This document shows positions 1-64,000 of a stretch of DNA of 64,000 nucleotides, one piece after another (within the stretch, counting starts at the first letter, position 1; the number at the start of each line of letters is the position of its first letter). The DNA comes from Simmondsia chinensis. Lineage: Eukaryota > Streptophyta > Magnoliopsida > Caryophyllales > Simmondsiaceae. The stretch lies in contig JAGTTD010000010.1 of NCBI GenBank assembly GCA_018398585.1, positions 947,501 through 1,011,500 on the forward strand, given 5' to 3'. The translations under genes were made by a program, and so were the position numbers. Under the pieces are notes generated by a model. It was not told the DNA's origin. It was given only the letters and a program-made list of their open reading frames with translations, and did not search any database.

Positions 1-411
1 CCAAACCTCAAACCTAACAAGCGTGAGCTTAACTCAACATTCACCCTTTCCACATCCGCATGGAGGGTTAAATTCGAAAACCAAATAAATTCTTCTTTCC
101 AAAAACACATTAACAAATTAATAAGGATATCATAATCCTAACCCCGACATTCAAAGTACCCTATAACATCACAGAAAAGACCCAAAATAAACTTAATCCA
201 AATCTCCGCATACCTGATGTCTAAGTAACCCTCAGCCGTTCTTGTCTATGAACAACTAACAAGAACGGCCCAAATTCAAAATTCTCAAGTTTATTCCAAC
301 AGAAATTCAAAAATCAACTAAACGGTAAAATTATAGAAGATAACACCACAAAATGCAACACCACAAGAAAAAAAACACTTACCTTTGTATGCAGTGATCT
401 GAAACCGGCAT
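1..411 (-). other. COPA 3' untranslated region with probable 3'UTR intron
   Basis: Directly after the COPA stop (412-414) the minus strand reads ACAAAG|GTAAGTG, a near-perfect plant 5' splice site with the exon ending at 383. The junction would lie 29 nt after the stop codon, inside the distance normally tolerated by nonsense-mediated decay. The rest of this stretch is AT-rich, without an ORF I can support, and fits intron sequence. I did not identify the acceptor; it may lie outside the window. Splicing here is inference from one strong donor. Confidence 0.5.
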
Positions 412-3400
412 TCACCGTATCTGAGAAGGAGAACAAAGCAGCCCAGAAGCGTCAGCTCCAACAACGGCAAGCTCGCAAACCGAACAAATCTCCCCCTGCT
501 GACTAGGCACGAACCGGGCGCTACAGTATGGACATGAGACGTCCTTCTCACCACGGTAGATCGGAACGTACGTTGCCCCACAGACTACGAATGGGTTTCT
601 GAAGTCATAGTTAAGTTCAGCTGCATCGGTCATGTTCCTCTCAGAAGCCTGAAGAACCTGACGAGCTGTCTTTCCTTGACTCTCGATTGTCGGGTTTGTT
701 TCTAGAAGCCTCCTAGCAAAGTTCCCAGCTGTACTATAATTCTTCGCTTTATAGCATACTGTCATTGCAGTAAGGAGCGCGAGCCTCAAGTGAGGAACTT
801 GAAGGTTACAATGAGTGAAATAAGCGGCTAGCTCCTGCTGGCGTACCTGTAAGGAAAGAAAACACGACAAAAATTTCATTATATCGGTAAGCAATTTATA
901 ATACAACCATGAAATCTAAAATAACCTAAAATGCTAAGCCAGTCCTTCAATGGCCATGAATGTTGGCCGATTATGGGCATCTTAATGGCTAATTCACGTA
1001 TCACTCATTACAAGAGAATATCTCAATATCAAATACAAAATACAAAATATAAAATATAAAATATAATATATCATGACAGTACCGGGTCGTCTTTAACTTC
1101 TCTCCTTTTCTGCTCCATTTTAAGACCCAAGACATACTCTTTAGCTATGACAATCAACTCTTTGACTTCGTCTACTTCTCTTCGGGATTCGACGACTATC
1201 AGAGGAATGATGTGAAGAATGTTGAGGAAGTTTCGAATGGCTTCGGAGAGTTTCCCTTGTGTTGTGGCCTTGTACCCATCTTTGAGTTTCTCTTCCAGCT
1301 GGGAGAAATTGAAAACGAGTGCCGGTGGAGCCCTCACATTTGGACTAGCGGACTCGTTCCAGCCCCGTTCAATAGCAATTGAAATGACAGAAGCAGATGA
1401 AAGTGCTTGTAAGTAGGTATGGCTACCGGTATGAAGATCAAGAAACATAGGCTTCAAAGGGGTAAAGTTTTTAATCCCGAGTTGTCGAGTTAACAGCCTC
1501 ATGGCAGTATCGAAATTACCAGCAGCAACATGCTCGGAAGCGAGAGACGATCTCTGGGCCCAGATTTGGCTGACGGGCATGCCTGGGGTTGGAGCAACGA
1601 AGACCGTTGATCGAGCATTGACTGAAGCTTTCGGGGTGTCTGCTTCTGGGGGAAGATCCAAATCTTCAAGGTCCCAACCACCCTCTTCTTCATTATCATA
1701 TTCAGGTACCTCCCCATCTGCTAACACTTCTGAAATATCACCATTATCAATATTCTCAACGTCCTGCATATCGAGTTCCTCTCCCCAATCTCCTTCACCG
1801 GCTTCTTCTTCATCATCGGGAGCACCTCGGTTCAAACTGTCGAGTCCACCTTCAAAGATGCCTCTCATGACCCTCAATAGAGGCCAATCTCCACCGCACA
1901 TGATTGGTGCAGGCGGCATTAGAAGAGACGGTACCTTTCCTTTTGGTAAAGAGGGAACGTTATCTCCCAACTCAGCAGCTAGCCTCTCGGTCACATCATG
2001 GAGCCCATGAACCGAAGCTGTCATATACGCAAGTGGCAAATGGCCCGAACTCTCCAAAATTTTAACGCGCTCACGGACATCGCCCAAGTAAAGGGCATTG
2101 TGGAACTGACCCATGACATCATTCTTCACCTCAGCAATTTTCAACATTTTATTTAGCTTTTCTATGTTGCCGGTTATCAGATAAAGGAAGGATAATCTCT
2201 CGAAATTTTTCGTCCTCTGATAAGCATACTCGACGATACCAGCGTTACCTTGACGAAGAGCTTCGACTCCCAATCTATACCAGTGATCTTTCTCATCGAT
2301 TTCCTTTGCAGAAGCCACCGCAATTTGAATGTTACCGCTTTCCAAGGCTAAGTTAAACCTAGTTCTCTCGTCTTTTACGAAATGTAAAGCGACTTCAGGG
2401 AAGCCCTTTTGCTGTAGATAAGCAATCATTGCTTGCCCTACAAGCTGGGAGCTTCGTATCATGTTCATGACATGATCGTACCTCTTCCTCAACAGAGATA
2501 GCTTGAAAATATACTCAGTTGCATCAATAACTACAGCCTTGTTCTTCCCATCCCGATCCAAGCAGAAAATTGTATTTCCCGAAACCCTTGTGATATAAAT
2601 CGGGACATCCAGTGTTTTGATTATCCCACTATCTCCGTTCGGAAGACAATACTTGATGTGATTCAGAGTGGTGTAAATGAAGACACCATTCTCATCCCAC
2701 GCTCCACTCTTAACTCGGATTGTCTCGTGAAGGGTGCACTGGTGAACGAGCTTTTTGCTTGCAATGACAATGGTATGCTTGCTTAGCAATGCGACGCTCT
2801 CCATGTCACTTGACCATATAACATACTTGACAAATGGGGTTTGAAGCTCACCGAGAAGAATTCTCTGTTGAAGATCGAATATAACAACTCTATCCTCTGC
2901 CCTACACAGCAAGTTACCAGTCCCCGCGTAAAATATTGCGTCTGTGGCAATAGGGAGAGGACTCTTCTTCACAATTTCGTTCTTCAGGTTCTTGACTAAT
3001 GCTTGGTTGCTGCTTTTGTCAAGGACAGCGAACCTATTACGGGCTATGAAGACAGCAGATCCTCCAGCTCCTCTCCTAGCCTCTTGCGCCATGTCACCCC
3101 GGCCAAAGCTATCTTTAGGTATGACGTAAAGCTCATACGATCCACCATCGACATCAGAACATATGAGAACAGCGTTCTCGGTTGGACTGTAAGAAAGAGT
3201 TTTTGGGCCTTGATTCAAGCTACTAGAGCCAGGCCGACGAATAGGGATAACTTGTGTATCTCGTTGGGTGGAGAATTCAAAGAACCGGAGGAATCGGTCT
3301 TTGGCATAGAACATTGTATCACCACTCACAGAGAAAGCAGGCCTTTCTCTTTCCAACTTGAAGACAATCATTCCACTGTCGTGACCAGCTGCTAGGAGAT

Positions 3401-6038
3401 TCATCTCGGGATGAGCTGCAAGGATCCAAAAGCGATCATGCTCACGACGGAATGTCTGGATACCAGTACGTTTTGTTCCATCCCAGACACGGATACTTTT
3501 GTCTTCTGAATTCGAAACAATAATATCCTGCTTTGCATGGAACATGACACATGACACATTGTTCATGTGTCCTCTCAATGTGTCCACCTCCCAAGCCTTG
3601 GTATCTGAAAATAAGAATGCAATCATAAGAGCAAATTTAATGTATATATAAAGAAGGAAAAGATTTTTGGTAAAGGCATGTCAAAAATTCTGCCATTTCA
3701 CATCAACATGGAACACAGGATACATGTATTTAACCAATGACGCAGGAAAATACCATCAGAATTTCACTGCAGAAGCCGGAACGAACTTAGACATAAGCCT
3801 ACCACCCAATCTCAAAAAGAAAACCCCGAACATGGAATTAAATCGACGTTCACACTCACGCCGCATTGTTGAGGAAGCAGGGTGTCGCATACTTGACACA
3901 ATGACATAATGGGCCACGGCAATAGCGATGGCTTTTAAGCCTTATATTTGAAAAAATAGAATAAATAGATATGTAACCATTAATATGTATATCCCTTAGA
4001 TAGATTCTAGTATGTACATATATTTAGAAGGGTATTTTAACATCTAAAATACAAATTTTAAGTATCCATACGTAACAACCAATCATGTAATAAATAGCTT
4101 AAGATCCATCATATAAAGGATTAACAGCTTCACTAATTCCATGATCAAGAAGATAGAAAAACAGGCCAAGTCCCCTAGTCATTGATACTATACAAAACTT
4201 AGTCCAGGCCCCAAGAAGCCCTAGGTCCTTAATTCGACATGGCTAAATTTCTATCTCGTAATTTATTTAATAAACATTTATATTACTAAAGAAAATATTA
4301 GTACATATGAAGGGCCTTGTTTTAAATATCTACTTCAAACCCTAAAACTCTCAGGACTGGCCATGGCCCTTTTCCTCTACAACAGATACCAATATCTAGC
4401 ATAATAGTTTGAACGAACAATGGAGCCAAAATATTACAAGGCAAACATACCATTCATGCGCCACAGTTTAACTTGACGATCATCTGCTCCAGACACAATC
4501 AAGGGGAGGGTAGGATGGAACGCAGCCCAATTGACTCCCCTATCATGACCTTCCAAGACATACTTGACAACAGCATCAACACCTCCAAAAAGGTCGGTGT
4601 TCATCTGACTCAACCGCAGTACATCATCTGCAGGAGAGACAGTCTTTTTCCTCAACGCTCCAATATCCCAGACACGAACTGTCTGATCCAGAGAAGCTGA
4701 CACAACAAGGTCTTCCTTAGGATGAAATGATGCACACATCACGTAATGATTATGGCCCGTCAATACAGAAATACATGTCCGTGACTGCCAGTTCCATATG
4801 CGGATAGTCTGGTCATCACTAGCACTAACAATCCAGGGGTACTCATGGTGGAACTGCACAGTACGGATGTAATCAAGGTGACCAAGAAGCGTAAACAGAC
4901 ACCTATGCGTTTTGTAGTTCCAAACTTTAATCTTGTAGTCATCCCCTGCAAAAAATAACAAATTTGACTATGTAAATGGCCCCATCATGATTATTTGTAT
5001 ATGATAAATTCCCATGCACTACGAACTACAATAAAACTGCAAAAGTTGAAGTCACAGAATGTCCTTTACTGCATCATGAATCCTAGGTGTGCAAAAGCCA
5101 TGCTTGATGTAAATATACAGCACCACATGGTAGAAATACCATGGGCTTCTCTGCCGTTACTTGACTACCTCCATGGATCTCTTCATCGTCACTAAAACAT
5201 GATAACCTTAATTCATTAGAAGATACAAATGTCCAATACGTAATGGGTTTCTAACAGATCGTTTAATTATGCTCCCTATATAAGGAAAATAGTGGAAAAA
5301 TTCAGTTTAACTAAGCAGTCATACAAAATCCTAATATTTTTCTCTTCTACTTTTTCAGGGGTTGGGTACTCGACTGAAAATTCGTAAAAGCATCATCGTT
5401 TCCATTTCCCATCAGATAGAGGGTTTCAATTTGATCACATATATGTCTCCGATTCACTTCACATAAGAACTGAAGATCTGTCCTGAAATTCTAGATCAGG
5501 AATCCTTCCCATGTTCCTCTCACCAAAACTAAATTAATTTGTAAGGCATACTAGATACCCATAACTGTGCTTGAAATGTACCATCTGAGTATAACAGAAG
5601 TTTACTCATACATCAAAAGAATAATGATTTGTTGAGCAGAGATCTAGTATCAATGAGATGAAAAAATCTGAAGCTTCATCTTGTACATACACATGCTGAA
5701 ATCAAATGTAAAGCGATCGGAAAAGTATGACCCAGGACTATATTAAACACTAATATCCATTAATAAATCACAAGACAAATCGAACCATAAGAACCATGCC
5801 TAGCACGCAACAACTTTCAGGACTAAATACCTCCTGATACGAATAGAGGCTGGGATTTGTGAAAATGCACTCCACGAACAGGGCCATCATGCTCATCAAA
5901 GCGATCAATAAGGGTACCCATCCGGTAATCCCATAGCTGGATCACACCACTGTGAAGACTTGCAAGGATCCATGGCCTCTTACTGTGGAAACTCAGCCCC
6001 TTCACCCTATTACTCTTTGTCTCAAATTTTGTCAACAT
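412..6038 (-). CDS. COPA: Coatomer subunit alpha (alpha-COP), complete
   Basis: Exons read on the minus strand are 6038-5831, 4945-4451, 3604-1083 and 846-412. All junctions are GT-AG, and the join gives 3660 nt or 1219 aa, the usual plant alpha-COP length. Residues 1 to about 300 carry WD40 repeats with typical ends such as IQLWDY, IKVWNY, IRIWNW, VRVWDI, VKLWRM and IRVWDG. The middle is the WD-associated region. An acidic stretch ([19 protein letters not shown]) lies before the C-terminal domain, which in this family binds epsilon-COP. The last about 50 residues hold paired cysteines ([20 protein letters not shown]). Alpha-COP is a scaffold subunit of the COPI coat, which returns dilysine-tagged cargo from Golgi to ER. 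The start [14 protein letters not shown] is the conserved family N terminus. No frameshift or missing domain was seen, so I expect a functional gene. Confidence 0.97.
3605..5830 (-). other. COPA introns 1 and 2 around exon 2
   Basis: The introns are 4946-5830 (donor GTATTT, acceptor TTTTGCAG) and 3605-4450 (donor GTATGTTTGC, acceptor TTTTCAG). Both are AT-rich. I see no transposon with recognisable ends and no second coding sequence; short ORFs here have no family resemblance. Confidence 0.7.
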
Positions 6039-6960
6039 TTTGGATACTCAGCGATGTCAACCTCTGCACACAACTACACTGCATCAAAACAAATTATTCA
6101 ACTCAGACTAAACTAAGCTCAATGATAGCACAAGAATGATTCTATGTAAAATGGAAAATAGACCGAAGCTAAATGAAAGCTGTAAAATAAGACATTTTCA
6201 GTGTTTGAATTATAATACAATTTACTGCCTCTATAAGAGTTTGCCCCACCTGCTCAGGCCAGACCTGCTCTATTTCTTATTGGGCTGCCCTATTACTCTA
6301 CATCAGATCATCCAAGACTTTAGGCCCGACCCACAGAGTTGGAATCTACGAGGTCCACAAATACATCCTAAAACCAATTGCATTAGATAAAGTAGCCCAC
6401 TAGGCTTATAAGTTTGATCTCTTTTCTCTCACAACTCAACGAGAGATTATATTTCTTTACTAGACTCGCATGGAATCCTCGACAAAAATCTCGCAATTGA
6501 CCACAGAAATCGCCGAAACAGCAATCTTAATCCAAGATTTCCAACAATCAGTAAATGTCAAAACTTCTATCGAATTTGAAGCATCATAAATCGAACAATT
6601 ACATGATCCAAAAGCGGTTACAATCAAGACACCAAACAATCACAACAGATCAGCACACGCACAAAATCAAAACTCACAATTCTCCAACCCTAGCTAACAA
6701 TAACGCGTCGAAATCAAGCCATAATCAATTGAACACAGATCCGATACAATCAGAGCTTGAAATGCTGAGAAAAAATCGGAGAAAAGAGAGAAATTAAAGA
6801 GTACCTCAGATCTGACAAGTGAAAGTGCGGATCGAGAGAAATCAGTAGCGCATCTGAAATTGTTACACAGATTGGGAGATGAAATCAATTTGCAGAGAGC
6901 ACCGGCAAGAGAGAGAGAGAGCGGTTACTTTGTATGAGTTCGTCTCGCGTAGATCTGGCC
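6039..6960 (-). promoter_or_regulatory. COPA 5' leader: two non-coding exons split by an intron, with a tiny uORF
   Basis: An acceptor TGTGTGCAG at 6064-6066 defines a short leader exon 6063-6039 just before the ATG. A donor TGAG|GTACTC near 6812 ends an upstream leader exon that contains CT repeats (6900-6935), common in plant leaders. This exon carries a three-codon uORF (ATG CGC TAC TGA, minus strand 6853-6842). The leader intron 6064-6812 includes a dispersed repeat at about 6310-6480. The transcription start is not determinable from sequence alone. Confidence 0.55.
6300..6480 (+). repeat. Dispersed repeat, 'cccacagagttgg ... cactaggcttataag' family
   Basis: The order is GGCCCGACCCACAGAGTTGG, a 'gaggtccaca' block, then 'gtagcccactaggcttataag' and 'gactcgcatggaatcc'. 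The same order recurs at 29020-29190 and 40410-40590, partly at 26540-26710, and inverted near 60060-60180. No clear terminal repeats were seen. It could be a solo-LTR or short non-autonomous retroelement, class unresolved. Confidence 0.5.
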
Positions 6961-7061
6961 TCATAGGAGTGTTGCCTGCGTTTAATTTGGGGAGAGAGAA
7001 ATGATGGTGTGATGGGGTTGCCTGACTTTGGTTAAGAGGATGATTTTTTTTTTTTTTTTGT

Positions 7062-7064
7062 CCA

Positions 7065-7103
<39 letters not shown>
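7062..7103. repeat. (AT)n microsatellite
   Basis: Alternating TA/AT for about 40 bp, following a T17 tract just upstream of the COPA leader region. Confidence 0.9.
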
Positions 7104-7105
<2 letters not shown>

Positions 7106-7111
7106 TAATAA

Positions 7112-7233
7112 TGTTATTACAATAATAAAATTGTTATTGTCAGAGTAAAATATAGTTTTTAAGTAATTTTGTGGCTATCATTGTTTTTTAGTTCTATCAT
7201 TGCTTTAACAGTAACAATTTTACCCTACAATAA
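7112..7233. mobile_element. Small TIR MITE, copy 1
   Basis: The left arm (GTTATTACAATAATAAAATT... at 7112-7149) is the inverted complement of the right arm (ATTGCTTTAACAGTAACAATT... at 7199-7233). Two other copies lie at 8217-8342 and 29233-29343. The right arm is duplicated at 7534-7554 because retro-inserts landed in it. Confidence 0.75.
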
Positions 7234-7424
7234 CTCTGAAGTTAAGTGTGGTTTGACGAGAGCAGTACCACGATGGGTGACCTCTTGGGAAGTCCTCGCC
7301 CTCAGGTTGGGGGCACTGGGAAATAACCTCTCTTTAGAGATAATACTATGAAGGGGGAAGGCTGCGTACATCCGCTTCTCAAATTCTGCTTAGGCGGGAG
7401 CGCTTGGGGCACTAGGGTATGTTG
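7230..7424 (+). mobile_element. 5S rRNA-derived SINE, plus copy of an inverted pair
   Basis: The first part reads CTCTGAAGTTAAGTGTG, then a degenerate 'ggtttgacgagagcagtacc', GATGGGTGACCTCTTGGGAA and GTCCTCG, matching the inner part of plant 5S rRNA. It is followed by the shared tail (GGCTGCGTACATCC, GGCGGGAGCGC, GCACTAGGG) and a decayed TTG end. Target duplication 'taacagtaacaatttt[a/g]ccct' flanks the pair at 7207-7226 and 7534-7554. Confidence 0.8.
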
Positions 7425-7427
7425 CTT

Positions 7428-7531
7428 TAACAACAAGAACAGCAACAACTGGCCCAGTGCCTCAAGGGCTCCCGCCCAAGCAGGGTTCGGGAGGGTAAGA
7501 TGTACGCAGCCTTAGCCGATTAGGATGATAC
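7428..7531 (-). mobile_element. LINE/SINE tail copy, minus, tail-to-tail with the previous element
   Basis: It opens with (CAA)-like repeats, then CCCAGTGCCTCAAGGGCTCC, GCAGGGTTCGGG and GTACGCAGCC: the shared tail read on the opposite strand. It abuts the plus copy at 7230-7424 inside one set of target duplications. Confidence 0.8.
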
Positions 7532-8216
7532 CCTAACAGTAACAATTTTGCCCTAACCATAACAATTGACAACTAGAATACCGTATCGAGAAGTAATAGA
7601 CACCAAAAGTGTTGAAAAAAATCAGTTCATATATTGAAAAAAATTAGTTCATGTCCAATTTAATGCTGAAAATATTTATTTTATCTATTACAATACTTTC
7701 TTTTTTACTTTGCAATTATATATAGTGCTAAATCAATTCATACAGAAATAATTTCGTATTTTATTAATTTTTTTTTTCTATATTAAAAATGACATAAATT
7801 TTCCCACATAGTGCTAATAAAATTAAAACATGGCTTGATCAATGTCAAAAATATTTATTTACGCTAGTGTAATACCTTTTCTTTTAAACTTCACAAGTAC
7901 AATACTAAAAAATTTCATATAGGAGCAGTTTAATATTTTTTTTCGTTATTTTTTCTTATGATTGTACTCAAAAAAAAAAAATGTAGGATTAAAAATAGAC
8001 AAACTACTAATAAAGTGAAAATAAGATTTATTTATATAACGGGATTCTCAAGCATAAGATCCCAATATTCGAATCTCCTTAACCCCAAACTCACTAATTA
8101 GTCTTGCGAAGTGAAGACTTAATTGTGTCTACAAGAAAAAGGTCAAGTTGATAAAAACTAAGCGAAAAATAGGACATTTGTGCCCAAAAAAGCCCCTTAT
8201 CTCGTTAGAGATTAAT

Positions 8217-8342
8217 GTTATTGCCAGGACAAAGTTGGTATTGTAAGAGCAATATCGTAGTTTTTGAGGCAATTTCATAACTTTCATTGTTTGTAAGTCA
8301 CATCATTACTTTGACAATAATAATTTTTACCTTGATAATAAC
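8217..8342. mobile_element. Small TIR MITE, copy 2
   Basis: Arms 'gttattgccaggacaaagtt' and 'aataatttttaccttgataa' are inverted complements of about 37 bp, same family as 7112-7233 and 29233-29343. Confidence 0.7.
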
Positions 8343-8570
8343 TCCCTTCATTAAAACTTAATGAAGATGCAATTCTTAATTCTTAACCGAGTTTAACGTC
8401 ATATGTTGATGACCCTTTGAAACAACTTGATGAATTAAGTAAATCCTTTTAGGAGGCACGATAACCATATGATCCGAACTTATCCAATTTTTATTGTATG
8501 ATAGCTGGCCATTCACAAACTCGTTGTACCTATCGTTTCTTTTTTGCGATCAACATCAATAATGCAGTTC

Positions 8571-8700
8571 AACAATAACAACAACAACAGTCCCAGTGCC
8601 ACAGGGGCTCCCGCACGAAGCAGGGTCTAGGGGGTGGATGTACGCAGCCTTTCCCCTTCCGGGTGGAAGAAAGGCTGTTTTCGAGGACCCCCATCCTGAG
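8571..8700 (-). mobile_element. Tail-only retro-insert with (CAA)n end
   Basis: AACAATAACAACAACAACAG, then CCCAGTGCCACAGGGGCTCC, GGTCTAGGGGGTGG, GTACGCAGCC and 'gaggacccccatcctgag'. Flanked by 'catcaataatgcagttca' (8554-8571) and 'catcaacaatgcagttca' (8701-8718), an 18-bp duplication with one mismatch. Confidence 0.85.
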
Positions 8701-8839
8701 CATCAACAATGCAGTTCATTCAACAATGAACAAAACCGAATCCGTTATAGAGTTATGACACAATCAAAAACATAGATTATTATTGTTGCTTGCAACTACA
8801 AAGAGTCATTCACAAGCAAAGTTACAAGGTTTATTCCGA

Positions 8840-9660
8840 ATTATGATTAATATGTCAACTCGACAAAAATCCAACCCAATATCTGACAATTTCTCGAGGT
8901 AAAGTATGACATCCTTAGTCGAGTCGAATTACAATTAATATGTAGCCAACTCGATAAAAATATCCAGCCTAATATCAAATCCTTTCTCCATGCTAGGTCC
9001 AACCTCCTACAGAGCCGGGTCAAATTACAGTAGTATATAGCCAACTTGATTTTGACTTGACTTGACCTGACTTTGGAGGCTCTCGAACACAGCCTGCTTT
9101 TAGGGTAGCACTTTGAAAGGATAAAGCTATGTATATTTAACCCCCCCCCCCCCCCCCCCCCCGAGCTAGGTTGAATTACAGTTAATATATAGCCGACTTG
9201 ACTTTGGAGGCTCTCGGACACAGCCTCCCTTTAAGGTAACATCCTAAAGGGGTAAGGCTACATACATTTAAACCCTCACCCCTAGTCCCTACTTTGGCGA
9301 GGGCTCTTGTGGACACTGAGTTTGTTGTTCCATTTTTTGCTTTTTCGGGTTAGGGGACCCTCGAAAACAGCCTCCTATCAAGATAGCACTATGTAGAAGT
9401 AAGACTGCATACATTTCACACTCCCAAACTCCGCTTAGACATTGAGTTTAATGTTGTATATAGCCGACTCGACAAAAGTATCCAACCTCATATTTCGCTC
9501 TCCATACTGAGTCCAACCTCCTTTAGAGCCGGGTCAAATTACAGTTAATATATAGCCGACTCGACAAGATTATCCAACCCAATATGACTCTTTCTGTAGG
9601 CCCGGATCCAACCTCCATTGCCGGGTCGAATTGCTACCCAGTAGAAATATCCATTGAATG
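8840..9660. repeat. Diverged tandem repeat interleaved with LINE/SINE tail fragments
   Basis: The unit 'gggtcaaattacagttaatatatagcc' plus 'actcgacaa' recurs at least five times (about 8920, 9020, 9175, 9460, 9530). Between units sit three degenerate plus-strand tail copies at about 9075-9165, 9205-9331 and 9347-9457, recognisable by 'acagcctcc', 'ggtaaggct' and 'tttgttgtt'. The first is broken by a C22 tract. I see no coding potential. Confidence 0.6.
9141..9163. repeat. Poly-C tract
   Basis: About 22 consecutive C in a degenerate tail copy. A second C-run is at 11166-11181 and a third at about 16688-16712. Confidence 0.9.
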
Positions 9661-9922
9661 AACTCATTAACAACTAGGCACGTTTCATATCGTTATCAAG
9701 TCGTAGCTCTTTTATTTTGAAAAATTAAAAATTAGGTTTTTAAAATAATTTTTTTTAGTTTTTATAATAGTAAAAAATTGAAAACAAGATACTACTCAGA
9801 AGTCATTAATGAAATGCAATTTTTAAATTCTAAAAAACAAAAAAATGTAAACAAAAAATCATACCGAACAAGCCCTAAGAATTTTCTTCCGTCTCAAAAG
9901 CCATATTACAAGTCATTCTATA

Positions 9923-10215
9923 ACAACAAACTCAATACCTAAAAAGCTCCCGTCAAGGCGAAGTCTCATGGGAGTGAAAGTTGCACAGCCTTATCCCTAT
10001 AGGGTGCTACCCTGAAGGAAGGTTGTTTCCGAGGGTCATCAACCCGAGAAAGCAATAAGCAAAAACAGAACAATATTTATAAAATCAAGCCAAGTCAGAT
10101 AAAGTAATACCAAACATGCAAGTATGTAAGTAATAATAACATAGCAACAATAGCGATTATGAAAGTCTACAGACGCGGTGAACCAGCATTGTAGTGCTAC
10201 CCTCTGCTAATAGCT
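9923..10215 (-). mobile_element. Degenerate 5'-truncated LINE 3' end
   Basis: AACAACAAACTCAATACC, 'agctcccgtcaaggcg', 'gcacagccttatcccta' and 'ggttgtttccgagggtc' match the shared tail on the minus strand. The following sequence (for example 'accaaacatgcaagtatg') resembles the LINE 3'UTR preceding the tail in other copies. Confidence 0.6.
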
Positions 10216-10300
10216 ATGTCGACCACAAATATTACTTATGATTATGCATGAAAAATGAAGAAACAAGCAGCACAAGTGACTTCAAATATACCATTTCATT

Positions 10301-10302
<2 letters not shown>

Positions 10303-10337
<35 letters not shown>

Positions 10338-10567
10338 CCCTTCACCTTACAATTTTCAGGTTTATTTTTACAGCCCCTTTGGGAAACAGGAAAGCGAGAA
10401 AAGATTCAATATACATTAACAAATACACACAAGAACCCGAATTGGATCAGAGATCGATTTCTAGGTTTCGTTCTAACGCAAATTGGTTACTTTCAATCAC
10501 GTAAACCGAGAGTTCAAAAGGGTAACAAATAAAAGAATCCAACCAGTCACAGCAATGAAACTGGCAA
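10303..10567 (-). other. Polyadenylated retro-copy or distal 3'UTR exon of the kinesin gene
   Basis: On the minus strand a unique sequence ends in TGTAAAAATAAACCTG, then about 20 nt and an A-tract of about 35 encoded in the genome (T-run 10303-10337). An acceptor-like TTTGCCAG lies at its 5' side near 10568. It could be the last non-coding exon of the kinesin gene, since a donor-like AAG|GTATTA follows the kinesin stop near 11615, or a processed retro-insert. No target duplication was found. Confidence 0.35.
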
Positions 10568-10599
10568 AAGAGGTGATTATATAAATTTCCCTGGACAAG

Positions 10600-11080
10600 G
10601 AAGCAAAGAGCGTTAGGGTATAAAAATCAAAATATGGTACTGGAATTAAATGGGATATGATACATATGTGTATTATTCGACTTTATACATGAAAATTTAT
10701 ATCAAAAACTTTGTTGACTTATAAAAATAAAAGATAGCGTTAGCCCCAATAGTGGTAGCAAAAGCACAACACATAGTAAAGGATAAGGAATAGTCAACAA
10801 TTTCCGAGTTAAAGTAACAAATCTGGCAACATAGATACTTAATTTAGGTGTAAATATAGATTATTTTCAATTATCATTTGTTTTTTAAATGGGAAAAGTG
10901 TGGGTATATGCTATAATACACATATTATATCAATAAAATCATGAAAATGCATACTTTACTGTATAATCTGTAATCATGAGTAAACACCCCTTTTAAACGG
11001 AAAAATACAATTGGGTCCAATATGCATATCATACGCATTTTTTTTTTTTTTTTTACTAACAGAGGTCCACACTAATCAAT
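10600..11080. other. Intergenic AT-rich sequence
   Basis: Nothing recognisable as a gene. It contains a T-run at 11039-11054 and no clear element ends. Confidence 0.5.
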
Positions 11081-11084
11081 TTAA

Positions 11085-11265
11085 ACTTTTGTGACAATTG
11101 GTTTCTTACCATGGTATTAAAGCCTCATTCACCAAGTGGTTGGTTACAAGTTTGAATCTCAAACACCCCCCCCCCCCCCCTCCTCTCTCCCCGCTCTCTC
11201 TCTCAACATCAACGTAATTTAAGCATAGGTATGAACTGGGCATGTACAGTATTTAGGCTTCAAAC
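11085..11265 (+). repeat. tRNA-like repeat monomer
   Basis: ACCATGGTATTAAAGCC (box A-like), then TTACAAGTTTGAATCTC (box B-like), then 'acgtaatttaagcata'. This is one diverged unit of the family found in tandem at 29590-30640 and elsewhere; the C-run at 11166 lies inside it. Confidence 0.6.
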
Positions 11266-11644
11266 GCAATGGGCATGCGCGAGAGGAGCCATGTTAGAAT
11301 ACAAAACTATTCTTAGGCTCAAACGAGCCTACATCAAACTTAAATGACCCAACTAAGGCAAGCTTGCTTATAAGCTCATCAAGTTGGATTCAAAATCAAC
11401 CAAGTCAAGTCAAGCCAAATGCAAACGAGACTCAGGCTAGTCCTGAGGGTTCAAGTTACAACATAAAATCATTCCGACACTTCTCCTTAATAATTTAAAC
11501 TTTTGAAGCAGTTGATTCTCAGACAAGACATCATAAAAAAGAACTCATAAGAATAGCCTACATATATATATATGATTATGTAACACCAATAAAGGCGAAG
11601 AAATCGAAATAATACCTTCATTATGAGGGGCACAAAAAGGATTG

Positions 11645-14600
11645 TCATGAAGTGAATGCAAAAATTCTATCCGTAATGTTTGTACGGCATATTGGACATT
11701 CTGAACAAGCTAGAGAACAAGGTTTACACACTGCAAAAGCCACAAAAAGTGCCATTGGTAACATATAGGATAAGCGGGACACTTTCAGTTCGTGAAAATT
11801 TTTGCAGTTTTTTATTTGTCTTTTCAAGCGTTTTTTAGGAAATGAGAAATTTGAGAACTAGTAGAAAATTTAGGACCTGTTTGGCATTATTTTTTGTTTG
11901 CAATTTTTTGGTTTTTCAAAACTTAGGAACAAACTTAGAAAAAGGTTTTCTCTAGTTTTTGGTTTTCTATTTTCAGTCAAACAAGGAAAAAACTGAAAAT
12001 ATAAAACCAAAAACTAGGAAGTAATCATTTCAAAAACGTAGTCTTCAGTTTCTGAAAAATCAAAAAGTGTAAACAGAAAATGATACTAAATAGAAGCTTA
12101 GAAAATGCATAAAACGACCCCATGAAATACAAAGGAAAGAGGAGAACAAGAGAAAGGATAGAAAACTAGGCTCTGTTTGGTTCACCAAGGGACAACTTCC
12201 TTTCGGAAAATATTTCTTCTCAAAGTATTTCCAATTTTTTAAGAAAATTCAGTTTATGAAAAAAATTTGTAAGAAAAACCCATGAACTGAACTCACTCTA
12301 GACAACTCGTAGGAGGCAAACACGTAAAGATTTAGGATCTATTTTCGTGGACGGAGAAACTTTTTTTGTCGTGACTCTATTATTTTTTACATAACTTCGT
12401 AGCAACAACTTAAAAAGTGAAAAATGATTTCCTTCATTATTGGCAAATTGTATTCCTCTCAATGAAAAGGGAAAACACTTCATGGAGGAGAAAGCATTAT
12501 CCACGATAATCTCACATCATATGTCTCACTTTCACCTCAACTTGGCTAAGTATAAACTTTTTTTTCCCAATAAGTTGGATACAAGCCCAAAAAGACACAA
12601 ACGTGTACGGCAGGGTCTGAAGACAAGTAACACCGAGACAATTGAACCAACACTTGAATCCCAATAAAAGGCTGAGCCCAAAACCCAAAGCCATGCATGA
12701 CCGTTATACATATTTATAGAATGAAACTATTTTCTTTAGCTAGGAAGACAAACTTCTAACTAAAAATATATTGTGAAGAAAAACATTTTCCATTGAACCG
12801 GATAGAGACTCAGGAAACTTACAACAGAAATGGCGGCAAGGAAGGAGGATAGCTGCAGTGGATGACCCATAACAAACTTTGCAAAGATGGGAATTCAAAT
12901 CACCATTCCCCAAATGCTTTTCTTTCTCTTTCATTTCTTGCATCCGAGCCTGAATTAATAAATGAAGCAGTTTAATCACAAATATTAACGTGTCTATCAC
13001 TGGTTTCCAAGTGATTAGCCCATAGATGCAAGAAAATTGTTGGGTTTCCTACTAAAAACAACCTAGGTGCGATTTTAAAAAATCATTTAAATTTTCAAAG
13101 TTTTCAATATCATACTTACACTTTCCAAAATTTTTTAATATCACGCCTTAATATTAATGTCGTTAACATCTGTTAGTTTTTGCTGACCTGTCTAATCTAC
13201 TCAATTTAGGACCTGTAAGATATTTATTTTTTTTTATTTTTTTTGCAGTTTTGGTTTTTTTGAAACTAAAAGATGGCTTTTGAAAACTGTTTTTCCTTTT
13301 CTTTATTTGGTTTTCGCTCAAAATAGGTAAACATAAAGCAAAAAACCAAAAAGGAGAAAAAATAGCTTTCCAATTGGTGGTTTCAAGTCTCTTAAAAAAA
13401 AAAAAAATGCAAATAGAAAAACGATACGAAAACAAGCCCTTAGGTATCCAACTGAGTACCGACTATTAACTATATATACAACAAACTTCTCTTATTAAGC
13501 CGTCAACTTTGATAAGCCAATTTTTCTTTTTCCAAAACATGGAATCAAATAAAGGTCATCACGTTACATAGTAGCAATTACGAAACGAGTTTGCAGTTAC
13601 CCATTATACGATTGGCCATTATGTAATGGTAATTCTGTAAGGGCCCCCTTGATGCACATATTGTACTTATTTACTAAATCATATCTTTAAATATACGTAT
13701 ATGTTAAAAACTAAAAACTGGTATGAAAATTAATGATTATACGACCATTCATCAAAACTTTTGCAAATTATAAGGTTAAAAACAACTCATGCTCCCTTAG
13801 AAAACCGACAGACCGTGACCGCAACTTGAAAACTTCCGAGCATAAACTTCCGAATGGGTAGCACATGAAACACAGAGATTAGTGGAGTAGGTAAACTGTC
13901 TTGGGCACACCAGTTACCAAAATAAATGAATAAATATAGAAATAAATTCGTACCTTCAAGCGAGCAACCAGTGGTTCCTCTCTAGTCACATCTTGAACAA
14001 CTTTTGAATCCTCCAACAACCGCGTCTCCTTAAAAACACCATTTTCATTCGCGCCATTACTCTTATGTTCAAAAAATATCTCACCATCCCCGTTTCTCTC
14101 ATCGCTTTTCGACTCAAACCCCATTGGCCCTTCTTTCTTCAGCTTTGCAACAAGCACCCACATGTTGGCTAAATCATTCTCAAGTACCGCCTCCCTTCTC
14201 TTCGCCTCTTCAGCTATTCTCCTGTACTCTTCCTCGGATACTTCCTTTTCCGATAAAGCAGCTTCTAGAAGCACTTCCCTTTCCTTCCTTGCCTGTAACT
14301 CCATCTTCAGATCTTCCGGGTCCAAATTATAGGCATCAAAGTCGTCATAAGCAGTTCCAGAAGTTTCATTGGCTCGACCAGAAAATCGGTTTTTTCTTCC
14401 GTTTTTCGCCCCTCTAGAGTTAGCAAACTCAAGAGCAGCTTGGAGCTCTTTTTCAAGCTTCACGTTTTGCATTGAAAGTTTTGTTACTTCACTAGCCAAG
14501 TTCTTTAGCTCGACTGCTGCAGCAGAAGCCAGTTCTTTTGCATAAGAAGCTTCTTCTGATAACTTCTGATTCTGGACGCGTAATCCGCTGTTTTCTTCTA

Positions 14601-17600
14601 ACATATGAACTTGTTCCAACTTCAATTTCTCATTCTCAATTTCCTGGAAGCAAAAGAAAAAATGAAGGATGAACATACACACTAAACCACCACATTGTTG
14701 TTGCATACAGAAATTCAAGCCATACTAAGGCTAACAAATGTGGTGTGTTGTGTCATGCCATATTCATGTTTATGTTGTATGAGGTGTCTTAGCAAAAGAG
14801 TAAACCCAAACCCGACTCGTTTATTTAACTGGCTAGGAAACCTCAACTCTTAGCCAACCCAACTAGGTTACCCATTTAATTATATGGACAACCTTTTTTG
14901 TTAAAAGCGAGTTTATCACTTACAGATACGTTAATAATATAGCAATAACATAAATACATGACATATTTCTAACTGTTTTATAAAATTAACATAAAAGGAA
15001 AAGGAACATACCCAATGCCTCAAGGGCTCCCGTCCACGTAGGGTCTGGGGGGGCAGATGTACGCAGCCTTCCCCCTTCAGGGTATTAACCTAAAGAGAGG
15101 TTGTTTCCCAGTGCCCCCAACCTGAGGGTGAGGACTTCTCAGGAGGTCACCCATCATGATACTACTCTCGCCTAAGCACGCTTAACTTCGGAGTTCTAAT
15201 AGGATCCGGTGACGGTGTGTTGGTGCCCTCTTTGGTTGTTTTACAAAATCAACATGATGAAATATATTTGAAATCATCTTATACGACATAGGGTACAAAA
15301 ATATATGTATAATAGTACTAGTATACCATTCAAATAACCTAATATAATTATATAAGCGAGTTAAACGTATTGAAAAAGGGATGACCCATCCCAAACCTAA
15401 ATGTAACTCAATTACCTAAACGGTTTAAGTGAGTCAACCCAACTCAAAAAAAACCCCGACCTAGATCCGCTATGTTCCTATCGTGTCTGCATTGTGTTGT
15501 CATGTTCAAGTCATACTAGCAATCAATCACCTGTGAGTGGATTTTCCTTTTCAATTCCTCAACAAATTCATCTGATACACATTGCTGAGATGGCAACAAT
15601 AATTTATCACCATCAGCTGAAGAAATTTGCTTCTCCAGGGCATTTATCCTTTCCTGTAACTCCTTGTTCTCGGTGCACTGCAACAAAGAGAATCAGAGTT
15701 CAGAATTAAGAAAACAGAAACAGAACAAAGCAACTGCTTTTTACAGCCCAGTGTAGCATGATATAAAAATGTCAACGACCCAACTAGCCCAAAAGTTTAA
15801 GCCCATGGGGGAAGACTTGAGAATAGTGTTATACTCTAACATAGCCCCTCACATGAATCCCCATTAGGCTTAAAGCATAGATAGTGTACAGGCTCACATA
15901 CCTTGAGCTTAAATTATACTAATATTGCAAAGGGCGGTTTTTGGGATTTGAACTTGTGAGCTTCAACCAACAAGGCTATAATACCATGTCAATGATCCAA
16001 CTATGCCAAAAGCTTAAACTAAATGGTAAAGGGCTAGAATTGTCTTCTACTCGAACAAAGATGACCCAGAAGAAGATAGATAGAGCCTCTACCTTTTTTT
16101 GAAGTTGTTCTTGAAGGATACGGTTATCTGCTGCTGTTATCTGCATTAGATAGACAGTTTTCAGTTCATGATAGGCATTCACTTGATATTATTGGGAATA
16201 TTACACAAAATATGCACAGGAAGCCAAAAAAAAAAAAAAAAAACACAAAAACCACACAAATATACAATATTTTACAGCGAAATCCTCTCTCACCTAGAGG
16301 GAAAAACCACAAGAGCTAATCAACTGCCCCGTTCACTATGAAATTTTGAATTACAATATCTAACCCTAATAGCTCAACTCGAATGTGACGTTTGCATGGA
16401 TAAGGTTACAAAGTCCTCCCACAATGTAATTTCTACACGGAAAAAACTACAAATCCTCCCACATGCAACTTTTGAATGGTAAAGTTGCGAACTCTCAATC
16501 AAAGCACTCAAGGATAACTCTCTCTATACTCGGATGAACCATATTCATTCAAGAACACTCAAAACATTTTTTCTTCACTCTCCCCTTACCCACGGTACCC
16601 ACAGGCACCCCTTACGTGTCCACACGTGTTTCCTCATATTGTTCCTCTCCTCTTCTTTTCTCATCACAGCCGCGACTAGGGGGACCAAGGCACCTCCCCC
16701 CCCCCCCCCCCCCCTCTCTCTCTCACTTCATTCTTTCCTTTTTTTCATTTGATTTTTCTCTTTTTCCATTTTTATATAATAATTTTGAGCTAACAATACA
16801 CAACAAATATCATATAAATAATCATATCACTAGTAGGCTAAAATTTTATATTGCATCCTAATTTGATCACCATATTTTGGTTATTTATACACCCAAAATG
16901 ATATATATATTTCCTTCCTAGCAAAGCACTTACAAACATCATCATTGCAACAAAAACCACACAAAAATAGATGAAACTTTATAATTTGATCATCATATTT
17001 TGGTTTTTGAAAAATTAAAAACTAGGTTTTTTTTCTTTTTAGTTTCTTGTTTCCAGTTTCCAATTAAACTAGAAAAATATGGAAACAAGAAACCCAAAAC
17101 TAGAAAAACACAGTTCTAAAATATGTTTCGAGCTTCTAAAACTCCAAAAATTGCAAACAAAAAATGATATAGGTCCTTAGGTGCTTGAAAGGCTGGCACA
17201 TGAAATCGAAATGCAAATGCAGTAGCAAATCCAGACCCCTAGCTTGGAATTATGAGTAGGGTACTATTACTTGGCAAAATACGCACCTCCAATTCAAAAT
17301 CTTTTTGACTGCACTCAGCCATTAATCTTGTAACTGTCTGTTAAGATTTGAAAAAAAAAGTCACAAACCAATAGAATATAAAGGTTACAATAAGGGTATA
17401 TTCAGCCATAGGATTGTAATTTGTAAATGAGCTTGAGCTGGCTTATGAGGCTCGGATCACTTCAAGCTCAAGCCAAATTGAGTCAGTTCATTTAGCTTAA
17501 CGAGTTGAGCTTAGTACTCGAGCTTGTTGGTTTGCGGCTTATACAAGCTTGAATAGACTAGCTCCATGAAATTTATGAGCACAAATGTGTCCAACAGAGC

Positions 17601-19021
17601 GAAGTTTGAGCCTGTTGAGCTAAGCTTGAGCATAATCCAAAGCGAGCCTAGTCAACTTAAATAAGCCTAAGCAAGACAAGCTTAGCTCCAAGCTTAACAA
17701 GTAATGTTTGAGCTCAACAAAGCAAAGCCAGGCCCGAGCCTATGACGAGCTGAGCTTAATCTCAAGGTTTCCAGGCTCCGCAAGCTTCAAGCCAAGCCAC
17801 TAACCTGGAAAGCTTAGGTTTAGCTCAGCTCATTTACGCCTCTATATAGTCGCGCAGTTAAATAACTGGTTTTTTTTCAAAATCGCTTTTTAAAAGAGCA
17901 CTTCCACGAAGGAAATTGACTAGAAATTTTAAATTTATTTCAGATTCTACTTCAGAAGAGAAGCTCAGTCTCTCTACTTTTCTCTTTAAGAGCTAAAAAA
18001 AAGGGATGTTGTCAAGTAGAAGTAATTTACCTGCTGCATGTCAACTAATGAGGCATTAGCAACAGAAGTTTCCCCGCTTTGAATAATCCGTTGTTCCAAT
18101 GTCCTCATTTGCTTTCTCTTTTCTTGGATTTCACGTTCCAAATACTGAATCTGCATTAGAGACAGCATGTGATCACAAGAAATAATGACAAGAAATGCAA
18201 CTAAAATTTCAATTAATAATATTTATTCTTATTAATTTTTGTCTTTCTAGCTAAAAAACATGATTTCATTGTAGAAATTTGTATGAAGTTCATGCTTGGG
18301 CAAATTGAGATTGAAGTGAAGCATGTGATCTGAAATTACAGCGTAAAGCGTTGTCCCGCAATGAAAAAAAATGTTTTCATCTTTCATTCAACGGCAATCA
18401 ATTCCTCTCAATGGAGAAAAACATTCTATGAAGTTATACAAAGAAACATTATAATTGAGACAAAAAAAGGTTTTCCGTCAAAATAAACAAAGCCTAAATG
18501 CACCTATAATTCCACGGGAAGATTGAATCAGTTCCATAAATTTCTCAATACATTAACATGTAATATTTTCTATTAAAAGTATTTTTTCTTAAAACATCTT
18601 GTCTTTCTCGCTAAAACAAATAGTTTCATTTTATAAATTTTTATGACGTTCACAATTTGCCAAATTGAAGTTGAAGTGAAATATATAACATGAGATTATC
18701 ATGGAAGAAGGTTGTCCCCTCCATGAAGGAAAATGTTTCCTTTTTCGTTGAGGGGACGGTTGTTGCTATAAAATTGCAAATAAACAATAGAATTAAGACG
18801 GCAAAGGTTTTCCGTCAAAATAAACGAAGCCCAAATGCACATATAATTCCATAGGAAGTCCGAAATCAGTTCCATAAATTTCTCAGTTCATTAACCTGTA
18901 ATATAAAGGATGGGGGTCCTCCAAAACAGCCTCTCGTCAAGGTCTCACCCTGATAAGGTAAGGCTGCGTACATTCTACCCCCCCAAACCCTGCACAAGCA
19001 GGAGCCCTTGAGGCACTGGGA

Positions 19022-19053
<32 letters not shown>

Positions 19054-22000
19054 GTTGTATTAACATGTAATATAAGCTACAACCCTACAAATAAGACGAA
19101 ATTGTACCTGATTTTTCGAGGCGTCGGGATCATTCACAGACTGCTCTACCAAGCGCTTGAGAGTGCTTGTGCTGAAAGCAATATCTCCAGCCAGCATCTT
19201 AACTTGCTCCACAAGCAGGTCCATCTCATCAGATATTGTTACATCACCCTAAGATCAAATGAGCAAACACGGATAAATAAATAAATAAGCAATACAATTT
19301 TGAAGACCAATTTGTTTTCTATGGAAAAAGGTGGCCTTTATAGGAGATTTTGGATCAATTTTGTTTTCTTGTTGTTCCTTAGTTGTATTTTTGAGGACAT
19401 CTTATCTTTAGCTTTTTGTACATTCTTTCTCCCTTAATGATTTTTTTTTTTTTCAATTAAAAATAAAAAATAAGCAATACAGTAAAATTTGGTCCTTAAC
19501 TATGAGCACTTGCATAGCATGAATCAGATATCTCTTAGCCACTACAAAAGATAGTAATGTCCCAGATTGAGGGGCTTAAATGAGCCAAGTCATGTCGAGC
19601 ACGGTCTTGTTCAAACTTGAGCTTGATAAGGGTTATAAAGCACTAATTCGAGCCAAGCCCTTATCGAGCTTCTAGGCCATTATTCGACCTTAGTTCGATA
19701 AGATATTAATCCATTGATACTTGGCTCGACCATAATTAAGCTCATAATTAAGTCAACCATGCTATAGAGTCGAACTAGCTACAGAGCGAGCTATATTGAG
19801 CTACTAATACTAGTGAGCCAATATCAAACTATTTTCAAGCTAGTACAAACCGATATTACATCATTAACGAGCCCTTATCAAATTGTTCGCAAAAGTTGAC
19901 AAACTAAGCACCTCATGTTCAAACTCGACTCTTTAAATTTATCGAGTCTGCTCAAACTCAACTCGAAAAGCTATTTAGCCCTCAAAATAAACATGAACAA
20001 GCCGTAATGGATTTTGAGGGGAAAAAAAAATGTTTTCAATCCAACCGAACGGATCCTAAACCTAAAAAGGAAGCTCCTTGCATCTCTATGGAGGAAAAAA
20101 GAAAGGGAAAAATAAAAATTAATACATACAGTATGTCGATCGGAACCACTGATGAGTTCCCCAGCTTGATTTACTTCTCTAACTATGCTTCCAGTAGATA
20201 GTTCTTCGTACAATTTGCTGGAAGTTCTTTGGTGTTTTAAATCACCTGAAGGGTCCGATGAAGCGGATGTCGGGGAATCTTTGTTATTGTCAGGATCCCC
20301 TAGCAACGAACCATCCCTAAGAGCATCTGATTTCTGACACAAAAGGCATATGAATCACCACTTTTCGGAAAACTACTGAGAATTGGGTTTAATTTAGATG
20401 CAAAACGAACAAATTTGAAAGAAATTGAGAAGAGAAGAAAGACAGAGAACAATGACACGCAATTTTACAGGAAAAAAACCCCAAATTGAGGGGAAAAAAC
20501 CATGGGAAAAGGAAAAAGCAATTTACTAGGAAATCTAGAAGGAGAACATAATTGGCAGCAGTAAGAAACAGAATATATATAGGCACTAGGAACCTTATCT
20601 CTCACTAAATGGGTCTAATAGGCCCTCATTACGACCATAGACCTCCGTTTCTAAGTGAGACATTAATTTGAGGCGCAACACAAAAACCACAATCAGATTC
20701 CAAAAAATGATTATACATGATTATCCACAACTACCAATTTATGCCTTTTTCACCGGTCTTTTACATTGGATGCAAGTTGTGAACAAGGAGTATAAAGAGG
20801 GGAAGAGAGGAGAGATTGGTGTTAGGAAAACGAAACAAAAGATTGATGAAAAAAGAAAATAAGACACAAGGATTTATCTTGTTCGGTCAACTATGTCTAT
20901 ATCCATAGAGTTGAAGAGATTTTTCATTATCTTTTGAGAAAAATACAAAAGAATTCATTCACTCAATATAACACCTCACAAAACCTAAGCAGGAGTATGC
21001 ATAGGGGTGTAAATTAACCGAGCCGGCTCACTATCCCTCGCAAGTTGGCTCGTCATAAAGCTCAAAAGGCCTGCCTCATTTTGAGCTCAAGTCGAGTCAT
21101 CTCCGCCCGTTTAACTAACAAGCCGAACCCGAGCTCAGTGAAGCTCGAGCATGTTAACTCGCGAGCCTAAACAAGCCAATCTTACTGTAGTTTATTAGCA
21201 TAAATATACCTAATCAAGCCAAATTCAAGCCTAAATGAGCTGAGATCAAGCCGAAACAAGCAAAAAGAAGCCTAAATCAAGCTTGAATGAGCCTAAATAA
21301 GACAAGTTTAGCTTAGAACTCACTAGGCCAAGTTTGAGTCAACCGAGGCTTGTCGAGCCCGATCCTATAACGAATTGAGCTCGAGCTTTGTGCTTTGAAG
21401 CTTCACAAGCTTCAAGTTTCCAACCTCAATGAGTTTCAAACCAAACCTAAGTTGAGCTAATTGCAGATGAGCCAAGCCTCAAGCTCACAAGCTAGGGCTT
21501 GGCTCGCATACATCCCTAAGTACATATAGCCAAACAAAAACCTAGTAGGTCTCAAAACACCCTTTATTGAGTCTAAGCCTAAATCAGTCTAATCCTCGGC
21601 TCTATGGACATAGCCCATTATAAAAAAAAACCAAGCTCCACAAAGGAAGTCCAACTATTAGGCAACGCAATCCATGGCCAAGTGCAAGAAACGACCATGA
21701 CAAACATGAATAACAATGGACTGTTTGTCACATAGAAGCATAAAAGGGCAAGAACCGCTTAGAAACTTACATCATCTGAGTGGCTGCGTTGATGGCCGGC
21801 AACATCAACAAGACGTCCAGGAATGTTATTCTTTGAGGAAACAAGTATCAGTTTGGTTAGCCTCTGTATCCTACTCATTAGCGCAACTTTTGCTTCTTCT
21901 TCCTCTTCCAGTCGCGATTGCATTTTAACTTGTCCTTCTTCCAACTAGAAGACATATTTTAAATTGAAGATCACATTAAGATGGGTGAAAATTCACAAAA

Positions 22001-25000
22001 GGATTAAAATGAATATGCTATGCAAGTGCCTAATGGTGGATGAAAATTGGATAAGAAGTTCAAAATTCCAGCTTTCCATATGAAGTTGAAAAACAATTTT
22101 CCAGTTTTTCATATTCTTTCGAGAAATTTGAACTTTTTTAAATTTTCTACCTCTGTATTTCCACGGGTTTCTCCATGTTCATTCTTATTTTTTGCTCCTG
22201 TTTCTATTTTTCATTCTTCGCTCCACCCTTTCTCTTTCTCTCACTCTTAGTTACCCTTGCCATCAAGCATTATTAAAATTGTCTCCCAAAATAGTATTTA
22301 TTCCCAAATTGATATCCGGATTTTCACGAAACAAATATACTAAAAGCAGTCATTTTTAGATCGACTACCCTAATGGTCTGGATCGGGTTTGGCTCAGATT
22401 ATCAGTTTTTGATTCAGAATTTATTTATGACAATTTTCAATTAGAAAATGATACAGTTGGAAAAGCCTAAGTGTATTTTTCAGTTCTCCACAATAAAAAC
22501 TATCAACAGTTTTCCACCCGTGAACATGTTTCCCAAATGAATAATGGAAAAAGAAAACAGAAAATAGAATATGAAAACCGTTTTCTGTTTTTAAACAAAG
22601 ACAAAAGGCTGTGCTTCTAAAGAGTGACAAGCACCATACGTGTAGGAAGAGAAGAATATATAAAAACAATAGTAGAACCTGCTGCCTTAAGCTCATAATC
22701 TCCTCATGACTGACGCCCACAAGCATCCCTCTTCTAAGCTGATCAAGTTCTTGTTTAAGATTCGAAATTTCCCGTTGATACTTCTTAATCAAAGACTTCT
22801 CGTCTATAATCTGAAGTGCATACCATGTCATAACATAGTACAATGATTGGGTTATTACCGAATTTCAATTCATAAAGACGACTAAAATATCGAATTTTGC
22901 ACTAGTGAAATCATACCTTATTACGAGAAGCGTAAATCTCTACTCGTTTCGCCCTGCTAGCAAACTTGAGAGTATTGTGAGTCTCCTCCATATTGCTAGA
23001 TGCAGGAGTGACTGTGCATATAAGCTATAGCAATCCAAAACAATCAGATAAGTAATCACACATCGTATAACGGAAGCATAAAATCAACATTAAAGAATAG
23101 ACAAGATTTTATGCGGAAAACACTATCTCAACTAGAAAAACCACGGGAACCAAATAAGTGCCTCATTTACTACTAAATTTTGGAATTACATTCTTGAATC
23201 ATAACTTGAAAGCTAATCTCACAATCACTCAACCCAATTGTAACTCTTGTGGACAAAGTTACAAATCCTTCTACAATGTGAGTTTTCCATGAAAAATCTA
23301 CAAACCCTCAATCAAAACAATCAAAGCATTACTGTTTTCATGCTCATATCAATAACACACAAACAACTCACAATCCCACTCTTCCCCTACCCGGGTTACT
23401 CCCAGGCACCCCATTTCACATCTTTACCTTTTGGAGATGCACCCTAACCATCAACAGACGAGCCCTTTTTATAATTTAGGTACATAAGCCAAATCTCATT
23501 CAAATTTTAAACTAATTTAGATAAATCTTATCCAGAACTCAATCATATCTCAGCGACTTACTGAAACATGTCCACGGCCACCAAGAGAGGACTGTAAAAG
23601 GCGAGTAAGCTTAGAATCTCGATATGGGATGTGGGATGCCTTTCCCTCGCTGAGCTTCCCAATCACCTACACATAGAATGCATATAATTAGTTGGACTTA
23701 AGTTGATGGATAATGGCCCAAAAATGGTTTCATACTTGAACAATATCCCCTCAAATGCATGTCCACCTAATACATTGTTCTAAAACTATATCAATGTTCA
23801 GAGTGGGGGGCTATTCAGATTTGAACTCGTGATTCTTGGTCAACAAAATCTGCTACCATGTTAGGGAACCAACTATCTCAAAAGCTTAAGTTGATAGGTG
23901 AAGGCTCATAAATGGTTTTATACTTTAAAATGTCCCTTAAGATGCTCATTCGGCTTAAAAGAGCAGATAGTAATACCTATTGCTGAAATTATACTAATAT
24001 TCAAAGTGTAAGATTTTGAGATTCGACCTCATGACCATGTAGTCAACAAAACTTTTGATGCCATGTTGAGAAACCAACTATGCCAAAACGCTTAAACTAA
24101 TGAGTGAAGGCCCAAAAATAGTTTTGTACTTTAACAAATGCCATATATCCAGCAGAACATGTAACAGAGTATGATATAGAGAAGCTCTATACATAACAAA
24201 GGCATACAATATTGGTCACCTACAGTTCCAAGAGTAAGAAGACTTTTGTTGATATATGCTCCCTCCTTTCGTCTTAATCCTGTTGTTTCTGTCTTGGAGC
24301 TTTCTGATCCCGCCAAATCAATCAAATTCTAGGTGTAAGAAAAAGGAACAATTTCAGCATTCTGGAGAATCCTTGTACGAATGCAAATAAATCTCAAAGG
24401 ATAACAAAGTTTACCAGCTGAGAAAAGATGACTCCATCATATTCATCACCATGGGCGCTGCTTTCAACCATCTGGGAATTGGAAATTTTGTTAAGATGTG
24501 GCAATGGAGAAATTATTGAAAATTAAGGCTATGCTCGGTTCAATGGAAAACATTTTCGTCATAGAAAATATTTCTTCACAAGGTATTTTCAATCAAAAAC
24601 ATCTTTTTCTTATTAATTTTTGATTTTCTAACTTAAGAAAATTGTTTCATTCTATAGATTTATATAGGATTCACACTCGGCCAAAATGAGATTGAAATGA
24701 AATATATGACATGAGATTAGTGTGGAAAACATTTTCCCCTTCATGAAAAAAAATGTTTTCTCCTTTCTTCCTCTTAGTGGAGGAAAACATTTCCCACATT
24801 TGTATTTGTTGTTATAAGGTTATGCAAAGAAATAATAGGACTCAAACTTAAAAGATTTTCCATCCAAATAAACACAGCCCAAGACCAAAGAATCGTTTCT
24901 AATACCCAGTTTTTGGTTTTCCAACACTAAAGATGGAAACAGAAACAGAATCGAACGAACAATTAATTATAGAAAATTGAAGAAGTGATCATGCAGCAAA

Positions 25001-28000
25001 AGCCAAACTTTACCAGGGTGAATATGGTGTGGCTTCGGCTACTCAATAGATTAAAGTTATTGGAGCCAACATGACGATGCTCTGCCACCAAATTAGAAAA
25101 CCAATTAATATGAAGCTATTATAGCAAAACAAGAAGAAAACTAACAAGTACACAAAACAACATCGCATGTACCTTCCCCAGCAGCGATAAAAGAAAGCGC
25201 ATGCCCAGGAGACAAAACAACTTCTTCTTTTATGCCTTCAACATAAGTACCCTGGAAATACAGATTTTACAACATAGATTTTAGTCAAGGAACTAATCAT
25301 CCCAAAAGTTTAGTCTGATGGGTGAAGGTCTACAGATGGTTTTATACTCTATCATAGCCCCTCAAGCGAATTTCCATTGAGCTTGAAGCATAAATAGTAT
25401 TAGTATACAGGCTCACCTCATACTTTACGTAGAAATTATACTAGTATTGAGAAAGGGGTTGGGATTTGAACTCTTGACCTCTTGGTCTACAAAACTCTCA
25501 TATCATGTCAAAGAACCAACTATTCCAAAAGTTTAAGCAGATGGGTGAAAGTCCAAGAATAGTTTTATACTCTAACTCACAAGTCCAACAAATACCTTGT
25601 GCTAACAGTACTTAATATTGAGAATAAGGGCTGCAGAAATTCAAGTTTGCAACCTCTCGTTAAGAAAGCTCAGATACCATGTCAAGAAACTATCCTTTAA
25701 GCTGATAAATGGCCCAAAAATAATTTTATACTCTAATATTATACATTGCAGGGTATAAAAACAAGTGTGGAATTTAGCATTCAACAAAAGGAAATGAAAC
25801 TAAAATAAACCTGTGCGTCCTCTCTAACACGCAAATTCTGCCCCGTTGGATCAAGAAGATCATTGATCACCTAACAAGAAATGCATCAAAATTTAGAGGG
25901 CTCCATTTACCTACCCATAATCAAGATTAGCCCCTAACACTAGAGTGAAAGCAACAGAATCAAATCTGATCTAAGGCTCTGTTAGGTGGAACAGAAAACA
26001 TTCTCAAAAGAATTTTGACTAAAAGTTATTTGTTCTTTAAAATTTTGTTTTATTTGACTTAAGAAATCACTTTCATTGCATAAATGTCAAAGTTCATTTG
26101 AGGGCAAAGCTGTAAGATCATTACGGAAAAGGTTTTCCCTCCCATGAAGGAAAATCTCATTCCCTTTCTTTGAGTGAAAGTCATCTTCTCCTACATGGAG
26201 GAAAAGATTTTCAATTTAGCCTATTGTTACTAACTATTCACACAAGAAAATTACTAAAACAAGACAGATAAATGATTAACCAAATGGAGCCCAATTATTC
26301 CACTGAGAAGCAGGGATAATTAGGCTCCATATAGTGTGTCAATTTTTAAAGCATGATTAAAAAGCATATTTGAAACATAACCATAAATCCTAAGCAAAAT
26401 ATTTCTAAGTGCTACTCACCTCATTATAGATCTCAAGATAGGACACACGAAGCAAGAACTCTCGACCTGGAGTCTGAAAGAAAAGCACAGTTACAAGTCC
26501 ATATCCGCCAAACCATACATAAAAAATCATGAGAAATTTTATTGGCCCCAGGATCATCCACTTGCTCTAATATCCTGTGGAATTTGATGGGGCCTGAGGC
26601 CCAACCTATGAAGTTGGCATGTATGAGGTCCGTACATAAGCTCAAGTGGGATTCTATTCTAAATCAAACCAATATTATGTGGAATAGCCTGCTATATTTA
26701 TAGGCAGAGTCCTTAACAAAATACAACAACAGTGACAAAGCTCTAAGTCAGAGAGACTGTTTTCCGTAGAATACTTACATCTTGTATAATGCTGAAAACA
26801 TCCTTGATGGCCAAAGGTATAATACCAGGACAATTGTGATCTCCCTGTAAAAAAGAATGCATAAAATGATTGACAAAGCCAGTCCAGAACTTTTACAATG
26901 CTTAACATAAGTAGCTATGACCACTCAATTTCGAATACACAACTCTAGTCAGAGCCGGTCCAAAGATTTCATGGGCATAAAGCAAGTTTGATCGGTGGTC
27001 CCATTTTGATTCAGTAATCGAGGTGTCCAAATCAGTTGCGGCACACTTTGAAATATTCAGAATCATAAAAGTTGCCCCAACCTAAAGAGGATATCGCTAA
27101 TCGTATCTAATTGGCTCACAGTGGCCAAAAGCTTGACTAGAAGTAACTATTTAGGGGGGAGAAAATAAAGAGTTGCAAGTTTCAAGTGCTTAACTTGACA
27201 CTACATGTCTTATCTGTAATATTTAGTACTCAAAACTATGAACTTACATGCATAGTGTGAGTCTTCCCACTACTGGTAACACCATAGGCAAAAACAGTAC
27301 CTACATATCAACCACCATGCCAAATTAGTGAATGCCGAAATGCAGTTGTACCATTTGAACAAAAACATTACAACAACAACAAAGAAAATAAACGGTGTCT
27401 GAAAGGCTCCCACCAAGGCGGGCTCTAGGGAGGGTGAAATATACGCGGCTTCACCCTTACAAGGTGATACCTTGAAGAGAGGCTGTTTCCGAGGGGCCCC
27501 CACCCTAAAGCATAATTGAACGAAAACATTATGAAATCAATATGATAAAACTCTTGGGCCACAAAATACTAGTTGCAACGTATAATTTAGTGAAGCAATG
27601 CTATTAGAGTTCCAATACCTTTGTTATGTCTAAGACTATCATACTCTATCTTATTTAGGACTCTACTTGTATTCTCTATAAAAATTGTGGCATGTGACTC
27701 TTTTATGCAATTCAATATATCTGACCGAATGATTTTGTAAGTCACAACACCAATATAACAATAACAAATCAAACATTTTTTGTTCATATTAACGAATCAA
27801 ACTTTGCTCAAAGGAGAATTAGATAAGCATACCATTGACGCCTTCCATTGCAGCTTCAACTACAGGTCGAGCAGCCACTTCATAAACCTCATCTGTTACG
27901 GCATTTGGTCCAAATACCTTATCTGCCAAACCCCAGAGTACAAATTATCAAAAAACACCAATTTTGAACACTAAGCTTAACATAATAACCATTGCCGATG

Positions 28001-31000
28001 ATGAAAGTTGCATTACAAAGCAAAATCAGTGCACGAACAACATTTCCATCTACATATGGTGATTTCCCGGTTGTAATAGAGTACAACAACAACAAACCCA
28101 GTGCCTCAAGGTCTCCCGCCAATGCAGGGGCGGGGGGGAAGCCTTACCTCTTCAGGGTGCTACCTTGTTGTAACAGAGTATTGTCCGAAAACATATTAAC
28201 TTACAAAAGGGGCAAATAGATGATAGACCCATGAATTATTGCTGTAAATTAAAGTGTCCCACGAACATCAGATGTCATGAAATGCATCTCTAACCTATCA
28301 ATTAATATCTATTAGAAACCAATTCTGATCTTGTCCACATTTTTTTGCTCCAGTTCTAAAAATGATGAGATGAAACTAAAAGTTTTTTGGACGATGTGCA
28401 ACAAGAATCCAATTAATAGAAATCGATTGCATAGGGGGTTCAGTTAGCAGGAGACCGACCACAGCCCCAGTTAGGAGGTGTGAACAGCAACAAACGACGC
28501 TAGGAAGAAGAGGGAGGGGCAGGCCAAAGAGGAGTTGGCTGGAGACGATTCGACACGACCTAACCCACCTAAACCTAAGAGAGGAGATGGCCTCAGATAG
28601 GGCACGATGGAGGGCTAGCATAAGGATAGCAGAGGTGGCAGCGTAGGATAGTGAGGCGAGTGACTTGTAGTTTAGATCCCTAGGCTAGCATTTTCATACT
28701 GTTTAGTTAGTTCTGATTACTCGTCTGTTTTGGCATACATACATACACACTTAAATGCTTGCATGCCTCTTCCTTTAATTCAGGTGGTACCTTATTTTTA
28801 CTAAATCCATTGGTGATAAATTGATTTCTGTACTTGCAGATTTACACACACTTCAGGTTGGGGGTCCTCGGAAACAGCCTCCTTTCCACTCGGAAGGGGT
28901 AAGGCTGCGTACATCCACCCCTCCCAGACCCTGCTTATTGCGGGAGCCGCGAGGCATTGGGACTGTTGTTGTTGTTGTTGTTGATTGCATAGGGGGTTCA
29001 CAATTGCTAAACTTGACTGGACCTTAGGCACAACCCACAGAGTTGGCATCTATAAGGTCCATATATATAAATCTAAGTGAGGTTCCATCTAAAACCGAGA
29101 TTAGGTGAAGTAGCCACTAGGTTTATATGTTGATATCTTCTCCCGAACAAATCTTACATTGGATTTCTAGACACACATGAGGTGTCCTTAACAAAAATAA
29201 CTTTGTTTTCTTAAGAATAAAAAAAGGGAGTAGTTATTGCTAGGGTAAAAATTGTTATTGCTAGAGCAATGATGTGGTTTACAAACAACGATATCCACAA
29301 AACAATTTTGCTCCGACAATAACAATTTTGCCCTCACAATAACATTACCCTAAAATAATCTAGATCTTCCAAATGACAAATTGAAGTTGATACCAAATGC
29401 GTAAGCAGTTGCAGGATTGTACTCGCTTCGAACAAGCTTATCACCATCTGGGTACCAAGAAATCTCATCCCCACGCTGATACTCTCGATCACTGAAAATC
29501 ACAACCACAAATTAAAATTTCCAATCATTCAATCAATCAAATTCTCGAAGGCATTGCCCCAACATCCAAAATTTCAAATCAAAGGGAAATTGTCAATGAA
29601 CCAACTATCAAAAAGCTTAAGCTAATAGATTAAAGTTCACTACTCATTTCATACTCCAACATGCCCCTCATACAAATGTCCATTGAGCTTGAAGCATAGA
29701 TAATGCACAAACCTACTATACCTTGTGCTTGCAATATATTAATATTTAGAGTGCACGCTATTAGAATTCAAACTTGTGAACTCTCAATTAACAAGGCTTT
29801 AATACCATGTCAAAGAACCAACTTTTCAAAAGCTTAAGCTAATAGGTGCAGGCCTAGGATTAGTTTTATACTCTAACATGACAAATACCCATTCAGCTTG
29901 AAACGTGAATAATACACAAGCTCTCTTCATACCTTGTACTCCAATCATATTAATATTGAAAAGTGAAGGCTGTTGGGATTCCAACTCGTGACCTCTTAGT
30001 CAACAACTCTGATATCTTGTCAAGAAACAAACTATCCCAAAAGCTCAAGCTAATGGGTGAAGGCCCAAATTGATTTTATACTCTACCATGTCCCCTACGT
30101 AAATGCTTATTAGGCTTGAAGCATGGATAATGCACAGGCTCATCTCATACATGATGCTCAAATTTGAAAATGGGGACTATTGCAATTTGAACTCATGATT
30201 TGTCAGTTAATAAGGCTTCAATGCTACATTAAAGAACCAACTTTCATAATAGCTTAAGCTAATAGGTAAAGACTCATGATTAATTTTATACTCTAAGATG
30301 TCCTCTCACACAAATTCCCGTTGAGCTTAAAGCCTATGCTTAAATTATGTTAATATTGAAAGTGGGCGCTATTTCATTCGAACTCAATACCATACCAAAG
30401 AACCAACTATTCCAAAAGTTTAAACTGACAAATAAAGGTCATAATTAGTTTTATACTCTCTAACAATGCCCCTCAAGCTTAAAGCTAGATAACACACAAG
30501 CCCTCCTCATACCTTATATTTAAACTATGTTAAAATTGCAAGTGGGGACTGTTGGATTCAAACTCAATACCATATGAAAAAAATTATCCATCCCAAAAAC
30601 TTAAGCTAATAAATGAAAACCCACATTTAATTTCACACTTAACAAAAATCTCAACGGCATTGCTCAAACAATCAAAATCATAAATCAATCAATACAACAA
30701 CAATCAATTCAGATCTAAATCCACTCACCTCATAGGCCGAAATCGGACGGTTACCGAGATGCTATCAGCAGACGATCGAGGACCATCCAACGGCTCAGAA
30801 ATCACATCTTCCTCAGCAAATGCAACGCCTCCGTACATTGAATCGCTACGGCTGAGGCTCCGAGTAGGAGTCATAGATCTAGAACTGTAACCGTTACCGG
30901 ATCCGTAAACCGACGTCGTAGGGATCAATCTAGCGTTGCTTGTATTCATATACGATGATGTTGATGAAGAAGAGCTTGACGTACGGCGATGGCTGTATGG

Positions 31001-31027
31001 TGAGCTACTCCGCGCCCTTGATGACAT
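11645..31027 (-). CDS. KIN7D: Kinesin-7 motor protein, KIN-7D/M type, with C-terminal RING finger
   Basis: Twenty-four coding exons: 31027-30729, 29491-29394, 27922-27833, 27300-27248, 26844-26779, 26473-26420, 25870-25811, 25251-25173, 25081-25014, 24471-24415, 24328-24224, 23666-23562, 23024-22917, 22810-22679, 21944-21771, 20333-20130, 19248-19108, 18150-18031, 17337-17287, 16140-16093, 15677-15531, 14643-13954, 12949-12823, 11730-11645. The total is 3162 nt or 1053 aa, close to Arabidopsis KIN-7D. The Ser/Arg-rich N terminus (1-90) fits an organelle-targeting or disordered leader. The motor domain spans about 92-420: P-loop [10 protein letters not shown] (exon 4), switch I NLLSSRSH (277-284), switch II DLAGSE (312-317). 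Coiled coil follows, with the densest part in the 690-nt exon. A C3HC4 RING ends the protein: CKVC at 1006-1009, CRH at 1021-1023, CPIC at 1037-1040. The family moves along microtubules. Organelle targeting is inferred from homologues. Confidence 0.95.
11731..13953 (-). other. Kinesin introns 22-23 with two kinds of dispersed repeat
   Basis: The introns are 12950-13953 and 11731-12822, either side of exon 23. Contents: a 'ggacctgtttggcatt...ttttggtttttcaaaac' AT-rich element with inverted ends ('aaaatgatactaaatag') at 11870-12105, a diverged relative at 13205-13440, and a 'ggctctgtttggttc...' element at 12171-12545. No coding sequence besides exon 23. Confidence 0.55.
15008..15225 (-). mobile_element. 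5S rRNA-derived SINE, near full length, in kinesin intron
   Basis: The plus strand shows the tail reversed (CTCAAGGGCTCCCGTCC, GGTCTGGGG, GTACGCAGCC). It is followed by the 5S part reversed: 'aggaggtcacccatcatg', 'ctctcgcctaagcacgctta', 'cttcggagttctaatagg' and 'atccggtg'. Read on the minus strand this is the 5S segment from GGATCC-like through the box C region. The CAA end has decayed. Confidence 0.88.
15770..16075 (-). repeat. tRNA-like tandem-repeat family, one to two units
   Basis: 'atactctaac', 'gggatttgaacttgtgagc' (box B reversed) and 'aataccatgtcaatg' (box A reversed) appear in the order shown by the arrays at 25290-25750 and 29590-30640. Confidence 0.6.
17400..17850. mobile_element. 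GAGCTCGAGCC-rich dispersed element
   Basis: Dense short motifs such as 'gagctcgagc', 'caagcttgag' and 'aatgagcctaa' make both strands look alike. Same family as 19565-19980, 21002-21518, 37097-37654, 50815-51310, 52300-52565 and the sequence split by the LINE at 54360-58985. Ends are not clear in this copy. Confidence 0.5.
18190..18845. repeat. Two direct copies of a 'tttcattgtagaaat...ggaaaa' element
   Basis: Units at about 18200-18510 and 18540-18845 share 'gtctttctcgctaaaa', 'ttgccaaattga' with 'gttgaagtga', and 'ttttccgtcaaaataaac'. Related copies lie at 12171-12545, 24530-24890 and 25975-26295, all in kinesin introns. Confidence 0.6.
18907..19058 (+). mobile_element. Tail-only retro-insert with (TTG)n end
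   Basis: GATGGGGGTCCTCCAAAACA, GGCTGCGTACATTC, 'gcaggagcccttgaggcact' and TTG repeats. Flanked by 'attaacctgtaatataa' (18890-18906) and 'attaacatgtaatataa' (19059-19075). Confidence 0.88.
19565..19980. mobile_element. GAGCTCGAGCC-rich dispersed element
   Basis: Repeated 'gagctaatactagtgagcc'-like motifs and the 'aacgagcccttatcaaattg' and 'ttcaaactcgac' signatures of the family, in the kinesin intron between exons 16 and 17. Confidence 0.5.
21002..21518. mobile_element. GAGCTCGAGCC-rich element with TAGGGGTG ends
   Basis: Starts TAGGGGTGTAAATTAACC and ends GGCTCGCATACATCCCTA, which are inverted terminal repeats. Flanks AGTATGCA and AGTACATA could be an 8-bp duplication with three mismatches. 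It lies in the kinesin intron between exons 15 and 16. Confidence 0.55.
23700..24130 (-). repeat. tRNA-like tandem repeat, about two units
   Basis: Two units carrying 'atttgaactcgtg' or 'attcgacctcatgacc' followed by 'taccatgttagggaacc' or 'gccatgttgagaaacc'. About 200 bp spacing. Confidence 0.65.
25280..25760 (-). repeat. tRNA-like tandem repeat, two to three units
   Basis: 'gggatttgaactcttgacc', 'ttggtctacaaaactctcat' and 'atcatgtcaaagaaccaact' repeated at about 200 bp, with 'gttttatactcta' at 25336, 25562 and 25723. Confidence 0.65.
26540..26710 (+). repeat. Partial copy of the 'cacagagttgg' dispersed repeat
   Basis: GGCCTGAGGCCCAACCTATG, 'aagttggcatgtatgaggtc' and 'tcaagtgggattctattcta' match 29020-29190 and 40410-40590. 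It lies in the kinesin intron between exons 5 and 6. Confidence 0.5.
27367..27515 (-). mobile_element. Degenerate LINE/SINE tail copy
   Basis: ACAACAACAACAAAG, 'aaaggctcccaccaaggcgg', 'atatacgcggcttcaccctt', 'gaggctgtttccgagggg' and 'cccccaccctaaa': the shared tail, minus orientation, in the kinesin intron between exons 3 and 4. Confidence 0.8.
28084..28168 (-). mobile_element. Very short tail-only retro-insert (about 85 bp)
   Basis: ACAACAACAACAAACCCAGT, GCCTCAAGGTCTCCCGCC, then truncated at 'cttcagggtgctacc'. Flanked by TTGTAATAGAGTA (about 28071-28083) and TTGTAACAGAGTA (about 28169-28181). Confidence 0.8.
28443..28982 (+). mobile_element. 5'-truncated RTE-like LINE, 540 bp, with perfect 18-bp target duplication
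   Basis: It begins inside the LINE ORF. Frame 28443-28646 continues to a stop and shares [12 protein letters not shown], GRPK-W-ETIR-like and [12 protein letters not shown] segments with the C terminus of the LINE at 55096-58119. A roughly 180-bp 3'UTR follows, then CTTCAGGTTGGGGGTCCTCG, the shared tail and (TTG)n. 'gattgcatagggggttca' occurs exactly at 28425-28442 and 28983-29000. The element lies opposite to the gene in kinesin intron 2. This copy ties the LINE ORF to the dispersed tail. Confidence 0.92.
29020..29190 (+). repeat. 'cacagagttgg' dispersed repeat
   Basis: 'ggaccttaggcacaaccc', 'acagagttggcatctataag', 'gtagccactaggtttatatg' and 'agacacacatgaggtgtcc', same order as 6300-6480 and 40410-40590. 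Confidence 0.5.
29233..29343. mobile_element. Small TIR MITE, copy 3 (best preserved)
   Basis: The arms 'gttattgctagggtaaaaat' to 'ctagagcaa' and 'ttgctccgacaataac' to 'ccctcacaataac' are inverted complements over about 36 bp. Total 111 bp. It lies in kinesin intron 2. Confidence 0.8.
29590..30640 (-). repeat. Tandem array of tRNA-like repeat, about five units
   Basis: About 210-bp units, each reading on the minus strand TGGTATCAGAGC-like or similar, a 'ggtcacgagttcgaatcc' box B-like block, 'attaacataatttaagca', a block ending 'gaggggcatgttagagtat', and 'aattatgggccttcacc'. The 'tttatactctaa' marker recurs near 29650, 29862, 30072, 30284 and 30448. It fills most of kinesin intron 1 (29492-30728). 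Confidence 0.75.
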
Positions 31028-31960
31028 CTACGACGTCGTTTTGCTTGAATCAACCCCTACCTTTCAGTACTGAAAAAATACGCAAATGTAAACACAAAGT
31101 TTACATAATATAGAACACTTTGATTGCAGAATTGGGTCCGAACTTGTCTTACTGCCTTCCGTGTACAATCAACTAAGAGGGTTATCAGAGTCCTCTAGTT
31201 TTCTGCGCTACCAAAATGTAGAGTACGAGATAAGCACAAAACTCAATTCCCTTCAAATTACTAGATAATTAAGTATCAAAGCAGTGGCTGACTTATTGAA
31301 TCACAATGAAAGACGAAGAAAAAGAAAGATTAAATCTCTCCATTTACGAGACAATCAACTATCAAAATAGTGGCTGACTTATTGAATTACAATGAAAGAC
31401 GAAGAAGAAAAAGAAAGATTAAATCTCTCGATTTACGAGACAATCAACTATCAAAATAGTGGCTGACTTATCGACTTACAATCAGCATTCAAAATGGGAG
31501 AAGACGACGAAGAAGAAGAAGAAAGAGAAAGAACAAAGGAGGAAGAATAAGAGAAGAGAGAGAAAGAGAGAGAATGTGTCAGAGATGACACATGGAGTGA
31601 AAGACAAAAGGAAGACTCAATGAATAACAAATTTATGAACTGATTCGAAATTCGAATTGGGTATTCGAAGAAGAAGAAGAAGAGAGATGAACTGGGGGAG
31701 TTGCTTACGCCATTGTTGAATAGAGAGAGAAAGTAGAGAGAGAAAGTAGAGAGAGAGAGAGGAGTTGGGGGGCAGTAAGGTGGGGAGGGAAGGTGAGAGT
31801 GATGGAAGAATTTACTGCGGAGGAAGCAACCTCCCTAAGAGAGAGAGAGAGAGAGAAAGAGAGGGAGGTGGTGGTTTTGAAAAATTGAATTTTAATTTGC
31901 CCAAATTTAAGTAGAGCTGATAAAATATGACCCGGTTCGATAATCTGATCCATTTAATCT
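31028..31960 (-). promoter_or_regulatory. Kinesin 5' leader with leader intron and a split uORF
   Basis: A CT-rich leader exon (about 31709-31860) ends at donor ATGGC|GTAAGC. The leader intron (31070-31708) ends TTTTTTCAG, and exon 31069-31028 precedes the main ATG. After splicing, AACAATGGC starts a five-codon uORF (M-A-T-E-R-stop, ending at 31057). Within the intron a roughly 100-bp unit with 'gtggctgacttat' and 'aaagattaaatctct' is repeated about three times (31270-31480). Confidence 0.55.
31270..31480. repeat. Tandem repeat in the kinesin leader intron
   Basis: 'actatcaaaatagtggctga' and 'gaaagattaaatctctc' recur at about 100-bp spacing, 2 to 3 units, highly similar and so probably recent. 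Confidence 0.75.
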
Positions 31961-32959
31961 GCTACCTGATTCGACCTTAACTCAAAAAATTCTAAGTTTA
32001 TTGGGACTTGAACCGAAAAGGAACCGACCCGAATTTGACCCGACCCAAGCTGAGCCTAAATGCGAAATGACCAGACCCGAATTAGAACCGACCCATTTTT
32101 TGATAAAATGCGATAAAATTGCGATACAAGCAAACCACTCGCTAGACGAGGCCTGAGTCCGACCGTAACAAAACGGGAACCAAAAACAAACAATATAAAA
32201 TAAAGAGACAGACCGACGGGAACAAAAACGCTTGCCTCAAGCACTACACAACAGACACCGAGCATAGGCCCAGACAGGACACCGAACACAGGAGATAGGA
32301 CAAAACAGCGTGCTAGAACAAACTCAGATAGAGATCCCAGCTGAAGTTGAACCAGAAGGTCGGCACATGAAAACGAGAGCAGGACTGATACCTCCCAAAA
32401 GCCTCAACAAAAAACACATCCACATCATTTAGCAAGTATGTCTGCCACCGTAGGTGGGTCAAACCCATCAAAATTAAGACCCACCGTTTTTTCCATCTCT
32501 ATTACCCGCTCCGCTTCTATGATCTTTTTATCATACTCCGCTTCCGTGCTCTTCTCGTCATAGTTAGCGCTACTAGAACCGACCCATATTTGACCTAGCT
32601 CATGATGACTCAAGATCTAAACCAAATATGTCCTATAACCCAAAATAACCCAAATAGAAATCCAACTTATCGTAGAATCTAAATAATAGGCTAATTATAG
32701 TTTTGGTTATAATTTTCAAGGTTAAATAAATATGTTATCAAAATAATCTGATAAATTAACTTAAAATCCAACCCAACCCAAGGATGACCCGACCTGAGGT
32801 TGACCTAACCCGATGTCGACCCAACCTAAGACTGACCCGACCTGAGGTCAACCCGAACCCGAGGATAACCCGACCCTAGCCTAACCCAACCTGATTTTGA
32901 CCCGACCTGACATTAACCCAACCCAAACTCAACCCGACCCGGCCCGATTGCCAGGCATA
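31912..32959. mobile_element. hAT-type MITE with nested retro-insert
   Basis: Ends TAGAGCTGATAAAATATG and GATTGCCAGGCATA, flanked by perfect 8-bp duplication AATTTAAG (31904-31911 and 32960-32967). The body is made of pentamer-like GACCC/CGACC motifs. A separate insert occupies about 32096-32570. Sister copy at 38660-39154. Confidence 0.8.
32096..32570 (-). mobile_element. Poly(A)-type retro-insert inside the hAT MITE
   Basis: Minus orientation, ending TTTTATCAAAAAA. 'tagaaccgaccca' occurs on both sides (about 32083-32095 and 32573-32585). A 62-codon minus ORF (32613-32425) overlaps it, without family resemblance. Class unknown: L1-type truncated copy or SINE. Confidence 0.5.
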
Positions 32960-32968
32960 AATTTAAGG

Positions 32969-33675
32969 GTTATTTATATTTTAGTATTCTGATATTTTTA
33001 AAAATAATAAAATGGATTTTAATTTGTTGAATTATTAAAAAGGTCGTTAAGTTTTTGTCGTACCAGGATGGGTGACCTCCTGAGAAGTCCTCTTGTTGCC
33101 AACCCCATAAGGTTACACTCTGAAGGGGTAAGGCTGCGTACATCGACCCCCTAGACCCCGCTTATGCGGGAGCCCTGAAGACACTGGGTCTGTTGTTTTT
33201 GTTGTTATTGTTGTCCTTAAGTTTTTGTCGTATTAATAAAAAGGCCCCTCACAAGTGTGATGACGTCATTTTTCATCGACAGAGCTGACATGACAATTGC
33301 TTTTTTATTAATGCAGCAAAAAAATAACATAAAATACGCTTCAACACCTTTATTCTTACATTATAAGCACGAAATTCGAGATATTATATTATGTAAAAGC
33401 TATCTGTTTTCACTTCATTTGTTCAAAAATATAGTTATTATATAGTACTTTTGTCATTTTAATGCAATACTAATAAAACTGCAGCTGTTACGTCAGCTTT
33501 ATCGACTAAAAATGACATTGTCATGTAGGAGATGGATCTTTTTATTAATGCGACAAAAATTTAGGAGTCTTTTTATTAATATGATAAAAACTTATAAGCC
33601 TTTTTAATAATTCAAATATGTTAAAGTCTTTTTTATTATTTTCAAAAATTTCAGAGGACTAAAATGTAAATAACT
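32969..33675. mobile_element. Long-TIR foldback element interrupted by a 5S SINE
   Basis: The left arm (starting GTTATTTATATTTTAGTATT) and right arm (ending ACTAAAATGTAAATAAC) are inverted complements for roughly 200 bp, including 'gaattattaaaaagg' and 'aattaataaaaag'-like blocks. A 5S SINE sits in the left arm. Confidence 0.75.
33063..33217 (+). mobile_element. 5S rRNA-derived SINE, 5' truncated
   Basis: Starts inside the 5S part (ACCAGGATGGGTGACCTCCT, 'gagaagtcctcttgttgcc'), then GGTAAGGCTGCGTACATC, 'cttatgcgggagccc' and TTG-type end. 'ttaagtttttgtcgta' flanks it at about 33048-33063 and 33220-33235. Confidence 0.88.
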
Positions 33676-33705
33676 CTAAATTTAAACATGGTTTAACCCA
33701 TCGGG

Positions 33706-33880
33706 GCTTTGCCTTAGTGGTTGGAGGCGAGTAAGGGAATGAAGCATTGCTTTAGGCAAAAAGTTATGGAGTTCAATTCCCCACTATCCTTGATTTAATT
33801 GGCTTATATGGTGTGTGAGTCGCTGTATGGGTCGGGGTTTATCAGGTAACCAGGTTCCTCGTTAGCAAAAAGAAAAAAAA
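33706..33880 (+). mobile_element. tRNA-derived SINE with poly(A) tail
   Basis: Box A-like TTGCCTTAGTGGTTGGA and box B-like GAGTTCAATTCC lie about 45 bp apart. The element ends 'aaaaagaaaaaaaaaac' and is flanked by 'aaatttaaacatggttt' on both sides (about 33683-33699 and 33883-33899). Confidence 0.75.
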
Positions 33881-34060
33881 AACAAATTTAAACATGGTTT
33901 GGTTGGCAGAAGTTGTATTTTTCGGGAATTTAATTTCTATATCAATTTTTTAGAAAGTAGGAAAAACATGTTTGGTTACCAACAATAGGAAATAAAACTT
34001 CCTTCAAGAGGCTAGTTAAAAATAAAGGAATTAGAACTTATCTAAGGAGCTAAGTAAGTT

Positions 34061-34660
34061 CTTTTTTTCCCAATAATTATCGACATAGCCGTAATACATA
34101 TAGGTAACTCGACTAGGCGAGCTCTTAGCCATCCCGTAAATGGTAGTGGGTACAAAAAAAGGACTAGAACAAACAAGGAAAATAACAGACACCAAAAAAA
34201 CAACACCACCACCGGAAAAACAACACAAACACAGGAAGAGACCAGAACAAGCAGAACAACGGATGGAGCAGAAGCAGAAACACCACATAAAAGACGAAAC
34301 GACGACCTCGGAGAGGGTGAAGGGCAAGAAGGGAGAATCTTCCCTCTCCCGTGGTGCAAGCAAGGTACCAGGCAGGAGTAGATAGGAAAGATACTGAGCC
34401 ACAATACAGGAAAGGGGAAAGAGAATCCAGCAATGCGGGTGAGAGACGACGGGTCGCCTGGAGGCCTCTGGAGGAATTACATCGCTTGGGAGCGTCAACT
34501 GTTGGTGGGTCAGGTGGTTCACATCAACGAAACAACAACCAAACCCAGCTAGACCGGATCTGCAGGGAAAGCGGGCACTGCCACGGGAGTGGTGCTGTCA
34601 CATGAGGGTTTGTCCGGTCCAGGACAAATGGGTTCATTGAGGGGAACCCATTGATGGAAG

Positions 34661-34691
<31 letters not shown>

Positions 34692-34973
34692 GAAAAAAGG
34701 ACCGTAAACTGGGGGGCAAAGGAGGCCGACGGCGTCAGCGTGGAGGTCAGGAACAACTCGACGGCGGGGAGAATTGGAACAACTCAGCGGCGGATAGACG
34801 GTGGTGGAGCCGGAGAACTGGAGGGAATGGCGGTGGAGACTGGACGATGGCGGAAGCGGTGGGGGCAAGGGGAAGACGAAGAGTCCCCCCCAGAGACCGG
34901 AACTGGAGTGGGACCTGTATATGGAGGTGGATGACAGAGATGGAGGTGAACGGAGGTGGAGGACAGATAGGGC
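34061..34973 (-). mobile_element. Unclassified retro-insert with 12-bp target duplication
   Basis: GCTAAGTAAGTT is repeated exactly at 34049-34060 and 34974-34985. On the minus strand the insert is GC- and CT-rich, holds an internal poly-T of about 25, and ends GATAATTATTGGGAAAAAAAG. Several overlapping ORFs (up to 163 codons, 34522-34031) have low-complexity composition and no family I know. Its 3' end resembles the plus-strand insert at 41656-41950. Confidence 0.6.
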
Positions 34974-35064
34974 GCTAAGTAAGTTAATTTGTTAATTTTA
35001 TGATTTTTAATAAAAAAATTACTTTAAGAATGTTTTAATTTTTACTTAATTATTATGACTTTTT

Positions 35065-35165
35065 TTTTTAATCCACAGTAATATCAAGGGAGGGGGTGCA
35101 CTAGCGGGGATTCAAATCCCAGTGCCCTCTATGGCAATCGAGAATCCAACCACTAGGCTATGAGT
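35065..35165 (-). mobile_element. tRNA-derived SINE fragment
   Basis: Minus strand: CATAGCCTAGTGGTTGGATT (box A-like), 'gggatttgaatcc' (box B-like), ending in an A-run (T-run at 35062-35070). 'tgacttttt' lies on both sides, a weak duplication. Confidence 0.55.
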
Positions 35166-35303
35166 CTTAAGCTCTGACTTTTTAGTTATTTGTTATCTGC
35201 TAATGATTTTTATATAGATTTTAGAGTGTATGTCAAGTATGGTTTAGAATACCTAAGTTGACAAAGCATTTTCCACCCTCTACCCCTCCATGGTTCGAAC
35301 CCA

Positions 35304-35590
35304 ACAACAACAACAACAATAACAACAATAGGCCCAGTGCCACAAGGGCTCCCGCTTGAGCAGGGTCTAGGAGGGGTAGGATATAAGTAGCCTTACCCCA
35401 TCAGGGGGTACCATAATGAGAAGCTATTTCCGAGGACCACCAACCTGAAAAGCGAGATGGCATAAAAAGTACAGAAAGCATGACAAGCATGGAAGCATCT
35501 AAGCAAGAGCAAAACGCGAAAGCACCAAGCATCTACAGAAGGGAGCCTACCTAACGAAAACATGCAAGCATATAAATAATGTAGGCACCA
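35304..35590 (-). mobile_element. 5'-truncated LINE 3' end, about 285 bp
   Basis: (CAA)n, 'cccagtgccacaagggctcc', 'gcagggtctaggagggg' and 'gaagctatttccgagg', then about 140 bp of LINE 3'UTR-like sequence including 'aaaacatgcaagcatat'. Flanked by ATGGTTCGAACCC (about 35291) and ATAGTTCGAACCC (about 35590). Confidence 0.85.
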
Positions 35591-35639
35591 TAGTTCGAAC
35601 CCGCTTTTTTCAAATCTCCTCAAGATTGTACTAGGTGGG

Positions 35640-37085
35640 GGAGGGGGCAAATAAATGCATTGTTAGCTTTGCTAGTTTTAAGTCATGTTTCATGAGCACT
35701 CAAAAAATTAAAAAAAGTACACTAAAATTCATGTGGAAGTTACGTAATATTTAATGGATAGTTAACAACGTGATTTAAGATGGTTGATAGAAAAATTTTA
35801 GACTTTTGGATGTAGTTTTCCGAAAAATTGAAAAATTATGGAGATTAAGTGACAAATGACGACTTTTCAAAATGATTTTCTGTAAAGACAAACTCTAAAA
35901 TTTATAAAATAATACTTTAGTTTTAAAATTACATATGTTTTACAAAATAGTTTAAAGTGTAGTGTGTAATAATATAAAATAGATTCGTCATCCAACTATA
36001 GTTTATTAGCAATGCCATGGCATTGTGGTTCGTGTATAAGATAAGGGAAATAGCAAAAAGTTGGTCAGGTACCAACAATAAAGACAAATTTTACATTATT
36101 TTTACATTATTGTTTGGACTGTTTTATTAAATACTTATACTTTTTGTTGTAAGGTTTGTAGATTAAAAATTAATACACATATATGTATTTTACCATTATT
36201 AACGATTGGGGGATAGGAGAAATAGCTTTGAAGCCTAACCGTTACATTGAACTCAATAGCTCGTTTTTAGAAACAAATTCTGGTCCAATCACTGATAAAA
36301 GGGGTAACTATATTGAGTGTTATAGTTAAAATATGGATAAAATTACAAAAATTTTAAGTCTTTTCCCGATGTGCCTCATTTTTATATGCATTTTACGTAT
36401 TGTCACTCGCAATATTGTTTCTGACAATTTTATATACATTTTGATGTAAATGTTGTACCATCAGGGCAAAATGTATCAAATGGAGCGAATTGGTAAAAAA
36501 AGTGTTGAAGAACTCATAGCTAAGCATTTTTGAAAATTTTGCATAGGAAACCCGACAATGTGCACAAAAAGGAACCAACCGGGTTGAGATATAAAAGATT
36601 GATCCCTTGGGTCGATTGATCGACCGTGCTTTCTACGACTTGGAGGCTAAAAACACTGTTTCTTGCATATGGTTTTGGGATTCTTTTGACCCCTTGAAAA
36701 TCCTGTAACGACCACTATAGAAGGTTGATTCTGTTCCTGCTTTAGGTGTCCGGTGCATGAGATTAGGTGTTAGCCTAACTGCTTGCTCCTATGGATCGGT
36801 AGTACTATTTTTTGGATTTCCATGTTCATTTATAGTTTGATTCTGATGCGTTTTCTGTTAGGAGGGATGCTAGTCTCGTGTTTGCTTGGATCATGGGGCT
36901 TGCTGATATTTGGGATGTTGAAATCAATTATCGAAAAAAAAGAAATGAAAGATAATGTGGTAAATCTTACCTGCTATTACATTTCAAAAAAAAAAAAACT
37001 ATCAAACGGTAATACGGATTTACTATTACCCCTGTATAGCCCTATCTATCCTTGTTATCTTGTTGTCAAATGGTGGTAAATTTTA
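35640..37085. other. Intergenic AT-rich sequence
   Basis: No supportable gene. At 36600-36960 a less AT-rich segment ends 'aattatcgaaaaaaaag' and may be an old poly(A) retro-insert; I could not define its start or class. Confidence 0.4.
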
Positions 37086-37096
37086 CAATACATAAG

Positions 37097-37654
37097 TAGG
37101 GGTGCACACGAACTGAGCGTTCAATAAAGTACAGGTGTTTGAAATCAATTACAACTCATTCGTGTTCGTTATTGGGGCCTTGATAAGCATTCGAGCAAGC
37201 TCGATAAGCTTGACGAATTGAGTTCAAACAAGAGGGTGCTCCGCTTGTTAACGCTCGCTAATATTTTGGTAAGAACTCATTAAGGGGTCGATAAGAACTC
37301 ATTAAAAACTCCTTAAGAATTCGTTAGAGGTTGGTTAAGAGCTCGTTAACAGTTAATATTAACTCGAAAATAATTCGACCATGGCTCAATAGTAACTCGA
37401 AATAGCTATGCTCGGCCCGATAACAGGCTCGGATCGGCTTGATAGCAAGCTCAAATCGGCTCCATTAGCCTAACGAGCCGAGCTGAGAATAAAACACAAT
37501 AGAATCTTATCGAATCGAGCTCGACAAAGGGTTTAAAGTCCGATAAGAGCTGGGGTCAAACTTGAGCTCGACGAGACTTTTTGAGTTCGAGTTCAAGTTC
37601 ATACAAGGAGTTGCTCATCTCGGCTCAACTCGACTCTGCTCTTTTACAGTCCTA
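37097..37654. mobile_element. GAGCTCGAGCC-rich element with 8-bp target duplication
   Basis: Starts TAGGGGTGCACACGAAC and ends TTTTACAGTCCTA, imperfect inverted termini. Flanks TACATAAG (37089-37096) and TATATAAG (37655-37662) differ at one base. This supports a hAT-type non-autonomous DNA transposon. Confidence 0.7.
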
Positions 37655-38128
37655 TATATAAGTGAGATTTTGAAAAAGAAAAAGGTAGGGGGAATCACGT
37701 GGAATGGGGTTGCTTAGCTTTACAATTGTCGCCCACGGCACATGTGATTCGTCCTTTATTGCTTCTCTTTCCTTTTTAGTTTTAGCCCATTCTACATTTT
37801 CTAGTTCAAAAAATAAACAGTAATTAAACCACTGGTGTTATCTCATACGATGTATAAAGAATATTTTTATTTCATATAGTATCTTGTAAAATGTTGATTC
37901 ATAATGTATATGAATCAAGGTCGCTTTTTATTGTTGAAAGTACAGTTTGACACGTTTGACCAAAGAATAAAAGTATAGAGTATTTCAAATAAAAATGTGA
38001 TGTCACAAAAATTTAATAAAAATGTAAACATAATTCGATAAATAAATTAGTTAATTTAATTTTTTAAATGGATGCTATTTATTTCTTTTTAATGTGAGAT
38101 TTATGGTAATTTATGACTTCTTTTTATA

Positions 38129-38392
38129 AAGGGTTTATTTATTAGGGATTAAGGCACTGGATTCCATTAGAATTCTGAAGTTAAGTGTGCTTGGGCAAGA
38201 GTAGTACCAGGATGGGTTATCTCCTGGGAAGTCCTCGTATTGCTAACCCTATAAGGTTAGGGGTCCTCAGAAATAGTCTCTCGGCAGGGTTACGTCCTGA
38301 AGGGGTAAGACTGCGTACATCCACCCCTCCCAGACCCCGCTTATGCGGGAGCCCTTGAGGCACTGGGTCTGTTGTTGTTGTTGTTGTTGTTG
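38129..38392 (+). mobile_element. 5S rRNA-derived SINE, best full-length copy
   Basis: CACTGGATTCCATTAGAATT, CTGAAGTTAAGTGTGCTTGG, GCAAGAGTAGTACCAGGATG, 'gggttatctcctgggaagtc' and CTCGTATTGC match plant 5S rRNA from about position 26 to its 3' end. Then AGGTTAGGGGTCCTCAG starts the LINE-type tail, ending CACTGGGTCTG(TTG)8. Flanks 'tatgacttctttttat' (38112-38127) and 'tatgacttgtttttac' (38393-38408). No body separates head and tail. Confidence 0.93.
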
Positions 38393-38659
38393 TATGACTT
38401 GTTTTTACAAGCCTCGTTTGGTACGTGGAAAGTAAACGCGGGAAGTAAAAATTCATGAGAAGTACATATTTTGGCTCTTGTTTGGTTGGCAGGAAGTAGG
38501 CAGAATGCGGTAAGTGAAAATTGCTTAGCAATTTTCAATTCCTTCAAAACATAGGAAGTAACCTACCTAGCTCCCTTTGGCTAAGTTCTAATTCCTTCAT
38601 TTTTGATTAATCTCACAAAAGAAGTTTTATTTCCTATCCTGGCAATCAAGCGTCTTTTA

Positions 38660-39154
38660 TAGAGCTGGAAAAATTTGACCCGACCCAATGACTCGACCTG
38701 TTTGACCCGCCACCTGACCCGACCCGACCCTAACCCGAACCAATTTAAATTTATTGGGAATCGAACCCGAAAATAAACCGACCTGAATTTGACCCGACTT
38801 GAACTTGACCCAAAACCATAAATTACTGACCCAAATTAGACCCGACCCAAGTTTGACCTGACATTTGATGATCCGAGACTTGAACCAACATGTCCTATAA
38901 CCCAAAATGGCCCAAATAGAGGTTTAACTTATCATTTTTAGTTATAATTTTCAAGATTTAATAGATATATTATCAAATAACCTGTAAATCAACCTAAAAT
39001 CCAACTCAACCCAAGGATGTCCCAGCCTGACATTAACCCGACCCATTTTCGACCCGACCTGAGACTAACCCGACTCGAGCCTGACCCAACCCGATTTTGA
39101 CACAAACCGAGATAGACCCGACTTGACATTAATCTGACCCGATTGCCAGGTCTA
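38660..39154. mobile_element. hAT-type MITE, uninterrupted
   Basis: TAGAGCTGGAAAAATTTG to GATTGCCAGGTCTA, flanked by perfect 8-bp GTCTTTTA (38652-38659 and 39155-39162). The 495-bp body is rich in 'gacccgaccc' motifs. Sister of 31912-32959. Confidence 0.85.
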
Positions 39155-39469
39155 GTCTTTTACCTACTTTCTAGGAAGTTGACATAAAAATTGAATTCTT
39201 ATGAAATGCAACTTCTCACAGGAATTTAATTCATGTTGCAACCAAACGAGGCCAAAATTTTATTTCCTTTTTCTATGAATTTTTTAAAAGACACCCTCTG
39301 GTATTGCTAGGACCGAGGTTTGGAAAGTTTTGAGGGATGGGTAAACATCTCTTCTTATCTCTACGTGTATTATAGCAAAGTTCGTTCACTACAAAAACCA
39401 CCAAACTAAAGAAGCTTTCTCGTAAACTCATTCGTGTTTCCTATACATACTAAAAATAATATTTATTAA

Positions 39470-39998
39470 ATAGGAAAATTATCACTTAAGTACTATGAGG
39501 TTTGAGCATTTATCACTTAGGTATCTTGATATTTTAATATATACAATAAGGTATCCTTAGTTTTACACATTTTATCACTTAAGTATCCTTGAAGTTCTAA
39601 AATTTTATCAATCAGGTACCCTTTTGTCAAAAAATCGATAGATTTTCGTTACAAAATGCTAAATCTGAACATGACTTCAATAATATATAAGTATCTTCAT
39701 TAGAATTTGATGCTTTTTTGCCCAAAAATGCGACAATTACACAAAATTATGGTAATTTTTCGGTGGTTTACATCAACATTCGTTGAATATTTTATCACAA
39801 TTTGTTGAATTTTTTATGAAAATATTGGCATTAGCTTATATATACTATCATATTCATGTATTATATCAACATTTTTTATATAAAATTGATCAAATTCTTA
39901 ATAAAGTTCATCAAATTTCTATTCAAACCTCCCCATGTCATGATGCCTAAGTGATAAATGCTCAAACCTTAGGATACTTAAACGATAATTTTCCTATT
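39470..39998. mobile_element. TIR element, 'atcacttaag' family
   Basis: Left end AATAGGAAAATTATCACTTA with 'gaggtttgagc'; right end 'ctcaaaccttagg' with AACGATAATTTTCCTATT. TATTAAAT-like flanks on both sides. Related to 44550-45290. Confidence 0.7.
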
Positions 39999-40259
39999 AA
40001 ATATTCAGCTAAAATACAAAATTAGATAAATATTATATTTTGTTTTTTTTTTTTTTTTATAGGGCATGAAAATTGTGGCTTTTAGCTGGGATAGTGTTTG
40101 CAAGGGAAAGAGTACAAGCTAAGAAATTAACGGCTCTCAATTTTTTATGGTTCCTACTCATTTCTTTCTCACCCTTTTTCTCTCTTGTCACCATCCCGAG
40201 TTTTAGGGTTCGAAGCGGATATTTTTAAAATAAGATTGCTATATAGGTTGCATTTTTCT

Positions 40260-40391
40260 TGGGTTGGAGGTCTTTGGAAACAGCCTCCCTTCAGGGTAGC
40301 ACCCTAAAAAGGGAAGACTGCGTACATCCATCCCCCGACCCTACATATGCGGGAGCCCTTGTGGCACTGGGTTTGTTATTGTTGTTGTTGT
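40260..40391 (+). mobile_element. Tail-only retro-insert
   Basis: GGTTGGAGGTCTTTGGAAAC, 'agactgcgtacatcc', 'gcgggagcccttgtggcact' and a TTG-type end. No clean duplication found. Confidence 0.8.
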
Positions 40392-40409
40392 ACTGCATTT
40401 TCGTTAAAT

Positions 40410-40590
40410 TTCGCCGGGCCTTTAGGCCCAATCCACGGAGTTGGTACACATGAAATCCACATACAAGCCCAAATAGGATTCCATCCTAGGCAGTAGGTGG
40501 AGTAACCCACTAGGCTTATAAGGTGATCTATTCTTTCCCTCAACTCCGATGTGGGATTCCACAAGACTCACATGTAGAGTCTTTAACAAT
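40410..40590 (+). repeat. 'cacagagttgg' dispersed repeat
   Basis: GGCCTTTAGGCCCAATCCAC, 'ggagttggtacacatg', 'aacccactaggcttataagg' and 'gatgtgggattcc'. It directly follows the tail insert at 40260-40391. Confidence 0.5.
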
Positions 40591-40724
40591 TTTTAATCTT
40601 ACTTCTCCAATCAGAGAACAAGAAAAAAAAACATAAATTTTAATTGAAGATCTAGGAATAAAACTGAATAATAAACCGTAATTAGCTACCCATCTTTATA
40701 AAGGAACTTCTCTGAGCCTTTGCC

Positions 40725-40985
40725 CAAAATAGCATAAAATCAAAAAATATTACCCAAAATGGCATATTTTAAAAAATATTTTCTCAAATGGCCTCCACGT
40801 CATCAAATTTTAAATTTCAAATTTTTTTCTTTTTTGTTCTGTTTTGGGGTTTAGGATTTAAATTTTTAAATAATTTTTTTTTAAATTTGCTGATATGGAG
40901 GCTATTTGGGAGAATATTTTTTAAAATAGACCATTTTGGGTAAATATTTTATATTTTGGGCCATTTTAGGCAACGGCTCAACTTT
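40725..40985. mobile_element. Palindromic foldback MITE
   Basis: 'gagcctttgcccaaaat', 'acccaaaatggcatatttt' and 'aaatggcctccacgtc' are mirrored by 'gatatggaggctatttggg', 'ccattttgggtaaat' and 'ggcaacggctc'. Stem about 100 bp, short AT loop. Confidence 0.8.
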
Positions 40986-41167
40986 TCTAGTTAAACTTAA
41001 AGTCTAAAACAACTTATGATAAATAAAAAACTTAAAACAAAACACAATTCTATCTAAAAAATAAAACCAAATCTAGCAAAATTAAGCTAACCCGTATCTT
41101 TTATTTATAAGACTCTTATACGGGTATAAGACCCGTATCTTTTATTTATAAGACCCATATCTTATAG

Positions 41168-41305
41168 GCTGGGGGTCCTCGGAAACAGCCTCTCTTCAGG
41201 GTAGCCCTCTGAAGGGAGAAGGCTGCGTACATCTACCCTCCTCAGACCCTGCTTTTGGCGGGAGCCCTTGGAGGCACTAGGTTTGTTGTTGTTATTGTTA
41301 TACGG
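41168..41305 (+). mobile_element. Tail-only retro-insert
   Basis: CTGGGGGTCCTCGGAAACAG, GGCTGCGTACATCTACC, 'ggcgggagcccttgg' and a TTG-type end. Confidence 0.82.
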
Positions 41306-41589
41306 GTATAACTTCTTACTCGTTCGCTCATCAATCCGCCAAGATACAGACTGCATCGAGCAATAAGTGTAATATCATTTGATGGCACGTGCCACCCATA
41401 TGATAGTGGTGGGGTGGGTGTCCTTTGCACCAAGCTTAAGCTTCACTGTGTGAGAAAAGACTGCATTCCTTATAAAGTGGCCGCACGTGCACCCCGGTCC
41501 CATTTCTTCACCAAATTCATATCTTTCTATTACAAGCTTTACTGTGAGAGTTCATTTATCAAGTACTAATATATTAAATTTTATTACAA

Positions 41590-42113
41590 TATTAAAGTTA
41601 AACATACTTGGACGAGAGTTGTACCAAAATGGGTGACCTCTTGGTGCCCAGCGGAGAGATTCCAGTTGAGATTTAATCTAAACTATGGCAATGGCTGTGA
41701 TCCGCCTTCCCTGAGTCCCGTGCTTCAATAGTTTCAGCACGTCGTTGCTCCAGTTTTTTGCAGTTTTGGTTGATCATGTAGTTCGATGCCTTGAGTAGTC
41801 ATGTTTGAGGCTCGTATTTTACCTTTTTTGACTATTTCCTTGCCTTTTGTTGTCTCTTGTGGCTCCCGTTCTTCTATTAGTGGACTCAGGTCTCGCTTAG
41901 TCGAGTGGCCTGCTATGTACCGCGACCTTGTCGCTAATTATGGAAACAAAAAATGATGGGTGACCTCCTGGGATATCCATGTGTTGTCCACCCTATAAGG
42001 TTGGGGGTCCTCGAAAATAGCATTTCGGTAGGTTTGCATCCTGAAAGGGTAAGGCTGCGTACATCCATTCCTCTCAGACCCCGCTTAGGTGGGAGCCTTG
42101 AGGCACTGGGTCT
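41590..42113 (+). mobile_element. 5S rRNA-derived SINE split by a later retro-insert
   Basis: 5S part AAGTTAAACATACTTGGACG, 'agagttgtaccaaaatg' and 'ggtgacctcttgg' is followed by foreign sequence 41656-41950. It then resumes GATGGGTGACCTCCTGGG, 'ttgtccaccctataaggttg' and the full tail to 'cactgggtctttttt'. 'atgggtgacctc[t/c]tgg' on both sides is the target duplication of the insert. Confidence 0.85.
41656..41950 (+). mobile_element. Retro-insert nested in the 5S SINE
   Basis: GC-richer insert ending 'gctaattatggaaacaaaaa'. The segment 'tcgcttagtcgagtggcctg' resembles 'gcctagtcgagttacct' at the 3' end of the insert at 34061-34973 (minus strand), suggesting one family. Confidence 0.6.
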
Positions 42114-42359
42114 TTTTTTTTTTTAAACAAGCTACATTGTAGAGTCCGCTTATATTAAACATTGTTTGTAATTATAGGATGAGACCAATTGTATTAAAGT
42201 TTATACTAGAGTTTTTAGCGTGGATTATTTTGCTCTCCTCCGTGGATATAGACTTTGGCTGAATCGTGTAAATTTTGGTTTTCTTGATTTTACTCTCCAA
42301 TCCTGTATAATTGAAAAAAAGAGGATTATTTTGTTGTAATAAGAACAGAAAACTAAATT

Positions 42360-42570
42360 AATTTTTTTTGATAATTAAGAATTTATTAATTAGAAAATAA
42401 TCATATTTTTAGCATGGTAAAGCCTTGGGGGAGGGGGGAGGGGATAAACCCCTTAAAATCCTCATAAAGAGGACACCACTTTTGAGCTTCGTGGGATTCG
42501 ATCCCGGGTCACCACGTTGACACTCTGCGATCACGACTACTCGGCTATGTCCCTAAGGGACATCCATATA
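42360..42570 (-). mobile_element. tRNA-derived SINE-like element
   Basis: Minus strand: ATAGCCGAGTAGTCGTGATC (box A-like) and GGGATCGAATCCC (box B-like), then a C-rich stretch. T-rich on the distal side. Confidence 0.5.
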
Positions 42571-42963
42571 TATATATACACGAGAATTCAAGCAAATACA
42601 CCGCCCACTAGACAACCCCAAACACCTATTACACCTAGAAGACAAGAGGACTCATTAAACACCAAGACAGCAATTCCCAGGGCGCAGGAAGCCACTCTAA
42701 CGCCGGCCTTAGAAGCTCCAACCACCTAAAACGCTCGCTGACAAAAATCGACACAAGCTGCTTTATGTAGAGCAAACGATTTGGCCCCTAACTTGCTCAA
42801 AGCGCTAGACTTTCCCACTTAGAATCCATGACCACCACATTGATACCAAAATTTGAAGAAGGATCAAAACTAAGATAAGAACGGCGATCAGTACTCCCCA
42901 CCACTTTAAAATGTAGATTATAAAGTGTGAGAACTAAATACACATTAATTAACAATGGATTAT

Positions 42964-43482
42964 TTACACTGAAGGTCCTAGTATTTTACCTATTGTGTCA
43001 ATTTAGTCCCTTGGTCAACTTTAAGTTGAGTTAATGACGTAATTTTGAGCCGCAAAATTATGTTAGATGCAAGTAACTTATTATAAATTCATCAATTTAC
43101 TCAATTTAACCTAACTTATGACCGAACTATTAAAAATTTTATTAAAAACTTAACATAAATTTTATCTAAGTACCAAATTAAATTGCATAAGAACTAAATT
43201 GACGCAATTAAAAGTGCAAGGACTAAATTGACACAGTGAACAAAGTACAGGGTCAAAATATGTTAATTTAGTCATTTGGTTAAATTTAAGTTAAGTTAAT
43301 GACGTAATTTTGAACAGTAAAATCATGTTAGATGCAAGTAACTTATTATAAATTCATCAATTTACTGAATTTAACCCAACTTGTGGCCAAACCATTTAAA
43401 TTTTTTATTAAAAACTTAACATAAATTTTTCCTGTGGACCAAATTGACACAATAAACAAACTATACGGTCCTTTGGTGTAAG
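42964..43482. mobile_element. TIR element with internally duplicated core
   Basis: Left TTACACTGAAGGTCC with 'attgtgtcaatttagtcc'; right 'ggaccaaattgacacaat' with GGTCCTTTGGTGTAA. Inside, a roughly 260-bp block ('gagttaatgacgtaattttg', 'gttagatgcaagtaac', 'aaaacttaacataaattt') occurs twice in direct order. Confidence 0.75.
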
Positions 43483-43496
43483 TTACCCAATAATAA

Positions 43497-44357
43497 CAGG
43501 CCAAATTATGAAAAGACCCCCTGAACTTTACAGTTCAACACAATACACGCCCTGCACTTTCAGTTCATAAAATAGCCCCCTGAACTTTACAGTTAGACAC
43601 AACACACCTCCTGCACTTTTAATTTCATAGAATAACCCCCTAAACTTTATAATTAAATACAATACTCCCCATGAGCTTTACAATTAGATTAATAAATTTA
43701 AAATTCAAAAAAGTATCAAATTAAAATCATAAATTTTCTACTTTTGTATAAAAAATATAGATTTTTTTTATTTTTATGTGGAAGATGGGAGTTTTGTGTT
43801 TTTAAGAAAAGGATAACATAATAAATTTTACACAAAATAATTTTTTAATAAAATATAGTAATAATATTCTAAATTTAGAATAGAATAAAATATTTTTAAA
43901 AATTTTTATAAACAATATTATAACAAAAAATATAAGTTCAAAATTAGATTAATAAATTTAAAATTGTGTAAAATTTAAAATTTAAAAATAAATTCTAAAA
44001 AATAATTATTTAAAATATTGAAAAATTAAAGAAAAATATTATTATATTTTTTCAAAATTTTTAATTTTATTTTTAAAATTTAAAATTTGTTATTGTCTAA
44101 GGGGTGTATTATATTTACTAACAAAGTTCAGGGAGTGAATTTTGCATAATAACAAAGTTCAAGGACTAAACTGAAAGTATAAGGGGTGTATTATATTTAA
44201 TTATAAAATTCGGGGGATTATTTTGTAAAATTTAAAATGCAGGAGGTGTGTTGTATCTAAATGTAATGTTCAGGAAGATATTCTATGAAATTAAAAGTAT
44301 AGATGGTATATTATGTCTAATTGTAAAGTTTAGGGGGTCTTTCTATAATTTGGCCTT
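43497..44357. mobile_element. Long-TIR element with 8-bp target duplication (hAT-like)
   Basis: CAGGCCAAATTATGAAAAGA to TTTCTATAATTTGGCCTT, with arms of about 190 bp carrying repeated 'cccctgaactttacag' or complement motifs. Perfect AATAATAA at 43489-43496 and 44358-44365. The core is about 85% AT. It ends about 30 bp from the tRNA-Pro gene's 3' side. Confidence 0.8.
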
Positions 44358-44396
44358 AATAATAAGACTAAAAATGACAACAGCTCAAAAGGAAAG

Positions 44397-44468
44397 GGGG
44401 CGTTGCGAGAATCGAACTCGCGACCTCTCGCACCCGAAGCGAGAATCATACCACTAGACCAAACGCCC
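44397..44468 (-). tRNA. trnP-CGG: tRNA-Pro (anticodon CGG)
   Basis: The minus strand gives a 72-nt cloverleaf. The acceptor stem GGGCGTT pairs with AACGCCC. Box A is TGGTCTAGTGGTATG. The anticodon arm is CTCGC-TTCGGGT-GCGAG with CGG at 34-36. Box B is GGTTCGATTC-like (gagttcgattctcg). A TTTT Pol III terminator lies at 44387-44390, and an AC-rich 'ggcaaaaa' stretch lies upstream. No intron. It should be functional and reads CCG codons. It lies between two TIR elements in the gene-poor interval. Confidence 0.95.
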
Positions 44469-44549
44469 TTTTTGCCATTCTAATTAGTTATTTTGTATAA
44501 GTAATTATTATAAATTAAAAATTATTAATTTAATATTATCGAAATTTGT

Positions 44550-45290
44550 AACATAGGTATACTGAGATTTAAGGATGTATCACTTAAGTACCTTAGAGTC
44601 CCAATATACAATAAGATATTCTAAGATTTTAGAAAAATTATTGGTGATTTATTTGCAGGCACTCAATTACTTCAGGTTGGGGGTCCTCGGAAACAGCCTC
44701 CTTTCCACCCGGAAGGGGTAAGGCTGCGTACATCACCCCTCCCAGACCCTGCTTTCTACTGGAGCCGCGAGGCACTGGGACTGTTGTTGTTGTTGTTGTT
44801 GTACCCCCAAATTTAAAAATTTTATCAATTAGGTACCTTTTTTTTAAATTATATAGGTTTTTATTAAAAATTGCTAACATAGGACATATTTATAACAATA
44901 TATAGGTGTTTTATATCATAATATTATAATTTTCTATGGTAAGATCCTAACATGTATTATAATTTTCTATTATAAAATGCTAACATATTTCATTATTTCA
45001 CTTATATGTCTATATCTTTCGTCATAATTTAGTGACTTTTGTTTGAATTATATTTGATTTTCGTTGAAAAAATTGATGCAGTTCGTATTTATTATGATAA
45101 TTATGTATTGCATCAACATTTTATAATGAAAATGTTCGAATTTTCATAAAAATTCACCGAATTCTCGCATATATAAGGTACCTAAGTGATAATTTTAAAA
45201 CCTCATGATACCTTATTATATACATTAAAATATCGGGATACCTAGGTAATAAATGATCGAACCTCAAGATACCTAAGTGATAATTTTATA
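44550..45290. mobile_element. TIR element, 'atcacttaag' family, with LINE-tail insert
   Basis: 'acataggtatactgagattt' and 'tatcacttaagtacctt' on the left are mirrored by 'gataccttattatat', 'taccaggtaataaatg'-like and 'aagatacctaagtgataatt' on the right. Broken by the insert at 44655-44803. Relative of 39470-39998. Confidence 0.6.
44655..44803 (+). mobile_element. Recent LINE tail insert
   Basis: 'ttgcaggcactcaattactt' and CAGGTTGGGGGTCCTCGG, GGAAGGGGTAAGGCTGCGTA, 'gagccgcgaggcactggg' and ACTG(TTG)6. Nearly identical to the insert ending at 48103 and to the tail of the LINE copy at 28443-28982, so it is one young subfamily. Confidence 0.88.
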
Positions 45291-45579
45291 TTTATATATT
45301 AAATACCAGGACAAATTCTTTTTGGGACATAGCATTTTGCTTTTTTTTTTTTATTATATATACAGCAGTGTTAATGGTGTGATCTTTGTTTGTATTTCTT
45401 TTTATTTCCAATAAATTAAAAGTTACATTTATAATTTTTTTTTTCTAACTTAAGTAAAACCTAGAAATAAGAAAATTTGTTTAAAACTAGATTTTAATTT
45501 CTCAAAAAAATAAAAAAACACACACACACACACACACAAATACAAACACAACAAATATATTTAATTTATTATCCAATAT

Positions 45580-45747
45580 GTATATATTAGTGATCTCATT
45601 CAAGTTGAGGGTCCTCAGAAACAGTCTCTTATCAGGGTCTCACTCTAATGAGGTAAGACTGCATACGTCCTACCCCTCCCAGACCTTGGGCGAGCGAGAG
45701 CCCTTAGGGCACTGAATATGTTGTTGTTGTATATATTAGTGATCTCA
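45580..45747 (+). mobile_element. Tail-only retro-insert with perfect 19-bp duplication
   Basis: The element at 45599-45728 (TTCAAGTTGAGGGTCCTCAG, 'aagactgcatacg', 'gagcccttagggcactg', TTG end) is flanked by 'gtatatattagtgatctca' at 45580-45598 and 45729-45747. Confidence 0.9.
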
Positions 45748-45870
45748 ATGCCGCAAAAGGCTCCTGCAAGGGCAATGTTTGGAAAGAGTGATATATACAA
45801 TCTTACTTCTACAAGATACTACCCGACAGAAAGACTATTTTCAAAAAGCCCCCAATAGTAAAAGTACGAG
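45748..45870 (-). mobile_element. Old tail copy, minus, abutting the previous insert
   Basis: 'atgccgcaaaaggctcctgc', 'gatatatacaatcttac', 'gaaagactattttc' and 'aaaaagcccccaata': diverged shared tail. Confidence 0.6.
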
Positions 45871-46428
45871 CCAAACAAGAGAGAGTGAAAAATGAGTTCC
45901 TTAATTATAGTTTTCTCCTTTACCAAATGAAACCTTAATAACAATATGATACGTAATAGAACCCAATAAGATACTGAAATATATAGTAGCAGAGAACAAC
46001 GGCAACCAAATGTATTATCCGGATTTAATCTCCACTAGGGACTTGTAGCTCCCTTTCACGGAGAATTTACGGGGATTCCACCCCGACATTACCGATGTAA
46101 GAGAAATAATAGTAAGATACTCATATCAATGTAACCAACTACATCAAATGGAAAAAAAAAAAAAAAAGAACTTAAATTATTGTTATTGAACTTGTACAAA
46201 TTATCATCTATCTTACAAATATACAATAAATAACTGTAAATAATATGGTTAAAAGGTTAAATTACAAATAATCTAATAGTATTTCATGTATAAAATTCAA
46301 GTTGCATTCAAGCAGCAAAGAATGATGAAGGCAAAATCCTTGTATTGTATGCAAAATTTCAATCCTTCATCCCAATAAGATTGATTTTTCAAGCTCGACC
46401 TTCGTTGAAGTGAGGTCTTATCCCAAAA

Positions 46429-49400
46429 CTAAGCAGCTTCGAACCTAGCCAGTCCATATCGATCTAGATCTTCGGAATATAGTACACCGTTGGCTGAAAG
46501 AAGGCGACTTAAAGCGAGGAGAAATCGTGCCTGGATTTTGAATCAATAAAGAGTTTCGTACTTAGACGACAAAGGAGCAACGATTTTAGGTGTATCGAAA
46601 GTTGTGCAAACTAGACAGATGAGAGAAGTTTCCAAGAGACGAAGGGTTTAATGGACATGGCCTGTTTGGAGAGGTCAACCTGGGCTGACTCGACCCAATC
46701 CTCGACTTGCCTGTTTGGACAGGTTGACACTAGTCAAACCCGCCTGGTGCAGGGTCGTACTAGGTTGAGTGTAGAGAAGAACTTACAGACCCTTCCTAGG
46801 TTGGTTGAGTCACTTCAGGTCACGTGTTTGACATGGGCTAAACTCATATGAGTCTAAGGGGTCAGATCCAGGTTGAGCCCAAACAGATCAAACTTGGGTT
46901 AGACCTGAGTTCGGTCTGCTCAGAACAGTTTAAACATAATCTTTTAGAAATTTTATTTGTTGAAACGACATCGTCTTATAGAGTTTCACAAAATGACATC
47001 ATTTAATGTAATTCTGTAAAAAGTTCCAATTTTATTGTTCTTTGTTTGCACAGGTTTGACCCATGATAGTTCCGACCTGGGTCTAACCGGGTCACAGGTC
47101 TTAGGGTGGGTTGGGTCGACCAAGGTCAAAACAAAAGATTTTTTTGATCCACAACCCAACACACTACGATAAACAGGTTGACCCAACCCATTGGTCACCA
47201 CTGGGGTTTATTTAGATAATCAACCAACAACAACAATCCCAGTGCTTCAAGGGCTCCCGCAAAAAGCTAGGTCGGGGGGCGAGAGGTGGGATGTAGCTGC
47301 CTTACCCCTTCAGAGTGCCTACCCTAAAGGAAGGCTATGTCCGATATTTAGATAATCAACCGTGGTTGCAAAATGTGATAATATCATGTCATATGCATAA
47401 TTTATAGTTAGGGTAGTAGCCAGAAAGGATTACATACATCTCACCCCCTGACCCTGCTTTGGTGGGAGCCCTTGTGGTGGTGGCTGTATGCGTAATTTAT
47501 ATATCGCTTTAAAGAGGAAGCCGATGCGAAAAAGACTACAAAGAGAGAGAGAAAAATTACCCATTGGAATCCAACAAGCGCACACCAACACCCAGGCAAA
47601 CCTAATCCTTGACTTCTCACTAGCTGTCATGTAAGAATATTTTATGTCAAATAATAGAAGTATTTCAAAATATTACAAAAAACTCACCGGATAAAAGAAT
47701 ATTACACCTAATCTCTCAAAGTGCTTGTAAAGGCTTTACAAGTAGATCCAGACAATGACCTCAAGCATCCCAAGCGACCGTCCCATTAGGATTGTAGTTA
47801 TAAAGCCTCAAATCATTAATATTAATAAGTTTTATATTCAAAACTTTTATATGCAGGCACTCAAAACTTTTATCATGCTTCTTGCTCTTCTTCTTCTTCT
47901 TCTCCTCCTCCTTCTTTTTCCTCAAAACTCATTAGTAATTAATTGGTGGTTTATTTGCAGGCACTCAATTACTTCAGGTTGAGGGTCCTCGGAAACAGCC
48001 TCCTTTCCACCCGGAAGGAGTAAGGCTGCGTACATCACCCCTCCCAGACCCTGCTTTCTGCGGGAGCCGCGAGGCACTGGGACTGTTGTTATTGTTGTTG
48101 TTGTATATTCAAAACTTTTATAATTTATTGTATTGGTATTTTGTCATTAAGAGAAATGTTAATATGCATAAAGGGTCCCATGAGTAAAGTTCGCTTGGAG
48201 CCCCAAAATTGTCAAGACCGACCCTGTTTACAAGGTATTAAATTATACTGCAACATTATATAAAAGAAACGGCATACCAGAAGCATGAGAGAGCCCAAAA
48301 CAAAACATCCGCTCATTGATATAGTGATAAATTTCAGGTCTCTTCCTGCCTGCATATGAACAAGAGTTCATGATAATGTTACTTTCGCTTCACGATATAT
48401 ATCATCGTGCAAAGATCCACAAAAAAGATGAAATAAAAACACGAAGGAAAGGAAAACACGAGATTTATGTGGTTTGGTTTAAAAGTTAACAAGATCAATC
48501 CACTAGTTTCCGCTCTGTTGTATACAAGTAACAAAAAGTCGAAGAAGAAGAAGAATAAGAAAAGAAAAACATTGCAACTTGTACCCTTTGTTAGGGCCAC
48601 GGCCAGAAACACTAGAATCCTAAATAGAAATAACAAACAGACAGTAGGAGAAAGGGAGAAAAAACGGGACATCAAATTTACGTGGTTCGGCCAAAGCCTA
48701 CATGCAGGAGGGAAGCACAACAATTTCACTGTTACGATAATAATACATCAGATAATTTTCAGTGCTACACATCTCATACAACCCTATTGTGTACATACAG
48801 CCAAGTACTAATCCCTAGTGTTCTATGGGCCGCCTAATGGGCAGATTTAATAAACACAAGATCGATGGAAGCATCTCAACTCAATTATTGAAATTTTTTT
48901 GACCAGTCACATACCAAAATTTTTAACCATCGATTTAGAGCCTGTTTGACCAAGTTATGAAAAAACTTTTTCTTTCTTTTTTTTTTTTTTTTTTTTTTTA
49001 AGAAACGCTTTTGTAAAAGTATGCTTTTAGTAGGGGTATTTTTGACTGAAAAAGTAATTTTTGCTTATGTTTCAGCTTTAAAAGAGAAGTATTATATTTC
49101 TACTTTTATTTAAAAGCAAAAGAACATCTTTTGTCTCCACATAAAGCACTATTCATTGTAGGACAAAAACAACTTTAAATCCTGACAAAAGGTATTTTTT
49201 CTTGAAAGAATCACTTTCTCGAAAAAGAAGCTCATCCAAACATACCCCTGGCCACATCTTCCTCCTCAACCTTCAATTTTTTGAGACACAGACGAATGAA
49301 TTCAGTTGCTCTAACATACAGGGTTAAGATTACAAAACGAGCTTCAACAAAAGCGCAAAATCTTACCAGCAAGGTGCCCTCACAGCTATGGATACCGGGG

Positions 49401-52400
49401 GTCACACATAACGCCAGGAAGTACGGAATCAACACTCTATGCATCTGCCACATAAAAGAAGCGATAAAGATAAAGATACAATATTTACGACGGTAAATGT
49501 CGTCAACAACAATGCTGCATTTTTTTTCTGATCAGCAAATAGACACCCAATGTGTCCTCTGACAGTGACAGCATTTCACTTATGAGTAATCGTTTATATT
49601 TGGTTCTCTCGCAACATGCCCGTGTAACTCATTTTAAAAGAGCTAGATGCACAGGAAGTTCACTAAATAGTTCAAGATACACATCAAATCCAAATGCTAA
49701 AAAGGAAAATAGGTCGAAAAATAGGACAAAGTGAGAACGAACCTCGCTCATCACTTCAGGATCAGGGGTGAAAAAATTAGGAATGAACCAAGGAATAAAC
49801 GTTGCAATGCTTCCTAAAATCAGGCCCACAGAAGCTCCAATAATTAAAAGCGACTTCAGCAGCATTCGGGCCTGTTTATAACACAAAATTACCAGAACTG
49901 AACATAGAAAACAAAATAGTGTTGATGCATACTAGGCATATCTCCTCAACAATATCCCTTTTGTCAGTTTTTTTTTATTTATTGAAAAAGGAAAATATTA
50001 TTAAAAGAGAACGAATGTACAAAAGGTAAAAACAAGATGTCTTCAAAATTACAACCATGCATCGTCAAAAAACCAAGAACTAATAACATAAAGTCCTCAT
50101 ATCCTTTTGTAAATTAGCTAAGGGTATTGTCAACAAAGCCCCCACTCCCAAAAAGACCCCATATTTAGTAAGAAATTAATTGGTATATATTGATCCTTCA
50201 AAATCTTAGCATTCCTTTCTAACCAAATGCATCAGAAAATCGCAATCTTGGTCGTAGAGAATAACATTAACACATCTTTCCTCTTTCCTATGCCATTCAT
50301 CAACCCCTCTCGACAGTTTTTACAAGCAAATGGAGTTGTATGTTTGTTTTTGCTCAATAAAATCCATATAAATATGCAATACAGATGCCATTACAATTGC
50401 AATAAAAGGACCGCTCAATTACCTTAACCAAGCTCCGACGGCCACCATATAGAAGCTCAGGCATAAAAGATTGTGCTGTTTGAGAGAGAGGCTCACCCCA
50501 TACACCACACATACTGAATATCTGACTCATCACCTAGACCAAGAGTTCAGTCGCAGCATAACGGCTATTAGCTATCAGTTTGTATTATGCAAAAATAGTG
50601 TAAAGCGTTATAGCATTAACATAGAGCTAACCCCTAGGGGTTGGCTCAAGTAGTAGGCACTTAGACCAAGGGCTTCATAAATCGTTGAGTATGGGATCTG
50701 AATCCTACCATTAGATGCTAATTGTTCCTTAGGGCCACCCATAGGGTTTTTAGCCCCATTTTACCTTATTGCATGAAGGGAAACTTCTGGATGTGACTAG
50801 GTGGTATGCTGGGGATGTAAGTGAACCAACTCAAGCCAAGCAACCCATTGCTTAAACCACAACTTCATAAGTCTAGACAAGCTTGAGTTTGAGCCGAACC
50901 CTTACGTAGCTTTTGGACCTTTTGTTCAAACTGAGATTGATAAGGTGCTAGTATGCTCGATCCTTAGCTCGATTGGACTCGTACTCGTTATTCTAATCGA
51001 GCCAATTTGAGTTCAATTATTGAGTCAAGCTATTCAAGCTTACTAATGAGCCATCATCCATCCCTTGTCGAGCTAATACCGAGAGTAACTAAAAGGTTCT
51101 TAACGAGCCATTAATTAGCAAACCGTTAATGGGCTCTTAACAAACTTCTAATGAATTGTTCACGAACAACATTCAAACTCGATTCATTGAGCTTATCCAG
51201 TCTGCTTAAACTTGACATATTCACTTATGGAGTCCCCAATTCAAAGATGAATGCGCCTTTAATGATTTTGAACAAAAGCAATTTATCGAACATGGTTTGC
51301 ACCCCTACATGCAACTAGGGAAACACCCTGGTCACCCATAAAATAGTTAACATAGAGCTAGTCCGACTAACCTGATGAGCAGCAATGATTTGTGTACCCA
51401 TGGATGTAGCAGAATAAATTAACAAAGAGTAGAACGCCACCTAAAGATACATCCAGATGTCAAAGTTCATACAAAATGGGACTTCAGAATTGAGATTTAA
51501 TGTGATTAGATTCGACATAGTAGCAGTTGAATAACTAACCTTTGAAACGATCGTTAAGAATACAGGAGCAGCAATTACAACTATTTCTTTAAGTTCACCA
51601 AGTGATGGAATTGAAATAGAGAAACCATTGTATCCTTTCTTATTCAACGCATCAACCATTGTGTAAGCTGCAACAATCTGAGAAAATTTTCAACTATAAG
51701 TCAAGATGAAAACAAACTCTTATCAAACAATGGCATCTCATGAAGCCTCAAGTCTAAGTTTTAAATCCTGCTATAAGGTGCAAACAAATCGGTAGAGCCA
51801 CCCACCAGGACTATACGCCCTAGCTTACCTTGTTGCACAGATAGAAACTTTCAAATAGACTATGTGCAACTAGGGATTAGTCAAGGTGCAGACAAGTTGA
51901 CCTGGACACCCCGGTTACCAAAAAGACTAAATCAGTGTTGAAAGGAGTAGAGGACATTAAAATCTTAAAAGCTAGCACACATATAACGCACCTGTGACGC
52001 CATTGTAGCCCACGCTGCACCGGCAATTCCATAGTTCAAGAACATGCAAAGTACTACATCACCAACACCGTTTATAGTGCTGGCAATTAACAAGGCCTTT
52101 AATGGCCCTACAGAATCTTTCATGCCTAGACTGGAAAACAGGACTGAGACATTAGGATACATGCAGCGAGGGACACGTTTAGTGTAAGATTTAAATTAAG
52201 GGGTTTAACCATTTCTAGTGTAACACTAAATGCAGTAATCATTATTCCATAAAAAAGCTTAAAGTTTTGGATATCTAATGAAACTAAAATACAAGCCTAA
52301 GTGCACCAATTAGTCGAGTTTGAGCTTCAATGAGCAGAGCTCAATCCTAGAGCAAACATAAATGAAGCTAAATGGGCCAAGCTTAACTCGGAAAAGCTAA

Positions 52401-55400
52401 CAGAGCAACATTTGAGCTCCACCAAGTCAAGCCAAACTCAAGCTCACAATCTCCTTGCTAGGCAAGCTTCAAGCTAAAATTTGAGCCAAACAAATTGCTA
52501 GAGAGTCGAGCCTCGAGCCTAACATATTCGGTCTCTACTTGACTTTGCTCATTTACACCCCCTACTGTTCAAATTGCAATTTCATAAGGTAGACAACATA
52601 GATGGTTAGATTCACCTCGCACTCTGAGCAACCGATCCAACAAGAATAGCAGGCCATGCTAGGGCTCTAATCTGGCAAACAGAAGCAACCATTTCAGCAA
52701 GAATCAAAGCTGAAGATTTCTTTCAGAATCAGTGCTATGGAATAAAAACCAACAGAAAAAAAAAATCAGCTCAACCCATCAATTATAGATGCGATAATAG
52801 CAAAAAAAAAGTGCCAATTTACTAGACAGGAGCTACTTGTAATTGATTTTAAAAAGCGTGAGTAGTAATCAAGCATATTAATCTTCAGCCTTTATTGGGT
52901 ACGAATATTAAGCGCCATCCTTACAAAAGAAATTCAGCAAGAATTATATGAGCAATGAAGAATGGTGATGGCCTAACCTGAATGTAAGTATTTGCAGCAG
53001 GAACAAGATGCACATTCTTTGCCCCAGTAAAAGCTGAAATTTTTGGGAAATAGAAGGGAAAAACAGAATAGATTTCCTCAGAAAGACCCTAAAGAAAAGA
53101 GAAACTCTATCTTATGTCTATTATTGGTTCTCACACGAAAATAAGCGAATAAGAAAGGCCAAGCAATCCAGCTAGCATTCCAATTTCATGACTGTTGGAA
53201 AGAGCACGCAAATTTAATAGGAGAGTAGGAGACATAAGATTTACATGGCTTGGCTTTCACATTAAGCCTACATCCACCGGAGCAGCAAGAAAATTCACTA
53301 TTTCAATTCAGCAGTGCAAGATAATTCAATCTTGCAAACGTGATGAACCACACAAAGTAAGACCCCAGCTGCACCTTTTATTACATCAAAATCACCCAGC
53401 CCGTTCTTTGGCCCTCCATCCTGACATTCACGCCACTACTCCTTTGTGGGCTTACAGGGAGAAAAAGTACCATAGAAACACACGCTCAGTCACAACCTTA
53501 GTAGGTGGTGGGGAAAACATAACAAACAGAACAAAACAAACCGAGCCACAAAACAGAGTACAAATCAACAATTGCAGCATTGCAAAGTGGGAATAATGTT
53601 GTACCAGTTATGATTACCAGTTAAAGCCCATGCACCGGATACTTTGGTAAGCATGAGCATCAGCACGCCACATGCCAAACCCACAAACAACAAGACGGAT
53701 ATCTGATGCTGGACTTGATTCTTGTCCTGCGTGAATTACAAAGCCACTCATAAGAGTATATAAGACCATACTGGAAAATAATAAGAGAGAGTGGGTAATC
53801 CCATATAATCCATAATGGGTCAGCTCTAACTGGCAAGACACTTATAAATGGCGTCTCATTAAGCGCTAAATTTGAGGTTCAAATCCTATCATTCATTGCA
53901 AATAATTCCTTCGGGTTGCCTATATGGTTTATGAGTCCCAACTTAACCTGCTGCACATAGAAAAACTTCCTTTTGTCGGTTCCAGCCTGTACAACCTAGG
54001 ATTAGTCGAGGTGCATGTATGTTGCCCCAAAATCCCCAATTACCAAAAGAAAGTCAACCAAGGATAAAAGAAAATCTCAACTTGTTAACAAATTTGAGGA
54101 TTCAAGCTTAACCTCCCTCCCAGGAACACTCTTTCCATCCCATGCACAAACACATAAGTCAAGTAACCAACTACTGTAACAGCTTAAGTTGGTAGGTTGA
54201 GAGCCATGAACAGATTTGCATTATGAAATGCCCTCTCAAGGTAATCGTCATTGTTTGAAAAGTTGATATTTGTACCTTATTTTTGGATTAAGGTTGGGAG
54301 TATCAAGTGATAGCTGATGAATGATTTATACTCTAACATCACAAACATAGTATAAACAAATCAAGGAAAATCGAGTATCCCCTTGTTCAAACTCGAGCTT
54401 GCTAAGTCTTAAAAAGTTTGAATTTGAACCAAGCTTCAAACTGAGCTTATGAACCTTTGCTCAAACTATGTTCAACAAAATACTAGTATGCCTAATACTC
54501 GGCTCATTAGTCAAATCACTCCCAGTTAAACTCATTATCAAGCCAAGCTATTTGAGCTATTATCACGCTTAAAATAGTTGTCATTTAATGAGCCATTAAC
54601 TAGCCATTATTCATCAATTACTTAGCTACAACAACAACAACAACAACAACAAAACAACCCAGTGCCTCGAAGGGCTCCCGCCTAAGCAGGGTCTGGGGGG
54701 GGTAGATGTACGCAGCCTTCCCCCTTCAGGGGGCTACCCTAAAGAAAGGCTGTTTCCGCGGACCCCCAGCCTGAGAAAGCAGTTCCGCCGCATAAAGCGA
54801 GTGACCTAGCAGCAGGAGAGAAACAAATGAGTAGGGCACACACACGGCAAGCACAACAACAAACAAACAAACACACAGACAAAAAGCAAGCTACATTGGC
54901 GTAAATCGAAGAAGAAAGAGATAGAGATAGAGGTAAAGAATGAAATAGAGATAGGGATAGGGATAGGGATAGGGATAGAGCTAGAGATAAAGATGAAGAT
55001 AGGATAGAGATACGTAAGCAAGTGGCAGCGCCAGAAGCTAGTACACCACCTACGAACGCCAGCAGGATGACGAGGCCTAGAACTAGTAAGCTCAATTACC
55101 CTACTCCAACAGGAGCCTCTATTACCCCTATACTAGCCCTCCATTGGGCCCTATCTACGGCCATCTCCTCCCGAAGGTTTAGGTGGGTGAGGTCTTGTCG
55201 GATCGTCTCCATCCATCTTTTCTTCGGCCTGCCTCTTTCTCTTCTGCCTAGCATAGTAAGGAGTTGTTCGCATCTCCTAACTGGAGCACTGTCCGGTCTC
55301 CTTCTGACATGTTCGAACCACCTCAGACGCTGCTCTCTCAATTTATCTTCAATGGAGGCTACGCCCAATTTGCCTCTTATGACGTCATTTCTGATCCTAT

Positions 55401-58400
55401 CCTTCCTTGTGTGTCCGCACATCCACCTCAGCATTCGCATCTCCGCCACCTTCCTCTTCTGTGTATGCTGTAGTTTCATTGCCCTGCACTCCGGCCCATA
55501 CGTCATGGTTGCTCTCACAACCGTCTTATAATATCTACCCTTTAGCTTCAGGGGGAACTTTCTATCATAAAGTACCGCGGAAGCCATCCTCCACTTATGC
55601 CGTCCCACTTTAATCCGATAGTTGACATCCTCGTCCACTTTGCCGTTGTGTTGTATCATGGACCCCAGGTACCTGAAGCTCTCCTTCTTCGATATGGCCT
55701 CAGAACCGATCTTGACGTCTTCCCGGCTAGGCATGGAAGAGGGATCAAACTTGAGTTCCATGTGCTCGGTCTTGGCTCTGCTTAGTCGTAAACCCTTCGA
55801 CTCCAGTACCCCTCTCCACAGTTCCAGCTTCTCATTTACCTCATCCCGCGACTCCCCCACCAACACAATGTCATCTGCAAAAAGCATGCACCAAGGTATA
55901 CATCCCTGGATGTGCCTAGTGAGCTCGTCCATAACCAGGATGAACAGATAATGGGCTCAAAGCTGACCCTTGGTGTACCCCTACTGTAATCGGGAAAGCG
56001 TCCGTCTCCCCATCCACGGTGAGCACCGTAGTCTGTGCCTCCTCGTACATGTCTCTAATGGCTCGGATGTAGGGCACGAGGATGCCTTTCCTATCCAAAA
56101 CTCTCCAAAGGATCTCCCTTGGCACTCTATCATATGCCTTTTCTAAATCAATGAAAACCATATGAAGGTCCTTTTGTCTCTCCTTGTATTGCTCTATCGT
56201 CCGCCTTAGGATGTGGATGACCTCTATTGTTGATCTTCCGGGCATAAATCCGAATTGGTTCTCGGACACCTCTGTCTGTTGCCTTACCCTCCTCTCTATG
56301 ACACGTTCCCACAACTTCAGAGTGTGGCACATTAGTTTGATACCTCAATAGTTGCCGCAGCTCTGAATGTCGCCTTTGTTCTTATATATCGGAATTAATG
56401 TGCTCTTCCTCCATTCCTCAGGCATCTTCTCCCCCAGAAGGATTTGGTTGAATGGTTTAATTAACCAACTGACGCCCTTCTGTCCAAGGCATTTCCATAC
56501 TTCTATGGGAATGCCATCTGGCCAACTGCTTTACCTCTTCCCATGAGTTTCAGGGCTTCCTTGACTTCCTCTGTGCTAATTTGCCTACAATCCCAGTGGT
56601 ACTGTTGCTCCTTCGATGTTTGAAGATCTCCTAAGGATATCTCTGTCCCTCCTTGTTCGTTGAACAGCTCGTGAAAGTACGTTTTCCACCTAGCCTTAAT
56701 TAGTTGTCTGTCCACGAATACCTGTCCATCCTCCCCTTTTATGCATTGTACTCTATCCAAGTCCCTGGTCCTCCGTTCTCTTGCTTTGGCGATTCTATAT
56801 AAGTTCCTCGCGCCCTCCTTGGTCTCCATTCTCTTGTAGAAATCCTCATACACTCTTGATTGTGCTTCTCTGACTGCTCTCTTTGCTTCTCTCCTTGCTT
56901 GCAGATACCGTTGTCGCTTATCCTCATCTCTGTCATGATCCCACTCTTTGAAACAAACTTTTTTGGCCTTAATCCTCTCTTGGACCTCCTCGCACCACCA
57001 CCATGATTCTCTGTTGCTTGGTACTCTTCCCTTTGACGTGCCGAGAACTTCTCGTGCCAGTCTTCTGATCTTTTGGGCCAGTTGGTTCCACATCGGGTTC
57101 GCGTCTCCCTCGAAGTCCCACCCGAGCTCAGCCTCCACTCTTTCCTTGTAGACCTTATACTTCTCTCCCTTTAAATCCCTCCAACGGGTATGCGTCTGCA
57201 CTGGTTTGTCGATTCTTTTGGTCCTCTTCTTAGCGTTTATATGCGCCCACAGCACCCTATGTTGTATAGACAGGTCTTCCCCTGGGGTCGCCTTGCAATC
57301 CCTGCAATCTCTTTGCACCCTTTTCCTTAATAGTATGTAGTTAATCTGTGTTCTTGTCCCACTGCTTTGGTACGTGATGATGTGCTACTCACGCTTTCTG
57401 AAGAAGGTTTTGGCCACCGTGAGGTCGTATGTGACTGCGAAGTCTAGTAGGACTTTGCCCTCTGCATTCCTGGTTCCATAGCCGAATCCTCCGTGGTACG
57501 AAGCATAACCGTCCTGCATCGCGCCAACGTGCCCATTGAAATCCCCGCCAATCATCACTTGTTCGGCTTGGGGTATGCCTTGCATCATTGTGTCTAAGTC
57601 CTCCCAGAATGTTGCCTTTTCATGCTCAGTTAGTCCAGTTTGAGGTGCGTAGGCACTAATTACATTCAATACTTCACCATCTAGGACCATCTTAATACTT
57701 ATGATTCTATCACCAGCCCTTGCTACTCCTACTACTTTATCCTTGAGGTTGCTATCCACTATGATCCTTACTCCATTCCTTCCTCTGACCTTGCCCACAT
57801 ACCAGAGTTTATGCCCCAGCACATCCCTGGCTTTCGCGCCAACCCATTTGGTCTCTTGCAGACATAGGATGTTGATCTTTCTCTTCATCATCATTGGGCC
57901 ACCTCGAAACTCTTCTTCGTTAGAGTCCCGACATTTAGTGTCCCTAGTCTCAAGTTCCCCGTCCCCTTTTGCCTCTCCCTCCCCCTCCCCCTCCCCCTCC
58001 CCAACCCCTTTGAAGATGGCCTCACTCTCTGAGTTCCATAGCTGGTAACGTTCATGAACGAGCACTATCGCAGGTGAGCGATCAACATAGACACGAAACC
58101 TATTATGACATATACGCACGAAAGTACCGCCTCAGTCAATAATATAACACTATTCAAATAATGAAAGGAGAAAGTACCAAGTGGGAAATACCCACCAACG
58201 GCAAATTAAAACACTGCCCTACTGTAGTATAGGATAGATCAAACCTGGGCCTGGTGCGTTGTTGATACTCTGACCCAGCTAATACTTACCTGGGCCCGCT
58301 CTTGGTTGCCGGTTGCGGGCTGTGGGCTTTGGAGTGGGGTCGGTGGTGGTGGTGGTGATCAGGGGCTGGTGGTGGTGGAGGTGAGTGGGGTGGAGTGAGG

Positions 58401-60688
58401 TACGGTGGTGGTGGTGGGGCGAGGAGAGGTGTGGTGGTCTGGGTTAGGATGGGATGTGGGTGGCGGTGGTGGTGCCGGTGTGTGGGGGAGGACGGGGGTG
58501 GTGCGGTGGGTGTGGTAGAGCGGTGGGGTGGTCTGGGGATGGGGGTGGGGTGTATTGGAGCGTTGGGGTTGGTGGGAGGGCGAACAGGTGGGGGTAGTTT
58601 GTGGGTGGGTGGGGTGCTGTGGTGGAGCGATGGGGTTGGTTGCAGGGCGGCGAAGGCCGGTGGTGGAGGCCGGTGTTGGTGACTAGGGGTTGGAGGGCCG
58701 GGTAGGCATCGATGGAGGAGGGAGAGTGGAGGAGCAGGGGTAGGGGGTGGGATAGCAAAGGGTGTAGATAAATCAACAAGCTCTTAACGTGTTATTAACG
58801 AATTGTTCACAATTCTTACAAAGCGAACACCCTTATTTAAAATCAGCCCAATAAACTAATCAAGCCTGCTCGAACTAAGCTTGTTACTTATGGATCCCAC
58901 CAAATCAAACAGGAATGTCCCTTAAAGCAATTTCAAACACAAGTCATTTATCAAAAGCGTGATTCATTTGCATCCCTACATAAAAGACTTGCTTACAAGT
59001 ATACAGCAACTGAAAGACGAGCTTGTAAATATCACCAACTGATGCCCAAGTCTGGGGATAATACTACTAATGTTGAAGCAACATGACAAAAGGTCCTACG
59101 TTAGAATCCCCCACCCCAGTTACCCACCCAAAAAGCAACTGCAAAAGGCAAAGGAGAAAAGTCTAACCTGTCGAGCAAGTGAAGTCGCAACCATATTTGA
59201 AGTAGCAATTGAAAGGAACATGAATATATAACTCATATAATCACACAGTACAGTTCCAGGACCTGCCCATCAAAATCATACCACTACACTAATCAAATCA
59301 AACATTTCAAAACTAACCCACAAAAGATACCGTTTGGATCATTAAGAAAATTCAATTTCTTGATAACTCTACATGTAAACATATTTAAATTGTTTCACAT
59401 TAGAGTTAAGGACGAAAATAAATCAATATATAAACCCAATGAGCTACTCCATGCAATGTCAATTGGTTGCAAGATGGAATCTCACTTCAAAATTACAACC
59501 TAACATGCGAACTTGTTAAGAGTATAAAATCAATTATGAGCGTTCACTCATCAGTTTAAGCTTTTGGATAATGTTAGAGTGTAAAATCAACCATGAGCCT
59601 TCACTAATTAGCTTAAACTTTTGGATAATTGGTCTCTTGACATTGTATCAAAGCCTTTTGACCAATAAGTCACAAGTTCGAATCCCAACAACCATCATTT
59701 CAATATTAACATAATTTAAGCACAAGATGTGAAGCGAGTCTGCGTATTATCCACACTTCAAGCCCAGTGAAGATTTGTGCGATGGGGCATGTAGTAGTGT
59801 AATATCAATCCTAGACCTTCGCCCACCAACTTAAGCTTTTAGATCATTGATTCCTGATAGAGTATCAAGCCTGGTTAACCAAAAGGTCGTGAATTCGAAT
59901 CTCAATAACCCTCGCTTTCAATATTAACATAATTTAAGCACGGGGCATGACGTGGGCTTGTGGAATATCTATACTACAAGCCCAATGAGTATTTGCATGC
60001 GAGGGCATGTTAGGGTATAAATCAATCATGGGCCTTCACCTACTGGATTACTTTTAAGGTCTCCACACATGAGTTCAGTAAAATCCCACATAGGAATTGT
60101 GAGAAGAATAAATTATCATACAAGCTTAGTAGGTTACTACATTTAACGTCAAAATGGAACTCTAGTGGGGCTATACGTAAGAGCCAAGCCTAAAAATGCC
60201 CAGTGAAATTTGACAACTACTGTACCTAAAGCGGCAAGTTCAATCGAACTCCCTTGCGCAATAACAACGGTATCAATGAGACTCATCAACGGCCCACAAA
60301 TCCACAAACCCGTAGCCGGACCCGAAAACTTAACAATCTCAATAATTTGCTCCCTTAAGCTCTGATTCGCCAATTCATCGCTTTTTCCCTCAAAGATCTC
60401 AACTTTCTCTTCAATTTCAATCGATGAAGCAGACCCATTCGCATCGCTAGTTTCAGGTACAAATTCGTGAGCTTCCCCCGAAATTTGCTCGCTAGGATTA
60501 ATGCAGAAGAGTTTACGCGAATTTCTAGGGTTTGAGGATTTGAATTCCCGGAATCGGAGGCGAATTCCCAGGGAGAACCGATTGAAAGAAGCGGAAGCAT
60601 TGAGAGAAAGAGGGATTTGGCGGGAAATTAGGGTTTTGTGAGGGAATTGTAAGTGAGGAGACGTGAAAGCAAGGGATTTCACTTGCAT
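46429..60688 (-). CDS. DTX46: Plastid MATE-family transporter, EDS5/DETOXIFICATION-46 type
   Basis: Fourteen coding exons: 60688-60226, 59262-59168, 53726-53618, 53033-52978, 52671-52616, 52130-51992, 51677-51540, 51440-51372, 50533-50423, 49871-49743, 49444-49367, 48349-48278, 47623-47561, 46530-46429. The total is 1680 nt or 559 aa. The first about 70 residues are Ser/Arg-rich and acid-poor, fitting a plastid transit peptide. The MATE core follows with [70 protein letters not shown], and [19 protein letters not shown] near the end. Hydrophobic segments fit the family's 12 helices. Arabidopsis EDS5 exports isochorismate for salicylic acid synthesis and EDS5H is its close homologue; which role this gene has cannot be read from sequence. 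A decayed LINE lies in intron 2, same strand. No lesion was seen in the coding exons. Confidence 0.94.
47228..47344 (-). mobile_element. Tail-only retro-insert with target duplication
   Basis: CAACAACAACAATCCCAGTG, 'cttcaagggctcccgc', 'gctgccttaccccttcag' and 'aaggaaggctatgtccg'. Flanked by 'tatttagataatcaacc' at about 47210-47226 and 47345-47361. Confidence 0.87.
47402..47487 (+). mobile_element. Shortest tail insert (about 80 bp)
   Basis: 'agggtagtagccagaaagg', 'attacatacatctcaccc' and 'ctttggtgggagcccttg', without a TTG run. 'tatgcataatttata' (about 47392) and 'tatgcgtaatttata' (about 47487) flank it. Confidence 0.7.
47850..48103 (+). mobile_element. Recent 5'-truncated LINE tail insert, about 250 bp
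   Basis: After a CTT-rich start, it reads 'ttgcaggcactcaattactt', CAGGTTGAGGGTCCTCGG, GGCTGCGTACATCACC, 'gagccgcgaggcactggg' and a TTG end. 'tatattcaaaacttttat' flanks it (about 47833-47850 and 48104-48121). It lies in MATE intron 12. Confidence 0.88.
48430..48830. repeat. 'atttacgtggttcggcc' dispersed repeats
   Basis: Two related blocks (48465-48500 'gagatttatgtggtttgg'; 48660-48720 'atttacgtggttcggcc' plus 'ctacatgcaggagggaagc'), with a third at 53190-53350 ('gatttacatggcttggc', 'cctacatccaccgg'). This motif is frequent in plant introns; class undecided. Confidence 0.45.
50625..50840 (+). mobile_element. tRNA-derived SINE, family with 'tgctggggatg' end
   Basis: Box A-like GGTTGGCTCAAGTAGTAGG and box B-like GGGATCTGAATCC, followed by 'tagggccacccatagggt' and 'gatgtgactaggtgg'. 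Related to 51725-51935 and 53810-54060, all in MATE introns and all on the plus strand. Confidence 0.65.
50815..51310. mobile_element. GAGCTCGAGCC-rich dispersed element
   Basis: 'gatgtaagtgaacc' at one end and 'ggtttgcacccctac' at the other are inverted. Inside are 'cttaacgagccattaatt' and 'ctaatgaattgttcacg'. It lies in the MATE intron between exons 8 and 9. Confidence 0.55.
51725..51935 (+). mobile_element. tRNA-derived SINE, 'gggattagtcaaggtgc' family
   Basis: Degenerate box B 'aagttttaaatcctg', then 'gccctagcttacctt', 'ctagggattagtcaagg' and 'cctggacaccccggttacc' with an A-rich end. Same order at 53810-54060. Confidence 0.65.
52300..52565. mobile_element. GAGCTCGAGCC-rich dispersed element
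   Basis: 'aagcctaagtgcaccaatta', 'gagctcaatcctag' and '...tttgctcatttacaccccc'. It lies in the MATE intron between exons 5 and 6. Confidence 0.5.
53810..54060 (+). mobile_element. tRNA-derived SINE, 'ggattagtcgaggtgc' family
   Basis: 'ggcaagacacttataaatgg', box B-like GAGGTTCAAATCC, 'caacctaggattagtcgagg' and 'ccaattaccaaaagaaag' (A-rich end). It lies in MATE intron 2. Confidence 0.65.
54360..54627. mobile_element. GAGCTCGAGCC-rich element, left part, split by the LINE
   Basis: 'gttcaaactcgagcttgc' to 'gagccattaactagcc' on this side of the LINE. 'caagctcttaacgtgttatt', 'aacgaattgttcac' and 'gatccc...gcatccctac' at 58771-58985 continue it on the other side. An uninterrupted relative is at 50815-51310. 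Confidence 0.55.
54900..55015 (-). repeat. Short tandem repeat in the LINE 3'UTR
   Basis: Plus strand shows 'gatagagatagagg' then 'gggatagggatagggatag' and 'gagctagagataaagatg': hexamer-type repeats. RTE elements often carry simple repeats near the 3' end. Confidence 0.8.
55096..58119 (-). pseudogene. LINE endonuclease/reverse transcriptase ORF, four lesions
   Basis: Apurinic-type endonuclease (58119 to about 57400): [17 protein letters not shown] and GGDFNGHVG. Linker with a Trp/Cys-poor basic region follows (57318-56560). Reverse transcriptase (about 56530-55600): [33 protein letters not shown] and [11 protein letters not shown] (catalytic FADD). The C-terminal region includes [10 protein letters not shown] and [12 protein letters not shown]. 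Lesions seen: in-frame TAG at 57385-57387; a one-base loss near 56520 (after GRGKAVG); TGA at 56345-56347 where an Arg would fit; and a shift near 55950 after GSALSP. The element cannot make its protein as it stands. The ancestral copy may be recent, since all four lesions are single-base changes. Confidence 0.9.
58320..58765. repeat. GGT/GTG-rich low-complexity block at the LINE 5' end
   Basis: About 75% G+T on the plus strand, with long runs such as 'ggtggtggtggtg'. ORFs of 95 and 111 codons on either strand are composition artefacts. Read on the minus strand it would be a C-rich 5'UTR of the LINE. Confidence 0.6.
59510..60060 (+). repeat. tRNA-like tandem repeat, two to three units, in MATE intron 1
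   Basis: 'ttgacattgtatcaaagcc', 'gtcacaagttcgaatccc' and 'aatattaacataatttaagc' recur at about 59635, 59690, 59860, 59890 and 59930. Spacing about 210-250 bp. Confidence 0.7.
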
Positions 60689-60710
60689 TTTTACCCTCTC
60701 ACTGGTTTAC

Positions 60711-60742
<32 letters not shown>

Positions 60743-60790
60743 TTGGAGACGGAGGAGTGGAGATTTTCTATGGTATCATTTAGCAAAATA
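60689..60790 (-). promoter_or_regulatory. MATE 5' leader with (CT)n
   Basis: On the minus strand a CT dinucleotide run (GA on plus, 60715-60742) precedes AGGGTAAAAATGCAAG. CT-rich leaders near the start site are common in plants. No TATA box could be placed with confidence. Confidence 0.5.
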
Positions 60791-60859
60791 CGGTACGAAA
60801 ATTAAACGAGTTTAACATATATCTATATTATTCGATTATATGTAAAAATATTGGATAAG

Positions 60860-61515
60860 ATTATTTTTTATTGTAGCTATTCGGGTTTAGGATCTATTTA
60901 AGATTGCTTATCTCATATAATTTTTTTTTTTTTTAAGTAGTTTCTTAAGATTTGATGATGTTTAATAACTGTAAAAAAACTCTTTTTATTAAAAGTAGAA
61001 GTAAAAATTTGGTGCTTTTTCTTTTAAGCAGAAGTAAAAACTAAACGATTGAAAAAATTTACTTCAGGTACTCTTAAATTTGTTAATATATTTAAAAAAT
61101 AATTTATATATTTTATAAATAGTTTATATATTTTAAAAGTTATATTAAATATGAACAAAAATATTTTAATAATTAATAATATATTTATGATATTTAAAAA
61201 ATATTTTAAATGTATGAAAAAATTTTAAAATATTGAGAAATTTTTTTTAAAATATTTAGAATGATTAATGGGTGATTTTTTTTAACTATAAAAGGCTTAT
61301 GTTAGTATACTTGATGATAATTTTAAAAATAAAAAAACACATTTTTCAACACTTGACCCACACTCACAATGATACCATAAGCACTTCTTTACTGATTAGC
61401 CAAACACAAACTGTTTATTTGAAACAACAATTTTTATAAAAGTGATTTTATAATAAGTGCTTAAGAAAAAAACAGTTTTTTCACAGTGATACCAAGCAAG
61501 CCCTTAGTTGTTAAT
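60860..61515. other. AT-rich foldback-like sequence upstream of the MATE gene
   Basis: 'agcagaagtaaaaac' and 'cacttttataa'-type motifs in opposing orientation and 'accaagcaagcccttag' at one end resemble AT-rich MITEs of the 48945-49255 type. Boundaries unclear, no coding sequence. Confidence 0.4.
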
Positions 61516-61819
61516 TGTTAGCTGTCGTGTGAAATATTTTATGTAAATGTTTGATAAAATTAGATGTTCAGATTAATTGTTTGCTGTAAAGTGACTTAAA
61601 TAGACATAGGTGGGTGGGGGTGGCATTATCGTTGATGGTATTTTGATAATTAAAATAAACATTGCGTGTAAAATGATAACAAAATGTTTGCTATATAGAG
61701 TTTCGGAAGCCAACAGCTGCATTGTTTAGCTGGTCAAGATATTTATTCTGAAAGCTAAAAGTTACCGTAAAAGCTAACAAAATATATTTTACCAAGTAGG
61801 ACAACTAGCTATTTGACTT

Positions 61820-61985
61820 AAGAGGGTACCAATGTGCAAGCACCGGATCCCATTATAACTCCGAAATTAAGCGTGCTTGGGCGAGAGTTGTACCAAGATG
61901 GGTGACCTCGGGTTGGGCACCCTGAAGAGGGAAGGCCGTGTACATCCACCCCCCAGGTGGGGCACTGGGAATGTTGTTTTTTTGC
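61820..61985 (+). mobile_element. 5S rRNA-derived SINE with internal deletion
   Basis: GGGTACCAATGTGCAAGCAC, CGGATCCCATTATAACTCC, GAAATTAAGCGTGCTTGGGC, 'gagagttgtaccaagatggg' and 'tgacctc', then a jump to 'gggttgggcaccctgaag', the shortened tail and 'cactgggaatgttg'. Flanks 'acaactagctatttgact' (61801) and 'acaattagctatttgact' (61992). This is the best-preserved 5' half of the 5S head. Confidence 0.92.
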
Positions 61986-62279
61986 CTTTAGAACAATTAG
62001 CTATTTGACTAGTAAAAAAGTTAAAAGTAAAAAAAAAAATTATAACGAAACATGATTGCCAAACACAGCCTAAAAGTTTGTTGATTTGTAAAAATAAATG
62101 ATAGTGTTAGTTACATAAACAGTAGCAGAAACATTAAAAATAGTAAAATGGTAAGGTACAATCAATAGTTTTAGAGTTAACGTGATAAATTTAGCAAAAT
62201 ATGGATATTAATGTTTAATTTGGCCGTAGATATTGATTATTTGCAATTATCTTTCTTTTTTTAATAAAAATTATGAATA

Positions 62280-62440
62280 CAACAACAACAACGACAGGGG
62301 TAGTATCACAAGGACTCCCGCGTGTCGAGGGTCTGGGAGGGGTAGGATGTACACAGCTTTACCCCATCAAGGAGATACCCTAATTAGAGGTTGTTTTCGA
62401 TGACCCCTATCCTGAAAAACAAGAGGGCAAATAAAAAAAT
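62280..62440 (-). mobile_element. Tail-only retro-insert
   Basis: ACAACAACAACGACAGG, 'cacaaggactcccgcg', 'gagggtctgggaggggtagg', 'tgtacacagctttacccc' and 'gatgacccctatcctg'. 'atgaatac' lies on both sides (62271 and 62442). Confidence 0.82.
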
Positions 62441-62919
62441 ATGAATACTTGTTATAATACATGTGTTCTACGGATGGCTTCAAGAAAAACCTTTACTTCC
62501 GTATTATTGGTAATAGTACGTAAGCAGCCTTTTTAAAAGGAAAAGTGAGGATGCATGTCCAATATATGTATTATTTGCAAATTTTGCGAATAAAGCTCTG
62601 GTTTATTTACTCCATTCGTTCCATATATGAGTTTAATAAGAATCTAAAGTCTTACGTAACAAGAAATTAATATATAAAATTATTAACCTACCCATTTAAT
62701 GTCAATTTGTTTTACGATAAAAGCCTGTCCGGGTTTACATGTGATATGTGACATCTTTGTTGTTTTATTTGCTACAAGCTCTTTGTTCGAACTTATGTTT
62801 GATATGTTTTAGAGAGTTCGACACAACACATTCAGTTCGGTAAATGAAGAGTAATTCACTGGTTGATTTCCAATGTTTGTATACTTGTTTAAATTGTCTC
62901 GCATCTTTTTATTTATTTA

Positions 62920-63068
62920 TTTTTTTTTTTGGTCATAGAGGCACTTCCCTCACCGAGGGTTAGCCCATAAGGGGGGAGGGGGGATAGGGGAGGGGGATGG
63001 TGAGAATCGAACCCGGGATCACGGTGTAGCACGCCTGCTCTCCCAACCAGGTGAGCTCCCGGGAGACC
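62920..63068 (-). mobile_element. tRNA-derived SINE with A-rich tail
   Basis: Minus strand: CCGGGAGCTCACCTGGTTGG and GAGAGCAGG (box A), 'cccgggttcgattctcacc' (box B), a C-rich stretch, then 'ctatgaccaaaaaaaaaa'. 'cgcatcttttta' and 'cacatcttta' flank it. Confidence 0.8.
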
Positions 63069-63157
63069 CTCTCTCACATCTTTATTTTGATTTAAGTAGT
63101 TTATAATATATGTAAATTTATTAAAATTTGTCATTTATTTTCTCTTTTATTTAAAAC

Positions 63158-63243
63158 AACAACAATAACAACAATAATTCTAGTGTCATAAAGGCTCCCG
63201 AATACACAGGGTTCGGGGCGTGTATGTACGCAGCCTTTCCCCT
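63158..63243 (-). mobile_element. Short tail-only retro-insert (about 86 bp)
   Basis: ACAACAACAATAACAACAAT, 'aaaggctcccgaatacac', 'gggttcggggcg' and GTACGCAGCC, truncated at 'tttcccctta'. 'tcttttatttaaaacaa' on both sides (63141-63157 and about 63246-63262). Confidence 0.87.
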
Positions 63244-63721
63244 TATCTTTTATTTAAAACAAATTACAATATTTTTTTTCGTGATAAAATTGGTTTCTCG
63301 TATAAAAATAAGAAAAAGGGGGGACCTTGTAATGAAATAAGTATGTACTTACTATTTTGAACAAACGAGAAGTTTAGCGACCAATTTAAACAAATTTTAA
63401 AATAGTAGGGATAATTTTGAACAAAAAACGAATAAGGAACCAATTTAAATAAATTAAACGAGAAAGTCCCAATGGGATTGGTAAATACAATGACAGACAT
63501 GTGTTTTTTCTAAGAGGTACAACATATATATTTTTTATGTCAATATCATCAAATATTCTGTATATTAATATAAAAATTTATTAAATTCTGATAAAAACAC
63601 ACACAAAACATGCAAATATCACATTAATATTTTTCAAAAGAAATCCATTCAATTTCAACTGATGATATATTTTAAAAATTTTAAATATAAATATAAAAAT
63701 TTTAAATATTATGCATTTTAT

Positions 63722-63970
63722 AACAACAACAACAACAACATATCCAGTGCCTCAAGAGCTTCCACATAAGAGGGGTTGAGGATGTACGGAGCCTTACTCA
63801 TTAGAGTATAATCCTGCCAAGAGGCTATTTCCGAATATCTCTAACCTTATAAGGTTGGCAACACAAGGACTTCCGATGAGGTCACCCGGCCTGGTACTAC
63901 TCTTGTCCAAGCACACTTAACTATAGAGTTCTAATAGGATCCGATGCTTTAGTACCTAGTAAATGAACCC
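63722..63970 (-). mobile_element. 5S rRNA-derived SINE, full length
   Basis: (CAA)6, 'ccagtgcctcaagagcttcc', 'gtacggagccttactc', 'gaggctatttccgaat', 'aaccttataaggttggcaac' (head-tail junction), then the 5S part reversed: 'ggtactactcttgtcc', 'aagcacacttaact' and 'gttctaataggatccgatgc'. Flanks 'aaatattatgcattttataa' (about 63703) and 'aaatattaagcatttgataa' (about 63972). Confidence 0.92.
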
Positions 63971-64000
63971 TAAATATTAAGCATTTGATAATAAATATTA

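What the first reader, a model, noticed from the sequence alone, without database searches (positions are those of the whole stretch)
38129..38392. A SINE family built from plant 5S rRNA joined directly to a LINE 3' tail
Seven insertions (7230, 15008, 33063, 38129, 41590, 61820, 63722) begin with recognisable 5S rRNA sequence, including the internal promoter blocks (AAGYGTGCTTGGGC, GATGGGTGACC, GGGAAGTCCT). They then pass with no separate body into a roughly 130-bp tail and (TTG)n, and most have target duplications. Nearly all plant SINEs I know are tRNA-headed; 5S-headed SINEs are best known from animals (SINE3 type). Head, tail and duplications are seen in sequence; transcription by Pol III from the 5S promoter is inference.
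Basis: partly seen in the sequence, partly recalled or inferred. Interest (0 to 1): 0.82.

Follow-up and report, generated by a model that had tools for sequence, protein, structure and literature searches.

The report
Plant SINE with 5S rRNA head
This plant genome carries many copies of a short jumping element whose front half is a whole 5S ribosomal RNA and whose back half is the tail of a longer jumping element, a combination described in animals but not found for plants in the open papers searched here.

Summary
Seven insertions in the window, and thousands of first-look candidates in the 831-Mb host genome, join a full-length 5S rRNA directly to a ~125-nt tail. Target duplications flank the joined unit in 6 of 7 window copies. 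The tail is the 3' end of an RTE-type LINE, one copy of which lies in this window (58131-54637, minus strand). In 200 kb sampled from 18 of 35 contigs, 3 of 3 5S hits carry the tail; flanks show no shared LTR.

Corrections: there are two subfamilies. A ends in (TTG)n. B ends in a T-run, differs in the first 25 nt and is a few nt shorter at the 5S 3' end. A and B consensus heads are identical over nt 26-105, which hold the internal promoter boxes; their 18 differences within nt 1-105 all lie in nt 2-25. A's altered terminal stem still pairs. Insertion sites resemble the T-stretch signature reported for plant RTE elements.

Best reading: a SINE3-type plant SINE moved by an RTE LINE, probably born by template switching from LINE tail to 5S rRNA. 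Pol III transcription is inferred. New variant of a known kind.

The parts
38129..38392 (+). Full-length subfamily A SINE; 5S head about 38130-38250, tail 38254-38392 ending in (TTG)n; target duplications 38112-38128 and 38393-38409
   Evidence: Rfam 5S 38134-38248, 47.8 bits; duplication p 0.003; 8.9% from the 30-copy consensus
63722..63972 (-). Full-length subfamily A SINE, old copy
   Evidence: Rfam 5S 63853-63974, 48.2 bits; duplication p<0.01; 15.9% from consensus
15005..15236 (-). Subfamily B SINE; 5S head starts at 15236; T-rich 3' end
   Evidence: Rfam 5S 15119-15236, 54.5 bits; duplication p<0.01; 6.1% from B consensus
61819..61983 (+). B-like SINE copy with an internal deletion; ends read by eye
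   Evidence: Head BLAST 61840-61909; duplication p<0.01; sequence
33063..33213 (+). 5'-truncated, internally deleted SINE copy with (TTG)n-like end
   Evidence: BLAST; duplication p<0.01
41547..41644 (+). 5' part of a decayed A-type SINE, split by an insert
   Evidence: BLAST query 2-99; outer duplication not significant, p 0.07
41955..42122 (+). 3' part of the same split SINE, T-run end
   Evidence: BLAST query 83-251; repeat of 17 nt at both sides of the insert
7232..7424 (+). 5'-truncated SINE copy, B-like tail
   Evidence: BLAST; 11-nt duplication p<0.01, p 0.025; tail groups with B
54637..58131 (-). Frame-broken RTE-type LINE whose 3' end (54772-54637) is the SINE tail
   Evidence: Open pieces; PF03372 E 1.5e-5, PF00078 E 6.8e-18 and 3.2e-9; tail match
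18906..19045 (+). Example of the tail without 5S head, with its own target duplication
   Evidence: Duplication p<0.01, element starts at the tail start

Best explanation
It is a SINE of the SINE3 type (5S rRNA head) in a flowering plant. RNA polymerase III would start at 5S nt 1, directed by the internal A box, IE and C box, and read on through the joined LINE tail. The protein of an RTE LINE would recognise the structured tail, nick the target downstream of a T stretch, and copy the RNA in by target-primed reverse transcription. The element was probably born when such a reverse transcriptase, having copied a LINE tail, switched template to a 5S rRNA and copied it to its 5' end. Shown in sequence: end-to-end 5S head, LINE-shared tail, target duplications round the joined unit, many dispersed copies, T-rich insertion signature. 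Inferred: Pol III transcription, use of the RTE enzyme, the template switch.
For: Head: the A consensus aligns without gaps to the host 5S from nt 1, 16 differences in 114; A box and IE are identical to the host. A and B heads are identical over nt 26-105. No TTTT inside the A consensus or the B copy at 15005, whereas the host 5S gene is followed by TTTTT. Tail: 121 of 135 and 108 of 121 matches to the LINE 3' end. Unit: duplications at p<0.01 in 6 of 7 window copies and 13 of 20 further A copies; 8 of 12 B copies at p 0.002, 7 of these at the head start within about 5 nt. Signature: in 22 5S-headed copies T at -11 to -9 from the duplication start 43 of 66 against 82 of 264 background cells, first base T in 15 of 22, as described for plant RTE elements (PMC13295347, passages).
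Against: No transcript data. The LINE in the window is frame-broken and no intact RTE copy was looked at (that search did not complete). A run of TTT at -13 to -7 is in 12 of 22 copies, but also in 8 of 22 at -20 to -14 and 2 of 22 at -7 to -1. Differences in nt 50-97 against elsewhere, A versus host: 3 of 48 and 13 of 66, Fisher p 0.056. The full SINE RNA is not unusually stable, z -0.81. 7 of 20 A copies and 4 of 12 B copies had no duplication at p<0.01 with ~40-bp flanks.
Confidence: 0.88

Rival explanations
1. The copies are pieces of Cassandra-type LTR elements that carry 5S sequence.
For: Cassandra is widespread in plants and carries 5S in its LTRs (PMC10886601 and PMC10853983, passages).
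Against: No shared long flank in 16 copies apart from one duplicated segment; target duplications of mostly 14-20 nt sit directly at the 5S start and after the tail; 3 of 3 5S hits in the 200-kb sample end in the LINE tail.
Confidence: 0.02
2. 5S retropseudogenes and tail copies that happen to lie side by side.
For: 19 further BLAST pieces in the window carry the tail without a 5S head.
Against: The junction is the same in 30 A copies and in 14 aligned B copies, and the duplications enclose both halves. A and most B copies were chosen by similarity to a joined copy, but the 200-kb sample was not.
Confidence: 0.01
3. A and B were born by two separate fusions of 5S rRNA with different RTE tails, not by one fusion followed by change of the ends.
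For: A and B tails form separate groups; holding them as one clade costs 7.64 and 6.63 log-likelihood units. First 25 nt, 5S 3' end and 3' terminus differ.
Against: Neither AU test rejects one clade (p 0.063 with four rows left out; p 0.218 with a changed B set). Nt 26-105 are identical in A and B and differ from the host at the same three sites.
Confidence: 0.4
4. The 5S head is a passenger: copies are read from neighbouring promoters, and 5S merely marks a template switch.
For: No transcription evidence is available; single switches make chimeras that need no promoter (established knowledge of LINE chimeras, recalled).
Against: Nt 26-105 identical in A and B consensus while nt 2-25 hold 18 differences; many copies share one start at 5S nt 1; boxes intact.
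Confidence: 0.1

Closest known systems
SINE3 (5S-headed SINEs of vertebrates and insects)
   Same: 5S-derived head with A, IE and C boxes, LINE-related tail, target duplications. HaSE3 of a moth is thought to use an RTE LINE (PMC7245038, passages); Ped-1 of springhare pairs a 5S head with the RTE-clade BovB (PMC3747384, passages).
   Different: Host is a flowering plant; no separate body between head and tail; head is end to end 5S.
Plant tRNA-headed SINEs with RTE tails, such as TS SINE of tobacco
   Same: 3' end shared with an RTE LINE and ending in TTG repeats (PMC3747384, passages).
   Different: Head is 5S rRNA, not tRNA; ARAGORN found one tRNA in the window and it is not in any copy.
Angio-SINE superfamily, including Au SINE
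   Same: By recall the tail resembles the conserved 3' part of these SINEs.
   Different: Not compared: the defining paper is not held (one search lists only papers citing it).
Cassandra TRIM elements
   Same: Plant mobile element with a 5S promoter region (PMC10853983, passages).
   Different: Cassandra is an LTR element; here there are no LTRs, but a LINE tail and long target duplications.

Membership tests
SINE3 | Head derived from 5S rRNA with A box, IE and C box | tested here: met
   Ungapped to host 5S from nt 1; boxes kept. The box strings used were typed from recall.
SINE3 | 3' part shared with a LINE | tested here: met
SINE3 | Many dispersed copies with target duplications round the whole unit | tested here: met
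SINE3 | Transcribed by Pol III | not testable with these tools
   No RNA data at hand
RTE-mobilised SINE | T stretch about 10 nt upstream of a duplication that starts with T | tested here: met
   the TTT-run count is mixed, and exact positions were chosen after seeing one search's table, though the paper says about ten
RTE-mobilised SINE | Partner LINE belongs to the RTE clade | tested here: inconclusive
   Endonuclease and RT found, match to a recalled plant RTE probe, TTG repeats; no LINE tree was built
Cassandra | 5S sequence inside long terminal repeats | tested here: not met
tRNA-headed SINE (SINE2) | tRNA-derived head | tested here: not met
   ARAGORN, one tRNA at 44396-44468 only; Rfam calls the heads 5S
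Angio-SINE superfamily | 37-bp 3' Angio-domain | not tested

The most novel reading that the evidence does not exclude
The head may be more than a promoter. Nt 26-105 are identical in the A and B consensus, and A rebuilt its terminal stem with pairing changes, so the RNA may be kept 5S-like to be bound by 5S-handling proteins (TFIIIA, RPL5) and carried to ribosomes, where new RTE protein appears, much as Alu is thought to use SRP9/14. The first 25 nt would be an exchangeable end that founds new subfamilies.
Probability: 0.2. Interest if true: 0.8.

Novelty: new variant of a known kind. Interest (0 to 1): 0.64.

Why it matters
A review seen here says plant SINEs derive from tRNAs (PMC9033089, passages), and other papers place 5S-headed SINEs in vertebrates and insects (PMC7245038, passages) and a fungus (PMC5063351, listing). 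A plant family with a full 5S head, its partner kind of LINE in the same window and the host 5S genes in the same assembly makes it testable whether such SINEs arise by template switching from LINE tail to 5S rRNA, and whether plant RTE enzymes read a 3' RNA structure. Both heads share states at nt 79, 81 and 95 that differ from the host 5S; by recall these are the usual plant states, so the heads may record an older 5S gene.

Tried and rejected
Cassandra origin and chance side-by-side insertion were tested and dropped. One or two births of A and B: undecided. Stability of the whole RNA: not unusual. In the whole SINE the 5S 3' strand is predicted to pair with the tail rather than with the head's 5' strand. 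Idea that tail-only insertions start mostly at the head-tail junction, as template switching would suggest: weak; of 19 tail-only copies with a complete tail start 11 had a duplication at p<=0.01, starting 0, 3, 3, 10, 20, 36, 61, 79, 85, 124 and 141 nt upstream, the 85 being a local tandem repeat. PDB sequence search of the LINE RT piece: no hit. Dating: the least diverged fetched copies are 2.4% (A) and 0.9% (B) from consensus; no rate for this host, so no date. Host: best hits of a coatomer gene are an unnamed 89% protein, Ancistrocladus 88%, Populus, Carnegiea and Actinidia 87%; Caryophyllales is a guess.

Rows dropped or shaped before a count: 33063 was given with a wrong start (33083) and so failed the abutting test; the 7 tail-only copies there were picked from 12 after one search had shown their duplications; 63722 was left out for lack of upstream sequence. 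In one search one flank of 32 was too short. In one search four rows were left out; those four and two B rows were left out and six B rows (B consensus and five copies) added. One search printed host stem pairs in a wrong register; the right register is in its own fold line.

Full report
Observation. Rfam scores 5S rRNA above its cut-off at 3 of the 7. Duplications at p<0.01 surround 6 of 7. The 41590 copy is one element split at 41645-41954 by another insertion.

Copies in the genome. The window lies in an unnamed 831-Mb genome of 35 contigs. Searches with an A and a B copy gave 7,876 and 9,575 first-look candidates, of which about 40 each were scored; candidate sets are loose and may overlap. 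In 20 arbitrarily placed 10-kb stretches on 18 contigs BLAST finds 3 heads, each with tail, among 21 tail pieces, and Rfam finds 3 5S hits, the same three (the other 7 hits are in 7 loci fetched as copies). This scales to about 12,500 copies, 95% limits 2,600-36,400.

Head. Host 5S genes stand in tandem on contig C8, 119 nt followed by TTTTT. The A consensus, from 30 copies of which 27 were found by similarity to 38129, aligns without gaps from 5S nt 1 with 16 differences in 114. B, from 14 copies of which 12 were found by similarity to 15005, also starts at nt 1. Over nt 1-105 A and B differ at 18 sites, all in nt 2-25; over nt 26-105 they are identical and both differ from the host at 79, 81 and 95. 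A box and IE equal the host in A and B; the C box equals the recalled plant string in A, with 2 mismatches in the host. The first 6 nt of A (AGGGTT) pair with AACCCT at its 5S end though 4 of the 6 differ from the host; 167 of 174 such cells pair in 30 copies, which are related, and a random 6-mer would pair in that register with chance 0.0005. The A head alone folds with a closed terminal stem; the B head alone folds with a shorter stem. With the tail attached, A's 5S 3' strand prefers the tail.

Tail. It matches the 3' end of a LINE at 58131-54637 (minus), 121 of 135 for A and 108 of 121 for B. The LINE has endonuclease (PF03372) and reverse transcriptase (PF00078) pieces in broken frames. 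Its RTE label rests on a recalled probe, the TTG end and the insertion signature. A ends in (TTG)n, B in TATGTTCCTT and a T-run; the split copy at 41955-42122 has an A-like tail but a T-run.

Insertion. 13 of 20 further A copies have duplications at p<0.01 with 40-bp flanks; 8 of 12 B copies have p 0.002, one of these about 10 nt from the head. In 39 insertions (32 with 5S head, 7 tail-only picked beforehand) 30 had duplications at p<0.02 abutting the 5' end. In the 22 5S-headed ones with enough upstream sequence T at -11 to -9 is 43 of 66 against 82 of 264 (Fisher p 8e-7), and 15 duplications start with T. Runs of TTT are 12 of 22 at -13 to -7, 8 of 22 at -20 to -14, 2 of 22 at -7 to -1, so the run itself is less clear than the base frequency. 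The pattern is that reported for legume RTE LINEs and SINEs (PMC13295347, passages).

In print. Ten searches of the open library were used, all answered; none listed a 5S-headed plant SINE in titles, abstract starts or the passages read. Passages: plant SINEs derive from tRNAs (PMC9033089); 5S promoters known for SINEs in animals (PMC10853983); SINE3 in vertebrates and insects (PMC7245038). Two passages cut the other way: PMC3095306 says 5S-like sequences occur among SINE3 elements including plants, citing the Cassandra paper, and PMC4524691 reports that some unknown potato repeat families matched Rfam RNAs including 5S rRNA, which could be a sighting of such an element. Subscription journals, Repbase and SINEBase were not searched, so priority is unproven.

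Verdict. A SINE with a full 5S head and an RTE-type tail is well supported; Pol III transcription, the template-switch birth and one or two origins are not settled.

Noticed in passing
41645-41954: A ~310-bp insert lies inside the 5S part of a SINE copy, bounded by a near-repeat of 17 nt and ending in an A-rich stretch; it may be a retroposed piece.
   Followed up: partly
28855-28983, 44674-44802, 47976-48104: Three tail-only copies share an 8-nt gap in the tail and group together; two of them share about 39 nt upstream. They may be another LINE or SINE subfamily.
   Followed up: partly
44396-44468 (minus): A tRNA-Pro gene with anticodon cgg.
   Followed up: no
412-4967 (minus): Exons of a coatomer alpha subunit gene; its best named relatives are plants.
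   Followed up: partly
L006 and L008, contig C17 about 16.36-16.37 Mb: Two A copies sit in flanks that match over 500 bp at 97% and 92%, so one insertion seems to have been copied with its surroundings.
   Followed up: partly
G000 contig C8 about 4.69 and 6.41 Mb: Host 5S genes form two tandem arrays on opposite strands with units of about 435 and 421 bp.
   Followed up: no
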